From a virus, in the IMG/VR virus record IMGVR_UViG_3300036851_000807, positions 1 through 45,977 of that record: DNA of 45,977 nucleotides; one strand, written 5' to 3'. Shown here piece after piece: positions 1-45,977 of this stretch. A model generated the notes under the pieces. The model made no database searches and was not told where the DNA came from. It saw nothing but the letters and a program-made list of their open reading frames with translations. Each line of letters begins with the position of its first letter. Positions within the stretch are counted from its first letter, which is position 1. The position numbers and the translations under genes are program-made.

Positions 1-42
1 CCCCAACAAACCCCCTCTTTATCTCCCCCAGCCACTCCCCCC
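1..42 (-). other. Potential G-quadruplex motif at the window start
   Basis: The plus strand has C-runs at 1-4, 11-15, 25-29 and 37-42, so the minus strand carries four G-runs of 4-6 bases separated by loops of 9, 6 and 7 bases. Positions 1-30 contain no G at all, unlike the surrounding coding DNA. If the ends of the window join, this tract lies just after the stop of the last gene and upstream of the replication-type gene. Whether it folds or has a role is inference. Confidence 0.4.
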
Positions 43-81
43 GCTACCGGCAGCGCGGCCAGCGAATCGACCGCAGTCGCT

Positions 82-564
82 GTGCAAACCGACCAGAAAC
101 CCGAGCGACGGAAGATTCGCACGGCGGTCGTTCGAGGCCGAGAAGCCGCTGACGTCCGCAACGGGCTGACGCTGTGGTGGGAGACGGTGAAAACCGACGA
201 GGCCGAGCGACGCTCGGTGCTCGGTCGCCGTGAGCACTTCGCCGAGATGGTGTTCGTGTACTGGGCCGAGGCATTCGACCACGGCCGCGCTCTGCTCGAT
301 CCGAAGCGCCTCGGCGTGCTGATGGACCGGCTGAAGGAGAACCGGGACGACCTCTCGGAGCTGCTCTACGTGATCGACGGCGCACGAGACGATCGGTACG
401 TGAAGGAGGGGCATAACGACATCGACTTCCTGTACCAGAAGCGCGGCACCGTCGAGCGGTGGGCCGGGAAGGTGCCCAGGTACAAACGGGGTGAGGTCCA
501 TCCTTCGGCGCGGAAGGTGTTCGAGCACCTTGCCGCGCAGCAGACGGAGCTAGCACATGCCTGA
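82..564 (+). CDS. Replication-protein-like C-terminal domain protein
   Basis: 160 residues from a GTG start. Residues 57-127 (VFVYW..., then LYVIDGARDD, NDIDFLYQK and VERW) match, from memory, a helical domain common at the C-terminus of phage replication-initiation proteins, whose typical pattern is a YW near the start, an 'IDG' helix, a 'DIxxIxRD'-like strand and a final 'VERF'. The usual N-terminal DNA-binding half is absent. The reading frame stays open, Pro/Ser/Thr-rich, from base 1 to the GTG, and no Shine-Dalgarno sequence precedes the GTG, so the true start may lie upstream of the window. If the window ends are joined, an in-frame TAA falls immediately before base 1 and GTG 82 becomes the only usual start. 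It overlaps the next gene by 8 bases. Confidence 0.6.
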   Translation: MQTDQKPERRKIRTAVVRGREAADVRNGLTLWWETVKTDEAERRSVLGRREHFAEMVFVYWAEAFDHGRALLDPKRLGVLMDRLKENRDDLSELLYVIDGARDDRYVKEGHNDIDFLYQKRGTVERWAGKVPRYKRGEVHPSARKVFEHLAAQQTELAHA

Positions 565-1015
565 CGAGTCGATCATTGCAGCTGAGCGGGCCGTGCAGCT
601 CGCCCGCGTGAAGGCCGCGAGCCCTCACTGGCAGGAGCCGAAGCCCATGCCCAAGCGAGGCGCGACGCGCGAGCCGACTGCGGCCGAGCGAGCGCTCGAC
701 GCGAACATCGGTGGGCTCGTGTCGACGGTCCTCGCGCGCGCTGGCGTCGACGTGGCGAAGGTGGACGTTTCCCCCGAGGCGTTAGGTGTCTGCGCCGAGT
801 GCGGTGCGCCCTACACGGTGAGGCCGGGCGAGAAGCGCGCGAGCGCGACGTGTGATTACAGCCGCCCGCCGCATCTGGTGCAGATACAGCGCGTGGACCT
901 CGCGACGAAACGCGCGTCGACCGTCGCAACGGAAGTGGTCGACCGATCACGCGAGACGTACAAGGACAGGCTCGCAGAAGGGCGGGGGCTCAAGCTCTTG
1001 AGGACCGAAGAATGA
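557..1015 (+). CDS. Hypothetical protein with a partial zinc knuckle
   Basis: 152 residues, ATG start inside the end of the preceding gene. A CxxC pair at residues 79-82 is followed by Cys99 and a nearby His, suggesting a small metal site with three visible cysteines. The N-terminal half is Ala/Arg/Glu-rich and probably helical. Its stop overlaps the next ATG by 4 bases (ATGA), so it is translationally coupled in the left early operon. No family was recognised; the position beside a replication-type gene suggests an accessory DNA-metabolism role, which is inference only. Confidence 0.7.
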   Translation: MPDESIIAAERAVQLARVKAASPHWQEPKPMPKRGATREPTAAERALDANIGGLVSTVLARAGVDVAKVDVSPEALGVCAECGAPYTVRPGEKRASATCDYSRPPHLVQIQRVDLATKRASTVATEVVDRSRETYKDRLAEGRGLKLLRTEE

Positions 1016-1236
1016 GCCAGCGCGAGCGTGTGGCGTGCGGAGCGACCGACCCGGATCCATACGTCGAAGCGCTCATCGCGGAGATGCGCCAGAACATCAA
1101 CGCGCCGAAAGGCTTCGACGGATGCGGTGGGAGTGGCGTCTGGTCGTACATGTATCGCTGTGTCGAGTGCGGTCGGTGGATGCACAAGGACTGCATCCTC
1201 AAGCACTTCGAGTCTCACAAGACGCCGAGCCCGTGA
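1012..1236 (+). CDS. Small zinc-finger protein
   Basis: 74 residues. Cys38, Cys50, Cys53, His58, Cys61, His65 and His69 form a dense Cys/His cluster (CGG...RCVECGRWMHKDC) resembling a compact treble-clef or PHD/RING-like zinc site, too short for a full RING domain. Start and stop both overlap the neighbouring genes by 4 and 3-4 bases. It may bind nucleic acid or a protein partner; no specific family is recognised. Confidence 0.7.
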   Translation: MSQRERVACGATDPDPYVEALIAEMRQNINAPKGFDGCGGSGVWSYMYRCVECGRWMHKDCILKHFESHKTPSP

Positions 1237-1727
1237 ACATCCTCGACATGACGCCCGCGCAGATCATTGCCGAGGCGGAGCGGCGCGAGCGACTGCGCGC
1301 GAAGGGCATTCACGACTTCCACTCGCCCGAAGCGATGGCGGCGAGCATGACGCCTGAGCAGATCGCGGCCGAGCAGAAGCGCGAGGATGTGCTGGAGAAG
1401 AAGGAACAGCACGAGATCGTGAAGCGACTCCGTGTCGTTCGCTGCGACGTCTGGCCGACCAGCTCCAATAAACGCGCGAAGATTCGCCCTGGCTTCCCTG
1501 ACATCTGGTTCTTCGGCCCGCCCGGCTCCAACCTCGCCGGTTGGTGGGAATCGAAGCGTCAAGTCGGCGGTAGACTGTCGGAAGCGCAGGTTGACTTTCA
1601 GAAGCGATGTAAGGATAGTGGTACTATACACGGGTATGGCGACCGTTACGACGCGGAACGCTTCTTGATAGCGCGCGGCCTCGCCTACTACGGCCCCGGT
1701 GGCTCCTTCGAACGGACACGACGATGA
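1233..1727 (+). CDS. VRR-NUC-like endonuclease
   Basis: 164 residues if translation starts at GTG 1233, which overlaps the previous stop; an in-frame ATG at 1248 is an alternative. After a helical N-terminus, residues 57-130 carry the pattern of the VRR-NUC (PD-(D/E)xK) superfamily: PGFPD at 86-90, then E106-S-K108 on the next strand, then the conserved 'LSEAQ' with Gln119. This family comprises phage and repair-linked nucleases cutting flaps or junctions; a role in phage replication or recombination intermediates is likely. Codons for residues 128-133 are unusually A/T-rich and coincide with a CTATAC operator-like site (see 1591-1629). Nuclease class is fairly secure, substrate unknown. Confidence 0.7.
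   Translation: MNILDMTPAQIIAEAERRERLRAKGIHDFHSPEAMAASMTPEQIAAEQKREDVLEKKEQHEIVKRLRVVRCDVWPTSSNKRAKIRPGFPDIWFFGPPGSNLAGWWESKRQVGGRLSEAQVDFQKRCKDSGTIHGYGDRYDAERFLIARGLAYYGPGGSFERTRR
1591..1629 (+). promoter_or_regulatory. Candidate internal promoter and operator box within the nuclease gene
   Basis: TTGACT at 1591-1596 is followed 17 bases later by GATAGT at 1614-1619, a plausible sigma70-type spacing. ATAGT (1615-1619) and ACTAT (1623-1627) form an inverted repeat with a 3-base spacer, and CTATAC at 1624-1629 is the same box found repeatedly in the two main control regions. The host codons here (gat agt ggt act ata) are rare for this genome, hinting at constraint on the DNA. Confidence 0.35.
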
Positions 1728-1867
1728 TGGAATGGTGGGTCGGTCTCTACGCGCGGTTCTATTGCCTGGTGGCCGGGCATCTTCCGAAGCCGGGCTCACT
1801 GCGGAGCGAGCACCATCGGATGGTCGTGTGGTGTGAACGCTGCGAGCGCGACGTGCCGCACCGATGA
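1724..1867 (+). CDS. Small CxxC protein
   Basis: 47 residues from an ATG that overlaps the nuclease stop, ending in a TGA that overlaps the next ATG (both ATGA overlaps). It starts with an aromatic, weakly hydrophobic segment (MMEWWVGLYARFYCL) and ends with a CERC pair at residues 37-40. The perfect coupling on both sides is the main evidence that it is real. Function unknown. Confidence 0.6.
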   Translation: MMEWWVGLYARFYCLVAGHLPKPGSLRSEHHRMVVWCERCERDVPHR

Positions 1868-2265
1868 TCGCGATGCCGCAGCTGCTCGACGAGCTCGGGC
1901 TCACCGAGTCCTTCATGTCGATCGCGGGCATTCCGGTGAAGGTGCATCCCGACGTGCCCAACACCGAGATGTGGTCGATCGAGGACGACGCGCGGATCGG
2001 CAACACGTTCGACGCCCGCGTGGTCCCCAACACGTTCGTCGTGACGCGCGACGTTGGGGAGATGCTCAATCGCTACCGGCAGCAACGCTTCTCGGAGGCG
2101 TGGTGGGTGACGGTCCTCGCCGTGTCCGAGCAGACGGCCCACGCCCTCATCTCAATGGCCGAGTGGTGGCAGTCGCGCGGCGACGATCCCATCTGGCCTA
2201 TTCCCGCCTCACGGCTCGCAGCTCGCGCGCGCGTTGGGCAACAGGAGATCGACCATGCGCGCTAA
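1864..2265 (+). CDS. Hypothetical protein
   Basis: 133 residues, ATG start overlapping the upstream stop by 4 bases. It has a mixed alpha/beta-looking composition with several Trp residues (WSIEDD, EAWWVTV, EWWQSR, IWPIP) and no signal peptide, zinc motif or catalytic signature that could be identified. Its last 11 bases overlap the start of the downstream lipoprotein gene. It belongs to the left early operon by position; function unknown. Confidence 0.65.
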   Translation: MIAMPQLLDELGLTESFMSIAGIPVKVHPDVPNTEMWSIEDDARIGNTFDARVVPNTFVVTRDVGEMLNRYRQQRFSEAWWVTVLAVSEQTAHALISMAEWWQSRGDDPIWPIPASRLAARARVGQQEIDHAR

Positions 2266-2416
2266 GGTCTGCCTCGCCTTGCTGGCGATCGTGCTGTTCT
2301 CGCTCGTCGGGTGCAACTCGAGCGACGGAACCGGACCCTCGTGGTTCCCGAAGGACTTCGTGCTGCCGCCTGACCAGCCGCCTCCAGTGCCACCTGACTC
2401 GATTATCGCACGATGA
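2255..2416 (+). CDS. Small proline-rich lipoprotein, Rz1-like
   Basis: 53 residues. The ATG has a good ribosome-binding site, AGGAG at 2243-2247, 7 bases upstream. Residues 1-20 form a lipoprotein signal peptide ending in the lipobox LVGC, so lipid would attach to Cys20. The mature part of 33 residues contains nine prolines (LPPDQPPPVPPDS). Short, proline-rich lipoproteins are typical of outer-membrane spanins (Rz1), which fuse the inner and outer membranes at lysis. However, the endolysin lies near 38 kb and this gene is not embedded in an Rz gene, so an envelope-modifying role is equally possible. It is the last gene before a strong terminator. Confidence 0.6.
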   Translation: MRAKVCLALLAIVLFSLVGCNSSDGTGPSWFPKDFVLPPDQPPPVPPDSIIAR

Positions 2417-2420
2417 GAAA

Positions 2421-2455
2421 CGCCCCGGCTGAGTGAGCCGGGGCGCTTCGTTTTT
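2421..2455 (+). terminator. Rho-independent terminator of the left early operon
   Basis: A perfect 10-bp GC-rich stem (CGCCCCGGCT at 2421-2430 pairing with 2436-2445) with a 5-base loop is followed by a T5 run at 2451-2455. It sits 4 bases after the stop of the lipoprotein gene and between convergent genes. On the minus strand the stem is followed by only three T residues, so it would terminate the opposite strand weakly. Confidence 0.9.
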
Positions 2456-2474
2456 ACGCTTTGCGCAGAAACCG

Positions 2475-3446
2475 TTAGGCGTTATTGCCCCAAACGCCGG
2501 TGGTCAGTCCTTGCCCCACTTGGAACTCCAGGCCGCAGATGGTCGTCGAGTTGGGCGTATAGTAGTAACTCGGCCCGACGGCGCCGGTCTCCCATACGTA
2601 CTGGGCTATTTCGTGAGTGAAGCCCGCGGTGGCGACCCAATCGGTGCTGACCTTCTTCCCGATGTAGATCGTCCCCGTACAACTCGCGTTCGTGAAACGG
2701 TAGCCCACCCAACCTCCAACCAAGATCGGGTTGGCGCTGTACCCGTTCGCCGTAGCATTGACCCACATGGAGCCCGTCGTGTCGGTGTGGGTGATCTGCG
2801 AATAGATGCCGCCGGGAAGCGAGTACACCATCCCAGTCAGCAGGTTGGGATTCCGCGCCGCGCAGTAGTACGTCTCATCCCCGAGTGGATCCGGGTTGGG
2901 GTTCGTAGCGACGTACCAGTTCATCACGAGATGCGCGTGCGCGAGTTCCTCGAACACGCCATTCACCTTCACATAGAGGTAGGCGTGCTGGTTCGTCTCG
3001 CGCGTCCGGATGGAGGTGCCGTAATTGTCGGACGGGAACCCGGCGCAGTTGTTGAAGTAAACTGCTTGGGCACCGCCAGCGTCCGGGACGTCCGAGGTCG
3101 CCTTCGCGGTATCAGCTGGCTCGCTCGGATTGTCCCAGTCGCCGTACTCGACGACTGCCTGGCAGCGCACCGCGTCGTATTCAACGATCACCGGACGGAG
3201 GAGTCCGTGTTTCGGTCTCGAGACGTCGATACTGCACTTCCCGTTGACCATCTTCCCGTCGACCAGATCGCGGAACTGGGCGGGCTTCCCGTTGCGGAAC
3301 CGGAACGTGAACTTCACCGCCGTAGGTGAATTGAGCGTGAGGCGCGCATTCGGCGTGGCGCCTGGAGCCGGGTTGCTATCGCTACACGCGGCGAGCGCCA
3401 GCGTGATGCCGAGCAGCGCGAGACTGCTTCTCTTGAGGGATTTCAT
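2475..3446 (-). CDS. Large secreted lipoprotein, probable moron
   Basis: 323 residues. The N-terminus (MKSLKRSSLALLG...) is a lipoprotein signal peptide with lipobox LAAC, giving lipidation at Cys21; the next residue is Ser, consistent with outer-membrane sorting in Gram-negatives. Six further cysteines in the mature part could form disulfides, fitting an extracytoplasmic protein. The body looks beta-rich with many Tyr, Thr and Asn; no enzyme motif was found. It is alone on the minus strand, convergent with the early operon and separated by a hairpin from the minus-strand cluster upstream, the usual arrangement of a lysogenic-conversion (moron) gene. The stop codon lies in a GCCTAAC motif. 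Function unknown; a cell-surface change or superinfection exclusion are possibilities. Confidence 0.75.
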   Translation of the reverse strand: MKSLKRSSLALLGITLALAACSDSNPAPGATPNARLTLNSPTAVKFTFRFRNGKPAQFRDLVDGKMVNGKCSIDVSRPKHGLLRPVIVEYDAVRCQAVVEYGDWDNPSEPADTAKATSDVPDAGGAQAVYFNNCAGFPSDNYGTSIRTRETNQHAYLYVKVNGVFEELAHAHLVMNWYVATNPNPDPLGDETYYCAARNPNLLTGMVYSLPGGIYSQITHTDTTGSMWVNATANGYSANPILVGGWVGYRFTNASCTGTIYIGKKVSTDWVATAGFTHEIAQYVWETGAVGPSYYYTPNSTTICGLEFQVGQGLTTGVWGNNA

Positions 3447-3501
3447 CGGTTCGTTAGTGAGTGAACGAGCAAATAGCAGAGATACTGCGACAAAGACACG
3501 G

Positions 3502-3528
3502 ACGCCGCTAGTAGCGGCTTAGCGGCGT
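3502..3528 (-). terminator. Hairpin, possible terminator of the minus-strand gene cluster
   Basis: ACGCCGCT (3502-3509) pairs with AGCGGCGT (3521-3528), and a nested alternative stem GCCGCT/AGCGGC also exists. It lies between the last gene of the minus-strand cluster and the lipoprotein gene. Only a short, interrupted T-run follows on the minus strand, so termination efficiency is doubtful. Confidence 0.35.
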
Positions 3529-3557
3529 CGGAGGCGGGCGCGGCAGTAACGGCGTGG

Positions 3558-3803
3558 TCATTGGTCGGGGGCAAAGAGCATGAGGATCTCGGCGTCGCGC
3601 TCGAACGGGTCGCCGTGGGCCTTGATGTCGTCCTCGCGATCGAGGTAGGCGTCGAAGTCCTCGAACACGTCGTCAGGCACCGCAGCGATGGCCGCTTCTC
3701 CCTCGGCGCCATCGCAGCGTTCGCAGAGACGGGACTCCCCGCGGTAGCTCTCATGGCTAACCGCGGGGAGATCGTAGAACGCACCACACGAGCGGCAGTA
3801 CAT
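3558..3803 (-). CDS. Zinc-ribbon protein
   Basis: 81 residues from the ATG at 3803, which overlaps the upstream stop (ATGA). CxxC at residues 3-6 and CxxC at 27-30 form a classical four-cysteine zinc ribbon; the rest is acidic (EDFDAYLDREDD). It is the last gene of the eight-gene minus-strand cluster. Small ribbons of this type may bind nucleic acid or host polymerase, but no specific role can be read from the sequence. Confidence 0.7.
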   Translation of the reverse strand: MYCRSCGAFYDLPAVSHESYRGESRLCERCDGAEGEAAIAAVPDDVFEDFDAYLDREDDIKAHGDPFERDAEILMLFAPDQ

Positions 3804-4240
3804 CAGCAGGGCCAGTGACCCTGTTCCATCGCCATCGTCTTTCGGTCCTGGCGGTCCCACTCCGCGTTGCGCGCGGCCGTGCAGACGTCGCACAGATCGT
3901 CAGGGTCGCACTCGTGGGTGTCGACCAGCTCCTTCACTTTGCCCGAGCCGCCGCACTCGTCGCACGACACGTCGTAGCGACCCTCGAGCATATCCTCGAA
4001 GCCATCGGGGTCTTCGGCGCGATCGTCGCTCGTCCAGACTGACAGCGCGGGGTGAACGCGCATCCCTGCGCCACGACAGCCGCCGCAAATCTCCCAGGTG
4101 AAGTCCTTCCCGAGCACCGCGACGCGTGGTTCGTCGTCGTCGGGTGCCTCGCAGGCGTCGTGTGACTCGTCGTCGCGCGAGAGGCAATCGGGATCGTCGA
4201 CCGGGCACACGATCTCGTTGTCGTTGTCGGGCGTTCTCAT
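3803..4240 (-). CDS. Protein with DnaJ-type CxxCxGxG zinc fingers
   Basis: 145 residues, ATG at 4240. Two CxxCxGxG motifs at residues 52-59 and 93-100, plus Cys111, Cys117 and Cys120, mirror the zinc-binding region of DnaJ chaperones. There is no J domain (no HPD motif) and no C-terminal substrate domain, so this is an isolated, very acidic zinc-finger protein. A GGAG ribosome-binding site precedes the start. Similar isolated motifs occur in many small phage proteins; function unknown. Confidence 0.7.
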   Translation of the reverse strand: MRTPDNDNEIVCPVDDPDCLSRDDESHDACEAPDDDEPRVAVLGKDFTWEICGGCRGAGMRVHPALSVWTSDDRAEDPDGFEDMLEGRYDVSCDECGGSGKVKELVDTHECDPDDLCDVCTAARNAEWDRQDRKTMAMEQGHWPC

Positions 4241-4242
4241 CG

Positions 4243-4605
4243 TTAGCTCCACTGTTGGAGTTGAGGGGTGCGGGCGAGCGCGTCGATCATGAGATCGAGG
4301 ACGGAGAACGAGTCGGAGAACAGCTTTCGCTCGAACACGGCGCCGTAGAGCTGGAGCAGGCGCTCGTAGTGCTTTTGATCGAGCACGATCTCGGTGCGCG
4401 CGGGGCGGCAGGAGACGGTGCCGGGGATGAACTCGGCGACGGCGGCGCACGACGCGCAGTAGTACGTCGGCATCTCGCGCGTGCGGTCCTCGACGCGGAC
4501 GATGAACAGCTTGCACGCGTCGTCGTGATCGCAGCCGAAGCAGTGGTCGGGGCGACCGTCGACCCTAACGAGCGGGCAACCCCAAGGGCGGGTGAAGTCG
4601 ATCAT
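4243..4605 (-). CDS. Hypothetical cysteine-rich protein
   Basis: 120 residues; the ATG at 4605 overlaps the preceding stop by 4 bases. Cys22, Cys25, Cys31, Cys50 and Cys53 (CFGC...C...YCASC) form a probable zinc site in the N-terminal half. The C-terminal half (DQKHYERLLQLYGAVFERKL) is predicted helical. It is part of the minus-strand cluster; no family recognised. Confidence 0.65.
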   Translation of the reverse strand: MIDFTRPWGCPLVRVDGRPDHCFGCDHDDACKLFIVRVEDRTREMPTYYCASCAAVAEFIPGTVSCRPARTEIVLDQKHYERLLQLYGAVFERKLFSDSFSVLDLMIDALARTPQLQQWS

Positions 4606-4814
4606 GACGCCGCCTCCTGCCACTTGATGATCGCGCGCGTCACAGTGCGCGTGAGAACGAGCGTGAAGTCGGAGTCCAGCGTGCCATGCGGCGGGGTGCA
4701 TTCGGCGCGCAGGTAGCTGGTGGCCAGCTCGCGCGCGTCAGCCTCGTCGGGGCCGACGACTCGGACGTCTCCGTACAGCCCCTCGCTGTCGAGCACTCGG
4801 AACGTGAAGATCAT
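4602..4814 (-). CDS. Small hypothetical protein
   Basis: 70 residues from the ATG at 4814, overlapping the upstream stop by 4 bases. It reads as a compact alpha/beta protein: MIFTFRVLDSEG, a helix around ADARELATSYLRA, then a strand FTLVLTRTV. No cysteine cluster, signal peptide or catalytic motif is present. Support comes from coupling to both neighbours; function unknown. Confidence 0.6.
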   Translation of the reverse strand: MIFTFRVLDSEGLYGDVRVVGPDEADARELATSYLRAECTPPHGTLDSDFTLVLTRTVTRAIIKWQEAAS

Positions 4815-5071
4815 GGCGCCACCGCCTTCAATGAGGCGCGCGCGACCACGATCCACACGAACAGTTCGACGCCACCAGCTTTGATCGAGCGGGGGAAGAT
4901 GCGAGCGGTGCGACCGTCCACGCGGTGCTTGTGCCAGCGCTGCCGGTTCTTCGCTCCAGTCTCGTCGTAGAACGCGCGCGCCTCGATGACGGCGCCCTTC
5001 TTCGCGCCTCGGTCGTGAACGAGCACGCCATCCGTTAGGCGTGTCGGCTTGAGGGTGTCGTAGACGGCCAT
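4811..5071 (-). CDS. Small basic hypothetical protein
   Basis: 86 residues, ATG at 5071 with a GGAG-type ribosome-binding site a few bases upstream. The protein is rich in Arg, Lys and His in its middle (ETGAKNRQRWHKHRVDGR) and ends hydrophobic (GGVELFVWIVVARAS), so it could bind nucleic acid or associate with a membrane. It overlaps both neighbours by 1-4 bases. No family recognised. Confidence 0.6.
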   Translation of the reverse strand: MAVYDTLKPTRLTDGVLVHDRGAKKGAVIEARAFYDETGAKNRQRWHKHRVDGRTARIFPRSIKAGGVELFVWIVVARASLKAVAP

Positions 5072-5301
5072 CAGTTCTTCTCCTCGCACCACAGCGGGCG
5101 CGTCGTGGAGGTGGAGTCGTAGGCGTGGCCGTCGTCCGTTAGCTCGATGTGGTTGCCAGCGGCCTTGCATCGGGCGAACGCGGCGGCGTCCTCGACGGGG
5201 ATGAGGCGAATGGGGAGCGGGTGCTCAGTGCGCGCGTGCTCGCTCAGCCAGATGAGCGGGGCAGCGATGAGCGCAGTGGCGACAGCAGCGCGGAGGTTCA
5301 C
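5071..5301 (-). CDS. Small exported or membrane-anchored protein
   Basis: 76 residues with a GTG start (GTGA overlap with the preceding stop). Residues 3-20 (LRAAVATALIAAPLIWLS) form a hydrophobic segment after a short N-terminus, compatible with a signal peptide or a single N-terminal anchor. The remaining about 55 residues include two cysteines, suggesting a periplasmic domain. Function unknown. Confidence 0.6.
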   Translation of the reverse strand: MNLRAAVATALIAAPLIWLSEHARTEHPLPIRLIPVEDAAAFARCKAAGNHIELTDDGHAYDSTSTTRPLWCEEKN

Positions 5302-5735
5302 GAGGCAACCTCGGGCTGGTGCGTGTAGAGGTGGGGATACTTGACCGCGTATTCGTTGTTCTGGAGGCGGTCCTTTTCGAGTTGCGCTGGATCACGGGCT
5401 ACTCGTGCCAGCATCGCCGTCTCCTGGCCGCACTCATTCCAGCACTCCGGTCCGTGGAATGGGCACCAGCCCTCATCTCTGTAGCCGTTAGGCTCCACGT
5501 AGGGCTTCATGGCACCGCCTCGTTGGGAGACTTCCTCCCAACTGAGCCGATCGAGCATGTGCGGGTCGATCGTGAAGCTTCGGCCCACTCGGTGCGGCGG
5601 CGTGCCCTCGCAGGCGACGGACTCCACGCGCCACGTCTCGCCCTGTGAAGTGGAGATCGTGCGAAGAAGTCGGACGGAGGAGCCGTTGAAGGCGTAGACG
5701 CCGCCCTTGCGACGGTCCCAGTGAGAGCGCGTCAT
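5298..5735 (-). CDS. Hypothetical protein
   Basis: 145 residues from the ATG at 5735, which overlaps the previous stop. The N-terminal half (KGGVYAFNGSSVRLL...TWRVESVACEG) looks like a small beta-barrel. A second in-frame ATG begins MKPYVEPNGYRD, after which WCPFHGPECWNEC forms a Cys/His cluster. The two parts could be two domains or a recent fusion of two small genes. No family recognised. Confidence 0.6.
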   Translation of the reverse strand: MTRSHWDRRKGGVYAFNGSSVRLLRTISTSQGETWRVESVACEGTPPHRVGRSFTIDPHMLDRLSWEEVSQRGGAMKPYVEPNGYRDEGWCPFHGPECWNECGQETAMLARVARDPAQLEKDRLQNNEYAVKYPHLYTHQPEVAS

Positions 5736-6013
5736 GGCGCTGGCTCGAAGTCGAGCGTCGTGTCTTCGCGGTAGTAGCGCTCGACGATGATCGCGGCCAT
5801 CGACTCGACACCGATCGCGTCGCCGAGTGGCGTGGCGCGCGAGTAGAACGTGCGGCGTGGACTCGTGGACGCGCGCTCGACGATTGCGCCACCGTCGAGT
5901 AGGTGCGTCTGCACCTTCCACTCGAAGCGGAGTCGCTCAGCTGCACGCTGCGCGCTGATACGCTGGATCGCTTCGGTGAAGACTGCCGCCTGTGTGAACC
6001 AGCTCGATTGCAT
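5732..6013 (-). CDS. First gene of the minus-strand cluster, hypothetical
   Basis: 93 residues, ATG at 6013, with an AAGGG ribosome-binding site upstream. It starts helical (AAVFTEAIQRISAQRAAERLRFEWKV) and ends with beta-type sequence (MAAIIVERYYRED). As the promoter-proximal gene of an eight-gene minus-strand operon, it sits directly below the CTATAC boxes at 6033-6059, so the cluster is probably under the same repressor as the other control region. Function unknown. Confidence 0.65.
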   Translation of the reverse strand: MQSSWFTQAAVFTEAIQRISAQRAAERLRFEWKVQTHLLDGGAIVERASTSPRRTFYSRATPLGDAIGVESMAAIIVERYYREDTTLDFEPAP

Positions 6014-6032
6014 GTGACCCTTGGAGTTGTGC

Positions 6033-6059
6033 CTATACTATAGTAAAGGACAACTATAC
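6033..6059. promoter_or_regulatory. Operator boxes upstream of the minus-strand cluster
   Basis: CTATAC occurs at 6033-6038 and 6054-6059, 21 bases apart (two helical turns). The first overlaps a 10-bp palindrome, TACTATAGTA, at 6036-6045. The same box recurs at 6136-6152 and four times at 40456-40493. The site would lie in the promoter of the minus-strand cluster. Binding by the phage repressor is inference. Confidence 0.55.
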
Positions 6060-6124
6060 TACGCGCAATGGCGCGTAAGGTCACGCGGAGCGTGGTGTAG
6101 CAGCGGGACAACAGTCGGTCACGT

Positions 6125-6153
6125 TTGCCTACGCGGTATAGGGTTGCTATACT
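6125..6153 (+). promoter_or_regulatory. Sigma70-type promoter of the late operon, possibly leaderless
   Basis: TTGCCT (6125-6130) and TATACT (6148-6153) are separated by exactly 17 bases. The start codon of the next gene lies only 7 bases after the -10 element and has no Shine-Dalgarno sequence, so transcription would begin at or next to the ATG, giving a leaderless message. Confidence 0.5.
6136..6152. promoter_or_regulatory. Inverted-repeat operator overlapping the late promoter
   Basis: GTATAG (6136-6141) and CTATAC (6147-6152) form an inverted repeat with a 5-base spacer. The right arm overlaps the predicted -10 element, so a bound repressor would block transcription of the late operon. 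It shares its half-site with the boxes at 6033-6059 and 40456-40493. Confidence 0.55.
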
Positions 6154-6160
6154 GACCCTT

Positions 6161-6655
6161 ATGAGCGAGGCGTTGCGCAGCGAGCCCATAGAGGAAACCC
6201 CGGTGGAAACCCCGGAGGTGGAGCTGGTGCCGCAGCCACACGGCGGCGCGTTGCGTCGCGGTGGCACGAACAGGGGCGGGCCGGGAATGCCGCCGTCTCG
6301 GATTCGTCAGCTCGCGCGCGAGATGTTCGTGACGCGGGGTGGCGTCAACATGCTCGGCGACATGATGCAGGGCGTGGTCGAGCTACCGATCCGCGAGGTA
6401 TGCCCGAAGTGCAGCTACGAGCCGACGCACGAGGAGCGGCTCCAGGCGCTAAAGGATCGGGTGAAGCCGAGCGACCGCATTCGTGCTGCCGACGTCCTGC
6501 AGAAGATCGGGATGAGCACGGCGGTGTCGGTGGACGACGTGCGCGCGCGTCTCATTGAGCAAGTGCGGAGTATGCGCGCCTGGGCGAAGGAAGCCGGTCT
6601 CACGTCGCCGCAGGTAGAGCAGCTCCTCGACGAGCTCGACTCGGTGTGGCGATGA
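6161..6655 (+). CDS. Terminase small subunit candidate
   Basis: 164 residues from ATG 6161. The sequence HGGALRRGGTNRGGPGMPPS (27-46) followed by a helical region, and a later RIRAADVLQKIG helix (107-117), is a pattern recalled from small-terminase-type proteins that precede terL in many phages: a disordered Gly/Arg-rich N-terminus, then helices that assemble into a ring recognising packaging sites. A CPKC pair at 81-84 is unusual. It is the first gene of the late operon, seven genes ahead of the large terminase. A TTG at 6125 would extend it but falls on the promoter and was not used. The call is moderately secure. Confidence 0.55.
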   Translation: MSEALRSEPIEETPVETPEVELVPQPHGGALRRGGTNRGGPGMPPSRIRQLAREMFVTRGGVNMLGDMMQGVVELPIREVCPKCSYEPTHEERLQALKDRVKPSDRIRAADVLQKIGMSTAVSVDDVRARLIEQVRSMRAWAKEAGLTSPQVEQLLDELDSVWR

Positions 6656-6864
6656 ACCCGATGTGGTCGTGGATCATCTCAGGCATCGGGATCTCGGCGC
6701 TACTCCTCACGAGCAGAGGCGTCGTGTGGGGCTGGCTCGTGGCGATCGGCAACCAGGCGCTGTGGATCACCTACGCCGTGGTGACGCGTCAGTGGGGCTT
6801 CATTCCCGCGTCGCTGCTGTACGTCCTCGTGTTCGCGCTGAACTACCGCAGGGCAGCACGGTGA
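6652..6864 (+). CDS. Small three-segment membrane protein
   Basis: 70 residues, ATG overlapping the previous stop (ATGA). Three hydrophobic segments can be seen at about residues 5-21, 24-43 and 49-66, with a short basic tail (NYRRAAR), so it is an integral membrane protein with almost no soluble part. Small proteins of this build are common beside terminase genes in phages of GC-rich hosts. A holin role is possible but the lysis genes lie elsewhere. Function unknown. Confidence 0.65.
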   Translation: MNPMWSWIISGIGISALLLTSRGVVWGWLVAIGNQALWITYAVVTRQWGFIPASLLYVLVFALNYRRAAR

Positions 6865-7040
6865 CGGAGGCCGATCTCGTGCTACTCGCTGACGTGTCCG
6901 ATCGAATCATCGCGCTCGAGTCTGAAGCGGCGTCGCCTGAGACGCCCGAATGGTCGCGCAAGATGATCGATGAAGTCCGACTCCCAGTGCTGCGGAAGGC
7001 GCGCAGCAAATTCGCTCGCGATTGCGGGCTCCTTCTATGA
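6861..7040 (+). CDS. Small helical hypothetical protein
   Basis: 59 residues with a GTG start that overlaps the upstream stop by 4 bases, and a stop overlapping the next ATG. The sequence is predicted to be two helices (ADLVLLADVSDRIIALE and RKMIDEVRLPVLRKARSKF). No motif is recognised; reality is supported mainly by coupling on both sides. Confidence 0.55.
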   Translation: MTEADLVLLADVSDRIIALESEAASPETPEWSRKMIDEVRLPVLRKARSKFARDCGLLL

Positions 7041-7303
7041 ACAGACCGGCACAGCGTCAGATCGAATGTTGGGGCGGGCACATGGACGGCCAGTCGTTCA
7101 CGGTCGGCGATCACGAGTCGCAGATCCTGCTGTGCACGTGGATCAAGCGAACGCGGACGTCCTCGATGGCAATGGGCAACGTGCCTGACGCGATCGAGAT
7201 ACGGAGCACCGATCACCGTCGCGTGCAGCTCCGCTATCGGCGTGGTGTGTCACCGCGCTCAGGTCGTGAAGCGATGGTCTTCGTCGGCGAGGTTAGCGAA
7301 TGA
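7037..7303 (+). CDS. Hypothetical protein
   Basis: 88 residues, ATG overlapping the upstream stop (an in-frame TTG at 7022 is less likely). It looks like a small beta-rich protein (IECWGGHMDGQSFTVGDH, QILLCTW, RRVQLRYRRG). No zinc cluster, signal or catalytic motif seen. Tight coupling in the late operon; function unknown. Confidence 0.6.
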   Translation: MNRPAQRQIECWGGHMDGQSFTVGDHESQILLCTWIKRTRTSSMAMGNVPDAIEIRSTDHRRVQLRYRRGVSPRSGREAMVFVGEVSE

Positions 7304-7488
7304 AGCGCCTACGCGTGATCCTCGATCGACTCCGCGGTGCCCTGTGGGTGCTGCGGCATGGCCCGGTGAACGTCGCCAACAAAGAGCAGGCGGCGTACAC
7401 GAACGGCTACACGAAGGGCTTCGAGCGTGGCCGCGACACGATGTACCGCGAGATCGTGCAGCGTGCTCGGGCGACGGTGCCGCAATGA
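7300..7488 (+). CDS. Small basic hypothetical protein
   Basis: 62 residues, ATGA overlap with the previous gene. An N-terminal basic amphipathic helix (MKRLRVILDRLRGALWVLRHG) is followed by the segment YTNGYTKGFERGRDTMYRE. The following gene carries a similar segment, FTDGFAQGFRDGWNAAI, suggesting that the two small neighbours are related by duplication. Function unknown. Confidence 0.6.
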   Translation: MKRLRVILDRLRGALWVLRHGPVNVANKEQAAYTNGYTKGFERGRDTMYREIVQRARATVPQ

Positions 7489-7664
7489 GCCAGCGTGGGA
7501 ACACCGAGCGGTTAGGCAGGAAGCGTCACCTCCAACATAAGGCCGGGCGATTCACGGACGGCTTCGCGCAGGGGTTCCGAGACGGCTGGAACGCAGCCAT
7601 CGCCGCCATGCGCCATAGATCCGCTCGCAGGAAGAAGCAGTCCACCAATCGCAAGGAGTCGTGA
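7485..7664 (+). CDS. Small basic protein related to its upstream neighbour
   Basis: 59 residues, ATG at 7485 with a 4-base overlap. Strongly basic at both ends (KRHLQHKAG; HRSARRKKQSTNRKES). The central FTDGFAQGFRDGWNAAIA resembles YTNGYTKGFERGRDTM of the previous protein, keeping the NG/DG, the GF and the following G in register. It could bind nucleic acid; function unknown. Confidence 0.55.
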   Translation: MSQRGNTERLGRKRHLQHKAGRFTDGFAQGFRDGWNAAIAAMRHRSARRKKQSTNRKES

Positions 7665-8014
7665 TGTTCCCGCCGCTCGATCTCGATCACCTGTTCAAGT
7701 ACCACACGCCGCGACCGGACCAGTTGCCGCGCTACGAGGAGATTCGCCGCTTCGGCAAAGCCTTCGCGAAGATCGTCGTCGAGAGCTGCCCGCCTGGACC
7801 CGACACCACGACGGCGGTGCGGAAGATTCGCGAGGCAGTGATGACGGCCAACGCTGCCATCGCGCTCGAACCGGCGCCGACGCAGGCCACGCCGTCGACG
7901 ATCGCAGCACTCGTCGATTCAGGTTGGCACGAGACGGCCGCGCGTCTCATCGTCGAGGGCGACGTGCTCGAACCGGCTCCAGCGGTGGCCCCTAACGAGG
8001 CGAGCACGAGCTAG
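7664..8014 (+). CDS. Acb2/Tad1-like cyclic-nucleotide sponge (anti-CBASS candidate)
   Basis: 116 residues from ATG 7664, with AAGGAG at 7653-7658 (5-base spacing); GTG 7661 is an alternative. Residues 11-68 match the recalled pattern of the Acb2/Tad1 hairpin family: FKYHTP (11-16), a first helix with RYEEIRRFGKAFAKIV (23-38), a turn CPPGPDT (42-48), then KIREAVMTANAAIAL (54-68). Family members are small oligomeric helical-hairpin proteins that bind cyclic oligonucleotide second messengers and so block CBASS, and in some cases Thoeris, signalling. A 48-residue tail after the hairpin is extra and of unknown role. It sits in the late operon between the small and large terminase genes. Family assignment is fairly confident; ligand and activity are inference. 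Confidence 0.7.
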   Translation: MFPPLDLDHLFKYHTPRPDQLPRYEEIRRFGKAFAKIVVESCPPGPDTTTAVRKIREAVMTANAAIALEPAPTQATPSTIAALVDSGWHETAARLIVEGDVLEPAPAVAPNEASTS

Positions 8015-9802
8015 TTGGCTACCTCCACGATGGGCGCGGGCGAGTCTGTCCTCTACGACGTGTGGGGGCAGGCTCGCTCTTTCGGTTCTGACGCTCCCAT
8101 TGAGTTCGACGAGAACGGTGTCGACGCAGCTATTGCGCGGTTCGCAGCTCGCCCCATGCCCGATCTCGAATACAAAGCGAAGGGCATCATCGCGTGGGCG
8201 GTCGACATCATGGGCGTGCCCGAGCACACGCTGCGCTGGTCGCTGAACCCCGGCTATCAGTACCGCGAGAAGTGGGACGGCACGCCTGACCCGCTGGTCG
8301 CTATCGCTGAAGCGATCGAGGCAGGGAAGGACTTCGCCGCTGAGTCGGGCACCGGCACTGGCAAGACGTTCTTCATGGCGATCTGCGCCCTGTGGTTCTT
8401 CGTCTGCCACGAGAACGGGCTGGTCGTCACGAGTGCGCCGATCGAGAAGCAGCTCGTCACGATGCTATGGAAGGAGATCGGCCGTCAGTGGCCGCGCTTC
8501 CATGCCCACTATCCGACGTGCGGTTACGCGCACCTGCGCGTGTTCGCCAACCCGCAGGCCGAGGACCGCGACGCTTGGGCGATCATCGGGTGGGCGTGCG
8601 GTGTCGAGGCGAACAAGGAGTCGGCGACGCGTGCGCAGGGCTTCCACGCTGAGAACATGATGATTCTCACGGAGGAAACGCCCGGCATTCCGATCCCGAT
8701 CCTCACGGCGTTCCAGAACACGCTAGGTGAGGGCAACAACCTCATTGGATCGGTGGGAAATCCCGATCACTCGATGGACGCGCTTCACGTGGCTGCGACG
8801 TCGCCGGGTGTGGTGGCTATTCGTATCTCGGTGCTGGACCATCCCAACTTCGTGCTCGATCGTGTGGTCGTGCCCGGTGCGGCAGGTCGCAAGGCAGAGG
8901 CGCGACGCAAGGCGAAGTATGGTGAGAACGCGCCGATGTACGACTCCCGCGTGCGTGGCATCTGCCCCACGGAGTCCGTGTACGCGCTCATCAAGCTCGA
9001 ATGGGTGCGAGCTGCACAGGAACGGTGGAAGCGCGCTATGGCGCCGAACGCGACCGACGAGGACCGTCGCGTTATGCAGGGCTTCCCCGGAATCGGGGTC
9101 GACGTAGCGCAGTCGGAGAACGGCGACCTCGGCGTCCAGGCGGAGGGCGTGGGTGCGTGCCTCCTCGAGCTGGAGGCGAAGCAGTGCCCGAACGCGACGG
9201 ACCTCGGTACAGAGGTACACCTGCGAATGCAGCGGGTGAAGTGCCGTCCTGAGCATGTAGGAGTGGACCCCATCGGCCCAGGCGCTGCAACGGTCAACGA
9301 ATTGGATCGCCTGACGATGGCGAGCAAGGCTGTTGTGCAGCGTCTGAACGGTGGGGTTCCCCCATTCAAGCACACGCAGCGGGCACCGGACGGCGAGATG
9401 TACGACTGGGCGCCTGACGCGAATCAATTCTTCAACCTTCGCGCGCAGATGCACTGGCAGTTTCGCGAGGATCTCCGAACGGGAGAGATCGCGCTGGTGC
9501 CCGACGAGAGGTTCACGACCGAGTGCATCACCGTGCAATGGAAGCCGGTCGCCGGTCTCGTGCGCGTCGAGGAGAAGGCGGAGCTCAAGAAGCGACTCGG
9601 TGGCAAGAGCCCCGACCGACTCGACGCCGCGATCAACTGGAACTGGGTACGTCGTCGTCGCACCGATCGGCTCAAGCCGAAGAAGGAGGATCCGCACACA
9701 TCAACGCGTGATCTCGCACGGATGCCTCACGAGACGATCGACTCGGAGGAGTACGACGACCACGCGCAGGGACCGGCGCAATTCCTCGGGGGTGGCTGGT
9801 GA
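8015..9802 (+). CDS. terL: Terminase large subunit (packaging ATPase/nuclease)
   Basis: 595 residues from a TTG immediately after the previous stop; ATG 8030 is a possible alternative start. The protein drives DNA into the procapsid and cuts the concatemer. The ATPase domain shows Walker A SGTGTGKT at 111-118 and Walker B MMILTEE at 215-221 with the catalytic glutamate. The C-terminal RNase H-like nuclease shows acidic residues in order: Asp363 (GVDVAQSENGD), Asp418 (VGVDP) and Asp534/Asp537 (SPDRLDAAINW). Length is normal for a large terminase. Its stop overlaps the next GTG (GTGA). Confidence 0.9.
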   Translation: MATSTMGAGESVLYDVWGQARSFGSDAPIEFDENGVDAAIARFAARPMPDLEYKAKGIIAWAVDIMGVPEHTLRWSLNPGYQYREKWDGTPDPLVAIAEAIEAGKDFAAESGTGTGKTFFMAICALWFFVCHENGLVVTSAPIEKQLVTMLWKEIGRQWPRFHAHYPTCGYAHLRVFANPQAEDRDAWAIIGWACGVEANKESATRAQGFHAENMMILTEETPGIPIPILTAFQNTLGEGNNLIGSVGNPDHSMDALHVAATSPGVVAIRISVLDHPNFVLDRVVVPGAAGRKAEARRKAKYGENAPMYDSRVRGICPTESVYALIKLEWVRAAQERWKRAMAPNATDEDRRVMQGFPGIGVDVAQSENGDLGVQAEGVGACLLELEAKQCPNATDLGTEVHLRMQRVKCRPEHVGVDPIGPGAATVNELDRLTMASKAVVQRLNGGVPPFKHTQRAPDGEMYDWAPDANQFFNLRAQMHWQFREDLRTGEIALVPDERFTTECITVQWKPVAGLVRVEEKAELKKRLGGKSPDRLDAAINWNWVRRRRTDRLKPKKEDPHTSTRDLARMPHETIDSEEYDDHAQGPAQFLGGGW

Positions 9803-11823
9803 AGAAGAAGCTACGGCTGTTTGGTGGGTGGCCCGACATCGGGGCGCACGTTCGGCAACGCAACGCCGCGCTGTGGACGCGGCACATCGTCATGAGCTTC
9901 ATGCTGATGGCGATCGCGTTCCGCGTGGCGGCGGCGTCGCACCAGAACGGGCAGGCGAGCCGAGCAACGCCAGGTGGCGGAGGTGGCGGTGAGTTCTCTG
10001 CGCTCGACTCGCCGAGCACGGTGCAGTACAACGCCGCGCCGCATCCGGGGAAGGTGCAGGGCACCCTCGCCGACATGCCCCTCGAGTATGTCGACTCTGC
10101 GCGTGAGTCGCTGACCTTCCTGACCGACGTCACCGTCACCGACCAGGGGACGGCGGCGTTGAACATGGCGAAGATCAACACCGAGATCGAAGCCGCGGTC
10201 GCGCTCGACGGACACACGCGTATTCGCCTAACGCACGGTCTCGTCTACGGCGGGGAGAGCATGATGCTTCTCCCGCACGACTTCCCCGGCCGCAAGACCT
10301 ATATCGAGGCTGTTACCGCACCCGTTGCCGAGGGAACGCGCGTCACTGAGGCCGATCTGGCGACGCACCCCGAGCTGCGTGCCGGGCCGGGCAACGACAT
10401 CCCCGCGATCAGTTGCGCCCAAGGGGCCGACAACTATCGGATCATGGGCGTGAAGTGCGTCCCCGAGCCGACCGCGACGGGCGTGACGTTCATGACGGTG
10501 AACATCAACGCCCGCATCCCCGGTCAGACGAACGAGGAGAGCCAGACCCTCCCGGAGCACTGCCCGGTCGACATCATCCTCGACCGGATCGTCGTACTGG
10601 GCCCGACCGGAGACACCGGCACCAACGCCACCTTCAATTCGCCGCAGGGCCGGAACCGCAACGGGGTGATCCTGAACGGCATCCGCTGCGCGCTGGTCGA
10701 TAGCCACGTGACGGGGCAGTTCAATCTCGAAGATGAGACGCACGGTATTCTCGTCACGAGCACGCCGGGGCCGCTCAAGTTCGTCAACAACTACATCGAC
10801 GGTGGCACGGTCCCGCTGTTCTTCGGTGGCACCGGCAGCTCGTTAGGTAACGACGTCCACCCGTCCGACATCGAGATTCGTCGCAACCACTTGCGTCACC
10901 CCGATGCGTGGTTGCCGGACGAAGGCGATACGGTCGGCCCCACGTTCGTCAGTCTGAAGGGCGTGTTCGAGCTAAAGCACGCACAGCGTGTGCTGGCCGA
11001 GGGCAACGTCATCGAGTCCTGCCCAGTCTCGGCGCAGCAGGGGATGGCGGTCGTGATCAAGAGCGCGGGCAACGGCTCCGCGGGCTCGTCAGGCGCCGGG
11101 ATGGGCACGTCACACGCCACCTTCCGATACAACGTCGTCCGCAACGTCCGCACCGCGTTCAACGTCGACGGCTTCGGTGATCCGCTCGAGGAAGGGATCG
11201 TCCAGACCAACCACATCACCGCGTACGACAACCTGTTCCACAGCTTCGGTCGGGTCTTTAAGGACGACGGGACGACGATTTCCGGCACCTACACTAGCGG
11301 GGGTCATGGGCTGCTACTCGGTGGGGCCTGCCACTACCTCACCTTCGGGTTCAACACCCTGGTGCCGAACGCGCTCGGGATTCCTGACGGCTCCGCCGGT
11401 CCGGCGTGGATGGCGCTGGCGAACGTGGAGCCCGGCACCGAGTCGCTGTCCACCGTCATCTCGGACAACGTAGCGATCGTCACCAGCTCGTCGGCGCCGG
11501 TCTTCTACAACGGTGGATTCTACGGCGACGACGGTCTGGACCTGTATGCCGCCGACTGGGACTTCGACCGGAATTGCATCGTCGGGGTGCTGGTGGACTA
11601 CTTCGGCAACATCCCCACCGGCACCGGCAACGTCAATCCTGACGCAGGGAGCCTAACGCCAACCCTCGCCACGCTGGTCTCTCAGGCGGAGTTCGTCGAT
11701 CCGGACAACGGCAACTATCGGCTCGGCGCGAGCAGTCCGGGGAAGGGCCTGGGGTTCAGCGGCGCTGACATGGGCGCGGACATCGATAACGTGGAGCTGG
11801 CGACAGCAGGAGTCGATTCATGA
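9799..11823 (+). CDS. Right-handed beta-helix (pectate-lyase-like) protein, possible tailspike
   Basis: 674 residues, GTG start overlapping the terminase stop. After a short basic N-terminus there is a hydrophobic stretch at about residues 29-47 and a glycine-rich linker. From about residue 280 to 620 many short repeating strands of the parallel beta-helix type appear (GVILNGIRCALVDSHVTG, HGILVTSTPG, IEIRRNHLRH, ATFRYNVVRNV), as in tailspikes and pectate lyases that bind or cleave host polysaccharide. The position between terminase and portal, far from the tail module, and the hydrophobic N-terminal segment are odd for a tailspike. A capsid appendage or an exported enzyme are alternatives. 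Confidence 0.7.
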   Translation: MKKKLRLFGGWPDIGAHVRQRNAALWTRHIVMSFMLMAIAFRVAAASHQNGQASRATPGGGGGGEFSALDSPSTVQYNAAPHPGKVQGTLADMPLEYVDSARESLTFLTDVTVTDQGTAALNMAKINTEIEAAVALDGHTRIRLTHGLVYGGESMMLLPHDFPGRKTYIEAVTAPVAEGTRVTEADLATHPELRAGPGNDIPAISCAQGADNYRIMGVKCVPEPTATGVTFMTVNINARIPGQTNEESQTLPEHCPVDIILDRIVVLGPTGDTGTNATFNSPQGRNRNGVILNGIRCALVDSHVTGQFNLEDETHGILVTSTPGPLKFVNNYIDGGTVPLFFGGTGSSLGNDVHPSDIEIRRNHLRHPDAWLPDEGDTVGPTFVSLKGVFELKHAQRVLAEGNVIESCPVSAQQGMAVVIKSAGNGSAGSSGAGMGTSHATFRYNVVRNVRTAFNVDGFGDPLEEGIVQTNHITAYDNLFHSFGRVFKDDGTTISGTYTSGGHGLLLGGACHYLTFGFNTLVPNALGIPDGSAGPAWMALANVEPGTESLSTVISDNVAIVTSSSAPVFYNGGFYGDDGLDLYAADWDFDRNCIVGVLVDYFGNIPTGTGNVNPDAGSLTPTLATLVSQAEFVDPDNGNYRLGASSPGKGLGFSGADMGADIDNVELATAGVDS

Positions 11824-13286
11824 GCGTCCTCCTCAATGGCTCCAGCTCTCGCGTCAACCTCGCGCTCGGTCTCTCGAACTGGCCGACGCTGTGCACCATC
11901 ATCGCATGGGTCAAGCCCACGAGTGCGATGGGCAATGGCGGGCGCGCCACGGTGCTTGTCGGGTACGGCAGCGGCAGTGGCTTGCTGCATGGGCTGTCGA
12001 TCCGGTCCACCGGCACGACGGGCGCGCCGTGCTACGAGACCTTCTTCGCGGGCGACCTCGCGCGATGGATGGGCGACGATGACATCATGGTCGCCGACGC
12101 GTGGCAGGGCATCGCCGTTACGATGGACGCGACGAGCGACACGAACGACCCGGCGTTGTACCACAAGCCGGAGGGTGGCGCGATCAGCGCGCTCACGGTC
12201 ACGCAGACGCTCGCCGCGTCAGGCACCCTCAACTCTGCCATCGACGAGCTGTGGGCCGGTGGCGTGGGCGCAGGCTCGTACCTGTTCGCTGGCAAGCTCG
12301 CCTACGTCCGCTTGTTCGTCGGCGTGATCCTCGATCAGACGGAGATCGACGCCGAGCTCGATGCACTCGCGGCGATCGCGTCCGCTGAGATCGACGTGGC
12401 GTTCGGCGCCGACGCAGACGACGCCTCGGGCAACGGGCACGACGGCACGTTGTTAGGCAGTGCGGCGCTCGACGGTGACAATCCGACCCTCGCCGGTGGC
12501 GGTGGCGGTGGTGTTCCTCTCCTTCTCCTTCTCGGGGCTTCGAAGGACGACCTCAGACAAAAAGACGCACTAGACCAGTCCTTCGAAGTGTTCTTCCGTG
12601 ACACGACGACGGGCGAGGGCGCGACTGGACTGGTGGCGGCTGACATGGACATCCGCTACTACCGGCACGGCGCGGCGGCGGTGGCGCTCACGGAGTCGGA
12701 CCTCGCGGCAATCGGCACGGCCCACACCGATGGCGGTGTGAAGGAGATCGGGCTCGGGTTCTACCGCGTCGATGCGCCTGACGCGGCGCTGGCGACCGGC
12801 GTCGACCGCGTGAAGCTGTTCGGTGTGGCGACGGGCGCGATCATGGAGCCGCTGAGCGTCGCGCTCGTCGACTACGATCCGATCGCCGAGGGCGCGGACG
12901 TGAGCGGCATCGCCACCGACGTCGACGCGATCGGTGTGCTGGCGACGGCGATCGCCTCGGACACGAACGACATCCAGGCGCGGCTTCCTGCGGCGCTCGT
13001 GGGTGGGAAGATCGACGCCAGCGTGGGCGCAGTGGCGGCCGATGCCATCACGGCGTCAGGGATCGCGGCCGACGCGGGTACCGAGATCGCGGCAGCAGTC
13101 GGCGCGCTCGTCGTCGAAGGGACGACCACGGTGGTCCAGTCGCTTCGGCTGCATAACGCGGCGCTCGGTGGCAAGAGCACGAACAGCGGCAAGACGTACC
13201 GCGACCTGGCTGACAGCAAGGACCGCATCGCGGCGACGGTCGACGGGTCGAAGAACCGCACGGCGGTCACGCGGGATCTCACCTGA
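11820..13286 (+). CDS. LamG-like appendage or fibre protein
   Basis: 488 residues, ATGA overlap with the beta-helix gene. Residues 1 to about 220 look like a LamG/concanavalin-type jelly-roll (SSRVNLALGLSNWPTLCTII, LYHKPEG, LFAGKLAYVRLFVGVIL), a fold often binding sugars. A run of glycines and leucines (about 223-240) links to a second beta-sandwich (about 245-350), followed by Ala/Asp-rich sequence (DTNDIQARLPAALVGGKIDA) typical of trimeric fibre shafts. Probably a virion surface protein working with the beta-helix protein upstream. The domain boundaries are estimates. Confidence 0.65.
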   Translation: MSVLLNGSSSRVNLALGLSNWPTLCTIIAWVKPTSAMGNGGRATVLVGYGSGSGLLHGLSIRSTGTTGAPCYETFFAGDLARWMGDDDIMVADAWQGIAVTMDATSDTNDPALYHKPEGGAISALTVTQTLAASGTLNSAIDELWAGGVGAGSYLFAGKLAYVRLFVGVILDQTEIDAELDALAAIASAEIDVAFGADADDASGNGHDGTLLGSAALDGDNPTLAGGGGGGVPLLLLLGASKDDLRQKDALDQSFEVFFRDTTTGEGATGLVAADMDIRYYRHGAAAVALTESDLAAIGTAHTDGGVKEIGLGFYRVDAPDAALATGVDRVKLFGVATGAIMEPLSVALVDYDPIAEGADVSGIATDVDAIGVLATAIASDTNDIQARLPAALVGGKIDASVGAVAADAITASGIAADAGTEIAAAVGALVVEGTTTVVQSLRLHNAALGGKSTNSGKTYRDLADSKDRIAATVDGSKNRTAVTRDLT

Positions 13287-13411
13287 TGTTCAGCGACGAC
13301 TTCTTCGGCGACGAGTTCTTCCCGAGCTACTTCCCGCCCGATACCGACGAGGCGCCGGGTCCGCCGCCGCCTGCGGTCGTGATCGCGCAGTCCAACAACT
13401 ACTTCGAGTGA
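13286..13411 (+). CDS. Small Phe/Pro-rich protein
   Basis: 41 residues starting at the ATG within TGATG (overlap of 1 base with the preceding stop). Rich in Phe, Asp and Pro (MFSDDFFGDEFFPSYFPPD). Tiny proteins of this composition are often found next to phage structural genes. It is supported by position, codon use and coupling rather than by a known function. Confidence 0.55.
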   Translation: MFSDDFFGDEFFPSYFPPDTDEAPGPPPPAVVIAQSNNYFE

Positions 13412-13414
13412 GCA

Positions 13415-13774
13415 ATGCCCGACCAATTTGAAATGGCGTACGAGGCGGGCTCCGTGCTCGCAGAAGCAACCGCGACGGCCGCGACGTGCACCGCGACGAT
13501 CGCGGTGTCGACGGCACAGCGAGCGCACATCCTCGGCGTGCTCATCTCCGCGAACGGTGCGCCTGCCGCTGGCGTCACGGCGGAGTACCGCGTGGCTGGA
13601 TCGCGGGTGTTCGATGTGCAGCTCCCTGCTGCCGCGCACTTCCCGATTTTCGTCCCGTTCACTGGGCGCGGCATCCTGCACGGCGTTGCGGATGACGTGG
13701 AGTTCGAGGTTCCGGCATACGACACAGGTGTGAAGGTGTCGGTGCAGATCATCGGCCACCTCGTGGGCCGTTAG
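13415..13774 (+). CDS. Hypothetical structural protein
   Basis: 119 residues from ATG 13415. The sequence is beta-rich and Ala/Val/Thr-rich without charged clusters (TAATCTATIAVSTAQRAHIL; VPAYDTGVKVSVQIIGH), like small virion decoration or appendage proteins. Its TAG stop lies inside a GTTAGGC motif directly before the next gene. Function unknown; a virion role is inferred from neighbours. Confidence 0.6.
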   Translation: MPDQFEMAYEAGSVLAEATATAATCTATIAVSTAQRAHILGVLISANGAPAAGVTAEYRVAGSRVFDVQLPAAAHFPIFVPFTGRGILHGVADDVEFEVPAYDTGVKVSVQIIGHLVGR

Positions 13775-13777
13775 GCG

Positions 13778-14089
13778 ATGGGAACCCTCGCGGTGTGCGT
13801 CGTCGTGCTCGCGCTCTGGAGTAGCGCGCGTCCGCTCCTTGAGCGGTTGATCGCGGTGCTCGAAGCACGGACGGCGCACGCCACGAAGGCGGTGACACCT
13901 CTCGAGGAGATCGTTGTCCCCGAGGACTTGATCCGGCTCGCCAAACGCGAATCCGAGGAATGGGCGCAGGAGCAGGCGCTCCGCGCGATGCGCGACGCCT
14001 TCCGGCAGGAGACCGGGACGACCGAGGAACGGTGGGCACGCGTGCGACTCCAGTTCCGAATTGCACTCATGAGTGAGGGCGCTGCCTAA
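13778..14089 (+). CDS. Hypothetical protein with an N-terminal hydrophobic segment
   Basis: 103 residues. Residues 2-15 (GTLAVCVVVLALWS) form a hydrophobic segment; the remainder is helical and charged (RLAKRESEEWAQEQALRAMR), possibly a coiled coil. It ends 1 base before the portal start, with its TAA in a GCCTAAC motif. It might be a membrane-anchored helical protein made late; no family recognised. Confidence 0.6.
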   Translation: MGTLAVCVVVLALWSSARPLLERLIAVLEARTAHATKAVTPLEEIVVPEDLIRLAKRESEEWAQEQALRAMRDAFRQETGTTEERWARVRLQFRIALMSEGAA

Positions 14090-14090
14090 C

Positions 14091-16259
14091 ATGGCGACCA
14101 GTCTCGTACCGTACGCAGCACCCGAAGAAGGTGGGATGGTGGCTTCCGAGGAGGAGCCGCTCGACGTCGACTTCGAGATCGAGGACGACGACGACGAGAC
14201 GAAGCGCCGTGGCATGGAAGCCATGTACGGCCCGGCGTTCCCGCTCCTGAAGGACGAGCCGACGCCTGACGACTGGGTGCGGTGGGCGCAATGGCTGTGG
14301 GACTCGCGACGCGAGAGCGTCGCTGCGCGCCTGCACGCCGTCGAGCGCAATCGTCTCATGCGCGACGAGATTCACTGGATCAGCGCGAACGGCTTCGGGC
14401 CGTGGCGCCCGCCTCCGGGGCCGAAGGACGCGGTGCGCTACGTCCACAACATGATCACGCCCGCGCTCGATCAGCGGTTGGAGATTCTCGTCGAGCAGCG
14501 GCCCGGCTTCCGAGCGACGCCGACGCGCCAAGACCCTGACGCCATGAAGAAGGCGGAAGGGCAGCAGATGGCGCTCGAATACCAGTACAACGAGCAGGGC
14601 ATGGAGGACGTGCTCCGCGAGATGGGCTACTGGGTCGGCACCGATGGCGTCGCGTTCGGCTACACCAACTGGGACACCGAGTGCGGGCCGTGGCATGAGA
14701 CCATGACCGTGGGCGGGAAGCAGCATCAGTTCCAGCTCGGTGATCCGCGCACGCGGGTGTTCCGCATCGAGCAGGTTCGCGTGAGCCCGAACGCCACGTC
14801 GACCGAGAAGCCCTACTGGTGGGTGACGCGCGAGGAGGTGCCGCTCGGCCAGGCGGTGGCGGAGCACGGCGAACAGGTCGTCGAGGCGTTAGGTGGCGGG
14901 GCCGAGAGCGACTCGGGAATGCAGGAACGCAGCAACGACATCCGCGATCGCTACGGCGCCACCGACATGACGGATATGTGGGCCGATACCGAGACGACCG
15001 AACGGTTTATGGTCATCGTCGAGCGATCGGAGTACATGCCCGAGGGGTGTCAGCTCGTCGTGGTCGGGAACGCGGTGGTGTTCGAGCCTGCTCGCCTCGT
15101 CATGGGTCGCTGCCCGATGTGGCGCATGACCGATGGCTCTGCCGATCCGAGCTTCTACCCGAAGCCGAAGATGGAGCAGTGGATTTCCCCGCAGATGGCG
15201 ACGAACGCGGCGATCTCCAAGTGGATCGAGAGCGTGCGACGCAACGCCGGTGGGCAACTGCTGACGCGTGCGGGTGCCGTCTCGGTCGATACGCTGGTCG
15301 CGGGGCTCATGCAGATCATCGAGGTGACGGGCACTGGGCGCCCGATCGCCGAGGACGTGCAGCAGCTGCCGGGGATCACGATCGGCCAGGACACGATCAA
15401 CCTCATCGCGCTACTCATCAAGTCGTTCGAGGATAAGAGCGGGTGGAACGACACGAGTCGCGGCAGCTTCAGCGCGAGCGCGTCGGGCCGCTCGATCCTC
15501 GCGACGCGTGAGGCGTTGGAGAAAATCTTCGCCCCGGGTGTGAACGCCGCAGCGAAGGCGATGACCGAGTGGGCGAAGATCACGCTGCACTGGATGGCGT
15601 GGGGCTACGATCTCCCGCGCACGATCGCCCTGACGGGCCGTGGTCGACCGGACCTCGCCCGCGAGCTGTCGTCGGACGACTTCGATGGCGTGTGCGACGT
15701 GTTCATCGATCCCGAGACGCTCATGCCGATGCCGCGTGCGTTGCGGTTGTTCTTGCTCGACTCGCTGTTCGAGAAGGGCGCGATCGGGTTGCAGGAGTAC
15801 CGACGCCGGATGCCGTTCGCGTTCGTGCAGTCGATCGACACGCCGGACTCGGATCACTCAGCGCGAGCCAAGCGCGTCGTCGAAGCGCTCAAGCGTGCGG
15901 CGCGCGGCGAGCCGATCATGGTCCCGCCGATGCTGTGGCAGGACAACGAAGCGATCCACCAGGACGTGCTCGAGCGCGATTTGATCCTCGACGACAACGC
16001 GGACCCGAACGCGCGGAACCTCGCCAACCAGCGGTGGATGGAGCTGGCGAATCAGCAGGCCATGAAGATGGGGATGCAGGCGCCTGTGCCCGCACCGTCG
16101 CCTAACGGCGGCGGCAAGAGCAGCGGCATGTCCCCGCAGTCCCAACCGTTCCTCGGCACCCGGCCGTCGATTGCTGCGTCCTCTGCCTCTCAGATGAGTG
16201 GCGGTGCGGCCGACCAGCAGCGCGCCGGTGCCTCCTTTGACGCCATGAGCCCGCAGTAG
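14091..16259 (+). CDS. Portal protein
   Basis: 722 residues from ATG 14091 (an in-frame GTG at 14073 is less likely). The portal forms the dodecameric DNA gate at one capsid vertex. Length and build suit podovirus portals of about 700 residues: acidic N-terminus, VRWAQWLWDSRRE, the wing region DEIHWISANGF, HNMITPALDQRLEILV, and a later long helix region around GRSILATREALEKIFAPG followed by TEWAKITLHWMAWGYD. The C-terminus is Gln/Ser/Gly-rich and likely disordered. It lies between appendage genes and the scaffold/capsid pair, the normal order. Assignment rests on length, recalled pattern and context. Confidence 0.8.
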   Translation: MATSLVPYAAPEEGGMVASEEEPLDVDFEIEDDDDETKRRGMEAMYGPAFPLLKDEPTPDDWVRWAQWLWDSRRESVAARLHAVERNRLMRDEIHWISANGFGPWRPPPGPKDAVRYVHNMITPALDQRLEILVEQRPGFRATPTRQDPDAMKKAEGQQMALEYQYNEQGMEDVLREMGYWVGTDGVAFGYTNWDTECGPWHETMTVGGKQHQFQLGDPRTRVFRIEQVRVSPNATSTEKPYWWVTREEVPLGQAVAEHGEQVVEALGGGAESDSGMQERSNDIRDRYGATDMTDMWADTETTERFMVIVERSEYMPEGCQLVVVGNAVVFEPARLVMGRCPMWRMTDGSADPSFYPKPKMEQWISPQMATNAAISKWIESVRRNAGGQLLTRAGAVSVDTLVAGLMQIIEVTGTGRPIAEDVQQLPGITIGQDTINLIALLIKSFEDKSGWNDTSRGSFSASASGRSILATREALEKIFAPGVNAAAKAMTEWAKITLHWMAWGYDLPRTIALTGRGRPDLARELSSDDFDGVCDVFIDPETLMPMPRALRLFLLDSLFEKGAIGLQEYRRRMPFAFVQSIDTPDSDHSARAKRVVEALKRAARGEPIMVPPMLWQDNEAIHQDVLERDLILDDNADPNARNLANQRWMELANQQAMKMGMQAPVPAPSPNGGGKSSGMSPQSQPFLGTRPSIAASSASQMSGGAADQQRAGASFDAMSPQ

Positions 16260-16274
16260 CGGGAGGACGATACA

Positions 16275-17426
16275 ATGCTAGAAGCCGAAGCTCCGACCCA
16301 GTCCATTGTTGATCTCGACGACGACGCACTCGCCGAACGGTTAGGCATCGGTGGGGAGACGAGCGACGACGGGTTCGATGACGGGGAGGAGCACGGTGCA
16401 CCCGCCGCGTCAGGCGACGAGGGTGCAGAGTCAGATGAGGAGTTGGAGACGCCTACGGGCGACGAGAGCACCGCGACCGATGGGAAGGAGACGGACGAGG
16501 ACGGCGAGGAAGAAGCCGACCCGGCTGCGCCGCCTGCTGCCGCAGCGGACCCTGCACCGGCGAAAGAGCCGCGTGCACTCGCCGCGCAGTTCACCGTCAC
16601 CGATGCAGAGGGAGAGATCGAACCGGCCGACGTGGCGGACCTCACGGTCAAGTTCACGGCGCAGGGGAAGGAGCGGGTGCTCACCTTCGACAAGGTGGTG
16701 CGTCTCGCGGCGAGCGGTCTGCATAACGAGGAGTTGCAGGTTGCAGCCGATCGCGCGGGTGATCTCGTCCGCGAGCTGGAGACGACGAAGGGCAACGCGC
16801 AGCAGTTCGAGCGCGACGTGCTCGCGAAGATCGCGGAGATTCTGGAAAACCCGGAGCAGTACGACGCGCTTCGGGAGAAGCACCTCGCGCAGAACACGCC
16901 CGAGGAGCGGTTGAAACGTTCCGAGCAACGAACGCAGCGACTGGAGTGGGAGCGACAAGAGCAGGCTAGGGCAGCGTCTGGCGAGCAGTTCGCTACAACG
17001 AAGCTCTACCCGGCCATCGAAGCTCTCCGCGCCCAGTGCCCGAACGTCTCGGACGAGGAAGTAGAAGCGCGGCTCACTCGCATCTTCACGCCACTGCTGG
17101 ATCGTTCGCAGCGCATCCCGGTCGAGTCGTTCGACCGCGCCCTGCAGCTCGTACAGAACGATCTCGGGCCGTGGATGGAGACTCGCGAGGCGTCGCGTGT
17201 AGGCGCCCTCACCACCGTGAAGAAGGCCGCGGCGACCGACGCTGCCACCAAGATCACGAAGGCGAAGGAGGCCGTCACACTCGCCAAGCGCCGATTCGTT
17301 CGCCCCCTGAAAGCGAAGGCAGGCACGGCGGGCAAGCCCGCGAGCGCGGCTGGTGCGCGCGACGCGAAGCCGCCGAAGAATGCCGACGAGGCGAACGATC
17401 GGATCATCGCCAAACTGTTCGCATAA
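16275..17426 (+). CDS. Scaffolding protein
   Basis: 383 residues; GGGAGG lies a few bases upstream of the ATG. The first about 85 residues are extremely acidic (DDGFDDGEEHG, DEELETPTGDE), the middle is a long helical/coiled region (ELQVAADRAGDLVRELETTK, EERLKRSEQRTQRLEWERQE) and the C-terminus is Lys/Ala-rich. This charge layout, with a basic C-terminal end that would bind the capsid protein, and the place directly before the major capsid gene, are typical of head scaffolds. Confidence 0.75.
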   Translation: MLEAEAPTQSIVDLDDDALAERLGIGGETSDDGFDDGEEHGAPAASGDEGAESDEELETPTGDESTATDGKETDEDGEEEADPAAPPAAAADPAPAKEPRALAAQFTVTDAEGEIEPADVADLTVKFTAQGKERVLTFDKVVRLAASGLHNEELQVAADRAGDLVRELETTKGNAQQFERDVLAKIAEILENPEQYDALREKHLAQNTPEERLKRSEQRTQRLEWERQEQARAASGEQFATTKLYPAIEALRAQCPNVSDEEVEARLTRIFTPLLDRSQRIPVESFDRALQLVQNDLGPWMETREASRVGALTTVKKAAATDAATKITKAKEAVTLAKRRFVRPLKAKAGTAGKPASAAGARDAKPPKNADEANDRIIAKLFA

Positions 17427-17444
17427 CGAGGACATCAACAGCCA

Positions 17445-18761
17445 ATGGCTGCCGATCCCACTGAAATCACCGATACCGAGATTTCGGGCTTGCTCAAGCG
17501 AGCCTACTCGGATTTCCGTACCGACACGTTCCCCCAGGTGTGCGCGCTGTTGGCGTCGCTCAAGAAGGGGAAGCGTGGCGGGCCGGGACGCCTGCGCTGG
17601 ACCGGCGAAGGCGTTCGCGGCGACGCTGTACTCACCCGGCCGTTAGGCATGACGGCCTCGCAGTCCGGCTATTTCCCGTCCAACCACATCCGGAAGGAGC
17701 GTCAGTTCGAGCTCGGCATTCGCCGGTTGTACGTGACGCGCGAGCTGGACGGCCTCACGATCGTCGGGACGAAAGACCCGAAGGGCGCCTACATCTCGAT
17801 CGTGAAGAAGGCGCTACAGGAAATGAAGGACGCTGCCAAGCTCGGGATGCAGGAAGTCCTGCACGGCAACGGGCAGGGCATCAAGGGTGTCATCACCACG
17901 GCGACGAGCGCGACGTCGATCATCATCTCGAGCCCGTTCGGCCTGTCTGGCGCGGGTGAGGGTGGCTTGCTCGTCGACGAAGGGCTCGAAGTCGCGGCGA
18001 TCGACGTCGACACCGCCAACGCGGTGCTCGGACGTGCGCGGATCACGGCAGTCGTCAACAGCGGTGACTTCGCGACGCTCACGCTCGCGGGTGCTGGTAT
18101 CACCGGCATGGAAGTCGGCGACTATCTCGTCAGCTGCTCGGCGAGCGACACCGCGTTCGAGCAGAACCCGCACGGCTTGCTCGAAATCCTCAACCGAGGC
18201 GCGGCGTACAACAGCTTCCTCGGGATCGATGCGGCCACCGATCCGCGGTGGAACGCGACCACGATGACGGCGGGCACCGACACGCCGAGCGCGGCTCGTG
18301 TGACGGAATCCGACATCATCCGCCTCATCAAGAAGGTGGCGGCGCGGTCGGGCTTCGACGCGAAGGAGAAGCCGGGCGACTTCCTGTTGCTCACCACGCC
18401 CGGTCTCGAAATCCGGATCGCCGAGACGTTCCTCGGTTCGCGGACGATCACGCCGCAGCAGATGATGGACATTCCCGGCGGCTTCAAGGCCGTGAACATC
18501 CAGAACATTCCGCTGATCTCGGATCACTACTGCCCGGCCGGGACGGTGTACCTGCTCCATCTGCCCACGCTGTTGTGGGTGGACGCGAAGGACTTCGGCT
18601 TCATCTCCTTCGAAGGTGCAGGGCCGTGGCGTTGGATCGACGGACGGGACGCCTACCAGACGAACTGGGGCGCGTACCTGAACGTTGGCGCTCGCCAGCG
18701 CAACTCGCACGGCATGATCACTGGGTACGAGGACACCGAGCGGTTCTCGCACGTCATGTAG
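17445..18761 (+). CDS. Major capsid protein
   Basis: 438 residues, ATG 17445. It follows the scaffold gene and has the features of an HK97-fold coat protein: an N-arm with RAYSDFRTDTFPQV, a long helix region (YISIVKKALQEMKDAAKLGM), a beta-rich insert (about 165-215), and a C-terminal part with GAYLNVGARQRNSHGMITGY. No protease gene was seen, so scaffold removal without cleavage is likely. A hairpin after the stop (18777-18803) may set the ratio to downstream genes. Confidence 0.75.
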   Translation: MAADPTEITDTEISGLLKRAYSDFRTDTFPQVCALLASLKKGKRGGPGRLRWTGEGVRGDAVLTRPLGMTASQSGYFPSNHIRKERQFELGIRRLYVTRELDGLTIVGTKDPKGAYISIVKKALQEMKDAAKLGMQEVLHGNGQGIKGVITTATSATSIIISSPFGLSGAGEGGLLVDEGLEVAAIDVDTANAVLGRARITAVVNSGDFATLTLAGAGITGMEVGDYLVSCSASDTAFEQNPHGLLEILNRGAAYNSFLGIDAATDPRWNATTMTAGTDTPSAARVTESDIIRLIKKVAARSGFDAKEKPGDFLLLTTPGLEIRIAETFLGSRTITPQQMMDIPGGFKAVNIQNIPLISDHYCPAGTVYLLHLPTLLWVDAKDFGFISFEGAGPWRWIDGRDAYQTNWGAYLNVGARQRNSHGMITGYEDTERFSHVM

Positions 18762-18776
18762 TCGAACGCGACGCGG

Positions 18777-18803
18777 GGGTGGACGCCGTTAGGCGCTCCG
18801 CCC
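18777..18803 (+). terminator. Hairpin after the capsid gene, possible attenuator
   Basis: GGGTGGACGCC (18777-18787) can pair with GGCG-C-TCCGCCC (18792-18803) around the loop GTTA, with one bulge and one G-U pair. No T-run follows, so it may be a partial terminator or an RNA-stabilising stem rather than a full stop. Such an element directly after a major capsid gene is a common arrangement. Confidence 0.35.
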
Positions 18804-18826
18804 TCGTGGCGCTTCTCAGGAGATAG

Positions 18827-19285
18827 ATGCGTACCTTCGACTTTCGATTCATGGGGCTCGCGCCCTACCTCGGTGACATTCGCTTCGTCGAGAAGGAGCG
18901 ACACATCACCGGGAACCTCACGGCGAACGCCACCAATCGCTACGTGGTGGCCACGCCGACGCACGTGTGCCGGTTGGATGCGATCACGGTCCCGCGCTGT
19001 TCGGTGGAGACGGTGCCAGCCGACGCCGATGGGACGATCCTCGCCACGCTTCGGAAGTACGACGCGTCGGCGAATGCATTCGTGGACCTGACCGACGCGC
19101 TCAGCCTGGAAGGGCTGACGACGAAGGAGTCCGCGGCGTTCGTCATCAAGACCGGGCTCGACGACGACGACATCACGTTCGAGATCGGGGACGTGCTGTA
19201 CGTGGACATCGTGAACAACTCGGCCGCGATCGACACGCAGCCGACGAATCTCGCGGTGAGTGCCATGCTGTTGCCGATCACCTAG
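18827..19285 (+). CDS. Hypothetical head protein
   Basis: 152 residues with CAGGAG just upstream of the ATG. The sequence is beta-rich (NRYVVATPTHVCRLDAITV; DILYVDIVNN-like VLYVDIVNNSAAI) and resembles small decoration or head-fibre proteins that follow the capsid gene, but no definite family was recognised. Position after the major capsid gene makes a virion role likely. Confidence 0.6.
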   Translation: MRTFDFRFMGLAPYLGDIRFVEKERHITGNLTANATNRYVVATPTHVCRLDAITVPRCSVETVPADADGTILATLRKYDASANAFVDLTDALSLEGLTTKESAAFVIKTGLDDDDITFEIGDVLYVDIVNNSAAIDTQPTNLAVSAMLLPIT

Positions 19286-19290
19286 CGGCA

Positions 19291-19824
19291 ATGTCGCTCA
19301 CCGTGAACACCCTCGCGCCCGAAGTCCCATACGACATCCGTATGTGGCTTCGGTCGCAGGATGCCCGCCTGTCGCTGGTGTGGATGGACTACCTCGATCA
19401 ATTCGCGCTCGCGTGCGAGTGGACCGAGAACGATCCGCGCCGAGCAGAGTGGAAGCCGACGATGATCGATGGTCGGATGCGCCATCTCAAGCCTTACGAC
19501 ATTGTGTGTTTCGTGCCGAAGGGCGTCGGGCTCGACTGGGTGCGCCAGGCGGTGCCGCGGTACATGGCGCAGTCAACGAACGACTCGATCCGGAATCTGT
19601 CGAAGGACATTGCCGCGCATAACGCGAAGCAGTCGGACGAGAACTTCAGGCCGGTGTTTGAGGAGACCATGAACCGGGTGGAAGTGCTCGTTGGCAACCG
19701 CGCGCGCATGACCGTCTACCAGAACAGCAAGACGACCCTCACGCGGGCGTCGGACACCGCGAAGCTCGACGAGGCGTATCTGCGCGAGAAGGACGCCGAC
19801 GCTCGACGGGCGGTCGACGAATGA
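19291..19824 (+). CDS. Hypothetical protein of the head-tail module
   Basis: 177 residues from ATG 19291. The first two-thirds look globular (PEVPYDIRMWLRSQDARLSL; KPYDIVCFVPKGVGLDWVRQ) and the C-terminal third is a long charged helix (ETMNRVEVLVGNRARM; TAKLDEAYLREKDADARR). It lies between the head protein and the adaptor and overlaps the adaptor start by 4 bases. Possibly a head completion or accessory protein; not recognised. Confidence 0.55.
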   Translation: MSLTVNTLAPEVPYDIRMWLRSQDARLSLVWMDYLDQFALACEWTENDPRRAEWKPTMIDGRMRHLKPYDIVCFVPKGVGLDWVRQAVPRYMAQSTNDSIRNLSKDIAAHNAKQSDENFRPVFEETMNRVEVLVGNRARMTVYQNSKTTLTRASDTAKLDEAYLREKDADARRAVDE

Positions 19825-20492
19825 TCCGCGACGACTACATCGAGGCGATCCGCACCGAGATGGACGCCGAGGAGCATCCGCGCTGGACGGATGCGAGCCT
19901 CGCGCGCACGCTCGGCGCGGTCCACGTCTTGGAGTGGGGCGAGCTGCTCGAGAGTTGCCCGGCGATCCGCCTCCAGACGCTGACGGTGACGCGCGACGCG
20001 AGCGGCCGGGTGCTCGTGTCCGATCTCACGAGCCCGAACATTGGCGACTTGCGCAGGGTGTTCTATCGCGTGCGCGATGCCGAGGACGCTGAACGACGGA
20101 AGTTCCGCGTCGAGGACTACGACGACGCGCCGAGCCGCGCGCGCGCGGGGAGCACGGCCCGCGTCGTGCGACGGGAGGGGGACTATCTCCAATTCACGCC
20201 CGTCGAGGCGCTCGATGTCGTGGTGACCGTGAACCACACGCCGACGCCCGCGAACCTGCTGTCGGCGGGGGGCGTCGAGGTTGAGTGGCCGGAAGGCCAT
20301 GAGAACGTGCTGATCTACGCGTCGGCCGCGATCGCCATGATGAAGGGCGGGACCGAGACCGATCCTGCGGCGGCGCTCAATGCCGTGGCCGCGAAGTTCC
20401 GCACGCGGATGACGCAGGCGCTGACGCGCACGTTCGGTGGGCCGCGCCGGATCAAGTACACCGACACCGCTGGCGAGTGGGGTGGCCAGTAG
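19821..20492 (+). CDS. Head-tail adaptor protein
   Basis: 223 residues, ATGA overlap. It starts with a helix bundle (MIRDDYIEAIRTEMDAEEHP, TDASLARTLGAVHVLEW), has a central beta part (LQTLTVTRDASGRVLVSD, RVFYRVRD, DYLQFTPVEALDVVVTV) and ends with helices (ENVLIYASAAIAMMKGG, KFRTRMTQALTRTF). This matches the recalled outline of podovirus adaptor or tail accessory proteins that bind the portal, and it precedes the beta-propeller tail protein as expected. Confidence 0.6.
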   Translation: MIRDDYIEAIRTEMDAEEHPRWTDASLARTLGAVHVLEWGELLESCPAIRLQTLTVTRDASGRVLVSDLTSPNIGDLRRVFYRVRDAEDAERRKFRVEDYDDAPSRARAGSTARVVRREGDYLQFTPVEALDVVVTVNHTPTPANLLSAGGVEVEWPEGHENVLIYASAAIAMMKGGTETDPAAALNAVAAKFRTRMTQALTRTFGGPRRIKYTDTAGEWGGQ

Positions 20493-22039
20493 TGGCACGC
20501 CCAGGCCGCGAGGACATGCAGGCCGGGTTCGCCCAGGGGCTGAACACGACGGCCGACGAGTCGCAGCTCCGTAAGCAGGAGATGCGGCGCGCCGACAACG
20601 CACGTCTGACGAAAGCGGGCGCGGTGTCGCGCATCCTCGGCTCGCAACGCATCCACGAGGACGAGATCGGCGGCGGCGACCCGGTGCGTGGTGGCTTCAC
20701 GTGGAAACGCGACAGCGGTGCGGTGCAGCTCCTCGCGGTCGCCGGTGGGAAGCTCTACACGGCGACGTACGGGTCACTCCCGATCACGTGGACGGAGGAG
20801 ACGGGCACGCTCAGTAGCTCGGCGGTGCCCTCGTTCGCGGCTTTCCGCGACGCGACCGGTGAGTGCGTCTACATCGCCGATGGCGGCGTGCTCAATAAGT
20901 GGGACGGCTCGACGCTGACGACCGACATCGCGAACGCCCAGGCGGTCTCGCGGGTGTGGACCTATAACCAGCGGCTGCACGGTGTGAGCGGCTCGACGGC
21001 GCTCGTCTACTACTCGACCCTCAATGACGGGGACTCGTTAGGGTACGTCGCGGGCGGTGGCGGCAGTGCCGTCGTGCGGACCTTCGGCGGGCAGCGGCTG
21101 ACGACGGGGATCACGGTCGGCACGGCGAGCCTCATGTTCCACGTCGGCGGCATCTCGAAGTTCACCGGCTATACGCAGGACGACATCGCGATCGACGCGG
21201 GCGCGCAGGGCGTGTCTGGCTCGAAGGGCACCGAAGCGCCTCAGAGCGTGGTGCTCGTCGAGAAATCGGACGAAGGCATCGACGCCGCGTTCTTCCTCAC
21301 CGGGCGTGGTGTGTACCGCGCGACTGAGGCCGGGTGCTATGCCGTGCGCTCTGACGTGTTACTCGAGACGCTCGCGACGCTCGATCAATCCTCATGGGAG
21401 CGCGTCCAGGCGGCGCATCACGCGCGCTACGCCGAGGTGCTGTTCTATCTGCCTGACGTCGGGGTGTACGCCTACAACTACCTGCTCGACGCGTGGAGCG
21501 GGCCGTGGACGGCGGCGTACACGAGCGCGGTAACGCATTCGATGTGGGAGTCGGTCGACGCGCAGGGCCGCGCGATCCTGCTGTTCGGTGGCGCCGATGG
21601 ATTCGTGCGACGCGCCGACATGCCGCGCGTGTTCAAGGCCGACGTCCTCGCCGATGGCACTGGCGGATCGAGCTACACGATGGTCGCGCGCTGCCGTCGC
21701 TTCTTCTTCGGAGACGAGGCCGAGGAGAAGCAAATGAAGTGGCTCTACATCACGGCGAACCTGCGCGGCTCGACGCGCGCGGGCGTGCGGTGGACGGCGG
21801 ACTACGGGAGCGGGCAGTTCACCTTCGCTGCTGCCGCCGATGGCGCTGGCGCGCTGTGGGGCGCGTTCACGTGGGGCGCGACGGTGTGGGCGGGCATCTC
21901 GAATAAGACGAAGACGTTCCGTGTGCCGATGCACGCGCGCGGGCCGTATGTCGACATCACGTTCGTCGACGACGGGGAATCGGAGAGCGAGTGGTCACGT
22001 GTGAAGGTCGAAGCGTTCAGCAATGGGAGACGATTCTAA
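20492..22039 (+). CDS. Beta-propeller tail protein (portal/tail stabilisation type)
   Basis: 515 residues from the GTG in TAGTG, overlapping the adaptor stop by 1 base. Residues about 15-45 (AQGLNTTADESQLRKQEMRR) followed by repeated blades with DG/GG turns and aromatic strands (GKLYTATYG; GECVYIADGGVLNKWDG; RVWTYNQRLHGVSGS; AYNYLLDAWSGPWTA; ILLFGGADGFVRR) indicate a beta-propeller, as in podovirus tail-stabilising proteins of the gp10 type. It would form part of the short tail closing the portal channel. Confidence 0.65.
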   Translation: MARPGREDMQAGFAQGLNTTADESQLRKQEMRRADNARLTKAGAVSRILGSQRIHEDEIGGGDPVRGGFTWKRDSGAVQLLAVAGGKLYTATYGSLPITWTEETGTLSSSAVPSFAAFRDATGECVYIADGGVLNKWDGSTLTTDIANAQAVSRVWTYNQRLHGVSGSTALVYYSTLNDGDSLGYVAGGGGSAVVRTFGGQRLTTGITVGTASLMFHVGGISKFTGYTQDDIAIDAGAQGVSGSKGTEAPQSVVLVEKSDEGIDAAFFLTGRGVYRATEAGCYAVRSDVLLETLATLDQSSWERVQAAHHARYAEVLFYLPDVGVYAYNYLLDAWSGPWTAAYTSAVTHSMWESVDAQGRAILLFGGADGFVRRADMPRVFKADVLADGTGGSSYTMVARCRRFFFGDEAEEKQMKWLYITANLRGSTRAGVRWTADYGSGQFTFAAAADGAGALWGAFTWGATVWAGISNKTKTFRVPMHARGPYVDITFVDDGESESEWSRVKVEAFSNGRRF

Positions 22040-22726
22040 ATGCCAGCAGGCGAGACGGGCAGCTATCAGCTGTCAGCGTTCACCGCGCCGCAGAACGATA
22101 CGACGGCCGACGCGGCGGAAGTCCTCGGGAACGACGAGACGCTGCGCGAGGCGTTCAATAGCCACGACGACGACGCGACGATTCACTTCCTGTCGGGCGC
22201 GACGGGCGATCGGCCCGCGTTCGGCACCGCGGGCACGAAGTTCCTCGACACCACGACCAAGCGCCTCTATCTGGACACCGGCACCGCGTGGGAGGAGATC
22301 AACTACGTGCTCGTCGGCGCGTCGATCGTGGCGTCGCTCATCGCAGCGGGCACGTTCGCCGCTGGCGACTTCGTGTTTCCGGCGAAGCTCACGGTGCAGG
22401 GGCAGGGCGCCGTCGAGCAGCACGACGCGGGCAACAGTGGCGCGGCCAAGACGATCGACTGGAATGATAGCAATTGCCAGAAGCTCGTCCTGACGGGCAA
22501 CTGCACGCTCACGCTCTCGAATCCGGTGGCGGGTGCCACGTACCTGCTGCGCGTCTCGCAAGACGGAACGGGGAGCCGCACGCTGACGTGGCCTGCTGCG
22601 GTGCACTGGCCGGGCGGCACTGCGCCGGTCATCACGACGACCGCGAGTAAGGTCGATCTCATCGCGCTCTACTACGACGGCACGAGCTACTTCGGCTCAG
22701 TCGTCGGCACCAACTTCACTGCCTAA
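22040..22726 (+). CDS. Tail fibre or appendage protein
   Basis: 228 residues. Residues about 140-228 carry a recalled phage-fibre C-terminal module: KTIDWNDSNCQKLVLTGNCT, LTLSNPVAGATYLLRVSQDG, GSRTLTWPAAVHWPGGTAPV and DLIALYYDGTSYFGSV. The N-terminal part is helical and polar and may attach it to the tail. Its TAA stop lies in a GCCTAAC motif 2 bases before the next ATG. It likely contributes to host recognition. Confidence 0.65.
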   Translation: MPAGETGSYQLSAFTAPQNDTTADAAEVLGNDETLREAFNSHDDDATIHFLSGATGDRPAFGTAGTKFLDTTTKRLYLDTGTAWEEINYVLVGASIVASLIAAGTFAAGDFVFPAKLTVQGQGAVEQHDAGNSGAAKTIDWNDSNCQKLVLTGNCTLTLSNPVAGATYLLRVSQDGTGSRTLTWPAAVHWPGGTAPVITTTASKVDLIALYYDGTSYFGSVVGTNFTA

Positions 22727-22728
22727 CG

Positions 22729-23310
22729 ATGTTCGGATTCATGGGCGGTACGGGCCTTCCGACGCCGGTCAGCATCAACGCGGCCCAGTGGATGAACGGC
22801 GTGCGCTTTCAGAACTTCGCCGGGATCATCCCGACGTCGTTCCCGTTCACCGTGCGAATCGAGAAAGAAAGCTCACCGGGCTCGGGGTCGTGGAGCCTAT
22901 TCGGGACGGGCATCGCAACTAACTCCTCGTGGCTCATCGACGTCGCCGTGCTGTACGTCGAGGACGCCAGCTATCGCATCCGCTACGAGCGGAACGGCGT
23001 TGGCGGCGGGTGGTTCGCGGTCTCGACGCCGGACCCGATCGTCCCCGCACCGAGCGCGCCGTCGCTGGTGACGTTCTCGAACAACACGTTTTTCGGGAGC
23101 GGCTCGATCACGCCGTCAGAGCCGGACTGCGTGGTCGAATACCAGTTCATGAACGACGGGGTGCCGGTGGCGAGCGGGTCGGATGTCTCTGACGGCTCGC
23201 TCTCGGTCATGGGGCCGTACTCAACACCAGCCTCTGACGGGACAAACCCCGACGCGTTGCGCGCGCGCCATTCGCGGATCGGTCTGTTCTCGGGCTACAC
23301 CAGCTCGTGA
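22729..23310 (+). CDS. Hypothetical tail appendage protein
   Basis: 193 residues, ATG 22729. Beta-rich with Ser/Thr/Gly and aromatic residues (PFTVRIEKESSPGSGSWSLF; YRIRYERNGVGGGWFAVS), resembling two immunoglobulin-like or fibronectin-like sandwiches joined by PDPIVPAPSAPS. The location between two fibre-type genes supports a virion surface role. No precise family recognised. Confidence 0.55.
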   Translation: MFGFMGGTGLPTPVSINAAQWMNGVRFQNFAGIIPTSFPFTVRIEKESSPGSGSWSLFGTGIATNSSWLIDVAVLYVEDASYRIRYERNGVGGGWFAVSTPDPIVPAPSAPSLVTFSNNTFFGSGSITPSEPDCVVEYQFMNDGVPVASGSDVSDGSLSVMGPYSTPASDGTNPDALRARHSRIGLFSGYTSS

Positions 23311-23579
23311 ACGACCAAGAATGGCGCAGGCTCCGTGTTAGGCACCTCACGAGCGCAGGCAATGGTGTACGAAACGCGGTGACGCTGGCCGCGACGACGA
23401 AGGCGATCACGTTCCCGCGCTCCGAGCCGGACACGAGCTACGGTGTGGTCGCGACGCCCTCGTGGGGAACGACGGTGTGGGTCACGAACCGAGCAAAGAC
23501 GGGCTTCACGTTGAACTTCGGGACGGGCGCGCCAGCGAATGCGCTCGTGGATTGGCTCACGTTCCGGTCGGAGGACTGA
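23307..23579 (+). CDS. Small tail fibre domain protein (H-type-lectin-like pattern)
   Basis: 90 residues, GTG overlapping the previous stop. The sequence AVTLAATTKAITFPRSEPDT, SYGVVATPSWGTTVWVTNRA and GFTLNFGTGAPANALVDWL follows a pattern seen at the ends of phage and bacterial tail-fibre proteins, where strands form a small sugar-binding beta-sandwich. Here it is a free-standing module rather than a C-terminal domain. It could be a swapped-in receptor-binding tip. Confidence 0.6.
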   Translation: MNDQEWRRLRVRHLTSAGNGVRNAVTLAATTKAITFPRSEPDTSYGVVATPSWGTTVWVTNRAKTGFTLNFGTGAPANALVDWLTFRSED

Positions 23580-24238
23580 TGGGGCTCTCGCTGAAAGGGA
23601 TTCTGAAGGGAGTAAAGAAGGCCGCGTCGATCGCTAACCCGCTGGCCGGAGCAGGCTACGACCTTATTGGTGGCAAGAGCGTGAAGGACACAGTGCAGCG
23701 CGCGGGCGACAATTTCGTCACCGGCGCGAAAGGCGCCCTCGCCGCGGCGCCACTCGCGCTGACGGGCGGCGCGGCAGCACCCGCACTCGGTGGCGCGGCG
23801 GGAGCCGCAGGAGGAGGGAGCGTGCTCGGATCAATCGGTTCGTTCTTCGGCTCGTCAGGCGGGCAGGCGTTACTCGGCGCGGCGGGTGGCGTCGCGAAGG
23901 GCGTTGCGGATTCGCGATCGCAGAAGCGCGAGCTGGATCAGAACAAGAGCCAGTTCGACGCGCAGCAGGGACTCCGCGTGAACGCCGACAACCGCGAGCA
24001 GGGCGCGTACGACGCGACGATGCGGGGTCGCGAGCAGACGTCGCCCATGCGCTCGCAGCTCATCCAAGCGCTGATGCAACGGTTCCTCGGCAATGGTGCT
24101 GGTACGATGATGCCTAACGGGCCAACGCAGGCTACTATGCCGTCGCTCCCGCCACCGCCGATGCAGAACGCGCAGCCGAGTGGGGCGCCGCAGCTCGATC
24201 CGGCGATCCTCCAGAAGCTTCAGGCTTTCTTCCGCTAA
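23579..24238 (+). CDS. Internal virion (ejection) protein candidate 1
   Basis: 219 residues, ATG in TGATG. Long Ala/Gly-rich amphipathic region (ALAAAPLALTGGAAAPALGG; SIGSFFGSSGGQALLGAAGG) followed by a charged helix (SRSQKRELDQNKSQFDAQQG) and a Pro/Met-rich tail. This makeup, and its place as the first of three similar genes ahead of the giant protein, matches podovirus internal proteins that are ejected with the DNA and form a channel across the cell envelope. Identity is by composition and context only. Confidence 0.55.
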   Translation: MGLSLKGILKGVKKAASIANPLAGAGYDLIGGKSVKDTVQRAGDNFVTGAKGALAAAPLALTGGAAAPALGGAAGAAGGGSVLGSIGSFFGSSGGQALLGAAGGVAKGVADSRSQKRELDQNKSQFDAQQGLRVNADNREQGAYDATMRGREQTSPMRSQLIQALMQRFLGNGAGTMMPNGPTQATMPSLPPPPMQNAQPSGAPQLDPAILQKLQAFFR

Positions 24239-24248
24239 AGGCGACCAC

Positions 24249-25451
24249 ATGATTGGATCACTCCCCACGCTCGGCGGCAGCGCAGGCGGCGAGGACGACG
24301 AGGCGAAGAAGCGCCTGCTCGGCCAGCCCACGTCCGGTGGTGGCGGGAACGCCGACGCCGACGTCACGAAGCAGACGTTAGGTCTCTCGGGTGGCAGCAG
24401 CACGAGCGCGCAGCCCGTCCAGCAACCGCAGACGTTCGCGCAGATGCAGGCCGCTGGCGTCGCACGTCCGGCTCCTCCGCCCGCGCCGGTGCCCATCCCG
24501 ATGCAGCAGACGGGAGGCCCGAACATGCAGATGCCGCAGCTCGATCCTCGCGCTCCAGGCGGGGCACCGTCGCCGGTGAACCCGTTCCTTCCGCCGACGA
24601 TCGACCCTCGCGCGCCGGGCGGTCCCTCTCCAGTCGCGCCGGGCGTTCCGCCGCAGACGGACCCGCGTGCACCGGCGAGCGCGCCGAGTCCCGTCGCGCC
24701 GGGAATGCCGCCGCAGCCGCCACCGTACGCACCGCCGACCGCACCGTCGCCTGTCGCTGGCGCTGGCGCTGGTGGCGCTGGCTACGCGGGCGCCTCGGGT
24801 GGGCTCGGTGGAACGATCACGGACATGATCCAGAAGCTGCTCGCAAACCCGTCGCAGTATGGCAACGAGGACTTTCAGCAACTCGTCGCGTCAGGCGGTC
24901 GGCAGATCGATGACCAGTACGCTGGCGCGAAGACGGGCGTCGACGAGGAGATGGCGCGGCGTGGCATCTACGACTCGACGATCGCGGGCGGTCGGCTCCA
25001 CGACCTGAACATCGGGAAGCGTGGCGCGCAGGTTGAGCTACAGGATCGGGCCAACCAGTTCCTCGCGCAGAAGCGCGCCGACGACATGCGCTCGGCGTTA
25101 GGCCTCGGGACGAACTTCTACAACGCCGAAGCCGACCGCGGGTTGCAGGCGGCAGGCATGGCCGGGAACCGCGCTGACAACGCCGCTGACCTTCAGTTGC
25201 GCCGAGAGCTTGGACTCGGCGGGCTCGATCTCGAACGCGACCAGCTCGGGCTCCAGCGCGATCAACTCGGGAAGCAGTATGGCCTGGACGATCGCGCGCA
25301 GACGCTCCGCGAGCAGGAGTCGACCTTCGGGCAAGGGCTGTCGAACCGACAGGAGGACTATCGCCAGAAGGAAGGCGATCGGCGCTACGGGCTCGATGAG
25401 TCGGGTGACATGATGCAGCTCATCAACCTGCTGTTCGGGCAGACCTTCTAA
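24249..25451 (+). CDS. Internal virion (ejection) protein candidate 2 with proline-rich repeats
   Basis: 400 residues; AAAGG lies 7 bases before ATG 24249. Residues about 60-175 are disordered, Pro/Gln/Ala-rich and contain three tandem copies of a 19-20-residue unit beginning DPRAP and containing PSPV. The C-terminal half has a helical segment (ITDMIQKLLANPSQYGNEDF), a conserved-looking stretch (KTGVDEEMARRGIYDSTIAG) and a long coiled coil with heptad-like LGLQRDQLGKQY repeats. The order and composition suit a virion-ejected protein, the second of three in a row. Confidence 0.55.
   Translation: MIGSLPTLGGSAGGEDDEAKKRLLGQPTSGGGGNADADVTKQTLGLSGGSSTSAQPVQQPQTFAQMQAAGVARPAPPPAPVPIPMQQTGGPNMQMPQLDPRAPGGAPSPVNPFLPPTIDPRAPGGPSPVAPGVPPQTDPRAPASAPSPVAPGMPPQPPPYAPPTAPSPVAGAGAGGAGYAGASGGLGGTITDMIQKLLANPSQYGNEDFQQLVASGGRQIDDQYAGAKTGVDEEMARRGIYDSTIAGGRLHDLNIGKRGAQVELQDRANQFLAQKRADDMRSALGLGTNFYNAEADRGLQAAGMAGNRADNAADLQLRRELGLGGLDLERDQLGLQRDQLGKQYGLDDRAQTLREQESTFGQGLSNRQEDYRQKEGDRRYGLDESGDMMQLINLLFGQTF
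24543..24719 (+). repeat. Three tandem 57-60-bp coding repeats
   Basis: Within the second ejection-protein gene, units start at 24543, 24603 and 24660, each encoding DPRAP followed by a PSPV-containing segment and a PP ending. The unit length differs by one codon between copies. The result is a low-complexity proline-rich linker; copy number may vary between relatives. Confidence 0.7.
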
Positions 25452-25460
25452 GGGAGCGAC

Positions 25461-26402
25461 ATGGCGATCGACTGGGACACGATCCTGAGCGCACTCTCGG
25501 GCGGCGTGCAGGGTGGAATGCGCGGCTACGCGCAGGGCGAGGAGCTACGCTCGAACCGGCAGCGCGACGATCTCGCACGCCAACGCGAGCAGCGCGAGCA
25601 GAATGCCGACTTCGACCAAGCCAACTATCGCGCGAGTCAGGCACTCAACGAGGCCAACGCCGGGTTCGACAAAAAGCAGGACGCGACGGCGAAGCGTGGT
25701 CGGCTCGCGAAGGGCAACCGCGCGATCCTCGCGACGACGCCGGAAGGGAAGGCCGCGATCGATGCGTTAGGTGCCAACGCCGACGACGTGCTCGGGGAGT
25801 ACGAGGGCTCGGCGATCGACGACATCCTGCGGAACCTGCGCCCACCGCCACCGAAGCGCGAGCCGATCGACCGATTCTCGCCCGAAGGCGTCGCCGCGCA
25901 ACAGCAGATCGACACCGAGCGGGCGAAGCTGCGAACGAAATACCCGACCCCTCGCGCGAACAGTGGGAACGAGGACCGCACGGCGATCACGTCGTTGCTC
26001 GGTGGACTCAACTCACAGATCGACGACGCGCGTTCGGACGTCACGCGACTGAGCAAGCCGATCAGAGAGGCGGCCGAGGCCGGGGTCGACGTCGAGGCCG
26101 CAGACACGGCGGGCCTGGGCGACGCGCGCTCGCGCATGACGACGCTCGGCGGGCAGAGGGACATGGCAACGAAGGCGCTGATGCAGTCGAATCCGGTGCT
26201 CGCGCGACTGTTCGCGTCCGACTCGGCGGGTGCTGCACCGCCGCCGCCGGTCACGCCACCGCCTGCGGGATTCCAGCGGCAAGGCCCGCCGCGTGGCGTC
26301 GCGCAGCCGTTAGGCGAGAAGGAGAAGTTCAAGGCGCGGAGTGATCCGAAGTTCCGCGCGTTCCTCATGCGGAACGGCTACACCGATGGGGATTGGAAGT
26401 GA
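25461..26402 (+). CDS. Internal virion (ejection) protein candidate 3
   Basis: 313 residues with GGGAG 5 bases upstream of the ATG. The N-terminus (MAIDWDTILSALSGGVQGGM) is amphipathic; residues 28-90 are a highly charged, Gln/Arg-rich helix (RQRDDLARQREQREQNADFD); the centre has further helices (AITSLLGGLNSQIDDARSDV) and a Pro-rich linker near 255-285. The C-terminal DPKFRAFLMRNGYTDGDW looks like a short docking motif. It overlaps the giant gene by 4 bases. Role inferred from composition and neighbours. Confidence 0.55.
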   Translation: MAIDWDTILSALSGGVQGGMRGYAQGEELRSNRQRDDLARQREQREQNADFDQANYRASQALNEANAGFDKKQDATAKRGRLAKGNRAILATTPEGKAAIDALGANADDVLGEYEGSAIDDILRNLRPPPPKREPIDRFSPEGVAAQQQIDTERAKLRTKYPTPRANSGNEDRTAITSLLGGLNSQIDDARSDVTRLSKPIREAAEAGVDVEAADTAGLGDARSRMTTLGGQRDMATKALMQSNPVLARLFASDSAGAAPPPPVTPPPAGFQRQGPPRGVAQPLGEKEKFKARSDPKFRAFLMRNGYTDGDWK

Positions 26403-29400
26403 CCGGGCCGATCAACTGGCTCGCTGAGTACGAGCGGCACGAGGAGGAGGAGCGTCGACGCGCGGCCGCGCATCCGCTCGTCACGCCGTCAGCTCGCGCC
26501 GAAGATGCTGGACCGACTGGAAAGCCGGATTGGTTGGCGGAGTTCAGCGCAGCCGAGGGGCCGCGTCGTCTCCCGCCTGCCGTCGTCATGGCGGAGCCGC
26601 CGCGATTCCCGATTCCGACGTTGCCGCCTGCCGTCGTGCAGGCCACTCCGCCCATCGAGCAACCGTTCACGGAGCCCGGTGGCGGTGGCGCGTCGTGGGA
26701 CGACTCGGGCGAAGGGTTCCTCTCGAACCTTGGCTCGGGACTCTACCGTGGGATCCGCAAGGATTTGCCTGAGCAAGTCGGGAACGTGTTGCAGATGTTC
26801 GGCGGCAGTGGCCTGAACCGCGACATCCCCGGCACGGTGCTGCCGATGGCCGGGCGCGCACTCGAGCAATTCGGGAACGAGGCGCCTGACGTGCAGCCGC
26901 GCGTCGGAACGATCGGCGAGGCGGTGCAGTCGCCGTCCGCAGCTCGCGACTACCTCGGCTACCAGATCGGCAACGTGGGCGCGTCGTCGCTCCCGTCGTT
27001 GCTAGCCGCGATCGTGGGCGGGCCGATTGGCGCGACCGCAGCGAGCTACGTGCAGAACACCGGCGACGTGAGGCAGGAGCTGGAGGACTCGGCGCCTAAC
27101 ACGGAGCCCTCGACGCGCGACGCGATCGCGGCGTTGCTCGGCGTGCCCCTCGCGGCGCTCGATCAAGTCACGGAGTCTCGACTCGGTGGGAAGGTCGCGA
27201 AGGCGATCGGCGGGAAGCTCGCGACGAGTGCCGCTGAGCGTGGCGTCGTCGGGACGGCGAAGCGCGTGGCGAAGGAAGTCGGCAAGAGCACGCTGTCGGA
27301 AGGCGTCACCGAAGCGGCGCAGGAAGGCGTCCAGTACCTCGGTGTGCGCGGCGCGACGGGCCAGCCGATCAAGGCGCGCGAGTTGGGAAGCCGGATGCTG
27401 GAGGCGGGCGTTGCTGGCGCTGTGGGCGGTGGCGCGATGGGTGGCGCGACCGAGACGGTGGCCGCAGGAACGGAGGCGCTCCGCTCGCGGCTCAAGCCGC
27501 GTCAGGCAGAGCCGCCAGTCACGCCTGCGCCGATCGTTGACGCGGACGGACGCGATCGCTCGATGCTCGATGCTCGACTCGCGAAGCGTGAGGAACATCG
27601 GGTGAAGGCGCCCGCGCCTGAGATCGACCACGAGTCGGCGCGCGCGGTGCTCGATCGTCGACTGAAGCCGAAGGCGCCAACAACGCCTGACGAGTTGCCG
27701 ATCGCACCGTACACCCCTCACGTGGAGCAGGACAACCGCACCGAGGAGGAGAAGGCCGCACACCGCGCGCGCGTCGGTGGCGAGCTACCGAGTGAACGCC
27801 GGACGCGTCTCGAACGCGAGGCCGTCACGCTCAAGAGCGGCGACGTCGTGGTCGACGAGCAGGGCCAGCGTCATGCGTTCGACGGGTTCGCGCTCCAGAA
27901 CGAGGCACATCCCGACGACGTGACCGTCCTATTCGGCTCGCGCCGTGAGAACGGTCAGATGGTGCGCGAGTTCATTCACGGCAGTACCAGCGGATTCGGC
28001 GAGTTCGAGATCGAGAGGAAGGGCACGGCGACGGAGCCCGCGAAGGCACCCGAGGCGAAGGAGCAGCGCCACGCTGAGCCCGCACAGGCAGGCATCACGG
28101 TCACAGACGAGAGCTTCCATAAGGGCAAGCCAGCGTTCAAGGTGCTGCGCCACGTCGACGACACCGGCAAGGTGCTCGGCGAATTGCGGCTGTACATGAA
28201 CGAGGATGGCACCAGCTCCGGCCAGAGCGTATTCATCGAGAAGGAGCACCAGCGAAAGGGCATCGGTACCGCGCTCTATCGTGAGGCCGAACGGCTTGGA
28301 TTCGACCCGTTGAGCAATACGGGGAAGTCGTCACCGCTCACAGAGGCAGGAAGGGCGCTCACTGACAAGCTCCGCGCGGCGAAGGAGCCAACGAAAGCAC
28401 CGCCACCGAAGAAGCTGGAGATCAACCCGGACTCGCGTTATGCGGGCGAGGAGAACCCCGAGGCGTTGTTCGACGGCTCGGTGGAGCAGGCGCGCGCGCA
28501 CTACAACGACGTGCTCTCCCTCAACGCCGTGCTGGACTCGGGGAAGAAGGCGAACGGCCGGAAGCTGACGCCGAAGGAAGTGACCGAGGCCCGTACGTTG
28601 CGCCAGCAGAGGCAAGACCTTTACCAGTCGACGCTCGGTGAGATCGAGAGCGCGTTCGGGAAAGAGGGACGCGAGCGCGCGAAGTCACTCATCGTGAAGC
28701 CCGCGCCGACACCCCCTTCCGAAAGAGCCCCCTCGAAAGAGGAGGCGAAACCGGAAGCGGCGATCGAGGAGGAGGCGCCGAAAGCTCCGACTCCAATCAC
28801 GAAGGGCACGATGGTTCGCCTGCCCGATGGAAGGGTCGGGCGAGTGTGGACGCTGAAGGACAACGGAACGGCCGAAGTCCGAATGCAGGACGGCGGGATT
28901 CGCACCGCGCACGTCAGCACACTGAAGACCCCGCAGCCTGGCGACGCGAAGCCGAGGGCGGTGACGCCGCAGATCGTGCCGGACGCCTCGAAGGATGTCG
29001 GCCACGTCTTGCCGTCATTCGTCAACGCGCAACGACGCGGCGGCGAGAACCCAAGCACAGGAGTTGCGAATGCGAGCAGCGCACCAGATACTCAGTCAGG
29101 CGACGACGCCGCGACGGTTGCAGGTACTACCGGGGAGCGCGCCGATGACACTCGGCCTGTTCGGGAAAGCGCACGAGGAGAGTCTCAGGGAGAACCGTCC
29201 CGAGGCGTATCAAGCCCTGCAACGGAACGGGACGCTGGCGAGCGTGGTGGCGGAGATCGACCGGGAAGCGCAGCAGACGTTCGAGTCGACGCTGGCCGCG
29301 CTCCTGAAGCAGCACCCGCCGACCGGGACGTACCTCGAGCGAGTCCAGCAGACCGACGCACTCGCGCAGCAGGCGAGGGAGCTGGTGATGGAGGACGTGA

Positions 29401-32400
29401 TCGTTCGGGAGCCAGACCCGGAGAACCCGACGCAGGCGGAGCCCAACGCCGACCGGCTGAGTCCAAGCCAGAACGACGCGACGTAGGCAGTAACTACCGC
29501 CTCACCGACGCCGACGCGATCGGCGCGGGTGGCGCGAAGGGCAAGGCGAGAGGGAACCTCGCCGCGATCCGACTGCTGAAGGAGATCGAGCGCGAAGGCC
29601 GACCGGCGACAGCCGAGGAGCAGGCGACGCTCGTGAAGTACGTCGGGTGGGGTGGAATCCCCCAGGCGTTCAGTCCTGACAACAAGGACTTCGGCCCGAT
29701 CGCGAAGGAACTGCGCGAGCTGCTCACCGACGAGGAGTACGCGGCGGCGCGCGCGTCGACGCTGAACGCGCACTACACGTCGGCCCCTGTGATCCGCGCC
29801 ATTCACGCGGGACTCGCGCGGCTCGGCCTAACGACCGGGCGCGCGCTGGAGCCGTCGATGGGCGTGGGCCATTTCCTCGGGCTCGGGCCGACGTCGTTGC
29901 AGTGGACGGGCGTCGAGCTCGACTCGATCACCGGCAGGCTCGCGAAGCTCCTCTACCCGCAGTCCGACGTGCAGGTGCGTGGCTTCGAGACGGTCGCGAT
30001 GCCGGACAATCTGTTCGACGTCGCGGTGGGGAACGTCCCGTTCGGCAACTTCGGCGTCACCGATCGCGCGTATCCGAAGGAAGTCACCGGGTCGATCCAC
30101 GACTACTTCTTCGCGAAGTCGCTCGATAAGGTGCGGCCCGGTGGGCTCGTCGCGTTCATCACGTCGTCGTTCACGCTCGACAAGCAGAGCGCGGCGATGC
30201 GGAAGTACCTCGGCGAGCGGGCAAACCTCGTTGCTGCGATCCGCCTCCCGAACACAGCATTCGCGGGGAACGCGGGGACTGAGGTCACGACCGATCTCAT
30301 TGTCCTCCAGAAGCGAGAGAAAGGAACGCCGCAGACCGGCGAGACGTTCGTCGACCGCGCGCACATCATGAGTGCTGGCGAGTCGATGTTCGTGAACGAG
30401 TACTACGCGCGGCACCCTGAGATGATGCTCGGGGAGATGCAGCTCGCGGGCACCATGTACCGCGACAAGGCGCCGACGCTCGTCGCTCCCGAAGGGCAGA
30501 ACATCGAGAAGGCGTTAGGTGAGGCGTTCGCGAAGCTGCCCGCTGGCATCTACAAGCCGCGCGCCATCGAGGCGCCTGGCACCCGCAACCCCGGCACCGC
30601 GGAGGCCGAGCTCGTCGGCACCGACGACGACATTCGCGAGGGTGGCTTCCTCGTGCGTGGCGGTCGGTTGCTCCAGCGCGAGGGGAACGAGTTCAAGGCG
30701 TCGAAGCTTGGGAAGGCCGCAGCGGAAAAGGTCTCGCAGCTCGTCGGCATTCGCGATGCGATCCACCGTGTGCTCCAGTCGCAATTCCAGAATCGGAGCG
30801 ACGAGGAGATCACCGCCGAACGCGCGGAGTTGAACCGGCTCTACGATCGGTTCGTGAAGGCGCATGGCCCGATCCGACGCGAGACGCGGACGGAGATCAA
30901 CCGCGAAGGCCGCGCCGAGCCGATCGTCGTCACGCGCTACCCGAACCTGCGCGACTTCCAGGCCGATCCCCGCTGGCCGCTCCTCATGGGGCTGGAGGAG
31001 TACGACGCCGAGACCGACACGGCGAAGAAGACCGACATTCTCCAGCGTCGGGTCATCGAGCCACGCAAGCCCGTCGAGAAGGTCGACACGCCAGCCGACG
31101 CGATCCCGGTGGTGCTCGCGGAGTCGGGCGCGTTCTCTCTCGAGCGAGTGGCGCAACTGTCGGGAACGACGATTGATGCAGCGCGCGAAGCGTTGCGCGG
31201 CGCGATCTACGAGAACCCGACGAGCGGCGTGTTCGAGACGCGCGATCAATACCTGTCTGGCAACGTCCGCACGAAGCTCGCCCAGGCACAGCGCGCAGCG
31301 AAGGGTGACCCTCGCTTCAACGAGAACGTCGAGGCGTTGAAAGGCGCGATCCCCGAGGACTTGCCGCCATCGAAGATCGGCGCGCAGCTCGGCGCACCGT
31401 GGATCCCCACTGAGACGATCGCGCAGTTCGTGCGGGATGTGTTCGGCGCGGGCAACGTAAAGGTGACGTATCTCGCGCGCGAAGCCACGTGGTCGGTCAG
31501 CTACGAGCCCCGCCAGCGCAGCAGCGCGGCGTCGACGACGGAGTTCGGGACCAAGCGCGCGTACGGCACCGAGCTATTGAGCGACGCGCTCAATCTCAAG
31601 CCGACCACGATCTACGATCCCGGCCCCGACGATACCCGCGTCAAGAACGTGCAGGAGACGCTCGCGGCGCAGGAGAAGCAGCAGAAGCTAAAGGACCGAT
31701 TCGCAACGTGGCTGTGGGAGGACGGCGCGCGGGCGACGGCGCTCGCTCGCCTGTACAACGACAGCTACAACAGCATCCGGCTGCGCGACTACGACGGCGC
31801 GCACCTCACGATGCCGGGGGCAGCGTCGCATGTGAACGGGAAGCCGTTCGGTCTGCGACCGCACCAGAAGAATGCCATCTGGCGGATTCTCCAGAGCGGC
31901 AACACGCTGCTCGCGCACGTGGTGGGCTCAGGCAAGACGTACACGATGGTCGCGGCAGGCATGGAGGCGAAGCGCCTCGGGCTCGCGCGGAAGCCGATGT
32001 ATGCGATCCCCAATCACATGCTCGGCCAGTTCTCGCGCGAGTTCCTCGGGCTCTACCCGACAGCGAAGCTGCTGGTGGCGACGAAGGAGGACTTCGCCAA
32101 GGATCGGCGGAAGGCGTTCACTGCACGTATCGCGTCAGAAAACTGGGACGCAATCATCATGACGCACCGCTCGTTCGAGTCGGTCGGCATGAGTCCCGAG
32201 TTCGAGCAGCAGTTCCTCGAACGGGAGCTTGGCGAGCTGGAGCAATCGATTCGCGAGGCGAAGGCCGCGAAGAACCACGACCTGACGAAGCTCATCGAGA
32301 AGGCGAAGAAGAAGCGGACGGCGCGACTCGACACCCTGCGCGCGGCGGAGAAGAAGGATGATCTCCTCCCGTTCGAGGCGCTTGGCGTCGACATGCTCTT

Positions 32401-35400
32401 TGTCGACGAGGCCGACGAGTTCAAGAACCTCAACATCACGTCGAAGCAGCAGGGACTGGGGCTCGAAGGCTCGCAGCGCGCCTTCGATATGTACATGAAG
32501 ACCCAGTATCTCGACTCGCTCAATCCGGGGCGCGGTGTCGTGTTCGCGACGGGCACGCCGATCGCCAACTCGGTGAGCGAGATGTACACCATGCAGCGGT
32601 ATCTCCAGCCGCGACTCATGGGAGAGCGGAGCGTCAGCCACTTCGACGGGTGGAGTGCGACGTTCGGCCAGATGGTGACCGGCATGGAGCTGGCGCCGGA
32701 CGGCAGCGGCTACCGGCAGTCGACCCGGTTCGCGCGATTCCAGAACATGGGCGAGCTGGCGCAGATGTTCCGCTCGGTCGCCGACGTGCAGACGAGCGAG
32801 ATGCTCAACCTGCCGCGCCCGAAGCTGGAGACGGGACAGGCTCAGGTCGTAGCGGTCCCCGCGACGTCGGCGCTCAAACGCTACGTGCAGACGCTCGTCG
32901 AGCGCGCGCGGAAGGTGAAGAACAAGGAGGTTGAACCGGACGAGGACAACCTGCTCAAGATCACCGGCGACGGGCGGAAGGCGGCGCTCGATCTCCGACT
33001 GGTCGGGCTCAGTGGCGGCGAGGGCTCCAAGACCAAGGTCGTCGAGGCGGCGTCCAAGATCGCGCGCATCTATAAAGAGACGACCGCGCTCAAGGGAGCG
33101 CAGATGGTGTTCAGCGATCTCGGCACGCCGAGCGACAAGTTCAACGTCTACGACGAGCTGCGCCTGCACCTCGAGCGGGAGGGCGTGAAGCCCGCAGAGA
33201 TTCGCTACATCCACGACGCCGACACGCAGGCGAAGAAAGACAAGCTGTTCGCGGACGTGAAGGCCGGACGCGTGCGCGTCGTGATCGGGTCGACGCAGAA
33301 GCTCGGCGCCGGGACCAACGTGCAGGATCGTCTCGTGGCGTTGCACCATCTCGATGCACCGTGGCGACCGCGCGACGTCGAGCAGCGCAACGGTAGAATT
33401 CTCCGACAGGGCAACCTGCTGTACGGGGACGCGACGACGCCCGACAGCGAGCGGAAGATTCCGCACGTGTCGATCTTCACGTACGTGACCGAGGGTTCGT
33501 TCGACGCCTACATCTGGCAGGGACTGGAGCGGAAGGCAGGCTTCATCACGCAGGCGCTGACGGCAGGCGTCGAGACGCGCGAGATCGACGACGTGGGCAC
33601 GGTGGAAGTCGACTGGGCGACGGCCAAGGCGATCGCGTCAGGCAACCCGAAGGTGTTGGAGAAGGCGACCATCGACGCCCAGGTGAGCAAACTGGAGCGG
33701 TTACGGCGCGCTCACCAAGACGACGTGTTCGGCGCGGGCCAGAAGATCAAGCTGCTGCCGATGGCGATCGCCGAGTCGAAGGAACGAGCCACCGCATTAC
33801 AGAAGGACGTCGACCAAGCCGAGGACACGGCGGGCGACAGGTACGCGATCACCATCGGCGGGAAGAAGTTCACGAAGCGAGCGGACGCAGGCGCCGAGTT
33901 GAAGAAGGTGCTCGATGCGTTCCTCGGCTCGGTCGCGTCGGTGCCGTTCGAGGAACGGAAGTCGATGTCGAAGAAGCTCGGCACGTTCGCCGGGTTCCCT
34001 CTCCACATCGAGGCGGATGGCTTCTCGATCACCGCGGCGCGGATGATCCTGAATGGCGAGGCGCAGCACGTGGCCGAGGTCACGGCGTCGGATAGCCCCA
34101 TGAGTCTCGCGTTGACGCTGGAGCACGCGCCGAAGGGCATCGCCACGCGGATCGCTCGCATCCATGACGGGATCGAGCAGAACGAGAAGAACCTCGCGCG
34201 ACTGAAGGAGCTGGTCGGCAAGCCCTACGAGCACGCGGCGAAGCTGGCGCAGTTGAAGGAGCGGCAGGCGGCGCTCGACACGGAGCTGCAGGCCGACGCG
34301 ACGCGCTCCGAGGCCGAGGCGAAGAAGGGCGGCGGCATGGTCGACGACTTCCTAACGAGTGAGGAGGGCGCGCTCAAGATCGGCGAGTTGGGTGACCGTC
34401 TGCGCCAGCGTCGACTCGATCGTGAGCCACTCGCCGTGTCGCAGATCGAGGAAGTCGAGGAGCGATTCCAGCGCGCGAAGGGAATCGCCACGCCGACGAT
34501 CCGCGATCGTGTTAGGCAGGCGATTGACGCGGTGAAGCGCGCGGGCCGTCACTTCCCGCACATGGACCCGTCGTCGTCGCCGCTGGCGGCGCGGACGAAC
34601 GAGCTGCTGCTCGAAGTGGAGCACGCGAAGCGCTACGCCGAGGCGATGGCGTACGACAAGATCGCTGCCGTGACGGACGGGTTGACTCAGGGCGAGGTCG
34701 ACCTGTTCACGCGAAAGCTGGTGCTCGACGATCTCATGAAGGACGTCGAGGCCGGACTCTACGAAGGGCGCGACGAGTTGCCGTTCGGGTATCCCGACGC
34801 GGCGGCGGTGCAGCGCGATCTCGATGAAGTCGAAGGCGCAGCCGCGAGTCGGCCGAAGGTCCAGCGTGCGATCGCCGAGCGACAGCGATTCGCGCAGGCT
34901 CTGACGCGTGCGCTGGTCGACGCCGAGCAGCTCAACCCGAAGGTGCTGGAGGACGAGCGGTACTATCACCGTCAGGTGCTCGATCACTTCAACGCGCTCG
35001 CGCATGGCCCGTTGCTCGGGCTCGGCGGTCGCGAGGCGCGCATCAAGCGGAAGGGATTCCAGAAGCAGCGCGTCGGCGGCGGTGACTTCAACACGCGCTA
35101 CCAAGAGGCGGAGTTCGAGTGGGTCGCCCAGGCGTACCGCATCCTGCACATGGTCGGCGCGCAGAAGGAGATTCGCCGTCTCGCGGACATTCAGCCGCAG
35201 TTGAAGGGGGAGGCCAAGAGTCTCAACCTCTCGCGCTACTATGAGAAGGAAGCTGCTGCAGCTGGAATTCCTGACGAGGACATGATCGGGAGCAATGATC
35301 CGCTCCAGCCGTTCAGGAAGCGCATGGGGATGGCGTCGTCGAAGATTCTGTCACTCGCGACGCAGGGGAAGCTCGACGCGCCACAGTACGACGCCGTGAT

Positions 35401-37462
35401 CGAGGCGATGGCCGAGGCGCACGCCGAGTGGAAAGCCGAGATGAAGGAGCGCGACCCCGACGACCGGGAGCCGTTCCGGTTCGATCATCCGCGCTACTTC
35501 GCTCTGCTGAACTACCTCGCGTCGAACGAGGGGCCGGGCGCCATGCCCGCTCGATCCTTCTTCAAGGCCATGCACGAGCGCGAGCAGGCGATTCGCGAGA
35601 CGCTCGGCACCGAGTATAAGGAATGGGAGGACGTGATCCCCGAGGGCTACACCAAGTGGCAGCCGGTGAAGGGCCAGTTCTTCTATCCCGCGCTGACGGT
35701 GCAGGAGCGGGCGCTCGATGCCGCGCTCGAGGGATCGTCGCGTCTTGACGAGGCGTTGCGCTCGGTGCTGGTGCTCGGTGGCCCGAAGGAGACGTGGGTG
35801 ATTCCCGACTACCTCGCGGCGACGATGGACAAGCTCGGCCAGCAGCGCGACATGAGCGCGGTGGAAGCTACGTGGGTCGGCGGGATGCGCTACTGGAAAA
35901 CGATCATGCTCCAGGCACCGACGCGCATCCTGAAATACATCTTCAACAACACGTCGGGCGATCTCGACGCCTCGATCATGTACCCGAAGGTGCTGAAGTA
36001 CGGGCCGGGTGCGGCGCGCGATCTGTTCACCTACATGGTGAAGCGACAGGGAAGTGACGCCCTGAAGCGCGAGATGCAGGAGGCGACGCGGCTAAGGGTG
36101 ATCGACCAAGGCCTAACGGTCGCGGAGATTCCCGACGTCAACGAGCTGCCCGCGTTCGAGCGGTTGGTTGCGTCCGACCCGTTGCACTTCATGGGGCTCG
36201 TGCAGAGCTACTTCAAGCACGCGCGCCTCGTGACGCAGCTGCGAGAGAACATTCTCCGACTCGCGGCATGGCGGCACTTCCGCGCCGAGCTACAGGCGGG
36301 CCGTTCGCCTGGCTTCGGTGCGTCGAACCCGGCGAGCGTGAACGCGCAGACGTCGCCAGCAGGGAAGGCGGCGGTGCTCGCCCGCGACTTGTTAGGCGAC
36401 TACGGCGCGGTGTCGAGCGGTGGCATGTTCATTCGCGACCGCGCGATCCCGTTCTACTCGTGGATCGAGATCAACGCCAAGCGGTACGTGAATCTGTTCC
36501 GCAACATCTCGAAGGAAGGGCACTCGGGCGGTCGGCTCGCTGGCGCAGGAGCGGCGCGGCTCGCGGTGGCCGGGGCAGGCGTCGTGTTCCGCGCGAATGT
36601 GTTCTTCCTGCTCGTGAACCTGTGGAACCACCTGTTGTGGCCGGACGAGGAGGACGAGCTGCGCGGCACCGACGCGCGCACGCTGCATCTGATTCTCGGC
36701 CGAGACGACGACGGGCGCGTCCGTACGGTGCGGATCGAGGGCGCGTTCGCCGACTTCCTCGAGTGGGTGAACCTCTCGGACTACCCGTCTGACATCGCCG
36801 ATCTCGTGAAGGGCACGAAGTCACTGGCCGACCAATTCGTCGAGGGCGCCGAGGGTCCGATCAACCGAGTGATCAACTCGTGGGAGCCGGTGACCAAGAC
36901 GGCGGCGGAGCTGCTGACGGGGCGGAGCATGTACCCGAACGCCTTCAAGCCACGTGTCGTGCGCGATCGCGGCGGGCAGGCGGCGCGCGCGGTGACGTTA
37001 GGCTGGCTCTACGACAAGGTGACGGACAAGCCGATGCGACCGGGCAATCTGGCGACGGACCTGTTGCTCTACCGCACCGATCCCGGCGAGGCGGCGTACT
37101 TCCGCGTGCGCGAGAAAGCAGGCGACTGGCTGGAGCAACAGAACAAAGGGCGCAACCTGGGGAACCCGACCAAGAAGGAGAACGCGCTCTACTACTGGCG
37201 GAAGTCGTTGCAGTGGGGCGAGCCCGAGAAGGCCGAGCGCTGGCTCCAGCGGTACTACGCACTCGGTGGAACGCGGAAGTCGGCAGTGGGGAGCATCAAG
37301 CGGGCCGCTCCGCTGTCGCCGATCGCGGTGCACGACCGACGCCGGTTCCTGGCGTCGCTGACTCCGGAGGAACGCGAGTCGTTGACGCTCGCGGAGCAGT
37401 GGTACCAGCGCACCTATCATGGCGTGCGCCCGTCTCGCCCGGCTGCGGCGAGTGACCGATAG
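26399..37462 (+). CDS. Giant polyvalent virion protein with GNAT-like, DNA-methyltransferase-like and SNF2-like helicase modules (DarB-type)
   Basis: 3687 residues from GTG 26399 (GTGA overlap; TTG 26393 is an alternative). Modules in order: amphipathic, partly hydrophobic N-terminus (to about 360); GNAT-like acetyltransferase domain at about 560-660 with QRKGIGTALY; SH3-like domain at about 800-846; disordered linker at about 871-1031; N6-adenine-methyltransferase-like domain at about 1032-1314 with EPSMGVG (1151-1157) and NVPF (1212-1215) in place of NPPF; SNF2-like helicase at about 1800-2420 with GSGKT (1843-1847), DEAD (2003-2006), ATGTP and QRNGRILRQG around 2329-2338; coiled coil at about 2420-2645; and a long virion-type C-terminus with a membrane-like segment near 3386-3415. 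P1 DarB, an ejected antirestriction protein, shares the methyltransferase-helicase pairing. The last of a run of ejection-type genes, it is probably injected with the DNA. Activities are predicted only. Confidence 0.75.
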   Translation: MTGPINWLAEYERHEEEERRRAAAHPLVTPSARAEDAGPTGKPDWLAEFSAAEGPRRLPPAVVMAEPPRFPIPTLPPAVVQATPPIEQPFTEPGGGGASWDDSGEGFLSNLGSGLYRGIRKDLPEQVGNVLQMFGGSGLNRDIPGTVLPMAGRALEQFGNEAPDVQPRVGTIGEAVQSPSAARDYLGYQIGNVGASSLPSLLAAIVGGPIGATAASYVQNTGDVRQELEDSAPNTEPSTRDAIAALLGVPLAALDQVTESRLGGKVAKAIGGKLATSAAERGVVGTAKRVAKEVGKSTLSEGVTEAAQEGVQYLGVRGATGQPIKARELGSRMLEAGVAGAVGGGAMGGATETVAAGTEALRSRLKPRQAEPPVTPAPIVDADGRDRSMLDARLAKREEHRVKAPAPEIDHESARAVLDRRLKPKAPTTPDELPIAPYTPHVEQDNRTEEEKAAHRARVGGELPSERRTRLEREAVTLKSGDVVVDEQGQRHAFDGFALQNEAHPDDVTVLFGSRRENGQMVREFIHGSTSGFGEFEIERKGTATEPAKAPEAKEQRHAEPAQAGITVTDESFHKGKPAFKVLRHVDDTGKVLGELRLYMNEDGTSSGQSVFIEKEHQRKGIGTALYREAERLGFDPLSNTGKSSPLTEAGRALTDKLRAAKEPTKAPPPKKLEINPDSRYAGEENPEALFDGSVEQARAHYNDVLSLNAVLDSGKKANGRKLTPKEVTEARTLRQQRQDLYQSTLGEIESAFGKEGRERAKSLIVKPAPTPPSERAPSKEEAKPEAAIEEEAPKAPTPITKGTMVRLPDGRVGRVWTLKDNGTAEVRMQDGGIRTAHVSTLKTPQPGDAKPRAVTPQIVPDASKDVGHVLPSFVNAQRRGGENPSTGVANASSAPDTQSGDDAATVAGTTGERADDTRPVRESARGESQGEPSRGVSSPATERDAGERGGGDRPGSAADVRVDAGRAPEAAPADRDVPRASPADRRTRAAGEGAGDGGRDRSGARPGEPDAGGAQRRPAESKPERRDVGSNYRLTDADAIGAGGAKGKARGNLAAIRLLKEIEREGRPATAEEQATLVKYVGWGGIPQAFSPDNKDFGPIAKELRELLTDEEYAAARASTLNAHYTSAPVIRAIHAGLARLGLTTGRALEPSMGVGHFLGLGPTSLQWTGVELDSITGRLAKLLYPQSDVQVRGFETVAMPDNLFDVAVGNVPFGNFGVTDRAYPKEVTGSIHDYFFAKSLDKVRPGGLVAFITSSFTLDKQSAAMRKYLGERANLVAAIRLPNTAFAGNAGTEVTTDLIVLQKREKGTPQTGETFVDRAHIMSAGESMFVNEYYARHPEMMLGEMQLAGTMYRDKAPTLVAPEGQNIEKALGEAFAKLPAGIYKPRAIEAPGTRNPGTAEAELVGTDDDIREGGFLVRGGRLLQREGNEFKASKLGKAAAEKVSQLVGIRDAIHRVLQSQFQNRSDEEITAERAELNRLYDRFVKAHGPIRRETRTEINREGRAEPIVVTRYPNLRDFQADPRWPLLMGLEEYDAETDTAKKTDILQRRVIEPRKPVEKVDTPADAIPVVLAESGAFSLERVAQLSGTTIDAAREALRGAIYENPTSGVFETRDQYLSGNVRTKLAQAQRAAKGDPRFNENVEALKGAIPEDLPPSKIGAQLGAPWIPTETIAQFVRDVFGAGNVKVTYLAREATWSVSYEPRQRSSAASTTEFGTKRAYGTELLSDALNLKPTTIYDPGPDDTRVKNVQETLAAQEKQQKLKDRFATWLWEDGARATALARLYNDSYNSIRLRDYDGAHLTMPGAASHVNGKPFGLRPHQKNAIWRILQSGNTLLAHVVGSGKTYTMVAAGMEAKRLGLARKPMYAIPNHMLGQFSREFLGLYPTAKLLVATKEDFAKDRRKAFTARIASENWDAIIMTHRSFESVGMSPEFEQQFLERELGELEQSIREAKAAKNHDLTKLIEKAKKKRTARLDTLRAAEKKDDLLPFEALGVDMLFVDEADEFKNLNITSKQQGLGLEGSQRAFDMYMKTQYLDSLNPGRGVVFATGTPIANSVSEMYTMQRYLQPRLMGERSVSHFDGWSATFGQMVTGMELAPDGSGYRQSTRFARFQNMGELAQMFRSVADVQTSEMLNLPRPKLETGQAQVVAVPATSALKRYVQTLVERARKVKNKEVEPDEDNLLKITGDGRKAALDLRLVGLSGGEGSKTKVVEAASKIARIYKETTALKGAQMVFSDLGTPSDKFNVYDELRLHLEREGVKPAEIRYIHDADTQAKKDKLFADVKAGRVRVVIGSTQKLGAGTNVQDRLVALHHLDAPWRPRDVEQRNGRILRQGNLLYGDATTPDSERKIPHVSIFTYVTEGSFDAYIWQGLERKAGFITQALTAGVETREIDDVGTVEVDWATAKAIASGNPKVLEKATIDAQVSKLERLRRAHQDDVFGAGQKIKLLPMAIAESKERATALQKDVDQAEDTAGDRYAITIGGKKFTKRADAGAELKKVLDAFLGSVASVPFEERKSMSKKLGTFAGFPLHIEADGFSITAARMILNGEAQHVAEVTASDSPMSLALTLEHAPKGIATRIARIHDGIEQNEKNLARLKELVGKPYEHAAKLAQLKERQAALDTELQADATRSEAEAKKGGGMVDDFLTSEEGALKIGELGDRLRQRRLDREPLAVSQIEEVEERFQRAKGIATPTIRDRVRQAIDAVKRAGRHFPHMDPSSSPLAARTNELLLEVEHAKRYAEAMAYDKIAAVTDGLTQGEVDLFTRKLVLDDLMKDVEAGLYEGRDELPFGYPDAAAVQRDLDEVEGAAASRPKVQRAIAERQRFAQALTRALVDAEQLNPKVLEDERYYHRQVLDHFNALAHGPLLGLGGREARIKRKGFQKQRVGGGDFNTRYQEAEFEWVAQAYRILHMVGAQKEIRRLADIQPQLKGEAKSLNLSRYYEKEAAAAGIPDEDMIGSNDPLQPFRKRMGMASSKILSLATQGKLDAPQYDAVIEAMAEAHAEWKAEMKERDPDDREPFRFDHPRYFALLNYLASNEGPGAMPARSFFKAMHEREQAIRETLGTEYKEWEDVIPEGYTKWQPVKGQFFYPALTVQERALDAALEGSSRLDEALRSVLVLGGPKETWVIPDYLAATMDKLGQQRDMSAVEATWVGGMRYWKTIMLQAPTRILKYIFNNTSGDLDASIMYPKVLKYGPGAARDLFTYMVKRQGSDALKREMQEATRLRVIDQGLTVAEIPDVNELPAFERLVASDPLHFMGLVQSYFKHARLVTQLRENILRLAAWRHFRAELQAGRSPGFGASNPASVNAQTSPAGKAAVLARDLLGDYGAVSSGGMFIRDRAIPFYSWIEINAKRYVNLFRNISKEGHSGGRLAGAGAARLAVAGAGVVFRANVFFLLVNLWNHLLWPDEEDELRGTDARTLHLILGRDDDGRVRTVRIEGAFADFLEWVNLSDYPSDIADLVKGTKSLADQFVEGAEGPINRVINSWEPVTKTAAELLTGRSMYPNAFKPRVVRDRGGQAARAVTLGWLYDKVTDKPMRPGNLATDLLLYRTDPGEAAYFRVREKAGDWLEQQNKGRNLGNPTKKENALYYWRKSLQWGEPEKAERWLQRYYALGGTRKSAVGSIKRAAPLSPIAVHDRRRFLASLTPEERESLTLAEQWYQRTYHGVRPSRPAAASDR
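29070..29486 (+). CDS. Nested (overprinted) gene inside the giant gene, TnpV-like protein
   Basis: 138 residues in a different frame of the same strand, entirely inside the giant gene's disordered linker. ATG 29070 has AGGAG 6 bases upstream; a second candidate, ATG 29145, has GGGGAG 7 bases upstream. The protein looks globular and helical: HEESLRENRPEAYQAL, then NGTLASVVAEIDREAQQTFE, and QQARELVMEDVI. This recalls the TnpV family (short proteins with LRExRPxxY, GxL and IDxxA elements). By hand count over 29145-29483, third codon positions are about 88% GC in this frame but only about 42% GC in the giant frame, so codon selection acts on this small gene. Function unknown. Confidence 0.7.
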   Translation: MRAAHQILSQATTPRRLQVLPGSAPMTLGLFGKAHEESLRENRPEAYQALQRNGTLASVVAEIDREAQQTFESTLAALLKQHPPTGTYLERVQQTDALAQQARELVMEDVIVREPDPENPTQAEPNADRLSPSQNDAT

Positions 37463-37474
37463 AACCGAGAGATC

Positions 37475-37735
37475 ATGGACCCCGAAGCCGTGAAGTGGCT
37501 CGTCAACATCCTGCAACTGATCGCCGTCGCGGGTGTGACGTTCCTCATCAGAGGGCAGGCGCAGCACACGAAGGACATGGCAGAGATCAAGACAACGCTC
37601 ATCGGAATCGACGGGAAGAACGGTATCCGTGGCGCGGTGGCCGATCTCGAAGCCGCGACCGAGGACCAGTGGAAGCACATTGCTCGTCTCGACACCGACG
37701 TTGCGGTGCTGAAGGTGAAAGGGGGGACGTCATGA
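37475..37735 (+). CDS. Small membrane protein with coiled coil (holin or inner spanin candidate)
   Basis: 86 residues. One N-terminal transmembrane segment at about residues 8-25 (WLVNILQLIAVAGVTFLI) is followed by a polar helical domain (HTKDMAEIKTTLIGIDGKNG; VADLEAATEDQWKH). It overlaps the endolysin start (ATGA). The layout, one anchor with a coiled-coil body next to an endolysin, is seen in inner-membrane spanins and in XhlA-type lysis proteins. Which of these applies cannot be settled here. Confidence 0.6.
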   Translation: MDPEAVKWLVNILQLIAVAGVTFLIRGQAQHTKDMAEIKTTLIGIDGKNGIRGAVADLEAATEDQWKHIARLDTDVAVLKVKGGTS

Positions 37736-38259
37736 TGACGCGCGACATGGCCGTCAGGATCGTGCTCGCCATCGCGCGGATGTTCCTCTACACGCGCGAG
37801 GCGGGCGCGAACCGAGGCGCGACCGTCGAGGCGATCCTGAAGTCGACGGGCAACGCGCCGGGTGAATCGTGGTGCGCGTCGTTCGTCTGGTGGTGTGTGC
37901 GTGTGATCGTCCTGCTGTTCTGCCCGAAGCTCTCGTGGATGCGAACGGCGAGCTGCGATGCACTCCTCGAGGCGGCGCGCGTGCGAGGGTTGCTACGCGA
38001 CGAGCCTGCGCCGGGCTATCTCTGCCTCGTGCTCAAAACGGAGACGGACGCGATCCATGTGACGTTCGTCGACAACCGGAAGATCCTCGGCGCCGTGGCG
38101 CCGGGCGCGTTCCCGACGATCGAGGGGAACACGAACATCGACGGGAGCAGCAACGGAATCGGTGTGTTCGAGCGGGTACGCGGCGGGCCTGACGACAAAT
38201 GGATCAAGGCCGGGCACGGCTACGTGTTCGTCGATTGGGCTAGCCAGCTCGCGGCCTAG
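37732..38259 (+). CDS. CHAP-like endolysin
   Basis: 175 residues from ATG 37732, with an AAGGGGGG ribosome-binding site. The order of conserved elements fits a CHAP cysteine amidase/peptidase: nucleophile in ESWCASFVWWC (Cys48), the histidine in AIHVTFVDN (His109), and EGNTN (131-135) supplying the third polar residue. It would cleave peptidoglycan peptide or amide bonds at lysis. The hydrophobic stretch at about 52-64 lies in the domain rather than being a signal peptide. Only one catalytic domain and no separate cell-wall-binding module are visible. Confidence 0.75.
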   Translation: MMTRDMAVRIVLAIARMFLYTREAGANRGATVEAILKSTGNAPGESWCASFVWWCVRVIVLLFCPKLSWMRTASCDALLEAARVRGLLRDEPAPGYLCLVLKTETDAIHVTFVDNRKILGAVAPGAFPTIEGNTNIDGSSNGIGVFERVRGGPDDKWIKAGHGYVFVDWASQLAA

Positions 38260-38298
38260 CGTGTTCCAGTCGCGCGCAGCGGCGAGTAGCTTGGCCGC

Positions 38299-39204
38299 AT
38301 GGATACTCCGTCTACTCAGATCACGACGACGCGGCACGTCTCGCGTTGGCAGGCGGTTCGGCGCGCGTGGCGAGATGCCCAGCGACACGAAACCGTCAAG
38401 GAGCGCTATGACCGCGGAATTGAAGTCGTTGCTGGACTAGTGGTAGCTGGCGGCGGAGCGCTCATCCTCGACGGACTGGCAGGTTTGGCGGTGGCGATCG
38501 TCGGCGGTGCCCTGACGATAGTCGCCCGTCCCGCCTGGAAGACGTTTCGGGGGTGGCAGGCAGCGCGCGATCTAATCTATTCCGAGCAGGTCAAGCCTGA
38601 CATGGACGCGCTGCACGCGGAAATCCGACAGCGCGATGACGTCATTCGGGAACACGAAGAGACCATTCGTCTTGGTGAGAAAAGGCTCGATGACCAAAAG
38701 GCCGCTTGGAAGTGGTACATGCGATATGGCGTGGTACCGATCCCGCTCGACACGCTTACCGAGCTGGAGTCGGCGACGGTCCGGAAAGAGCTGGAAAAGG
38801 CGCAGAAAATGATCATGGAAGCCGCGTCCCACGCCAACTCCGCTCTACGGTCAATCGCCGACGATCGCTCGTTTGCGAAGCACATCGGTGAGCTGTTCAT
38901 CGACACACTCATCAAACAAGCCGGTCGGCTGGGGAGCGCGCAGGACGAGTTTCGTAACCGGCTCGGGTCCGAAGATGACGCTCGGCAGTCATTGCATGCG
39001 TTGTGTCGAAACTATCAACGCACGTCTCGTTGCATCCGGCAGTGCGTGCTCGTGATGCCCGAACTCTCAGGGAACGTGCAGTACCAACGATGGGAGACCG
39101 TCGACGGCCCCTTCATGGTTCGGATCCTAGAAATCCTTGCGATCTCTGAGCTGGAGGAGGTGAAACGATACCTCGCCGCTTCGGATGACGCGTTCCCTCT
39201 TTGA
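38299..39204 (+). CDS. Membrane protein with long coiled coil, possible superinfection-exclusion moron
   Basis: 301 residues. A basic N-terminus is followed by two closely spaced hydrophobic segments at about residues 42-76 (VVAGLVVAGGGALILDGLAG, LAVAIVGGALTIVA), then a long charged coiled coil (about 95-135) and a helical C-terminal domain (SFAKHIGELFIDTLIKQAGR). Base composition is visibly less GC-rich and codon use more relaxed than in neighbouring genes, a sign of recent acquisition. It stands between the lysis genes and the convergent immunity genes. No family recognised; a membrane-based exclusion or anti-defence role is inference. Confidence 0.6.
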   Translation: MDTPSTQITTTRHVSRWQAVRRAWRDAQRHETVKERYDRGIEVVAGLVVAGGGALILDGLAGLAVAIVGGALTIVARPAWKTFRGWQAARDLIYSEQVKPDMDALHAEIRQRDDVIREHEETIRLGEKRLDDQKAAWKWYMRYGVVPIPLDTLTELESATVRKELEKAQKMIMEAASHANSALRSIADDRSFAKHIGELFIDTLIKQAGRLGSAQDEFRNRLGSEDDARQSLHALCRNYQRTSRCIRQCVLVMPELSGNVQYQRWETVDGPFMVRILEILAISELEEVKRYLAASDDAFPL

Positions 39205-39222
39205 GAGTCGCGGCGACTGAAG

Positions 39223-39801
39223 CTATCCGGCTGCGCGCTTCAGGTTGATCGGCTCCAGCGGGCGCGGCACGCGTGGCCGGTGCTTGGGCGTCGTCACTTC
39301 GAAGATGCCGATCTCGCTGGCCGTTCCGCGTTCGACCGCACTGCACGCCACGAGGGCTCCAGTGGCGAGGTACGCGGCGGCGATGGCAGCGACGGCGACG
39401 CGCTGTGGCAGGTGGCGCTCGACGCGACGCGTGTCGCGGAACACGGAGGCGCAGAAGATGGCAACGTCAGATTCGCGACTGTCGCGCGCCTCGTTGGGCA
39501 GGATCGTATAGACGGTCTCGTCGCGATCGGCGATCGGGTCATGATGGAGCCACAGATGCGCGAGCTCGTGCAGCATCCAGTAGGCGTCCATCTCGCGCGG
39601 ATTGTGCGAGGAGAGCAGCAGGGTCCACTCCCCGCCGTAGCAGTAGAGGCCAGTCTTGGGCACCGGAACGCGGGCGACGTACACGCCCTCTCGGTCGCAG
39701 ACCCGACGCATGGCGGTGGCCGAGGGCCACGCGTGACGGAGTTCGTGGTGCTCGAGGCGCTTGCGGGCGACGACCGACTCGATCCTGTTCACTGAAAGCA
39801 T
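39223..39801 (-). CDS. ImmA/IrrE-type metallopeptidase (antirepressor protease)
   Basis: 192 residues. The zinc-peptidase motif HELAH is at residues 78-82 inside WMLHELAHLWLHH, with acidic residues ESD at 110-112 in the place of the usual third ligand region. ImmA proteins cut the phage or ICE repressor to trigger induction, and this gene lies directly downstream of the repressor gene on the same strand, the classical ImmR-ImmA order. Unusually, a hydrophobic segment at about 135-153 (VAVAAIAAAYLATGALVAC) follows the catalytic domain, hinting at membrane anchoring. Confidence 0.75.
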   Translation of the reverse strand: MLSVNRIESVVARKRLEHHELRHAWPSATAMRRVCDREGVYVARVPVPKTGLYCYGGEWTLLLSSHNPREMDAYWMLHELAHLWLHHDPIADRDETVYTILPNEARDSRESDVAIFCASVFRDTRRVERHLPQRVAVAAIAAAYLATGALVACSAVERGTASEIGIFEVTTPKHRPRVPRPLEPINLKRAAG

Positions 39802-39849
39802 CGACCATCATCGAGAGAGAAAATCCGGCCAACAGTTGGGCGTGCCATC

Positions 39850-40425
39850 CTACACCCGGCGCCCACGAGTCCGCAACACTCGTTTGATGACATGCTTCCC
39901 GATTGCTTCCAGCATCGTGATGATCTGCTCGTCGGTGAGCTGCGCGACGCCTGGCGTGCCGTCTTGCAGGTATGATGTTAGGGGCGGGTTGGTGAGGAGC
40001 GCACGTGCTTGCTGCACTTCGCGTTCGCTCGCGCCTCCCTTCACTAACTCCACCAGAAACTCGTAGATCCAGATGCGGACGCGCTCGGGGAGCGCCTTCG
40101 TAATGTGACCGACTCCGCTACCCCCCTCGTCGGTCACGCCCGCAACGTCATCCCCCGCGCCTAAACCGTAACGCAGCCAGTGTACCGGGCGGTCGTAGAC
40201 GGTGGCGTAGCGCGCGAGCTTCTCCTCGCTCACCGGCACGTCGCCCTGTTCGTGATTAATGACCGACAGGCGCGACCAGCCGAGTCGCTTCGCGGCATCG
40301 GGCAGCGTCCACCCGTGTTCGAGCCGCGCTGACCGAAGCCGCCCACCCACCGCGACGTCCGTTGGGCTGCGTGTCGGTCGCGTCCTGCGTGCCGGGCGCT
40401 TCTCTGTGGCGCGTTTCCCCACCAT
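39850..40425 (-). CDS. Xre-family repressor
   Basis: 191 residues; the ATG at 40425 has a G-rich AAGGGGGG ribosome-binding site. After a basic N-terminal arm, residues 27-85 form a Cro/C1-type helix-turn-helix: VGGRLRSARLEHGWTLPDAA, KRLGWSRLSVINHEQGDVPV, EEKLARYATVYDRPVHWL. The C-terminal part is helical and may mediate dimerisation and be the ImmA target. The upstream control region holds four CTATAC boxes that also occur at 6033-6152, so this protein is the likely regulator of both. Repressor role is well supported by context; operator match is inferred. Confidence 0.8.
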   Translation of the reverse strand: MVGKRATEKRPARRTRPTRSPTDVAVGGRLRSARLEHGWTLPDAAKRLGWSRLSVINHEQGDVPVSEEKLARYATVYDRPVHWLRYGLGAGDDVAGVTDEGGSGVGHITKALPERVRIWIYEFLVELVKGGASEREVQQARALLTNPPLTSYLQDGTPGVAQLTDEQIITMLEAIGKHVIKRVLRTRGRRV

Positions 40426-40435
40426 CTATCCCCCC

Positions 40436-40464
40436 TTGACCATAGTTAAGCGTGGCTATACTAT
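40436..40464 (+). promoter_or_regulatory. Candidate early rightward promoter
   Basis: TTGACC (40436-40441) and TACTAT (40459-40464) are separated by 17 bases and read toward the exonuclease operon. A shifted -10, TATACT at 40457-40462, is also possible with 15-base spacing. The -10 region lies within the CTATAC operator repeat, as expected for repressor control. Confidence 0.45.
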
Positions 40465-40493
40465 GGTATAGCATCAACTATACGAAGCTATAC
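40455..40493. promoter_or_regulatory. Operator array in the immunity control region
   Basis: GCTATAC (40455-40461) and GTATAGC (40466-40472) form a perfect 7-bp inverted repeat with a 4-base spacer; two more CTATAC boxes follow at 40478-40483 and 40488-40493. Spacing between boxes is 10, 12 and 10 bases, close to one helical turn each. A degenerate copy, CATAGTT, lies at 40441-40447. The array sits between the divergent repressor and early genes. Confidence 0.65.
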
Positions 40494-40573
40494 GATCGTT
40501 CACGGAAGCTGTCCAAGTCGTTGGCCCGACGCAAGAACCGGGACAAAAAGGCTCGGACGCCAAGGAGGGGACC

Positions 40574-41596
40574 ATGACTGGAGTGGCGGTACAGCAGGGC
40601 AGGGCGTACGGGCAGAGCACGTTGTCGCCCGAGCAGGTCGCGATGCGGCGCGCAGGGATCGGCGCCTCGGAAGTCGCAGCAATCTGCGGTCTCGATCACC
40701 GGCGTACGCCGCTGGACGTGTGGCTGTCGAAGCGCGGCGAGGCCGAGCCGATGCCCGACAATCAGTTCCTCCAGTGGGGTCGTCGCATGGAGGGCGTGAT
40801 TCGCGAGGCGTACGCGACCGATTGCCTGGGAGATGAAGGGCTCTCCGTCGTGCAGCCAGGAACGCTGTTGCACCCCGAGTCGCAGTGGATGCTCTGCACG
40901 CCGGACGGGATTGTCTCCGGCTGTGACTGCGACAGCGGGTGGCGCGGGAACATCGTGATGGGAACGCTCCGACCCTGCGAGCGCGGGTGCGGGGCTTCGG
41001 CGTCCAGTGCGTGGGTGCGCGGCCTGGAGTGCAAGAACCGCGACGGCCGAGTGGCCTACCTGTGGGGCGATCCCGGCACCGACCAGATACCCGACGACGT
41101 GGCCGCACAGTGCCATTGGTCGATGGCGGTCACCGGGTTGAAGCGGTGGGACTGCGCGGCGTTGATCGGTGGCAATGACTTCCGCGTCTACACGCTGCAC
41201 TGGGACGAGGAGATCGCGGCCGACTTCATCGCGATCGCGCACGAGTTCTGGCACGTGAACGTGTTAGGCGGGAAAGAGCCAGCGATCACCGGGCCGAGCG
41301 CGAAGCAATACCTGCAAAGGAAGTTCGGGAGCCACAACACGGAGCTGGTCGTGGCGACGCCCGACGTCGAGTCGCTGCTCGAACAGTACGGATCGTTGAA
41401 GGTGCGGGTGAAGGAGATCGCGCAGGCGCTCGACGCGACCGAGCTACAGCTGCAGGCCGCAGTCGGCAACGCGGCGGGCGTGAAGGGCACAGCGGGCGTT
41501 TACACGTGGAAGATGACCAAAGCCTCGATCGTCGAGCGGCACGAGCGCGCGGCCTCGCGGCGGTCGCACTGGACACCGACGAAGGAGAAGCGATGA
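40574..41596 (+). CDS. YqaJ-type recombination exonuclease with a cysteine-bearing insertion
   Basis: 340 residues; AAGGAGGGG precedes ATG 40574. It fits the YqaJ/lambda-Exo (PD-(D/E)xK) family that resects double-strand ends 5' to 3': GIGASEVAAICGLD (28-41), WGRRMEG with Glu73, CTPDG with Asp111, LECK with Glu152 and Lys154, and QCHWSMAVTG with Gln179. The Asp-to-ExK distance is about 41 residues rather than the 10-15 usual for the family, and the extra segment holds Cys117, Cys119, Cys135 and Cys139. This could bind zinc or an iron-sulfur cluster. It is the first gene of the early operon, followed by a probable annealing protein. Confidence 0.75.
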   Translation: MTGVAVQQGRAYGQSTLSPEQVAMRRAGIGASEVAAICGLDHRRTPLDVWLSKRGEAEPMPDNQFLQWGRRMEGVIREAYATDCLGDEGLSVVQPGTLLHPESQWMLCTPDGIVSGCDCDSGWRGNIVMGTLRPCERGCGASASSAWVRGLECKNRDGRVAYLWGDPGTDQIPDDVAAQCHWSMAVTGLKRWDCAALIGGNDFRVYTLHWDEEIAADFIAIAHEFWHVNVLGGKEPAITGPSAKQYLQRKFGSHNTELVVATPDVESLLEQYGSLKVRVKEIAQALDATELQLQAAVGNAAGVKGTAGVYTWKMTKASIVERHERAASRRSHWTPTKEKR

Positions 41597-41913
41597 CACA
41601 GACGCTCATCATGATCGCGCAGGGACTCGACCACGCGATCGTGAAGGAAGGCATCACGTACGCGCTGTCGCGGAAGATCAGCGACGCGGCGCGGGACGTC
41701 GATCAAGCCTTTCGCAAAATGCAGTCGTGGACGCCAGCAGGCGAACACACAACAACCCGGATCATCAGCGAATGCCGGAATCTTCGCCCGCTGGCAGCGG
41801 CAGCCATGACGTCGCTCGACACCCTCGAAGCGGTGATCGAGGAGTGTCAGGCGGTGTGGGACGCGATCACTCCGCCCGCGCAGAAGCCGGACGATGATGA
41901 GGAGGAGTTCTAA
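41593..41913 (+). CDS. Small helical hypothetical protein
   Basis: 106 residues, ATGA overlap with the exonuclease and a GAAGGAGAAG ribosome-binding site. Mostly helical (TLIMIAQGLDHAIVKEG; SDAARDVDQAFRKMQ; LDTLEAVIEECQAVWDA) and ending acidic (KPDDDEEEF), like small accessory proteins beside recombination genes. An acidic tail of this kind is common in single-strand DNA-binding proteins, but no OB-fold is evident here. Function unknown. Confidence 0.55.
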   Translation: MTQTLIMIAQGLDHAIVKEGITYALSRKISDAARDVDQAFRKMQSWTPAGEHTTTRIISECRNLRPLAAAAMTSLDTLEAVIEECQAVWDAITPPAQKPDDDEEEF

Positions 41914-42155
41914 TGACGACCGCACTCAGACTCGAAATTGAGCAGCTCACGCCCGAGGTCGAGAAGCCGAAGGCGCGCGAGATCGCGGCCGTTCATCACC
42001 CCCTCCTGCCCAGCACGTGGCGCTCGACGTACGTCACGCTCCAGCCGGACGGTTCCGTGTCGCTCTACGAATCCACGCAGGGCGGATGCTTCATTCGGCA
42101 CTATTCGCGCGCCGAGGCCCGCGCACTGGCGACCGCCATTTTGGAGAACACCTAA
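41913..42155 (+). CDS. Small hypothetical protein
   Basis: 80 residues from the ATG in TAATG, 1 base of overlap with the previous stop. It reads as a helix (TALRLEIEQLTPEVEKPKAR), strands (STYVTLQPDGSVSLYES) and a final helix (SRAEARALATAILENT). Its stop lies in a CCTAACG motif just before the annealing-protein start. No family recognised. Confidence 0.55.
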   Translation: MTTALRLEIEQLTPEVEKPKAREIAAVHHPLLPSTWRSTYVTLQPDGSVSLYESTQGGCFIRHYSRAEARALATAILENT

Positions 42156-42156
42156 C

Positions 42157-43158
42157 GTGGCGACTTCCCTAACGACGACCGAGGCGGTGAACGTACCCGT
42201 CGCGGTCGCAGAGACGGCGAGCGTGGCGACGGCGGCGCGTGAGAAAGCGTCGATCGAGGCCCGCGCGCTGATGGCGATGCACCGCCCGCGCAACTTCGAC
42301 GCGGCGCGGCTCCGACTGCTGGCGGCGTGCAAGCGCCCTCGGTTCGCCGAGACCGCGCGCTACACGAAGCCGGTGAGTGGAGAGAAGGCAGCAGACGGGC
42401 TCTCGATCCGATTCGCCGAGGAGGCGCGCGTCCTGTGGGGCAACGTGGACGTCAGCTCGTTCCTCGTGTTCGACGACGACGAGCGACGCGTGTACCGCGT
42501 GGTCGGCACGGACCTCGAAACGAACGCCAGCGATGGCGTCGACGTCATGATCGAGAAGACCGTCGAGCGTCGTTCGCCGCGCGAAGGCGACGACGTGATC
42601 CGGTCTCGGACCAACTCGAAAGGCTCGAAGGTCTATCTGATCCGAGCCAACGAGGATGCACTGCTGGTGAAGGTGAATCGCGAGATCGCCAAGGCTCGGC
42701 GCAACGTGATCCTCACGCTCCTCCCGGCTGACATCAAGGAGGAGTGCGAAGCGCAGTGCATCGAGACGGTGCGCGATCGCGACGCGAAAGACCCGGACGG
42801 CGCGCGGAAGGCATTGCTCGGCGCCTTCTTCGAGATCGGCGTCACGCCCGAGCAGCTCGTGGAGTACCTCGGCCACCCGATCGAACAGTTGAACCCGGCC
42901 GAGTTGCACGTGCTCCGAAAGGTCTACACCGGCATCAAGGACGGCGAAGCCACGTGGACCGACATCATGGAGCTGAAGGGCGGAGACGCCGCGAAGAAGG
43001 AGGCGCAGAGCAAGACGGACGCACTGCGCGACAAGCTCGCTGCGAAGCGAGGGAACGGGAACCCGACACCGAAGCCAGCGACAGGGACGACGGTGCTCGA
43101 CCCCGAGTTGGAGGCGGAGCTGGCACGTCAGCTCGCCGAGGACGCTCAGAACACCTAA
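42157..43158 (+). CDS. Probable single-strand DNA annealing protein
   Basis: 333 residues from GTG 42157. The segment DGLSIRFAEEARVLWGNVDV followed by a beta stretch (FLVFDDDERRVYRVVGTDLE), then IRSRTNSKG and AKARRNVILTLLPADIKEEC, follows the general outline of ERF/RecT-like phage annealing proteins found downstream of YqaJ exonucleases. These pair complementary strands in Red-type recombination. The C-terminal third is Lys/Glu/Pro-rich and probably disordered. The family call rests on this outline and on the exonuclease partner two genes upstream, so it is moderate. Confidence 0.55.
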   Translation: MATSLTTTEAVNVPVAVAETASVATAAREKASIEARALMAMHRPRNFDAARLRLLAACKRPRFAETARYTKPVSGEKAADGLSIRFAEEARVLWGNVDVSSFLVFDDDERRVYRVVGTDLETNASDGVDVMIEKTVERRSPREGDDVIRSRTNSKGSKVYLIRANEDALLVKVNREIAKARRNVILTLLPADIKEECEAQCIETVRDRDAKDPDGARKALLGAFFEIGVTPEQLVEYLGHPIEQLNPAELHVLRKVYTGIKDGEATWTDIMELKGGDAAKKEAQSKTDALRDKLAAKRGNGNPTPKPATGTTVLDPELEAELARQLAEDAQNT

Positions 43159-43170
43159 CGGGAGACGGAG

Positions 43171-43419
43171 ATGGCGACGAGCGCAGTCTCGATGCAGGAC
43201 ATAGAGAAGAAGGGAGCGGCGTTGACCTGGGTGCAGGTGCAGGCTCTCCTGCCGAAGCGGATCGACGGTGAGGCCTACACCGAAGCGTTCACCCGCGAGT
43301 TCATGCGGAAGAACGGCGGGTGGATGTTCGCGCGGACGCTGTATCTCTACGAGGCCGACTTCGCGACCGCGCTCGCATCGCTCATCACGCAGCCTGTGGC
43401 CGAGGACGACGCAGCGTGA
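43171..43419 (+). CDS. Small hypothetical protein upstream of the integrase
   Basis: 82 residues, ATG 43171 with a GGAGACGGAG-type leader. Predicted alpha/beta or helical (ALTWVQVQALLPKRIDGEAY; REFMRKNGGWMFARTLYLYE). It overlaps the integrase start by 4 bases. A helix-turn-helix resembling excisionases is not convincing, though the position would suit a recombination directionality factor. Function unknown. Confidence 0.5.
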   Translation: MATSAVSMQDIEKKGAALTWVQVQALLPKRIDGEAYTEAFTREFMRKNGGWMFARTLYLYEADFATALASLITQPVAEDDAA

Positions 43420-44549
43420 GCGTCTATAAGCCTTCCCCCGGCAGTCGCTGGTGGATCGACACCACGTTGCCCGAGCCATTCGGGCGCGTGCGTCTCGACT
43501 CGTGGGCCGATAAGCCGCAGGACGCGCGCGACCGTGAGGCGTTGCTCCGAAAGCTCTACCGGATGGGGCAGCACGAGACGCTGCGCGCGATTCTCACGAA
43601 GGGCGAGGGCCAGTTGCTCATGCCCGAAGTCGTCGCGGCTGATCGCGAGAACCGACTCCAGCAGGACGGATTGCTGGCCGACGTGCGGATGCGTGGGAAC
43701 CTGTGGGTCGCGCTGGCGCGGGCGTTCGAGGACGCGAAGCGCGGCACGCAGCGGCACCGATACCACGCGTCGGCGAACAAGCTGGAGAAGGTCGGCGCCG
43801 ATCTCCGTCTCGAGTATCTCGGCAAGAAGGCCCGCGTCAGTGATCTCGCGCGCGTCGACTGGCAGGAGCTGCTCGACGTGTGGCCCGACTCGGACGCCGA
43901 CTACATGCACGTTAGGCGCATGGTGTCGCGCTTCCTGACGGTCACGTTGAAAGCACTGCATCACCCGACGCGGCTCGCGATCATGGCGTCGATCCCGAGC
44001 GTGTCGGTCGCGCCGCGCCTCAGTGAGCTGTCGTTGGAGCGATTCGAGGCGATCATCGATCGGGTTCGCTACAACCTGCGCGCGGCCTACTGGACGATGC
44101 TCATCACGGCGTTGCGGACGGGTGAGTATCTGCGTTGCGAAGCCGAGCATCGGCGCGAGGATCTCCACGTGATCAACGTGCCGATCCCGGCCCGAAGGCG
44201 CACGAAGGCAGGGCAGTCCCGCTTTAGACAGGTCGCGGTCCACCCTGACCTGTGGCGGATCGTGGAGGAGGGCATCCCTGCGCCCTTGGCGTACAAGCAC
44301 CTCCGCGAGCAGTGGAAACGAGCCTGCCGAGCAGCGGGCTTTCCCGATGTACGGCTGCACGACATCCGGCACCTGTCGGCCCACCTCGGATTCCTGGGCG
44401 GCGCCTCGGCGACCGGCGTGCAGACGCTCCTGCGGCACATGGACCTGTCGTCGACGATGAAGTACGCGGCGTTGGAGCAGTCGCGTGAAGGAGCGTCTCG
44501 ACTCGCGAGCGTGCTGCCCATCTCCATCAAACACCGGAAGGGAGCATGA
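43416..44549 (+). CDS. int: Tyrosine recombinase (phage integrase)
   Basis: 377 residues from GTG 43416 (GTGA overlap). The C-terminal catalytic domain shows the full set expected for the family: Arg234 in ALRTGE, a lysine around 264 in RRRTKAGQSR, His315 and Arg318 in LHDIRHL, His341 in LLRHMDLSS, and the nucleophile Tyr350 in MKYAAL. An N-terminal/core-binding part (about 75-200) precedes it. It would integrate the phage at an attachment site and, with an excision factor, remove it, so the phage is temperate. No attP is evident by eye; the downstream gene overlaps the stop, so attP is probably not immediately after int. Confidence 0.85.
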   Translation: MSVYKPSPGSRWWIDTTLPEPFGRVRLDSWADKPQDARDREALLRKLYRMGQHETLRAILTKGEGQLLMPEVVAADRENRLQQDGLLADVRMRGNLWVALARAFEDAKRGTQRHRYHASANKLEKVGADLRLEYLGKKARVSDLARVDWQELLDVWPDSDADYMHVRRMVSRFLTVTLKALHHPTRLAIMASIPSVSVAPRLSELSLERFEAIIDRVRYNLRAAYWTMLITALRTGEYLRCEAEHRREDLHVINVPIPARRRTKAGQSRFRQVAVHPDLWRIVEEGIPAPLAYKHLREQWKRACRAAGFPDVRLHDIRHLSAHLGFLGGASATGVQTLLRHMDLSSTMKYAALEQSREGASRLASVLPISIKHRKGA

Positions 44550-44752
44550 CCACTCTCAGAGGCAGTCGTAAGGCCCGCGCGCTCGACGCGCTGGTGACGG
44601 CAGCACTCGGGCAACCGAAGCCGTCGCGGCAGCTCGTCAGGGCGCTGAACGCCTACCTCACCGTGACTCGTGACCCGAGTCGCGACATCTCGCGCGATCC
44701 GCCGATCAGTGCGGCCAGGGCGCGCGCTCTCCAACAACGCAAGGAGGCCTAA
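44546..44752 (+). CDS. Small basic hypothetical protein
   Basis: 68 residues, ATGA overlap with the integrase. Basic with predicted helices (SRKARALDALVTAALGQ; PSRQLVRALNAYLTV; SAARARALQQRKEA). It could be DNA-binding, and the coupling to int makes an accessory recombination role conceivable, but there is no recognised motif. Confidence 0.5.
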   Translation: MTTLRGSRKARALDALVTAALGQPKPSRQLVRALNAYLTVTRDPSRDISRDPPISAARARALQQRKEA

Positions 44753-44753
44753 C

Positions 44754-45977
44754 GTGCCTTACACAGAGGACGCGGATACCATCCCGGTGCGGGTGAACCG
44801 GCTCGAACGGCTGGTGCTCCGCAACGCGCTGGACACGCACCGAAAGAAGCTCGAGAAGGTCCAGAAGGACAGCGACGATGCGGGCGTGCCCAACGCCGAC
44901 GCCGGGTTGCATCTGTCGGTGATCGACGGCACCGAGGGATGGGGCCAGTCGCTCGTCTCGAAGTTCTCGGGCGCTCAGACACACGTCGACGAGGAAGCGC
45001 GCGAGCGAGCGGCCACGGTGGACGGCCAGCTGTCGATCGTCGACGAGGCGGGCGCGAACGAGCAGGACGAGGCGCTTCGTGTGTTCATCGAGACGCGCAA
45101 TTGCATCGCAGACAAACTCCTCGAGATCCCCACGTTAGGGAACGCATCGGACGATTTCGTTCGGACAGTGGTGTTGGCGTGGAGCCCGGCGCAGGCGAAG
45201 GAAGCGGCCGACTTCGTGTGGGCGCTCGAGGTGAACGCCGACGCACCGCTCCCGGTCTGCGTCTCCGATCTGTTCGACCGGATCGAGGAAGCGGAGATGA
45301 CGAACGACGAGGTTGCGTTCTGGCTCGACATGGGGCCGTGGCTCGGCGACGGCGACCGCTACGAGGGGACTGAGACGCCGTTCTTCTACGCGGCGATCAT
45401 GAAGTCCGGCAAGGTCGACCAGAAGCACACGACGAACTTCGAGACGCGCGAGGAGGCGGTAGCGTGCGCGGCTCGGCTCAATCGCGACAACTGGAAGATC
45501 GAGCACCCCGACGCGACGGTCACGCCGTGGGATGCGGGAGCGACGCTTCGTTCGCTCGATGCACTCGAAGACCTTGAAGACGATCTCGTCCCGGCCATCG
45601 CGCTCGGTGATCCGGCTCTGACCGACGATCGGTTCATCGAGGGAACCGACGCCAACCGGATTCCTGAAGCCGTGGGATTCGCGGAACCGTACGAGCCCGA
45701 GCCCGAGGACGGCGCCGGGGAGCCCATCACGATCGACCTCATGACGGAGCTGAAGAAGTCGCTCGCCGAGCGGGAGGGTGAGCAGAGCCCGGACCCTTCG
45801 ACTGGCGGTGCGGCCACTGCGGAAGCTCAGGAGCCTACCCCGGTGACTGCGACTGCTACGGCTGAACCGTTCAGGGAGGAGACGGTCGCGTACTTCCCAA
45901 AGAACGTCGGCGACATGCCACCGAAGGGCAGGAACCGGAAGAAGCACCCGGCGTCGGTGGAAGCGGCAGCGGAGTAA
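44754..45977 (+). CDS. Acidic hypothetical protein ending at the window edge
   Basis: 407 residues from GTG 44754, which has AAGGAGG at 44741-44747, 6 bases upstream. A helical N-terminus (TIPVRVNRLERLVLRNALDT; THRKKLEKVQKDSDD) leads to an acidic, globular middle (residues about 100-280) and a low-complexity Ala/Pro/Thr/Glu C-terminus with a short basic patch (KGRNRKKHP). The TAA is the last codon of the window. It is the last early gene before the replication-type gene if the ends join. No family recognised. Confidence 0.65.
   Translation: MPYTEDADTIPVRVNRLERLVLRNALDTHRKKLEKVQKDSDDAGVPNADAGLHLSVIDGTEGWGQSLVSKFSGAQTHVDEEARERAATVDGQLSIVDEAGANEQDEALRVFIETRNCIADKLLEIPTLGNASDDFVRTVVLAWSPAQAKEAADFVWALEVNADAPLPVCVSDLFDRIEEAEMTNDEVAFWLDMGPWLGDGDRYEGTETPFFYAAIMKSGKVDQKHTTNFETREEAVACAARLNRDNWKIEHPDATVTPWDAGATLRSLDALEDLEDDLVPAIALGDPALTDDRFIEGTDANRIPEAVGFAEPYEPEPEDGAGEPITIDLMTELKKSLAEREGEQSPDPSTGGAATAEAQEPTPVTATATAEPFREETVAYFPKNVGDMPPKGRNRKKHPASVEAAAE

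Follow-up and report, generated by a model that had tools for sequence, protein, structure and literature searches.

The gene at positions 7664–8014 of the IMG/VR viral contig IMGVR_UViG_3300036851_000807 (45,977 bases, from an uncultured phage; this whole stretch was analysed and is called the window below) encodes a protein that, judged by its sequence, is a member of the PF24729 (Acb2_Tad1_hairpin) superfamily and is neither Acb2 proper nor Tad1 proper. Its hairpin domain is predicted with high confidence, and key positions of the known ligand pocket and of the hexamer interface are conserved. The protein is probably a hexameric nucleotide sponge, with a ligand site that differs from those of its characterised relatives.

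Table 1. Positions of the hairpin gene, its parts and other genes in the window
Feature	Positions	Strand	Evidence or remark
Gene for Acb2/Tad1-hairpin protein	7664..8014	+	PF24729, phrog_1454, phrog_31113, SD AAGGAG
Hairpin domain, residues 12–67	7697..7864	+	PF24729; end of FxYHxP N-tail, helix 18–41, helix 46–67
Tyr13	7700..7702	+	Equivalent to cGAMP-stacking Tyr8 (T4 Vs.4) / Tyr11 (Acb2); alignment A3, VIA-align
Arg28	7745..7747	+	Equivalent to Lys23 (Vs.4) / Lys26 (Acb2)
C-terminal extension, residues 68–116	7865..8011	+	Helices 77–85 and 89–98, loose tail (AlphaFold2)
Large terminase subunit	8015..9802	+	phrog_2, E = 9.5e-14
Portal	14073..16259		phrog_156
Major head protein	17445..18761		phrog_14242
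Giant DarB-like ORF	26393..37462		phrog_10089, 1714 bits
RecE/YqaJ-type exonuclease	40574..41596
Tyrosine integrase	43320..44549

Membership of the PF24729 superfamily

The initial annotation had assigned the protein to the Acb2/Tad1 hairpin family from its motifs, and both of those that it quoted are found in the ORF: FKYHTP at residues 11–16 and REAVMTANAAIA at residues 56–67. The assignment is borne out by the profile search that had been proposed as its check. Residues 12–67 match positions 1–57 of the 58 in PF24729 with 41.4 bits (E = 1.6e-10), far above chance and above the gathering cut-off of 27 bits; a second scan, in DNA coordinates, gave 42.2 bits over the hairpin domain. As a control that PF24729 does stand for Acb2, Acb2 proteins were fetched and run against the model, scoring 54–73 bits, and intermediate phage proteins reached 47–86 bits. 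The Acb2 query sequence served solely for fetching real loci and PDB entries. In the PHROG scan, the protein matched phrog_31113 (E = 5e-15) and phrog_1454 (E = 6e-15), both listed as function unknown, and gave no match to PHROG 717, which is Acb2 proper. No PADLOC or NCBIfam model matches it.

The sequences closest to the window protein form a clade marked by FxYHxP and VMTANA motifs. A profile of this clade and the intermediates, containing no Acb2 or Tad1, was searched against 177,635 PDB sequences. The top match was 9ptq, ‘Acb2 homolog 43’ (E = 3.4e-4, 23.7 bits); six distinct Tad1 chain sequences (E = 0.3–1) and T4 Vs.4 (E = 0.5) matched weakly, and sponges made up 8 of the 11 rows. With Acb2 rows added to the profile, the Tad1 chains appeared at E = 0.05–0.2. 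The intermediates were needed, as neither a single-sequence phmmer search of the PDB nor the narrow clade profile A1 found a sponge chain. The same dependence is seen in hhalign comparisons: the intermediates align with Acb2 at P = 4e-6 and with the window clade at P = 3.5e-24, and an Acb2 HMM run on the window did not find the hairpin protein. Since the direct comparison of the clade with Acb2 alone is not significant, the connection between the two runs via the intermediates and Pfam. Pfam, the Acb2-free PDB search and the residue mapping described below together support the family call.

Within the superfamily, the window protein most resembles the phage hairpins of PHROG 1454 and PF24729 (Mycobacterium phage Myrna gp211, and proteins from Paenibacillus and Gordonia phages), with which it has FxYHxP, Arg28 and a VMxANAxIA helix in common. 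Most of these stop right behind the hairpin (68–87 residues), whereas the window protein continues for 48 more; Myrna gp211 also has a longer C-terminal part, with no similarity to this tail. With Acb2 (T4 Vs.4 and the PaP2 and PaMx33 proteins; PHROG 717), it shares the Pfam model, the hairpin register, the tyrosine (Tyr8/Tyr11), the basic residue 15 positions further on and the hexamer-interface positions, but differs in having Ala for Arg79, Arg for Thr68, a shorter loop between the helices and no PHROG 717 match. The two substitutions are the grounds for placing it outside Acb2 and Tad1 proper. Its second helix is like that of Tad1 (SRENACALTHVEEALMWMN against the family consensus), a likeness that is weak by itself (E = 0.05–0.3 to Tad1 chains in profile searches). 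The N-terminal β domain of Tad1, which helps to form the gcADPR pocket (PMC12043709), is absent from the window protein, whose hairpin begins after just 11 residues. ‘Acb2 homolog 43’, for which no paper was found, has a hairpin of similar length and six chains in its PDB entry; it lacks complete FxYHxP and VMTANA motifs.

Predicted fold, pocket and hexamer interface

An AlphaFold2 monomer model based on an alignment of 39 sequences gives the fold of PF24729, two long antiparallel helices behind a short N-tail. Residues 1–17 are coil, and pLDDT is mostly above 90 in both helices. When the model was submitted to Foldseek, Vs.4 and Acb2 chains took 5 of 22 rows, none of them significant alone, as expected for a plain two-helix hairpin. 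In VIA-align, the model fits Vs.4 (7uq2) with Z = 6.1 over 60 residues at an rmsd of 4.1, and the Acb2 entries 8h2j and 8h2x with Z = 5.1–5.2; Z values of 5–6 are common for this fold and are reached equally by unrelated hairpins, so the value of the superposition lies in its register. Residues 13–72 fall onto 8–87 of 7uq2, with Tyr13 on Tyr8, and sequence alignment A3 gives the same register. Tad1 chains were absent from the second look with VIA-align, an absence that does not exclude Tad1.

In Vs.4, Tyr8 and Phe82 stack on cGAMP, which is also bound by His11, Lys23 and Arg79; the hexamer is made by Leu29, Ala66, Ala73 and Ala77, and mutation of Tyr8 or of these four residues abolishes activity or assembly (PMC10097602). 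These positions were compared across 68 clade members and 18 Acb2 proteins. The stacking tyrosine, the basic residue and the four interface positions are all kept or conservatively replaced in the alignment. The basic residue, Arg28 in the window protein, is Arg in 67 of 68 clade members and Lys in all 18 Acb2 proteins, and the interface equivalents are Phe34 (Leu29), Ala51 (Ala66), Ala58 (Ala73) and Ala62 (Ala77).

The remaining pocket positions differ. His11 corresponds to Pro16 and Phe82 to Ala67; neither loss is informative, because most Acb2 proteins also have other residues there (Leu and Ala, respectively). The position of Ser74 is occupied by Val. Arg79 is invariant in Acb2 (18/18) and is replaced by Ala64 in the window protein and by Ala throughout the clade (68 of 68). 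Thr68, retained in most Acb2 proteins and intermediates, is Arg53 in the clade, a clade-specific change; in Vs.4, mutation of Thr68 to Met lowers binding (PMC12657230). The comparison thus suggests an unchanged scaffold, probably an unchanged hexamer too, and a re-built ligand site whose ligand may be other than cGAMP. As the invariant Arg79 contact of Acb2 has become Ala and the N-terminal β domain of Tad1 is absent, the sequence does not point to a particular CBASS or Thoeris signal.

These substitutions also bear on the strongest alternative, in which a hexamer of the same fold binds a nucleotide outside CBASS and Thoeris, for instance a host second messenger or a linear oligonucleotide, and retunes host physiology instead of blocking defence. 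The loss of the Arg79 contact and the clade-specific Arg53 would suit such a ligand, as would the very wide distribution of the family in phages and its many gene contexts. The known pocket nevertheless keeps its tyrosine and basic residue, the nearest solved relative was named an Acb2 homolog by its depositors, and the characterised superfamily members bind immune signals (PMC12043709, PMC10097602); this alternative is considered unlikely.

Genomic setting and relatives

The ORF has 116 codons for 116 residues, with ATG at 7664 and TAG at 8012–8014; an alternative GTG start at 7661 would give 117 residues. The Shine–Dalgarno sequence lies 6–11 bases 5' of the ATG and forms a good ribosome-binding site, and the ORF in front ends in a stop codon that overlaps with this start. 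The large terminase ORF (595 codons) follows the stop codon with zero gap. Given this and the portal and major head genes downstream of it (Table 1), the hairpin gene stands at the opening of a tailed phage's packaging and head module. The earlier placement between two terminase genes therefore holds on the downstream side; upstream, the PHROG scan offers as small terminase just ORF 6125–6655, with a weak HTH match (E = 0.005).

Several small ORFs lie in the same region. Positions 6646–6864 encode a 72-residue membrane-type protein (phrog_2421, E = 2e-19) with a weak resemblance to NMN transporters; phrog_2421 was not found in the records of hairpin relatives, in a search whose positive control gave no signal either. 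The adjacent ORFs 7300–7488 and 7485–7664 have a Gly-Phe-rich helix motif in common (NGYTKGFERGRD and DGFAQGFRDGWN) and are perhaps tandem copies that have diverged.

Relatives of the hairpin protein were confirmed in 146 cases in IMG/VR and in 88 phage records; bacterial assemblies from Planctomycetota, Acidobacteria, Geobacteraceae and others also contain relatives. The EAVMTANA motif is near-invariant in the first (IMG/VR) collection, an invariance that is partly built in, as the motif was among the search patterns; in the phage matches and the intermediates this region varies (VMWANASIA and others). No sister phage was detected through the large terminase, either with patterns searched against IMG/VR, none of which matched, or among seven records of hairpin relatives.

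The position beside the large terminase raises the possibility that the protein belongs functionally to the terminase operon, with an accessory role in packaging or regulation, and that its helical hairpin is incidental. A large terminase was detectable in 20 of the relatives' records; six of these carry the hairpin gene on the same strand at most 3 kb upstream of the terminase gene, against about 1.2 expected randomly; the enrichment is a hint only, because related phages are not independent and a position inherited by shared ancestry would yield the same figure. Other members adjoin DNA primase and single-strand binding protein genes or tRNA genes, are found near an amidase or a portal gene, or lie far from the terminase. 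Such varied contexts argue for a mobile accessory gene rather than a part of the packaging machinery, and the profiles tie the protein to Acb2 and Tad1; a packaging role is very improbable. Least credible of all is a degenerate hairpin that has lost ligand binding: some Vs.4 pocket residues are absent, but they are the same ones throughout the 68 clade sequences and the domain is strongly conserved, which indicates a clade under constraint.

In one relative (L133, 1282–1701), the hairpin is fused behind an N-terminal piece with a likeness, by eye, to a segment of HAD-type phosphatases. Fusions of this kind may explain the annotation ‘phosphomannomutase’ given to hairpins that stand alone in Paenibacillus and Brevibacillus phages.

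Proposed function

As a hexameric sponge, the protein would assemble in six copies as in Vs.4 and Acb2, via the Ala-lined faces of both helices (Phe34, Ala51, Ala58 and Ala62). The assembly would hold host-made nucleotide immune signals, cyclic di- or trinucleotides or their relatives, and Tyr13 and Arg28 would form part of the binding site. The signals would be sequestered uncut, host suicide effectors would thereby not be switched on, and the phage would be protected.

A more specific and tentative proposal concerns the whole FxYHxP/VMTANA clade. It would be a large branch of stand-alone hairpin sponges in which the pocket has been re-built (Ala for Arg79, Arg for Thr68, and conserved His14 and Arg56) to capture something different from cGAMP, perhaps a signal so far undescribed; in the window protein, the tail would supply a second function. 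The comparison ties PHROG 1454, a very common phage family of ‘unknown function’, to the superfamily of nucleotide sponges and identifies the positions at which ligand choice in the clade should be decided. Should the clade's ligand prove to be an unusual signal, the wide occurrence of the clade would suggest that the bacterial alarm in question is equally common. Sponge proteins of this type are themselves the trigger sensed by Panoptes defence (PMC12657218).

The C-terminal extension of 48 residues described in the initial annotation is present (48–49 residues). Folded alone and with no alignment, it forms much the same helices, with pLDDT of about 90. The GC values at its three codon positions are 73/59/78 (63/46/85 for the hairpin), a composition compatible with coding, though less clearly than that of the hairpin. 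The C-terminal 48 residues gave no relatives in phages, no Pfam match and, with the tail alone, no significant Foldseek match.

A giant antirestriction-type protein had also been reported for this contig, and the ORF is indeed there: it has 3689 codons, with the phrog_10089 (DarB-like) match in the central part, and contains helicase and methyltransferase stretches. By annotation, the contig thus has two genes of counter-defence type. The ‘multi-layered counter-defence’ derived from them goes beyond the evidence, as the DarB-like label is a family annotation alone; the two genes might serve a joint strategy. The giant ORF also has a GNAT acetyltransferase domain near residue 575. Further along the contig lie genes for a RecE/YqaJ-type exonuclease and a tyrosine integrase (Table 1), which make the phage probably temperate.

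Follow-up and report, generated by a model that had tools for sequence, protein, structure and literature searches.

A giant phage gene predicted to encode a divergent DarB-like polyvalent virion protein

Introduction

The DarB protein of phage P1 (NC_005856, 2255 aa) is packaged and ejected, and has been linked to EcoK/EcoB protection (PMC9024508, PMC12810830). Its mechanism has been called undefined, and in a plasmid assay antirestriction came from DNA sites rather than from the DarB protein (PMC11109961). For Dar protection, which is confined to DNA in cis, physical obstruction has been put forward as the cause (PMC12707154). Iyer et al. (2017) described a wider set of polyvalent proteins, in which an LPD36-methyltransferase-SNF2 dyad and accessory domains, GNATs among them, are joined in one ejected or transferred protein (PMC5512222). 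DarB-like proteins are also carried by Bcep22-like phages (Lessievirus), such as BcepIL02 gp70 and JC1 gp69 (about 4500-4700 aa), as well as by PEp14, SopranoGao and VvAW1, and JC1 gp69, a homologue, has been detected in virions by mass spectrometry (PMC9144972). Finally, a 3764-residue protein of phage Parlo has been reported to unite helicase, methyltransferase and acyltransferase domains in a single giant podophage protein (PMC6606913).

Here we describe a giant gene from a viral record of 45,977 bases, which shows no repeat at its ends and which we refer to in its entirety as the window. Like P1 DarB, the encoded protein has a core that joins an adenine methyltransferase to a SNF2 domain, and the motifs NVPF and EPSxGxG occur in both; P1 DarB, however, lacks the long N-terminus, GNAT domain and 1050-residue C-terminus of the window protein, and P1 itself is long-tailed and has partner Dar proteins, with DarA, Hdf, Ulx, DdrA and DdrB as companions of DarB. 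Like the Bcep22-like giants, it is the product of one late gene that accounts for between about a fifth and a quarter of the genome, has the core in the middle and adjoins ejection-type genes and (in most of those phages) lysis genes. The Bcep22-like proteins compared have NPPF in place of the NVPF of the window, and features of some of them, an SLT transglycosylase at the N-terminus (seen by us in BcepIL02) or LPD C-termini, were not found here. With the polyvalent proteins it has in common the LPD36-methyltransferase-SNF2 dyad and the addition of accessory domains, including a GNAT. The Parlo protein offers the same combination of reported domains, but differs in its reported N-terminal transglycosylase (PMC6606913). 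Although that paper reports a methyltransferase and a helicase, the Parlo protein gave no phmmer match to the methyltransferase-helicase core of the window, and its 'DarB-like' core may be a different one.

Results

The giant gene (26399..37462, plus strand, as are all features for which we give residue numbers) is a reading frame that starts with GTG and is stop-free over 3687 codons. In a random frame at the gene's G+C content of 66%, the stop probability is 0.024 per codon, which gives a P of about 10^-38.5 for this length, and no other stop-free run in the window, whatever the frame, exceeds 728 codons. Consistent with the preliminary description, which had reported a single reading frame of about a quarter of the genome, the gene makes up 24% of the record. 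Its GTG overlaps the TGA of the upstream gene as GTGA, and an in-frame TTG at 26393 provides an alternative start. The six motifs that had been named in the protein are each present once, in the order given and at the implied position: QRKGIGTALY (aa 618-627), EPSMGVG (1151-1157), NVPF (1212-1215), GSGKT (1843-1847), DEAD (2003-2006) and QRNGRILRQG (2329-2338).

The gene lies among late and virion genes. Upstream are those for the terminase large subunit (8015-9802), portal (14073-16259), major capsid protein (17445-18761) and a virion structural protein (20477-22039), and the immediate neighbour (25461..26402, plus strand, sharing a 4-base overlap with the giant gene) probably encodes a small virion or ejection protein, judging only by its position and a match to phrog_29438 (0.005). 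An endolysin gene (37495..38259, plus strand; phrog_9589, 1.3e-6) follows directly downstream, and a giant DarB-like gene just ahead of the lysis genes is also the order in BcepIL02, PEp14, SopranoGao, POI1126 and Parlo. Beyond the endolysin are genes for a helix-turn-helix regulator, an IrrE-type peptidase, a YqaJ exonuclease and an integrase, and because of these the phage is probably temperate. Gene content and order suggest that it is probably also short-tailed. The capsid protein has only two viral relatives, both fragmentary (46-49% identity), the longer of which stops short of the giant gene, and tblastn with the portal against 50,697 phage records gave no match; thus the phage comes from a poorly sampled lineage. 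Scans with the N-terminus of the giant protein, its C-terminus or TerL retrieved no close viral relatives, a scan with the portal yielded no relative, and among the virion proteins compared those of the window bore no resemblance to those of VvAW1.

In a PHROG profile search, residues 900-2695 of the giant protein matched phrog_10089 ('DarB-like antirestriction') with 1714 bits. The core (aa 1030-2440) is 33-55% identical, in the best segment, to proteins of phages, prophages and conjugative elements, and tblastn found it in 108 phage records, including those of Bcep22-type DarB proteins, always at less than 60% identity. We took relatives of the core from contigs, 35 of them viral and 80 from bacterial genomes, and counted motif conservation in an alignment of 126 relatives, for which the denominators vary from motif to motif. 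The core begins with an LPD36-like helical cap (29486..29725, aa 1030-1109), whose GxG(G/A/S) motif, as defined in PMC5512222, reads GAGG at aa 1042-1045; its glycines are kept in 103/111 and 107/115 relatives. There follows a gamma-class adenine N6-methyltransferase domain (29726..30403, aa 1110-1335) with AHYTS, EPSMGVG and NVPF motifs, assigned from motif conservation and predicted fold. In its cofactor motif the glutamate is present in 116 of 123 relatives and both glycines in all 123, as is the acidic glutamate (123/123).

C-terminal to the methyltransferase is a SNF2/SF2 ATPase-translocase domain (31826..33433, aa 1810-2345), recognised by Pfam (Helicase_C, E 9e-7), PHROG and its motifs GSGKT, DEAD, TGTP, GxGTN and QRNGRILRQG. 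Motifs Q, I, II, III, V and VI of the ATPase are conserved, and its key residues are invariant in the relatives: the Walker A GK and the DE in 120/120, the TP in 119/119 and the GR of motif VI in 116/116. A helical extension after the helicase (33686..34318, aa 2430-2640) is common to other members, phmmer giving 48 domain hits among the relatives (best E 3.5e-12). The NCBIfam profiles matched were all distant ones for helicases and methyltransferases, with scores far under their cut-offs, and no solved structure matches the giant protein by sequence. In a tree of the core, the window protein forms a deep lone branch without a supported sister group, so that its substrate and target could differ.

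An AlphaFold2 model of aa 1030-1335, built from 49 sequences, reached a pLDDT of 90.7 and superimposed on M.TaqI with a Z of 19.7 (2.2 A over 178 residues) and on EcoKI M with a Z of 18.7, other adenine methyltransferases also being among the best matches. Structure prediction supports the methyltransferase fold, and with the PHROG score, the phage records and the conserved motifs it bears out the DarB-type methyltransferase-helicase pair that had been proposed. The same proposal had read NVPF as a deviant motif that might betray an inactive enzyme, and here we disagree. Motif IV in 124 relatives has N, P and F at its first, third and fourth positions without exception, and at the second V in 107, P in 15 and I in 2; in P1 DarB it reads GNVPFG. 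The 2017 survey gives the family motif as NPP(Y/F) (PMC5512222), whereas NVPF predominates in the relatives that we scanned, NPPF being found in a few prophages and in the Bcep22-type phages that we compared. Because it is the majority motif, P1 DarB included, NVPF is no sign of decay, and we rejected inactivity on this ground. In M.TaqI the second residue of motif IV supplies a main-chain carbonyl, which is possible with any residue. The activity of the methyltransferases of this family should not, then, be dismissed on account of NVPF, which rather than NPPF is the usual motif.

Towards the N-terminus, aa 170-465 (26906..27793) form a virion/ejection-type module that is common to virion structural proteins and N4-like virion RNA polymerases, and that also has weak tblastn similarity to other phage giants. 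It matched phrog_6958 (9.5e-11), phrog_30152 (2.6e-9) and phrog_2206 (2.2e-8), which comprise two virion structural protein families and a virion RNA polymerase family; controls made by reversing the segment once and shuffling it twice gave zero matches. The same virion RNA polymerase family was matched by 7 of 24 DarB-like N-termini. Direct phmmer comparison of the N-terminus with the N4 virion RNA polymerase alone found no match, so that the link is one of PHROG profiles. Hydropathy places a hydrophobic stretch at aa 190-219, and the N-terminal domain of the N4 polymerase has been described as likely to span the membrane and as belonging to an inner-membrane channel or complex (PMC12633501). 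The shared module supports packaging and ejection of the giant protein, and suggests that a single delivery domain has been reused by ejected giants that are otherwise unrelated.

The C-terminus presents a different picture. The preliminary description had assigned virion-type ends to the protein, and whereas this holds for the N-terminus, the C-terminal 1047 residues (34319..37459, aa 2641-3687), a region of unknown family with a hydrophobic segment at aa 3379-3413, had no phage match, no Pfam match and no reliable profile match. Comparison of aa 2640-3687 with the C-termini of relatives by hhalign gave at best an E of 0.003 and a probability of 10%. An LPD38/LPD39-type C-terminus, which Pfam finds in many relatives but did not find in the window protein, was rejected. 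Nor could we confirm an SH3-like domain: a KOW/SH3-barrel-looking stretch (28796..28924, aa 800-842), suggested by sequence only, and a second candidate at aa 475-530 had no profile support and no Pfam match. Residues 661-1030 (28379-29485) are a low-complexity linker rich in Pro, Arg and Gly, with a GC3 of 0.68, below that of the rest of the gene.

Between the ejection-type module and this linker is a minimal GNAT-like domain (28088..28378, aa 564-660). It matches PF00583 with an E of 1.2e-5 (27.6 bits against a cut-off of 20.7) and has the acetyl-CoA loop Q/R-x-x-G-x-G/A, as QRKGIG (aa 618-623), at the turn from strand 4 to helix 3. A single-sequence AlphaFold2 model shows four strands and a helix, with a pLDDT of about 80 in the core, but begins with strands and lacks the N-terminal strand-helix-helix of full GNATs. 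Matches to this model were weak with Foldseek alone (best E 0.09), and the top rows from VIA-align were mostly acetyltransferases at a Z of 4-6.5, below the level that is safe alone. The GNAT-like module that had been proposed is therefore upheld as a domain, by the Pfam score and the VIA rows, but not as a complete GNAT fold, and its acetyltransferase activity is uncertain because the modelled domain lacks the usual N-terminal helices. That this domain attacks host defences, as had also been proposed, is an inference.

No close relative of the GNAT domain was found among the fetched loci. In another giant DarB-like protein (L032, open frame from 4487) a mini-GNAT (QRQGVSTALH, aa 1235-1283) sits in the same slot, flanked by an inorganic pyrophosphatase domain on one side and the methyltransferase on the other. 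Domains present at the N-termini of relatives include inorganic pyrophosphatase, transglycosylase, PBECR1 nuclease, 2H phosphoesterase, which in some cases comes with a match to the anti-CBASS protein Acb1, M15 peptidase and RadC; Pfam found none of these accessory enzymes in the giant protein. GNATs in polyvalent proteins (PMC5512222) and acyltransferase domains in Parlo (PMC6606913) have been reported already, and the window GNAT adds a further variant to such exchange of accessory modules. Among 24 DarB-like N-termini, three matched the profile of the anti-CBASS protein Acb1 and three, more strongly, a 2H phosphoesterase (2'-5' RNA ligase) profile, which suggests from sequence similarity that these virion proteins carry other anti-defence cargo.

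Discussion

The giant protein is, on the evidence of its sequence, a divergent new member of a kind already known, the DarB-like polyvalent virion proteins. From the observed domains, conserved catalytic residues, gene order and shared virion module we consider it probable that it is built into the virion, ejected, and protects DNA from type I restriction. In this scheme the phage, temperate and probably short-tailed, would eject the protein together with its DNA, aa 170-465 serving as the packaging and ejection part, probably in contact with the membrane. In the cytoplasm, the LPD36-methyltransferase-SNF2 core would bind the entering DNA and move along it by means of ATP, and would either methylate adenines, as is predicted for the window protein, or simply occupy the DNA, in either case preventing cleavage by type I restriction enzymes; protection would act in cis. 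The minimal GNAT would be an accessory module in a variable N-terminal slot, and may acetylate a host protein.

One could also view the protein as mainly a structural ejection protein, a counterpart of T7 gp16 or the N4 virion RNA polymerase, whose core is an ATP-driven motor that pulls the genome in, with antirestriction secondary. The N-terminal module shared with N4-type polymerases, the likely membrane-spanning nature of the N4 domain within an inner-membrane complex (PMC12633501), and the position of the gene behind a run of small late genes, comparable to that of N4 gp50 behind gp51/gp52, would all fit. However, P1 DarB has the same core without the large N-terminal part (70 residues precede the matched region), and short proteins of bacterial genomes have it too, which means that the core is not tied to an ejection channel; a motor, moreover, needs no methyltransferase, yet the active site is invariant. 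We regard this as unlikely. A variant in which the two functions merge, the protein being anchored in the inner membrane, by the module in common with N4 virion RNA polymerase, as part of the ejection channel while its SNF2 motor reels DNA past the methyltransferase, so that entry and protection occur in one pass, strikes us as quite unlikely; if true, such a channel-embedded motor-methyltransferase would explain why Dar protection acts only in cis.

Set against DNA modification by the DarB-like protein is the idea of a methyltransferase without catalytic activity, in which case the core would be only a DNA-binding shield. The physical-obstruction account of cis-only Dar protection (PMC12707154) speaks for it, as did the original argument from NVPF, but NVPF is the form of 107 of the 124 relatives and of P1 DarB, and a dead domain should drift, whereas N, P, F, the cofactor glycines (123/123) and the glutamate (123/123) are invariant. 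We hold this to be very unlikely. We think it rather unlikely that the GNAT, together with the remainder of the N-terminus, is a functionless, degenerate remnant: the missing strand-helix-helix, the lack of a close relative among the fetched loci and the weak structure matches point that way, and are countered by the intact QRKGIG loop, the Pfam match above cut-off, the similar mini-GNAT in the same slot of L032 and the coding-type GC3 that the frame keeps in this region.

The preferred reading, of a DarB-like protein delivered from the virion, adds to the DarB-like ejected giants a phage lineage of which hardly any relatives have been sequenced. A still larger open frame, of 7149 residues with a DarB core, starts at 4286 in a viral contig of 53.6 kb (L019) and is about twice the length of the window protein.

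Follow-up and report, generated by a model that had tools for sequence, protein, structure and literature searches.

Same-strand nested or overprinted gene pairs are known from viruses, as in phiX174 and the lambda Rz/Rz1 pair, where two functional frames share one strand and the inner one has its own start. DarB-like polyvalent proteins, DarB of phage P1 among them, are giant multidomain proteins that combine an N6-adenine methyltransferase with an SNF2-type helicase (Iyer et al. 2017, PMC5512222); that paper contains none of the words TnpV, overlapping and linker. Proteins of the TnpV family (PF14198) belong to transposons of the Tn4451/Tn6104 type, and a role in excision has been postulated for TnpV from its similarity to lambda Xis, as cited in PMC3158075. 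The locus analyzed here lies in a viral stretch of 45,977 nucleotides (IMG/VR record IMGVR_UViG_3300036851_000807; hereafter, the window), which also encodes an integrase. Unlike the giant gene of the window, P1 darB starts at its methyltransferase part, which leaves no room for a nested gene.

A TnpV-family frame within a giant DarB-like gene

The giant gene occupies positions 26393..37462 on the plus strand (3,689 codons, TTG start as listed) and matches the DarB-like antirestriction family PHROG_10089 with an E value of 0 over 29501-32500. An N6-adenine methyltransferase domain (29501..30340, plus strand; Eco57I-type match) and an SNF2/DEAD helicase part (31850..33412, plus strand; PF04851, PF00270 and PF00271) are found in this single giant chain, as in DarB-like proteins (Eco57I, ResIII and Helicase_C matches). 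Matches to virion-structural PHROGs and to a GNAT domain were found in the N-terminal part; an ArdC-like N-terminal domain was seen, as a predicted fold, in Firmicutes-type relatives only. Ahead of the methyltransferase domain lies a low-complexity linker of Gly, Asp, Arg, Ala, Ser and Glu (29069..29500, plus strand), which has no Pfam match and no start codon. In pooled relatives, 10.9% of linker residues are hydrophobic, compared with 31.5% in the catalytic part.

An open reading frame of 138 codons (29070..29486, plus strand) is nested in the linker, its codons beginning one base after those of the giant gene (the +1 frame). The sequence-only reading had placed Shine-Dalgarno sequences before two candidate starts, and both were found: AGGAG at 29059..29063 (plus strand), 6 nt 5' of the ATG at 29070, and GGAG at 29134..29137 (plus strand), 7 nt 5' of the ATG at 29145. 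The latter start (29145..29486, plus strand) gives a protein of 113 aa beginning MTLGLFGKAH and aligns with the N-termini of phage-type relatives, whereas the ATG at 29070 aligns with the starts of Firmicutes-type relatives. Over 29145-29483, GC content at nested codon positions 1/2/3 is 0.73/0.42/0.88 (nested-frame GC3 = 0.85-0.88). The giant frame has a GC3 of 0.43 over the same interval, compared with 0.84 across the whole giant gene, close to the earlier hand count of about 88% versus about 42%.

A suspected resemblance of the small protein to TnpV was borne out by profile searches. The nested frame scored 47.3 bits against PF14198 (cut-off 27; E = 2.2e-12), the match spanning profile positions 20-111 of 111, and matched PHROG_24764 with an E value of 2.6e-7. 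Against a TnpV profile built without the window it scored 52.4 bits, and the best of 2,000 reshufflings synonymous in the giant frame scored 3.2. All 40 TnpV-type nested proteins match PF14198 (best E = 1.6e-43; the window, 3.7e-12), and their alignment reveals a conserved core, LGKYG..R..YLKEHR...Y..LLL.G.L..HL.EID..A ... QAEEIVL.ELIY, which is kept in the window with substitutions. The shorter phage-type versions are divergent (6/25 match Pfam at E<0.01); their alignment matches that of the TnpV-type proteins at the profile level with a probability of 97.5. The nested protein is predicted to form four helices (pLDDT 87). Searches of the PDB by sequence and by fold yielded no convincing match to the small protein, whose fold resembles no solved structure, and a viral fold library returned a single match, an unnamed phage protein of 144 aa (E 0.09, probability 1.00). 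NCBIfam and PADLOC hold no model for it.

Conservation of both frames among relatives

Homologues of the methyltransferase domain were found in 38 viral contigs and 80 genome contigs. The nested frame lies inside the giant gene in 95 of the 97 relatives with a detectable copy, which range from 30 to 70% GC, and is in the +1 frame in all 95. These loci were chosen as lying inside a giant ORF. In at least one of the two candidates left out, L074, the giant frame also runs open across TnpV and meets a stop ~125 nt later. The other apparent exceptions are L013, L079, where TnpV keeps its +1 offset from the N-terminal domain, and L208, which has a truncated N-terminal domain only. The same arrangement occurs in the isolate phages PEp14, Pavtok, Stean, SopranoGao, LASTA, Itty13, VvAW1, POI1126 and Atu_ph08. 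Two loci with the N-terminal domain but no small frame (L115 and L132) are without the Gly/Asp/Glu/Arg linker too. Homologues in which the linker persists and stops interrupt the small frame had been named in advance as evidence against overprinting, and this check did not refute it. Judged by sequence, nested TnpV is an architecture common to phages and mobile elements of several bacterial phyla, with about a hundred loci. None of the annotated phage regions examined lists the nested gene; each has the giant CDS only.

In all 95 nested loci, down to 30% GC, the giant frame is open; the third frame is open in 0/95. With the nested protein held fixed, the giant frame would be open by chance with a probability below 5e-4 at many of the low-GC loci, although the product of such probabilities is overstated because the loci share ancestry. 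For the window this chance is 0.16, so the window alone is no proof that its giant frame is kept open; the proof comes from the relatives. As an independent control, we used a sample of TnpV from bacterial genomes drawn by Pfam match, in which nested (27) and standalone (28) copies are about equally common. Over the core, 27/27 nested copies have an open +1 host frame, and all of them carry the same N-terminal domain, ArdC-like in its predicted fold; of the standalone copies, only 1/28 has this frame open. Both frames are thus kept open by selection, as in an overprinted pair, and a GC artefact is ruled out.

Start signals are conserved as well. An SD-preceded start within 135 nt of the nested core is present in 74/95 loci (78%), compared with 5.7% of control windows, and a start with an SD (a match of 4 or more nt at a spacing of 4-13 nt) in 82/95. 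In the window, the giant frame contains no ATG, GTG, TTG or CTG between 29012 and 29572, in agreement with the earlier claim that it has no usable restart ahead of the methyltransferase domain. The same holds more widely: 28/31 phage-type loci, the window included, lack an SD-preceded giant-frame start between the nested start and the methyltransferase. A restart at a start codon after TnpV was rejected.

Viral contig searches with the small protein alone or with the N-terminal 892 aa of the giant protein returned no relatives, and a plasmid search with one Firmicutes nested TnpV gave no match. Since none of the collections searched contains a close relative of the window, selection was measured in other lineages. 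In 20 disjoint pairs of relatives, substitution rates at giant codon positions 1/2/3 were 0.249/0.163/0.115 in the overlap and 0.222/0.178/0.381 in the flank. The shift from position 3 to position 1 (Fisher p 8e-59, overstated as pairs share ancestry) indicates that the nested protein is under purifying selection, and pairs of Pavtokvirus, Lastavirus and Lessievirus agree (odds ratio 9.5). In the overlaps of phage pairs, nested-synonymous changes occurred at 2.2x expectation and changes nonsynonymous in both frames at 0.54x. Observed/expected ratios of nested-nonsynonymous changes were 0.54 for giant-nonsynonymous versus 0.81 for giant-synonymous changes in phage pairs, but 0.82 versus 0.64 in the 20 pairs. 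Any constraint on the amino acids of the giant frame within the overlap is weak: the linker keeps its openness and hydrophilic composition, and hardly its exact residues.

The nested-frame substitution pattern and the giant frames open at every nested locus support the proposal of the sequence-only reading that one DNA stretch encodes two proteins, which we regard as very probable. A chance ORF is ruled out by the TnpV match, set against the reshufflings, and by the substitution pattern.

Alternative readings

The alternative that survives best accepts dual coding and disputes the role, with nested TnpV as an excision or recombination directionality factor parked in a giant gene and not a partner of the giant protein. 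The excision role once postulated for Tn4451 TnpV (cited in PMC3158075) and the integrase of the window favor such a factor. However, the nested copies sit in anti-restriction genes of the DarB/ArdC type, nested and methyltransferase distances are correlated (Mantel r 0.81), pointing to long co-inheritance, and nothing in these comparisons of frames, starts, substitutions and distances links nesting to a recombinase. We consider this role unlikely.

Improbable, in our estimate, is that ribosomes reach the nested frame by frameshifting and produce a truncated protein ending in a TnpV domain, instead of initiating internally. Such a product would fit PHROG_938, which ends in the nested protein, and the deposit of PBC5, where a frameshift just 5' of the nested ATG leaves the N-terminal half in frame with the TnpV part. 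PBC5 is a lone exception that may reflect a sequencing error, however, and SD-bearing starts are the rule. In some phages, moreover, a nested-frame stop lies a few codons 5' of the ATG; in PEp14 the nested frame is open only from -371, with the ATG at -365.

Still less likely is translation of the small gene only, with an upstream gene ending before TnpV, a methyltransferase gene starting after it and the giant frame open by GC-rich chance. The weakly constrained amino acids of the low-complexity linker and the probability calculated for the window would allow it. It conflicts with the open giant frames of the low-GC loci, the closed +1 frame of nearly all standalone copies and the scarcity of SD-preceded restarts; moreover, in 66/67 loci the N-terminal domain and the methyltransferase share one frame. 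The converse, a translated giant frame and a small ORF that is a mechanical by-product of the hydrophilic linker, is hardly credible. T is rare at codon position 2 of the linker, which leaves the +1 frame stop-free, and, for a fixed giant amino acid sequence, an open nested frame often has a probability of 0.2-0.9; but a by-product should not resemble TnpV, have conserved SD-preceded starts or direct the substitutions in the overlap. Finally, two compensating sequencing indels that put an in-frame TnpV domain out of frame, conceivable for a single contig from a virus collection given that PBC5 shows deposits can be frameshifted here, have a negligible probability, as independent assemblies and isolate phages have the same +1 arrangement.

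Origin, possible role and comparison with known systems

The earlier reading had the small gene overprinted within the giant one. We reverse this direction because TnpV also occurs as an ordinary standalone gene: TnpV is probably the older, and the giant frame would have grown through it, so that upstream domains became linked to the methyltransferase-helicase. On the best reading, the Gly/Asp/Glu/Arg linker is a shadow cast by the older TnpV gene, whose codons would dictate its sequence. For ribosomes translating the giant gene, 29069-29500 would encode a linker that is hydrophilic and probably disordered, and others would start at the internal SD/ATG (29070 or 29145) in the +1 frame to make a four-helix TnpV-family protein of 113-138 aa. 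Both proteins are presumably produced during infection.

More tentatively, the TnpV-like protein may be an accessory partner of the giant anti-restriction protein, possibly helping, early in anti-restriction, to load or deliver it or to engage DNA, and nesting could secure co-expression and co-inheritance in mosaic mobile elements. More tentative again is the generalization that every giant ArdC/DarB-type gene of a phage or integrative element yields two products, the second being a TnpV-family partner made from an internal start in the +1 frame and required either in early anti-restriction or to deliver the giant protein. Taken as a whole, we judge the explanation (dual coding by an internal start, an older TnpV and an accessory partner) likely.

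It would account for the puzzling linker of these giant anti-restriction proteins, a widespread class, and suggests that phages and mobile elements may use a partner protein in counter-defence. Databases miss the nested gene in the annotated phage regions examined; if the generalization above is true, a two-component counter-defence system would have escaped notice, since a gene nested entirely within another is not called by annotation pipelines.

We found no report of the TnpV/giant-gene overlap in the open-licence literature, and long genes nested on the same strand and conserved between bacterial phyla are, to our knowledge, very rare. The nested protein belongs to the same sequence family as classical TnpV. 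Standing alone is a trait of context, not of sequence: the classical gene stands alone, whereas the copy in the window lies within a phage gene. Nested and standalone copies of a known domain family provide a natural control and suggest which frame is older. The TnpV/giant pair has in common with viral nested pairs two frames on one strand and an internal start, but, unlike them, it occurs in phages as well as in bacterial mobile elements from several phyla. Also unlike them, the family of its nested partner occurs standalone, making the linker of the host protein probably the younger product.

The nested ORF and its host gene

The giant gene at 26393-37462 of the window (3,689 codons) encodes a DarB-like product, in which an N6-adenine methyltransferase is followed by an SNF2-type helicase (PHROG_10089, E-value 0; Pfam matches). 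The 45,977-base virus contig also encodes a terminase, portal, major head protein, RecE-like exonuclease, and integrase, a gene set that points to a temperate tailed phage as its probable source. Ahead of the overlap, the N-terminal stretch of the giant gene (26393-29068) has matches to PHROGs of virion-structural proteins and virion RNA polymerases, which fits a product packaged in the virion. A GNAT acetyltransferase domain is encoded in this stretch as well, at 28115-28306 (PF00583, E 3e-6).

The sequence-only reading placed a small ORF at 29070-29486 in another frame of this gene. It is present there, in the +1 frame, with the reported Shine-Dalgarno (SD) sequences 6-7 nt upstream of each candidate ATG (29070 and 29145). 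GC by codon position from 29145 was computed as 0.73/0.42/0.88, in agreement with the hand-counted third-position value of about 88%; for position 3 of the giant frame, put at about 42%, we obtained 0.43 there vs 0.84 across the whole giant gene. ATG, GTG, TTG, and CTG are all absent from the giant frame over 29012-29572, so the claim that it has no usable restart holds.

The suggested resemblance to TnpV was borne out (PF14198, E 2.2e-12, 47.3 bits against a Pfam cut-off of 27), and the small protein also matches PHROG_24764 (E 2.6e-7). Against a TnpV profile from which the window had been excluded the ORF scored 52.4 bits, while reshuffling synonymous codons of the giant frame 2,000 times gave the small frame 3.2 bits at most; the giant sequence thus does not account for the resemblance. 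On profile similarity we assign the small protein to the TnpV family. Four helices are predicted for it (AlphaFold, pLDDT 87), and structure comparison found no solved relative of the predicted fold.

Distribution among phages and bacterial genomes

With the methyltransferase domain as query, 38 viral and 80 genome loci were gathered, and annotated phages were added. The nested-protein profile matched upstream of the methyltransferase in 97 loci; in 95 of these the giant ORF encloses the nested one, which is in the +1 frame every time. GC content runs from 30% (locus L133) up to 70%. Named phages with the ORF include PEp14, Pavtok, Stean, SopranoGao, LASTA, Itty13, VvAW1, POI1126, Atu_ph08, and Mwe-JY07, with weaker detection in BcepIL02. 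For the annotated phages whose records were opened at the nested ORF, it is unlisted and the giant CDS is the sole entry; in Itty13, the genes annotated over it run on the other strand. Genome hosts, taken from record titles, include Clostridia, Paenibacillus, Synergistota, Bacteroidaceae (L091), Verrucomicrobiia (L150), and Bryobacterales (L135).

Inspection by eye revealed, at the corresponding position, a diverged nested ORF missed by the profile in L029-L032 and L075; in L029-L032, four related loci to which the TnpV-type profile is blind, it is in the same frame, ~50-300 nt upstream of the methyltransferase. Pseudomonas phage 8P (L069) and Dolichospermum phage Dfl-JY45 (L070) carry same-position +1-frame ORFs that show no detectable similarity to TnpV and may be nested genes that have diverged or been replaced. 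In L014 and L139, the element that holds the giant gene contains a further TnpV-like ORF, which lies outside that gene, ~5.4 kb downstream from where the methyltransferase starts. In Sinorhizobium phage PBC5 (L183, AF448724), a frame change, either a sequencing error or a real frameshift, breaks the giant gene ~883 nt ahead of the methyltransferase start, shortly before the ATG of the nested gene, and leaves the N-terminal half in frame with the TnpV-like protein; PHROG_938 ("endolysin," 2185 positions) has the TnpV-like protein at its end.

The N-terminal ~300 aa of the giant gene in L072-L151 form a conserved domain (motif YKYPF..Q.LI.AQRPDATACA...WN...RGSKGIAL); Pfam recognized nothing in it in the two proteins that were scanned. 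When the predicted structure of the domain (pLDDT 94) was compared with the PDB, the three best matches were to the R388 antirestriction protein ArdC (probability 1.00, E about 2e-3; PDB 6sna, 6i89), a predicted ArdC-like fold. The domain and the methyltransferase share one frame in 66/67 loci.

Constraint on the two frames

Could the giant frame be open by chance? When synonymous codons were drawn according to each nested protein and local codon usage, the frequency of an open giant frame was <5e-4 in many low-GC loci. The naive product over 95 loci, 1e-220, is overstated, given shared ancestry and loci chosen as nested, a selection that dropped only 2/97 candidates. The third frame was open in 0/95 loci. 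A better test is the natural contrast between nested and standalone TnpV copies, collected from bacterial genomes by Pfam match (partly genomes already known to carry a nested copy, partly a class-wide draw): the +1 host frame was open in 27/27 nested copies, all with the same N-terminal domain, vs 1/28 standalone copies over the conserved TnpV core.

Across 20 disjoint relative pairs, the overlap had substitution rates of 0.249/0.163/0.115 at positions 1/2/3 of the giant codons, and the flanks had rates of 0.222/0.178/0.381 (Fisher p 8e-59; the selection p-values ignore kinship, pairs and loci being phylogenetically non-independent). No nested-synonymous change creating a giant stop was seen in these pairs vs about 27 expected, partly by construction, as both members have open frames. 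The switch recurred in Pavtokvirus, Lastavirus, and Lessievirus pairs, where substitutions at positions 1:3 were 76:43 in the overlap against a comparison ratio of 137:738 (odds ratio 9.5). Observed/expected ratios in these phage pairs were 2.22 for nested-synonymous/giant-nonsynonymous changes and 0.54 for changes nonsynonymous in both frames. The position switch and these ratios show that the nested protein is under purifying selection. The exact giant-frame residues appear hardly constrained in the overlap, with openness and hydrophilicity being constrained; hydrophobic residues make up 10.9% there vs 31.5% in the catalytic part.

Start signals, probable history, and possible role

A nested start with an SD match was found in 82/95 loci, commonly as AAGGAG 8 nt before an ATG that lies 75-81 nt ahead of the core. 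Under the stricter requirement of a 5-nt match, an SD-preceded start ≤135 nt before the core was present in 74/95 loci vs 5.7% of control windows. In 28/31 loci of the shorter, divergent phage type, the giant frame has no SD-preceded start in the stretch from the nested start to the methyltransferase, and in the window that stretch has no giant-frame start of any kind. Since so few phage-type loci have such a start, the methyltransferase would most simply be made by ribosomes reading through the overlap.

TnpV is a wide family with standalone copies, and the Gly/Asp/Glu/Arg linker accompanies the nested state of TnpV. The simplest history would be that an existing TnpV gene was overrun by extension of the giant frame, which reverses the direction implied by the initial description of a gene overprinted inside the giant one. 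L115 and L132 (Oscillospiraceae and Eisenbergiella MAGs) represent a natural deletion: the ArdC-like domain is joined almost directly to the methyltransferase, without TnpV, by a short, Pro/Ala-rich linker. Distances of nested protein and methyltransferase are strongly correlated (Mantel r 0.81; 0 of 999 permutations), which fits long co-inheritance.

For TnpV of Tn4451, PMC3158075 cites a role in excision that was postulated on the strength of its resemblance to lambda Xis. Because the nested gene stays inside the giant gene across phages and mobile elements, we tentatively favour the reading that its product assists the polyvalent anti-restriction protein as an accessory partner, which we hold at somewhat less than even chances. 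The words TnpV, overlapping, and linker are absent from the paper defining polyvalent proteins (PMC5512222), and no report of the TnpV/giant-gene overlap was found in the open-licence literature. Overlapping genes are already a known kind; what appears new is a cross-phylum nested gene whose family also occurs standalone and whose shadow forms the linker in a giant anti-restriction protein.
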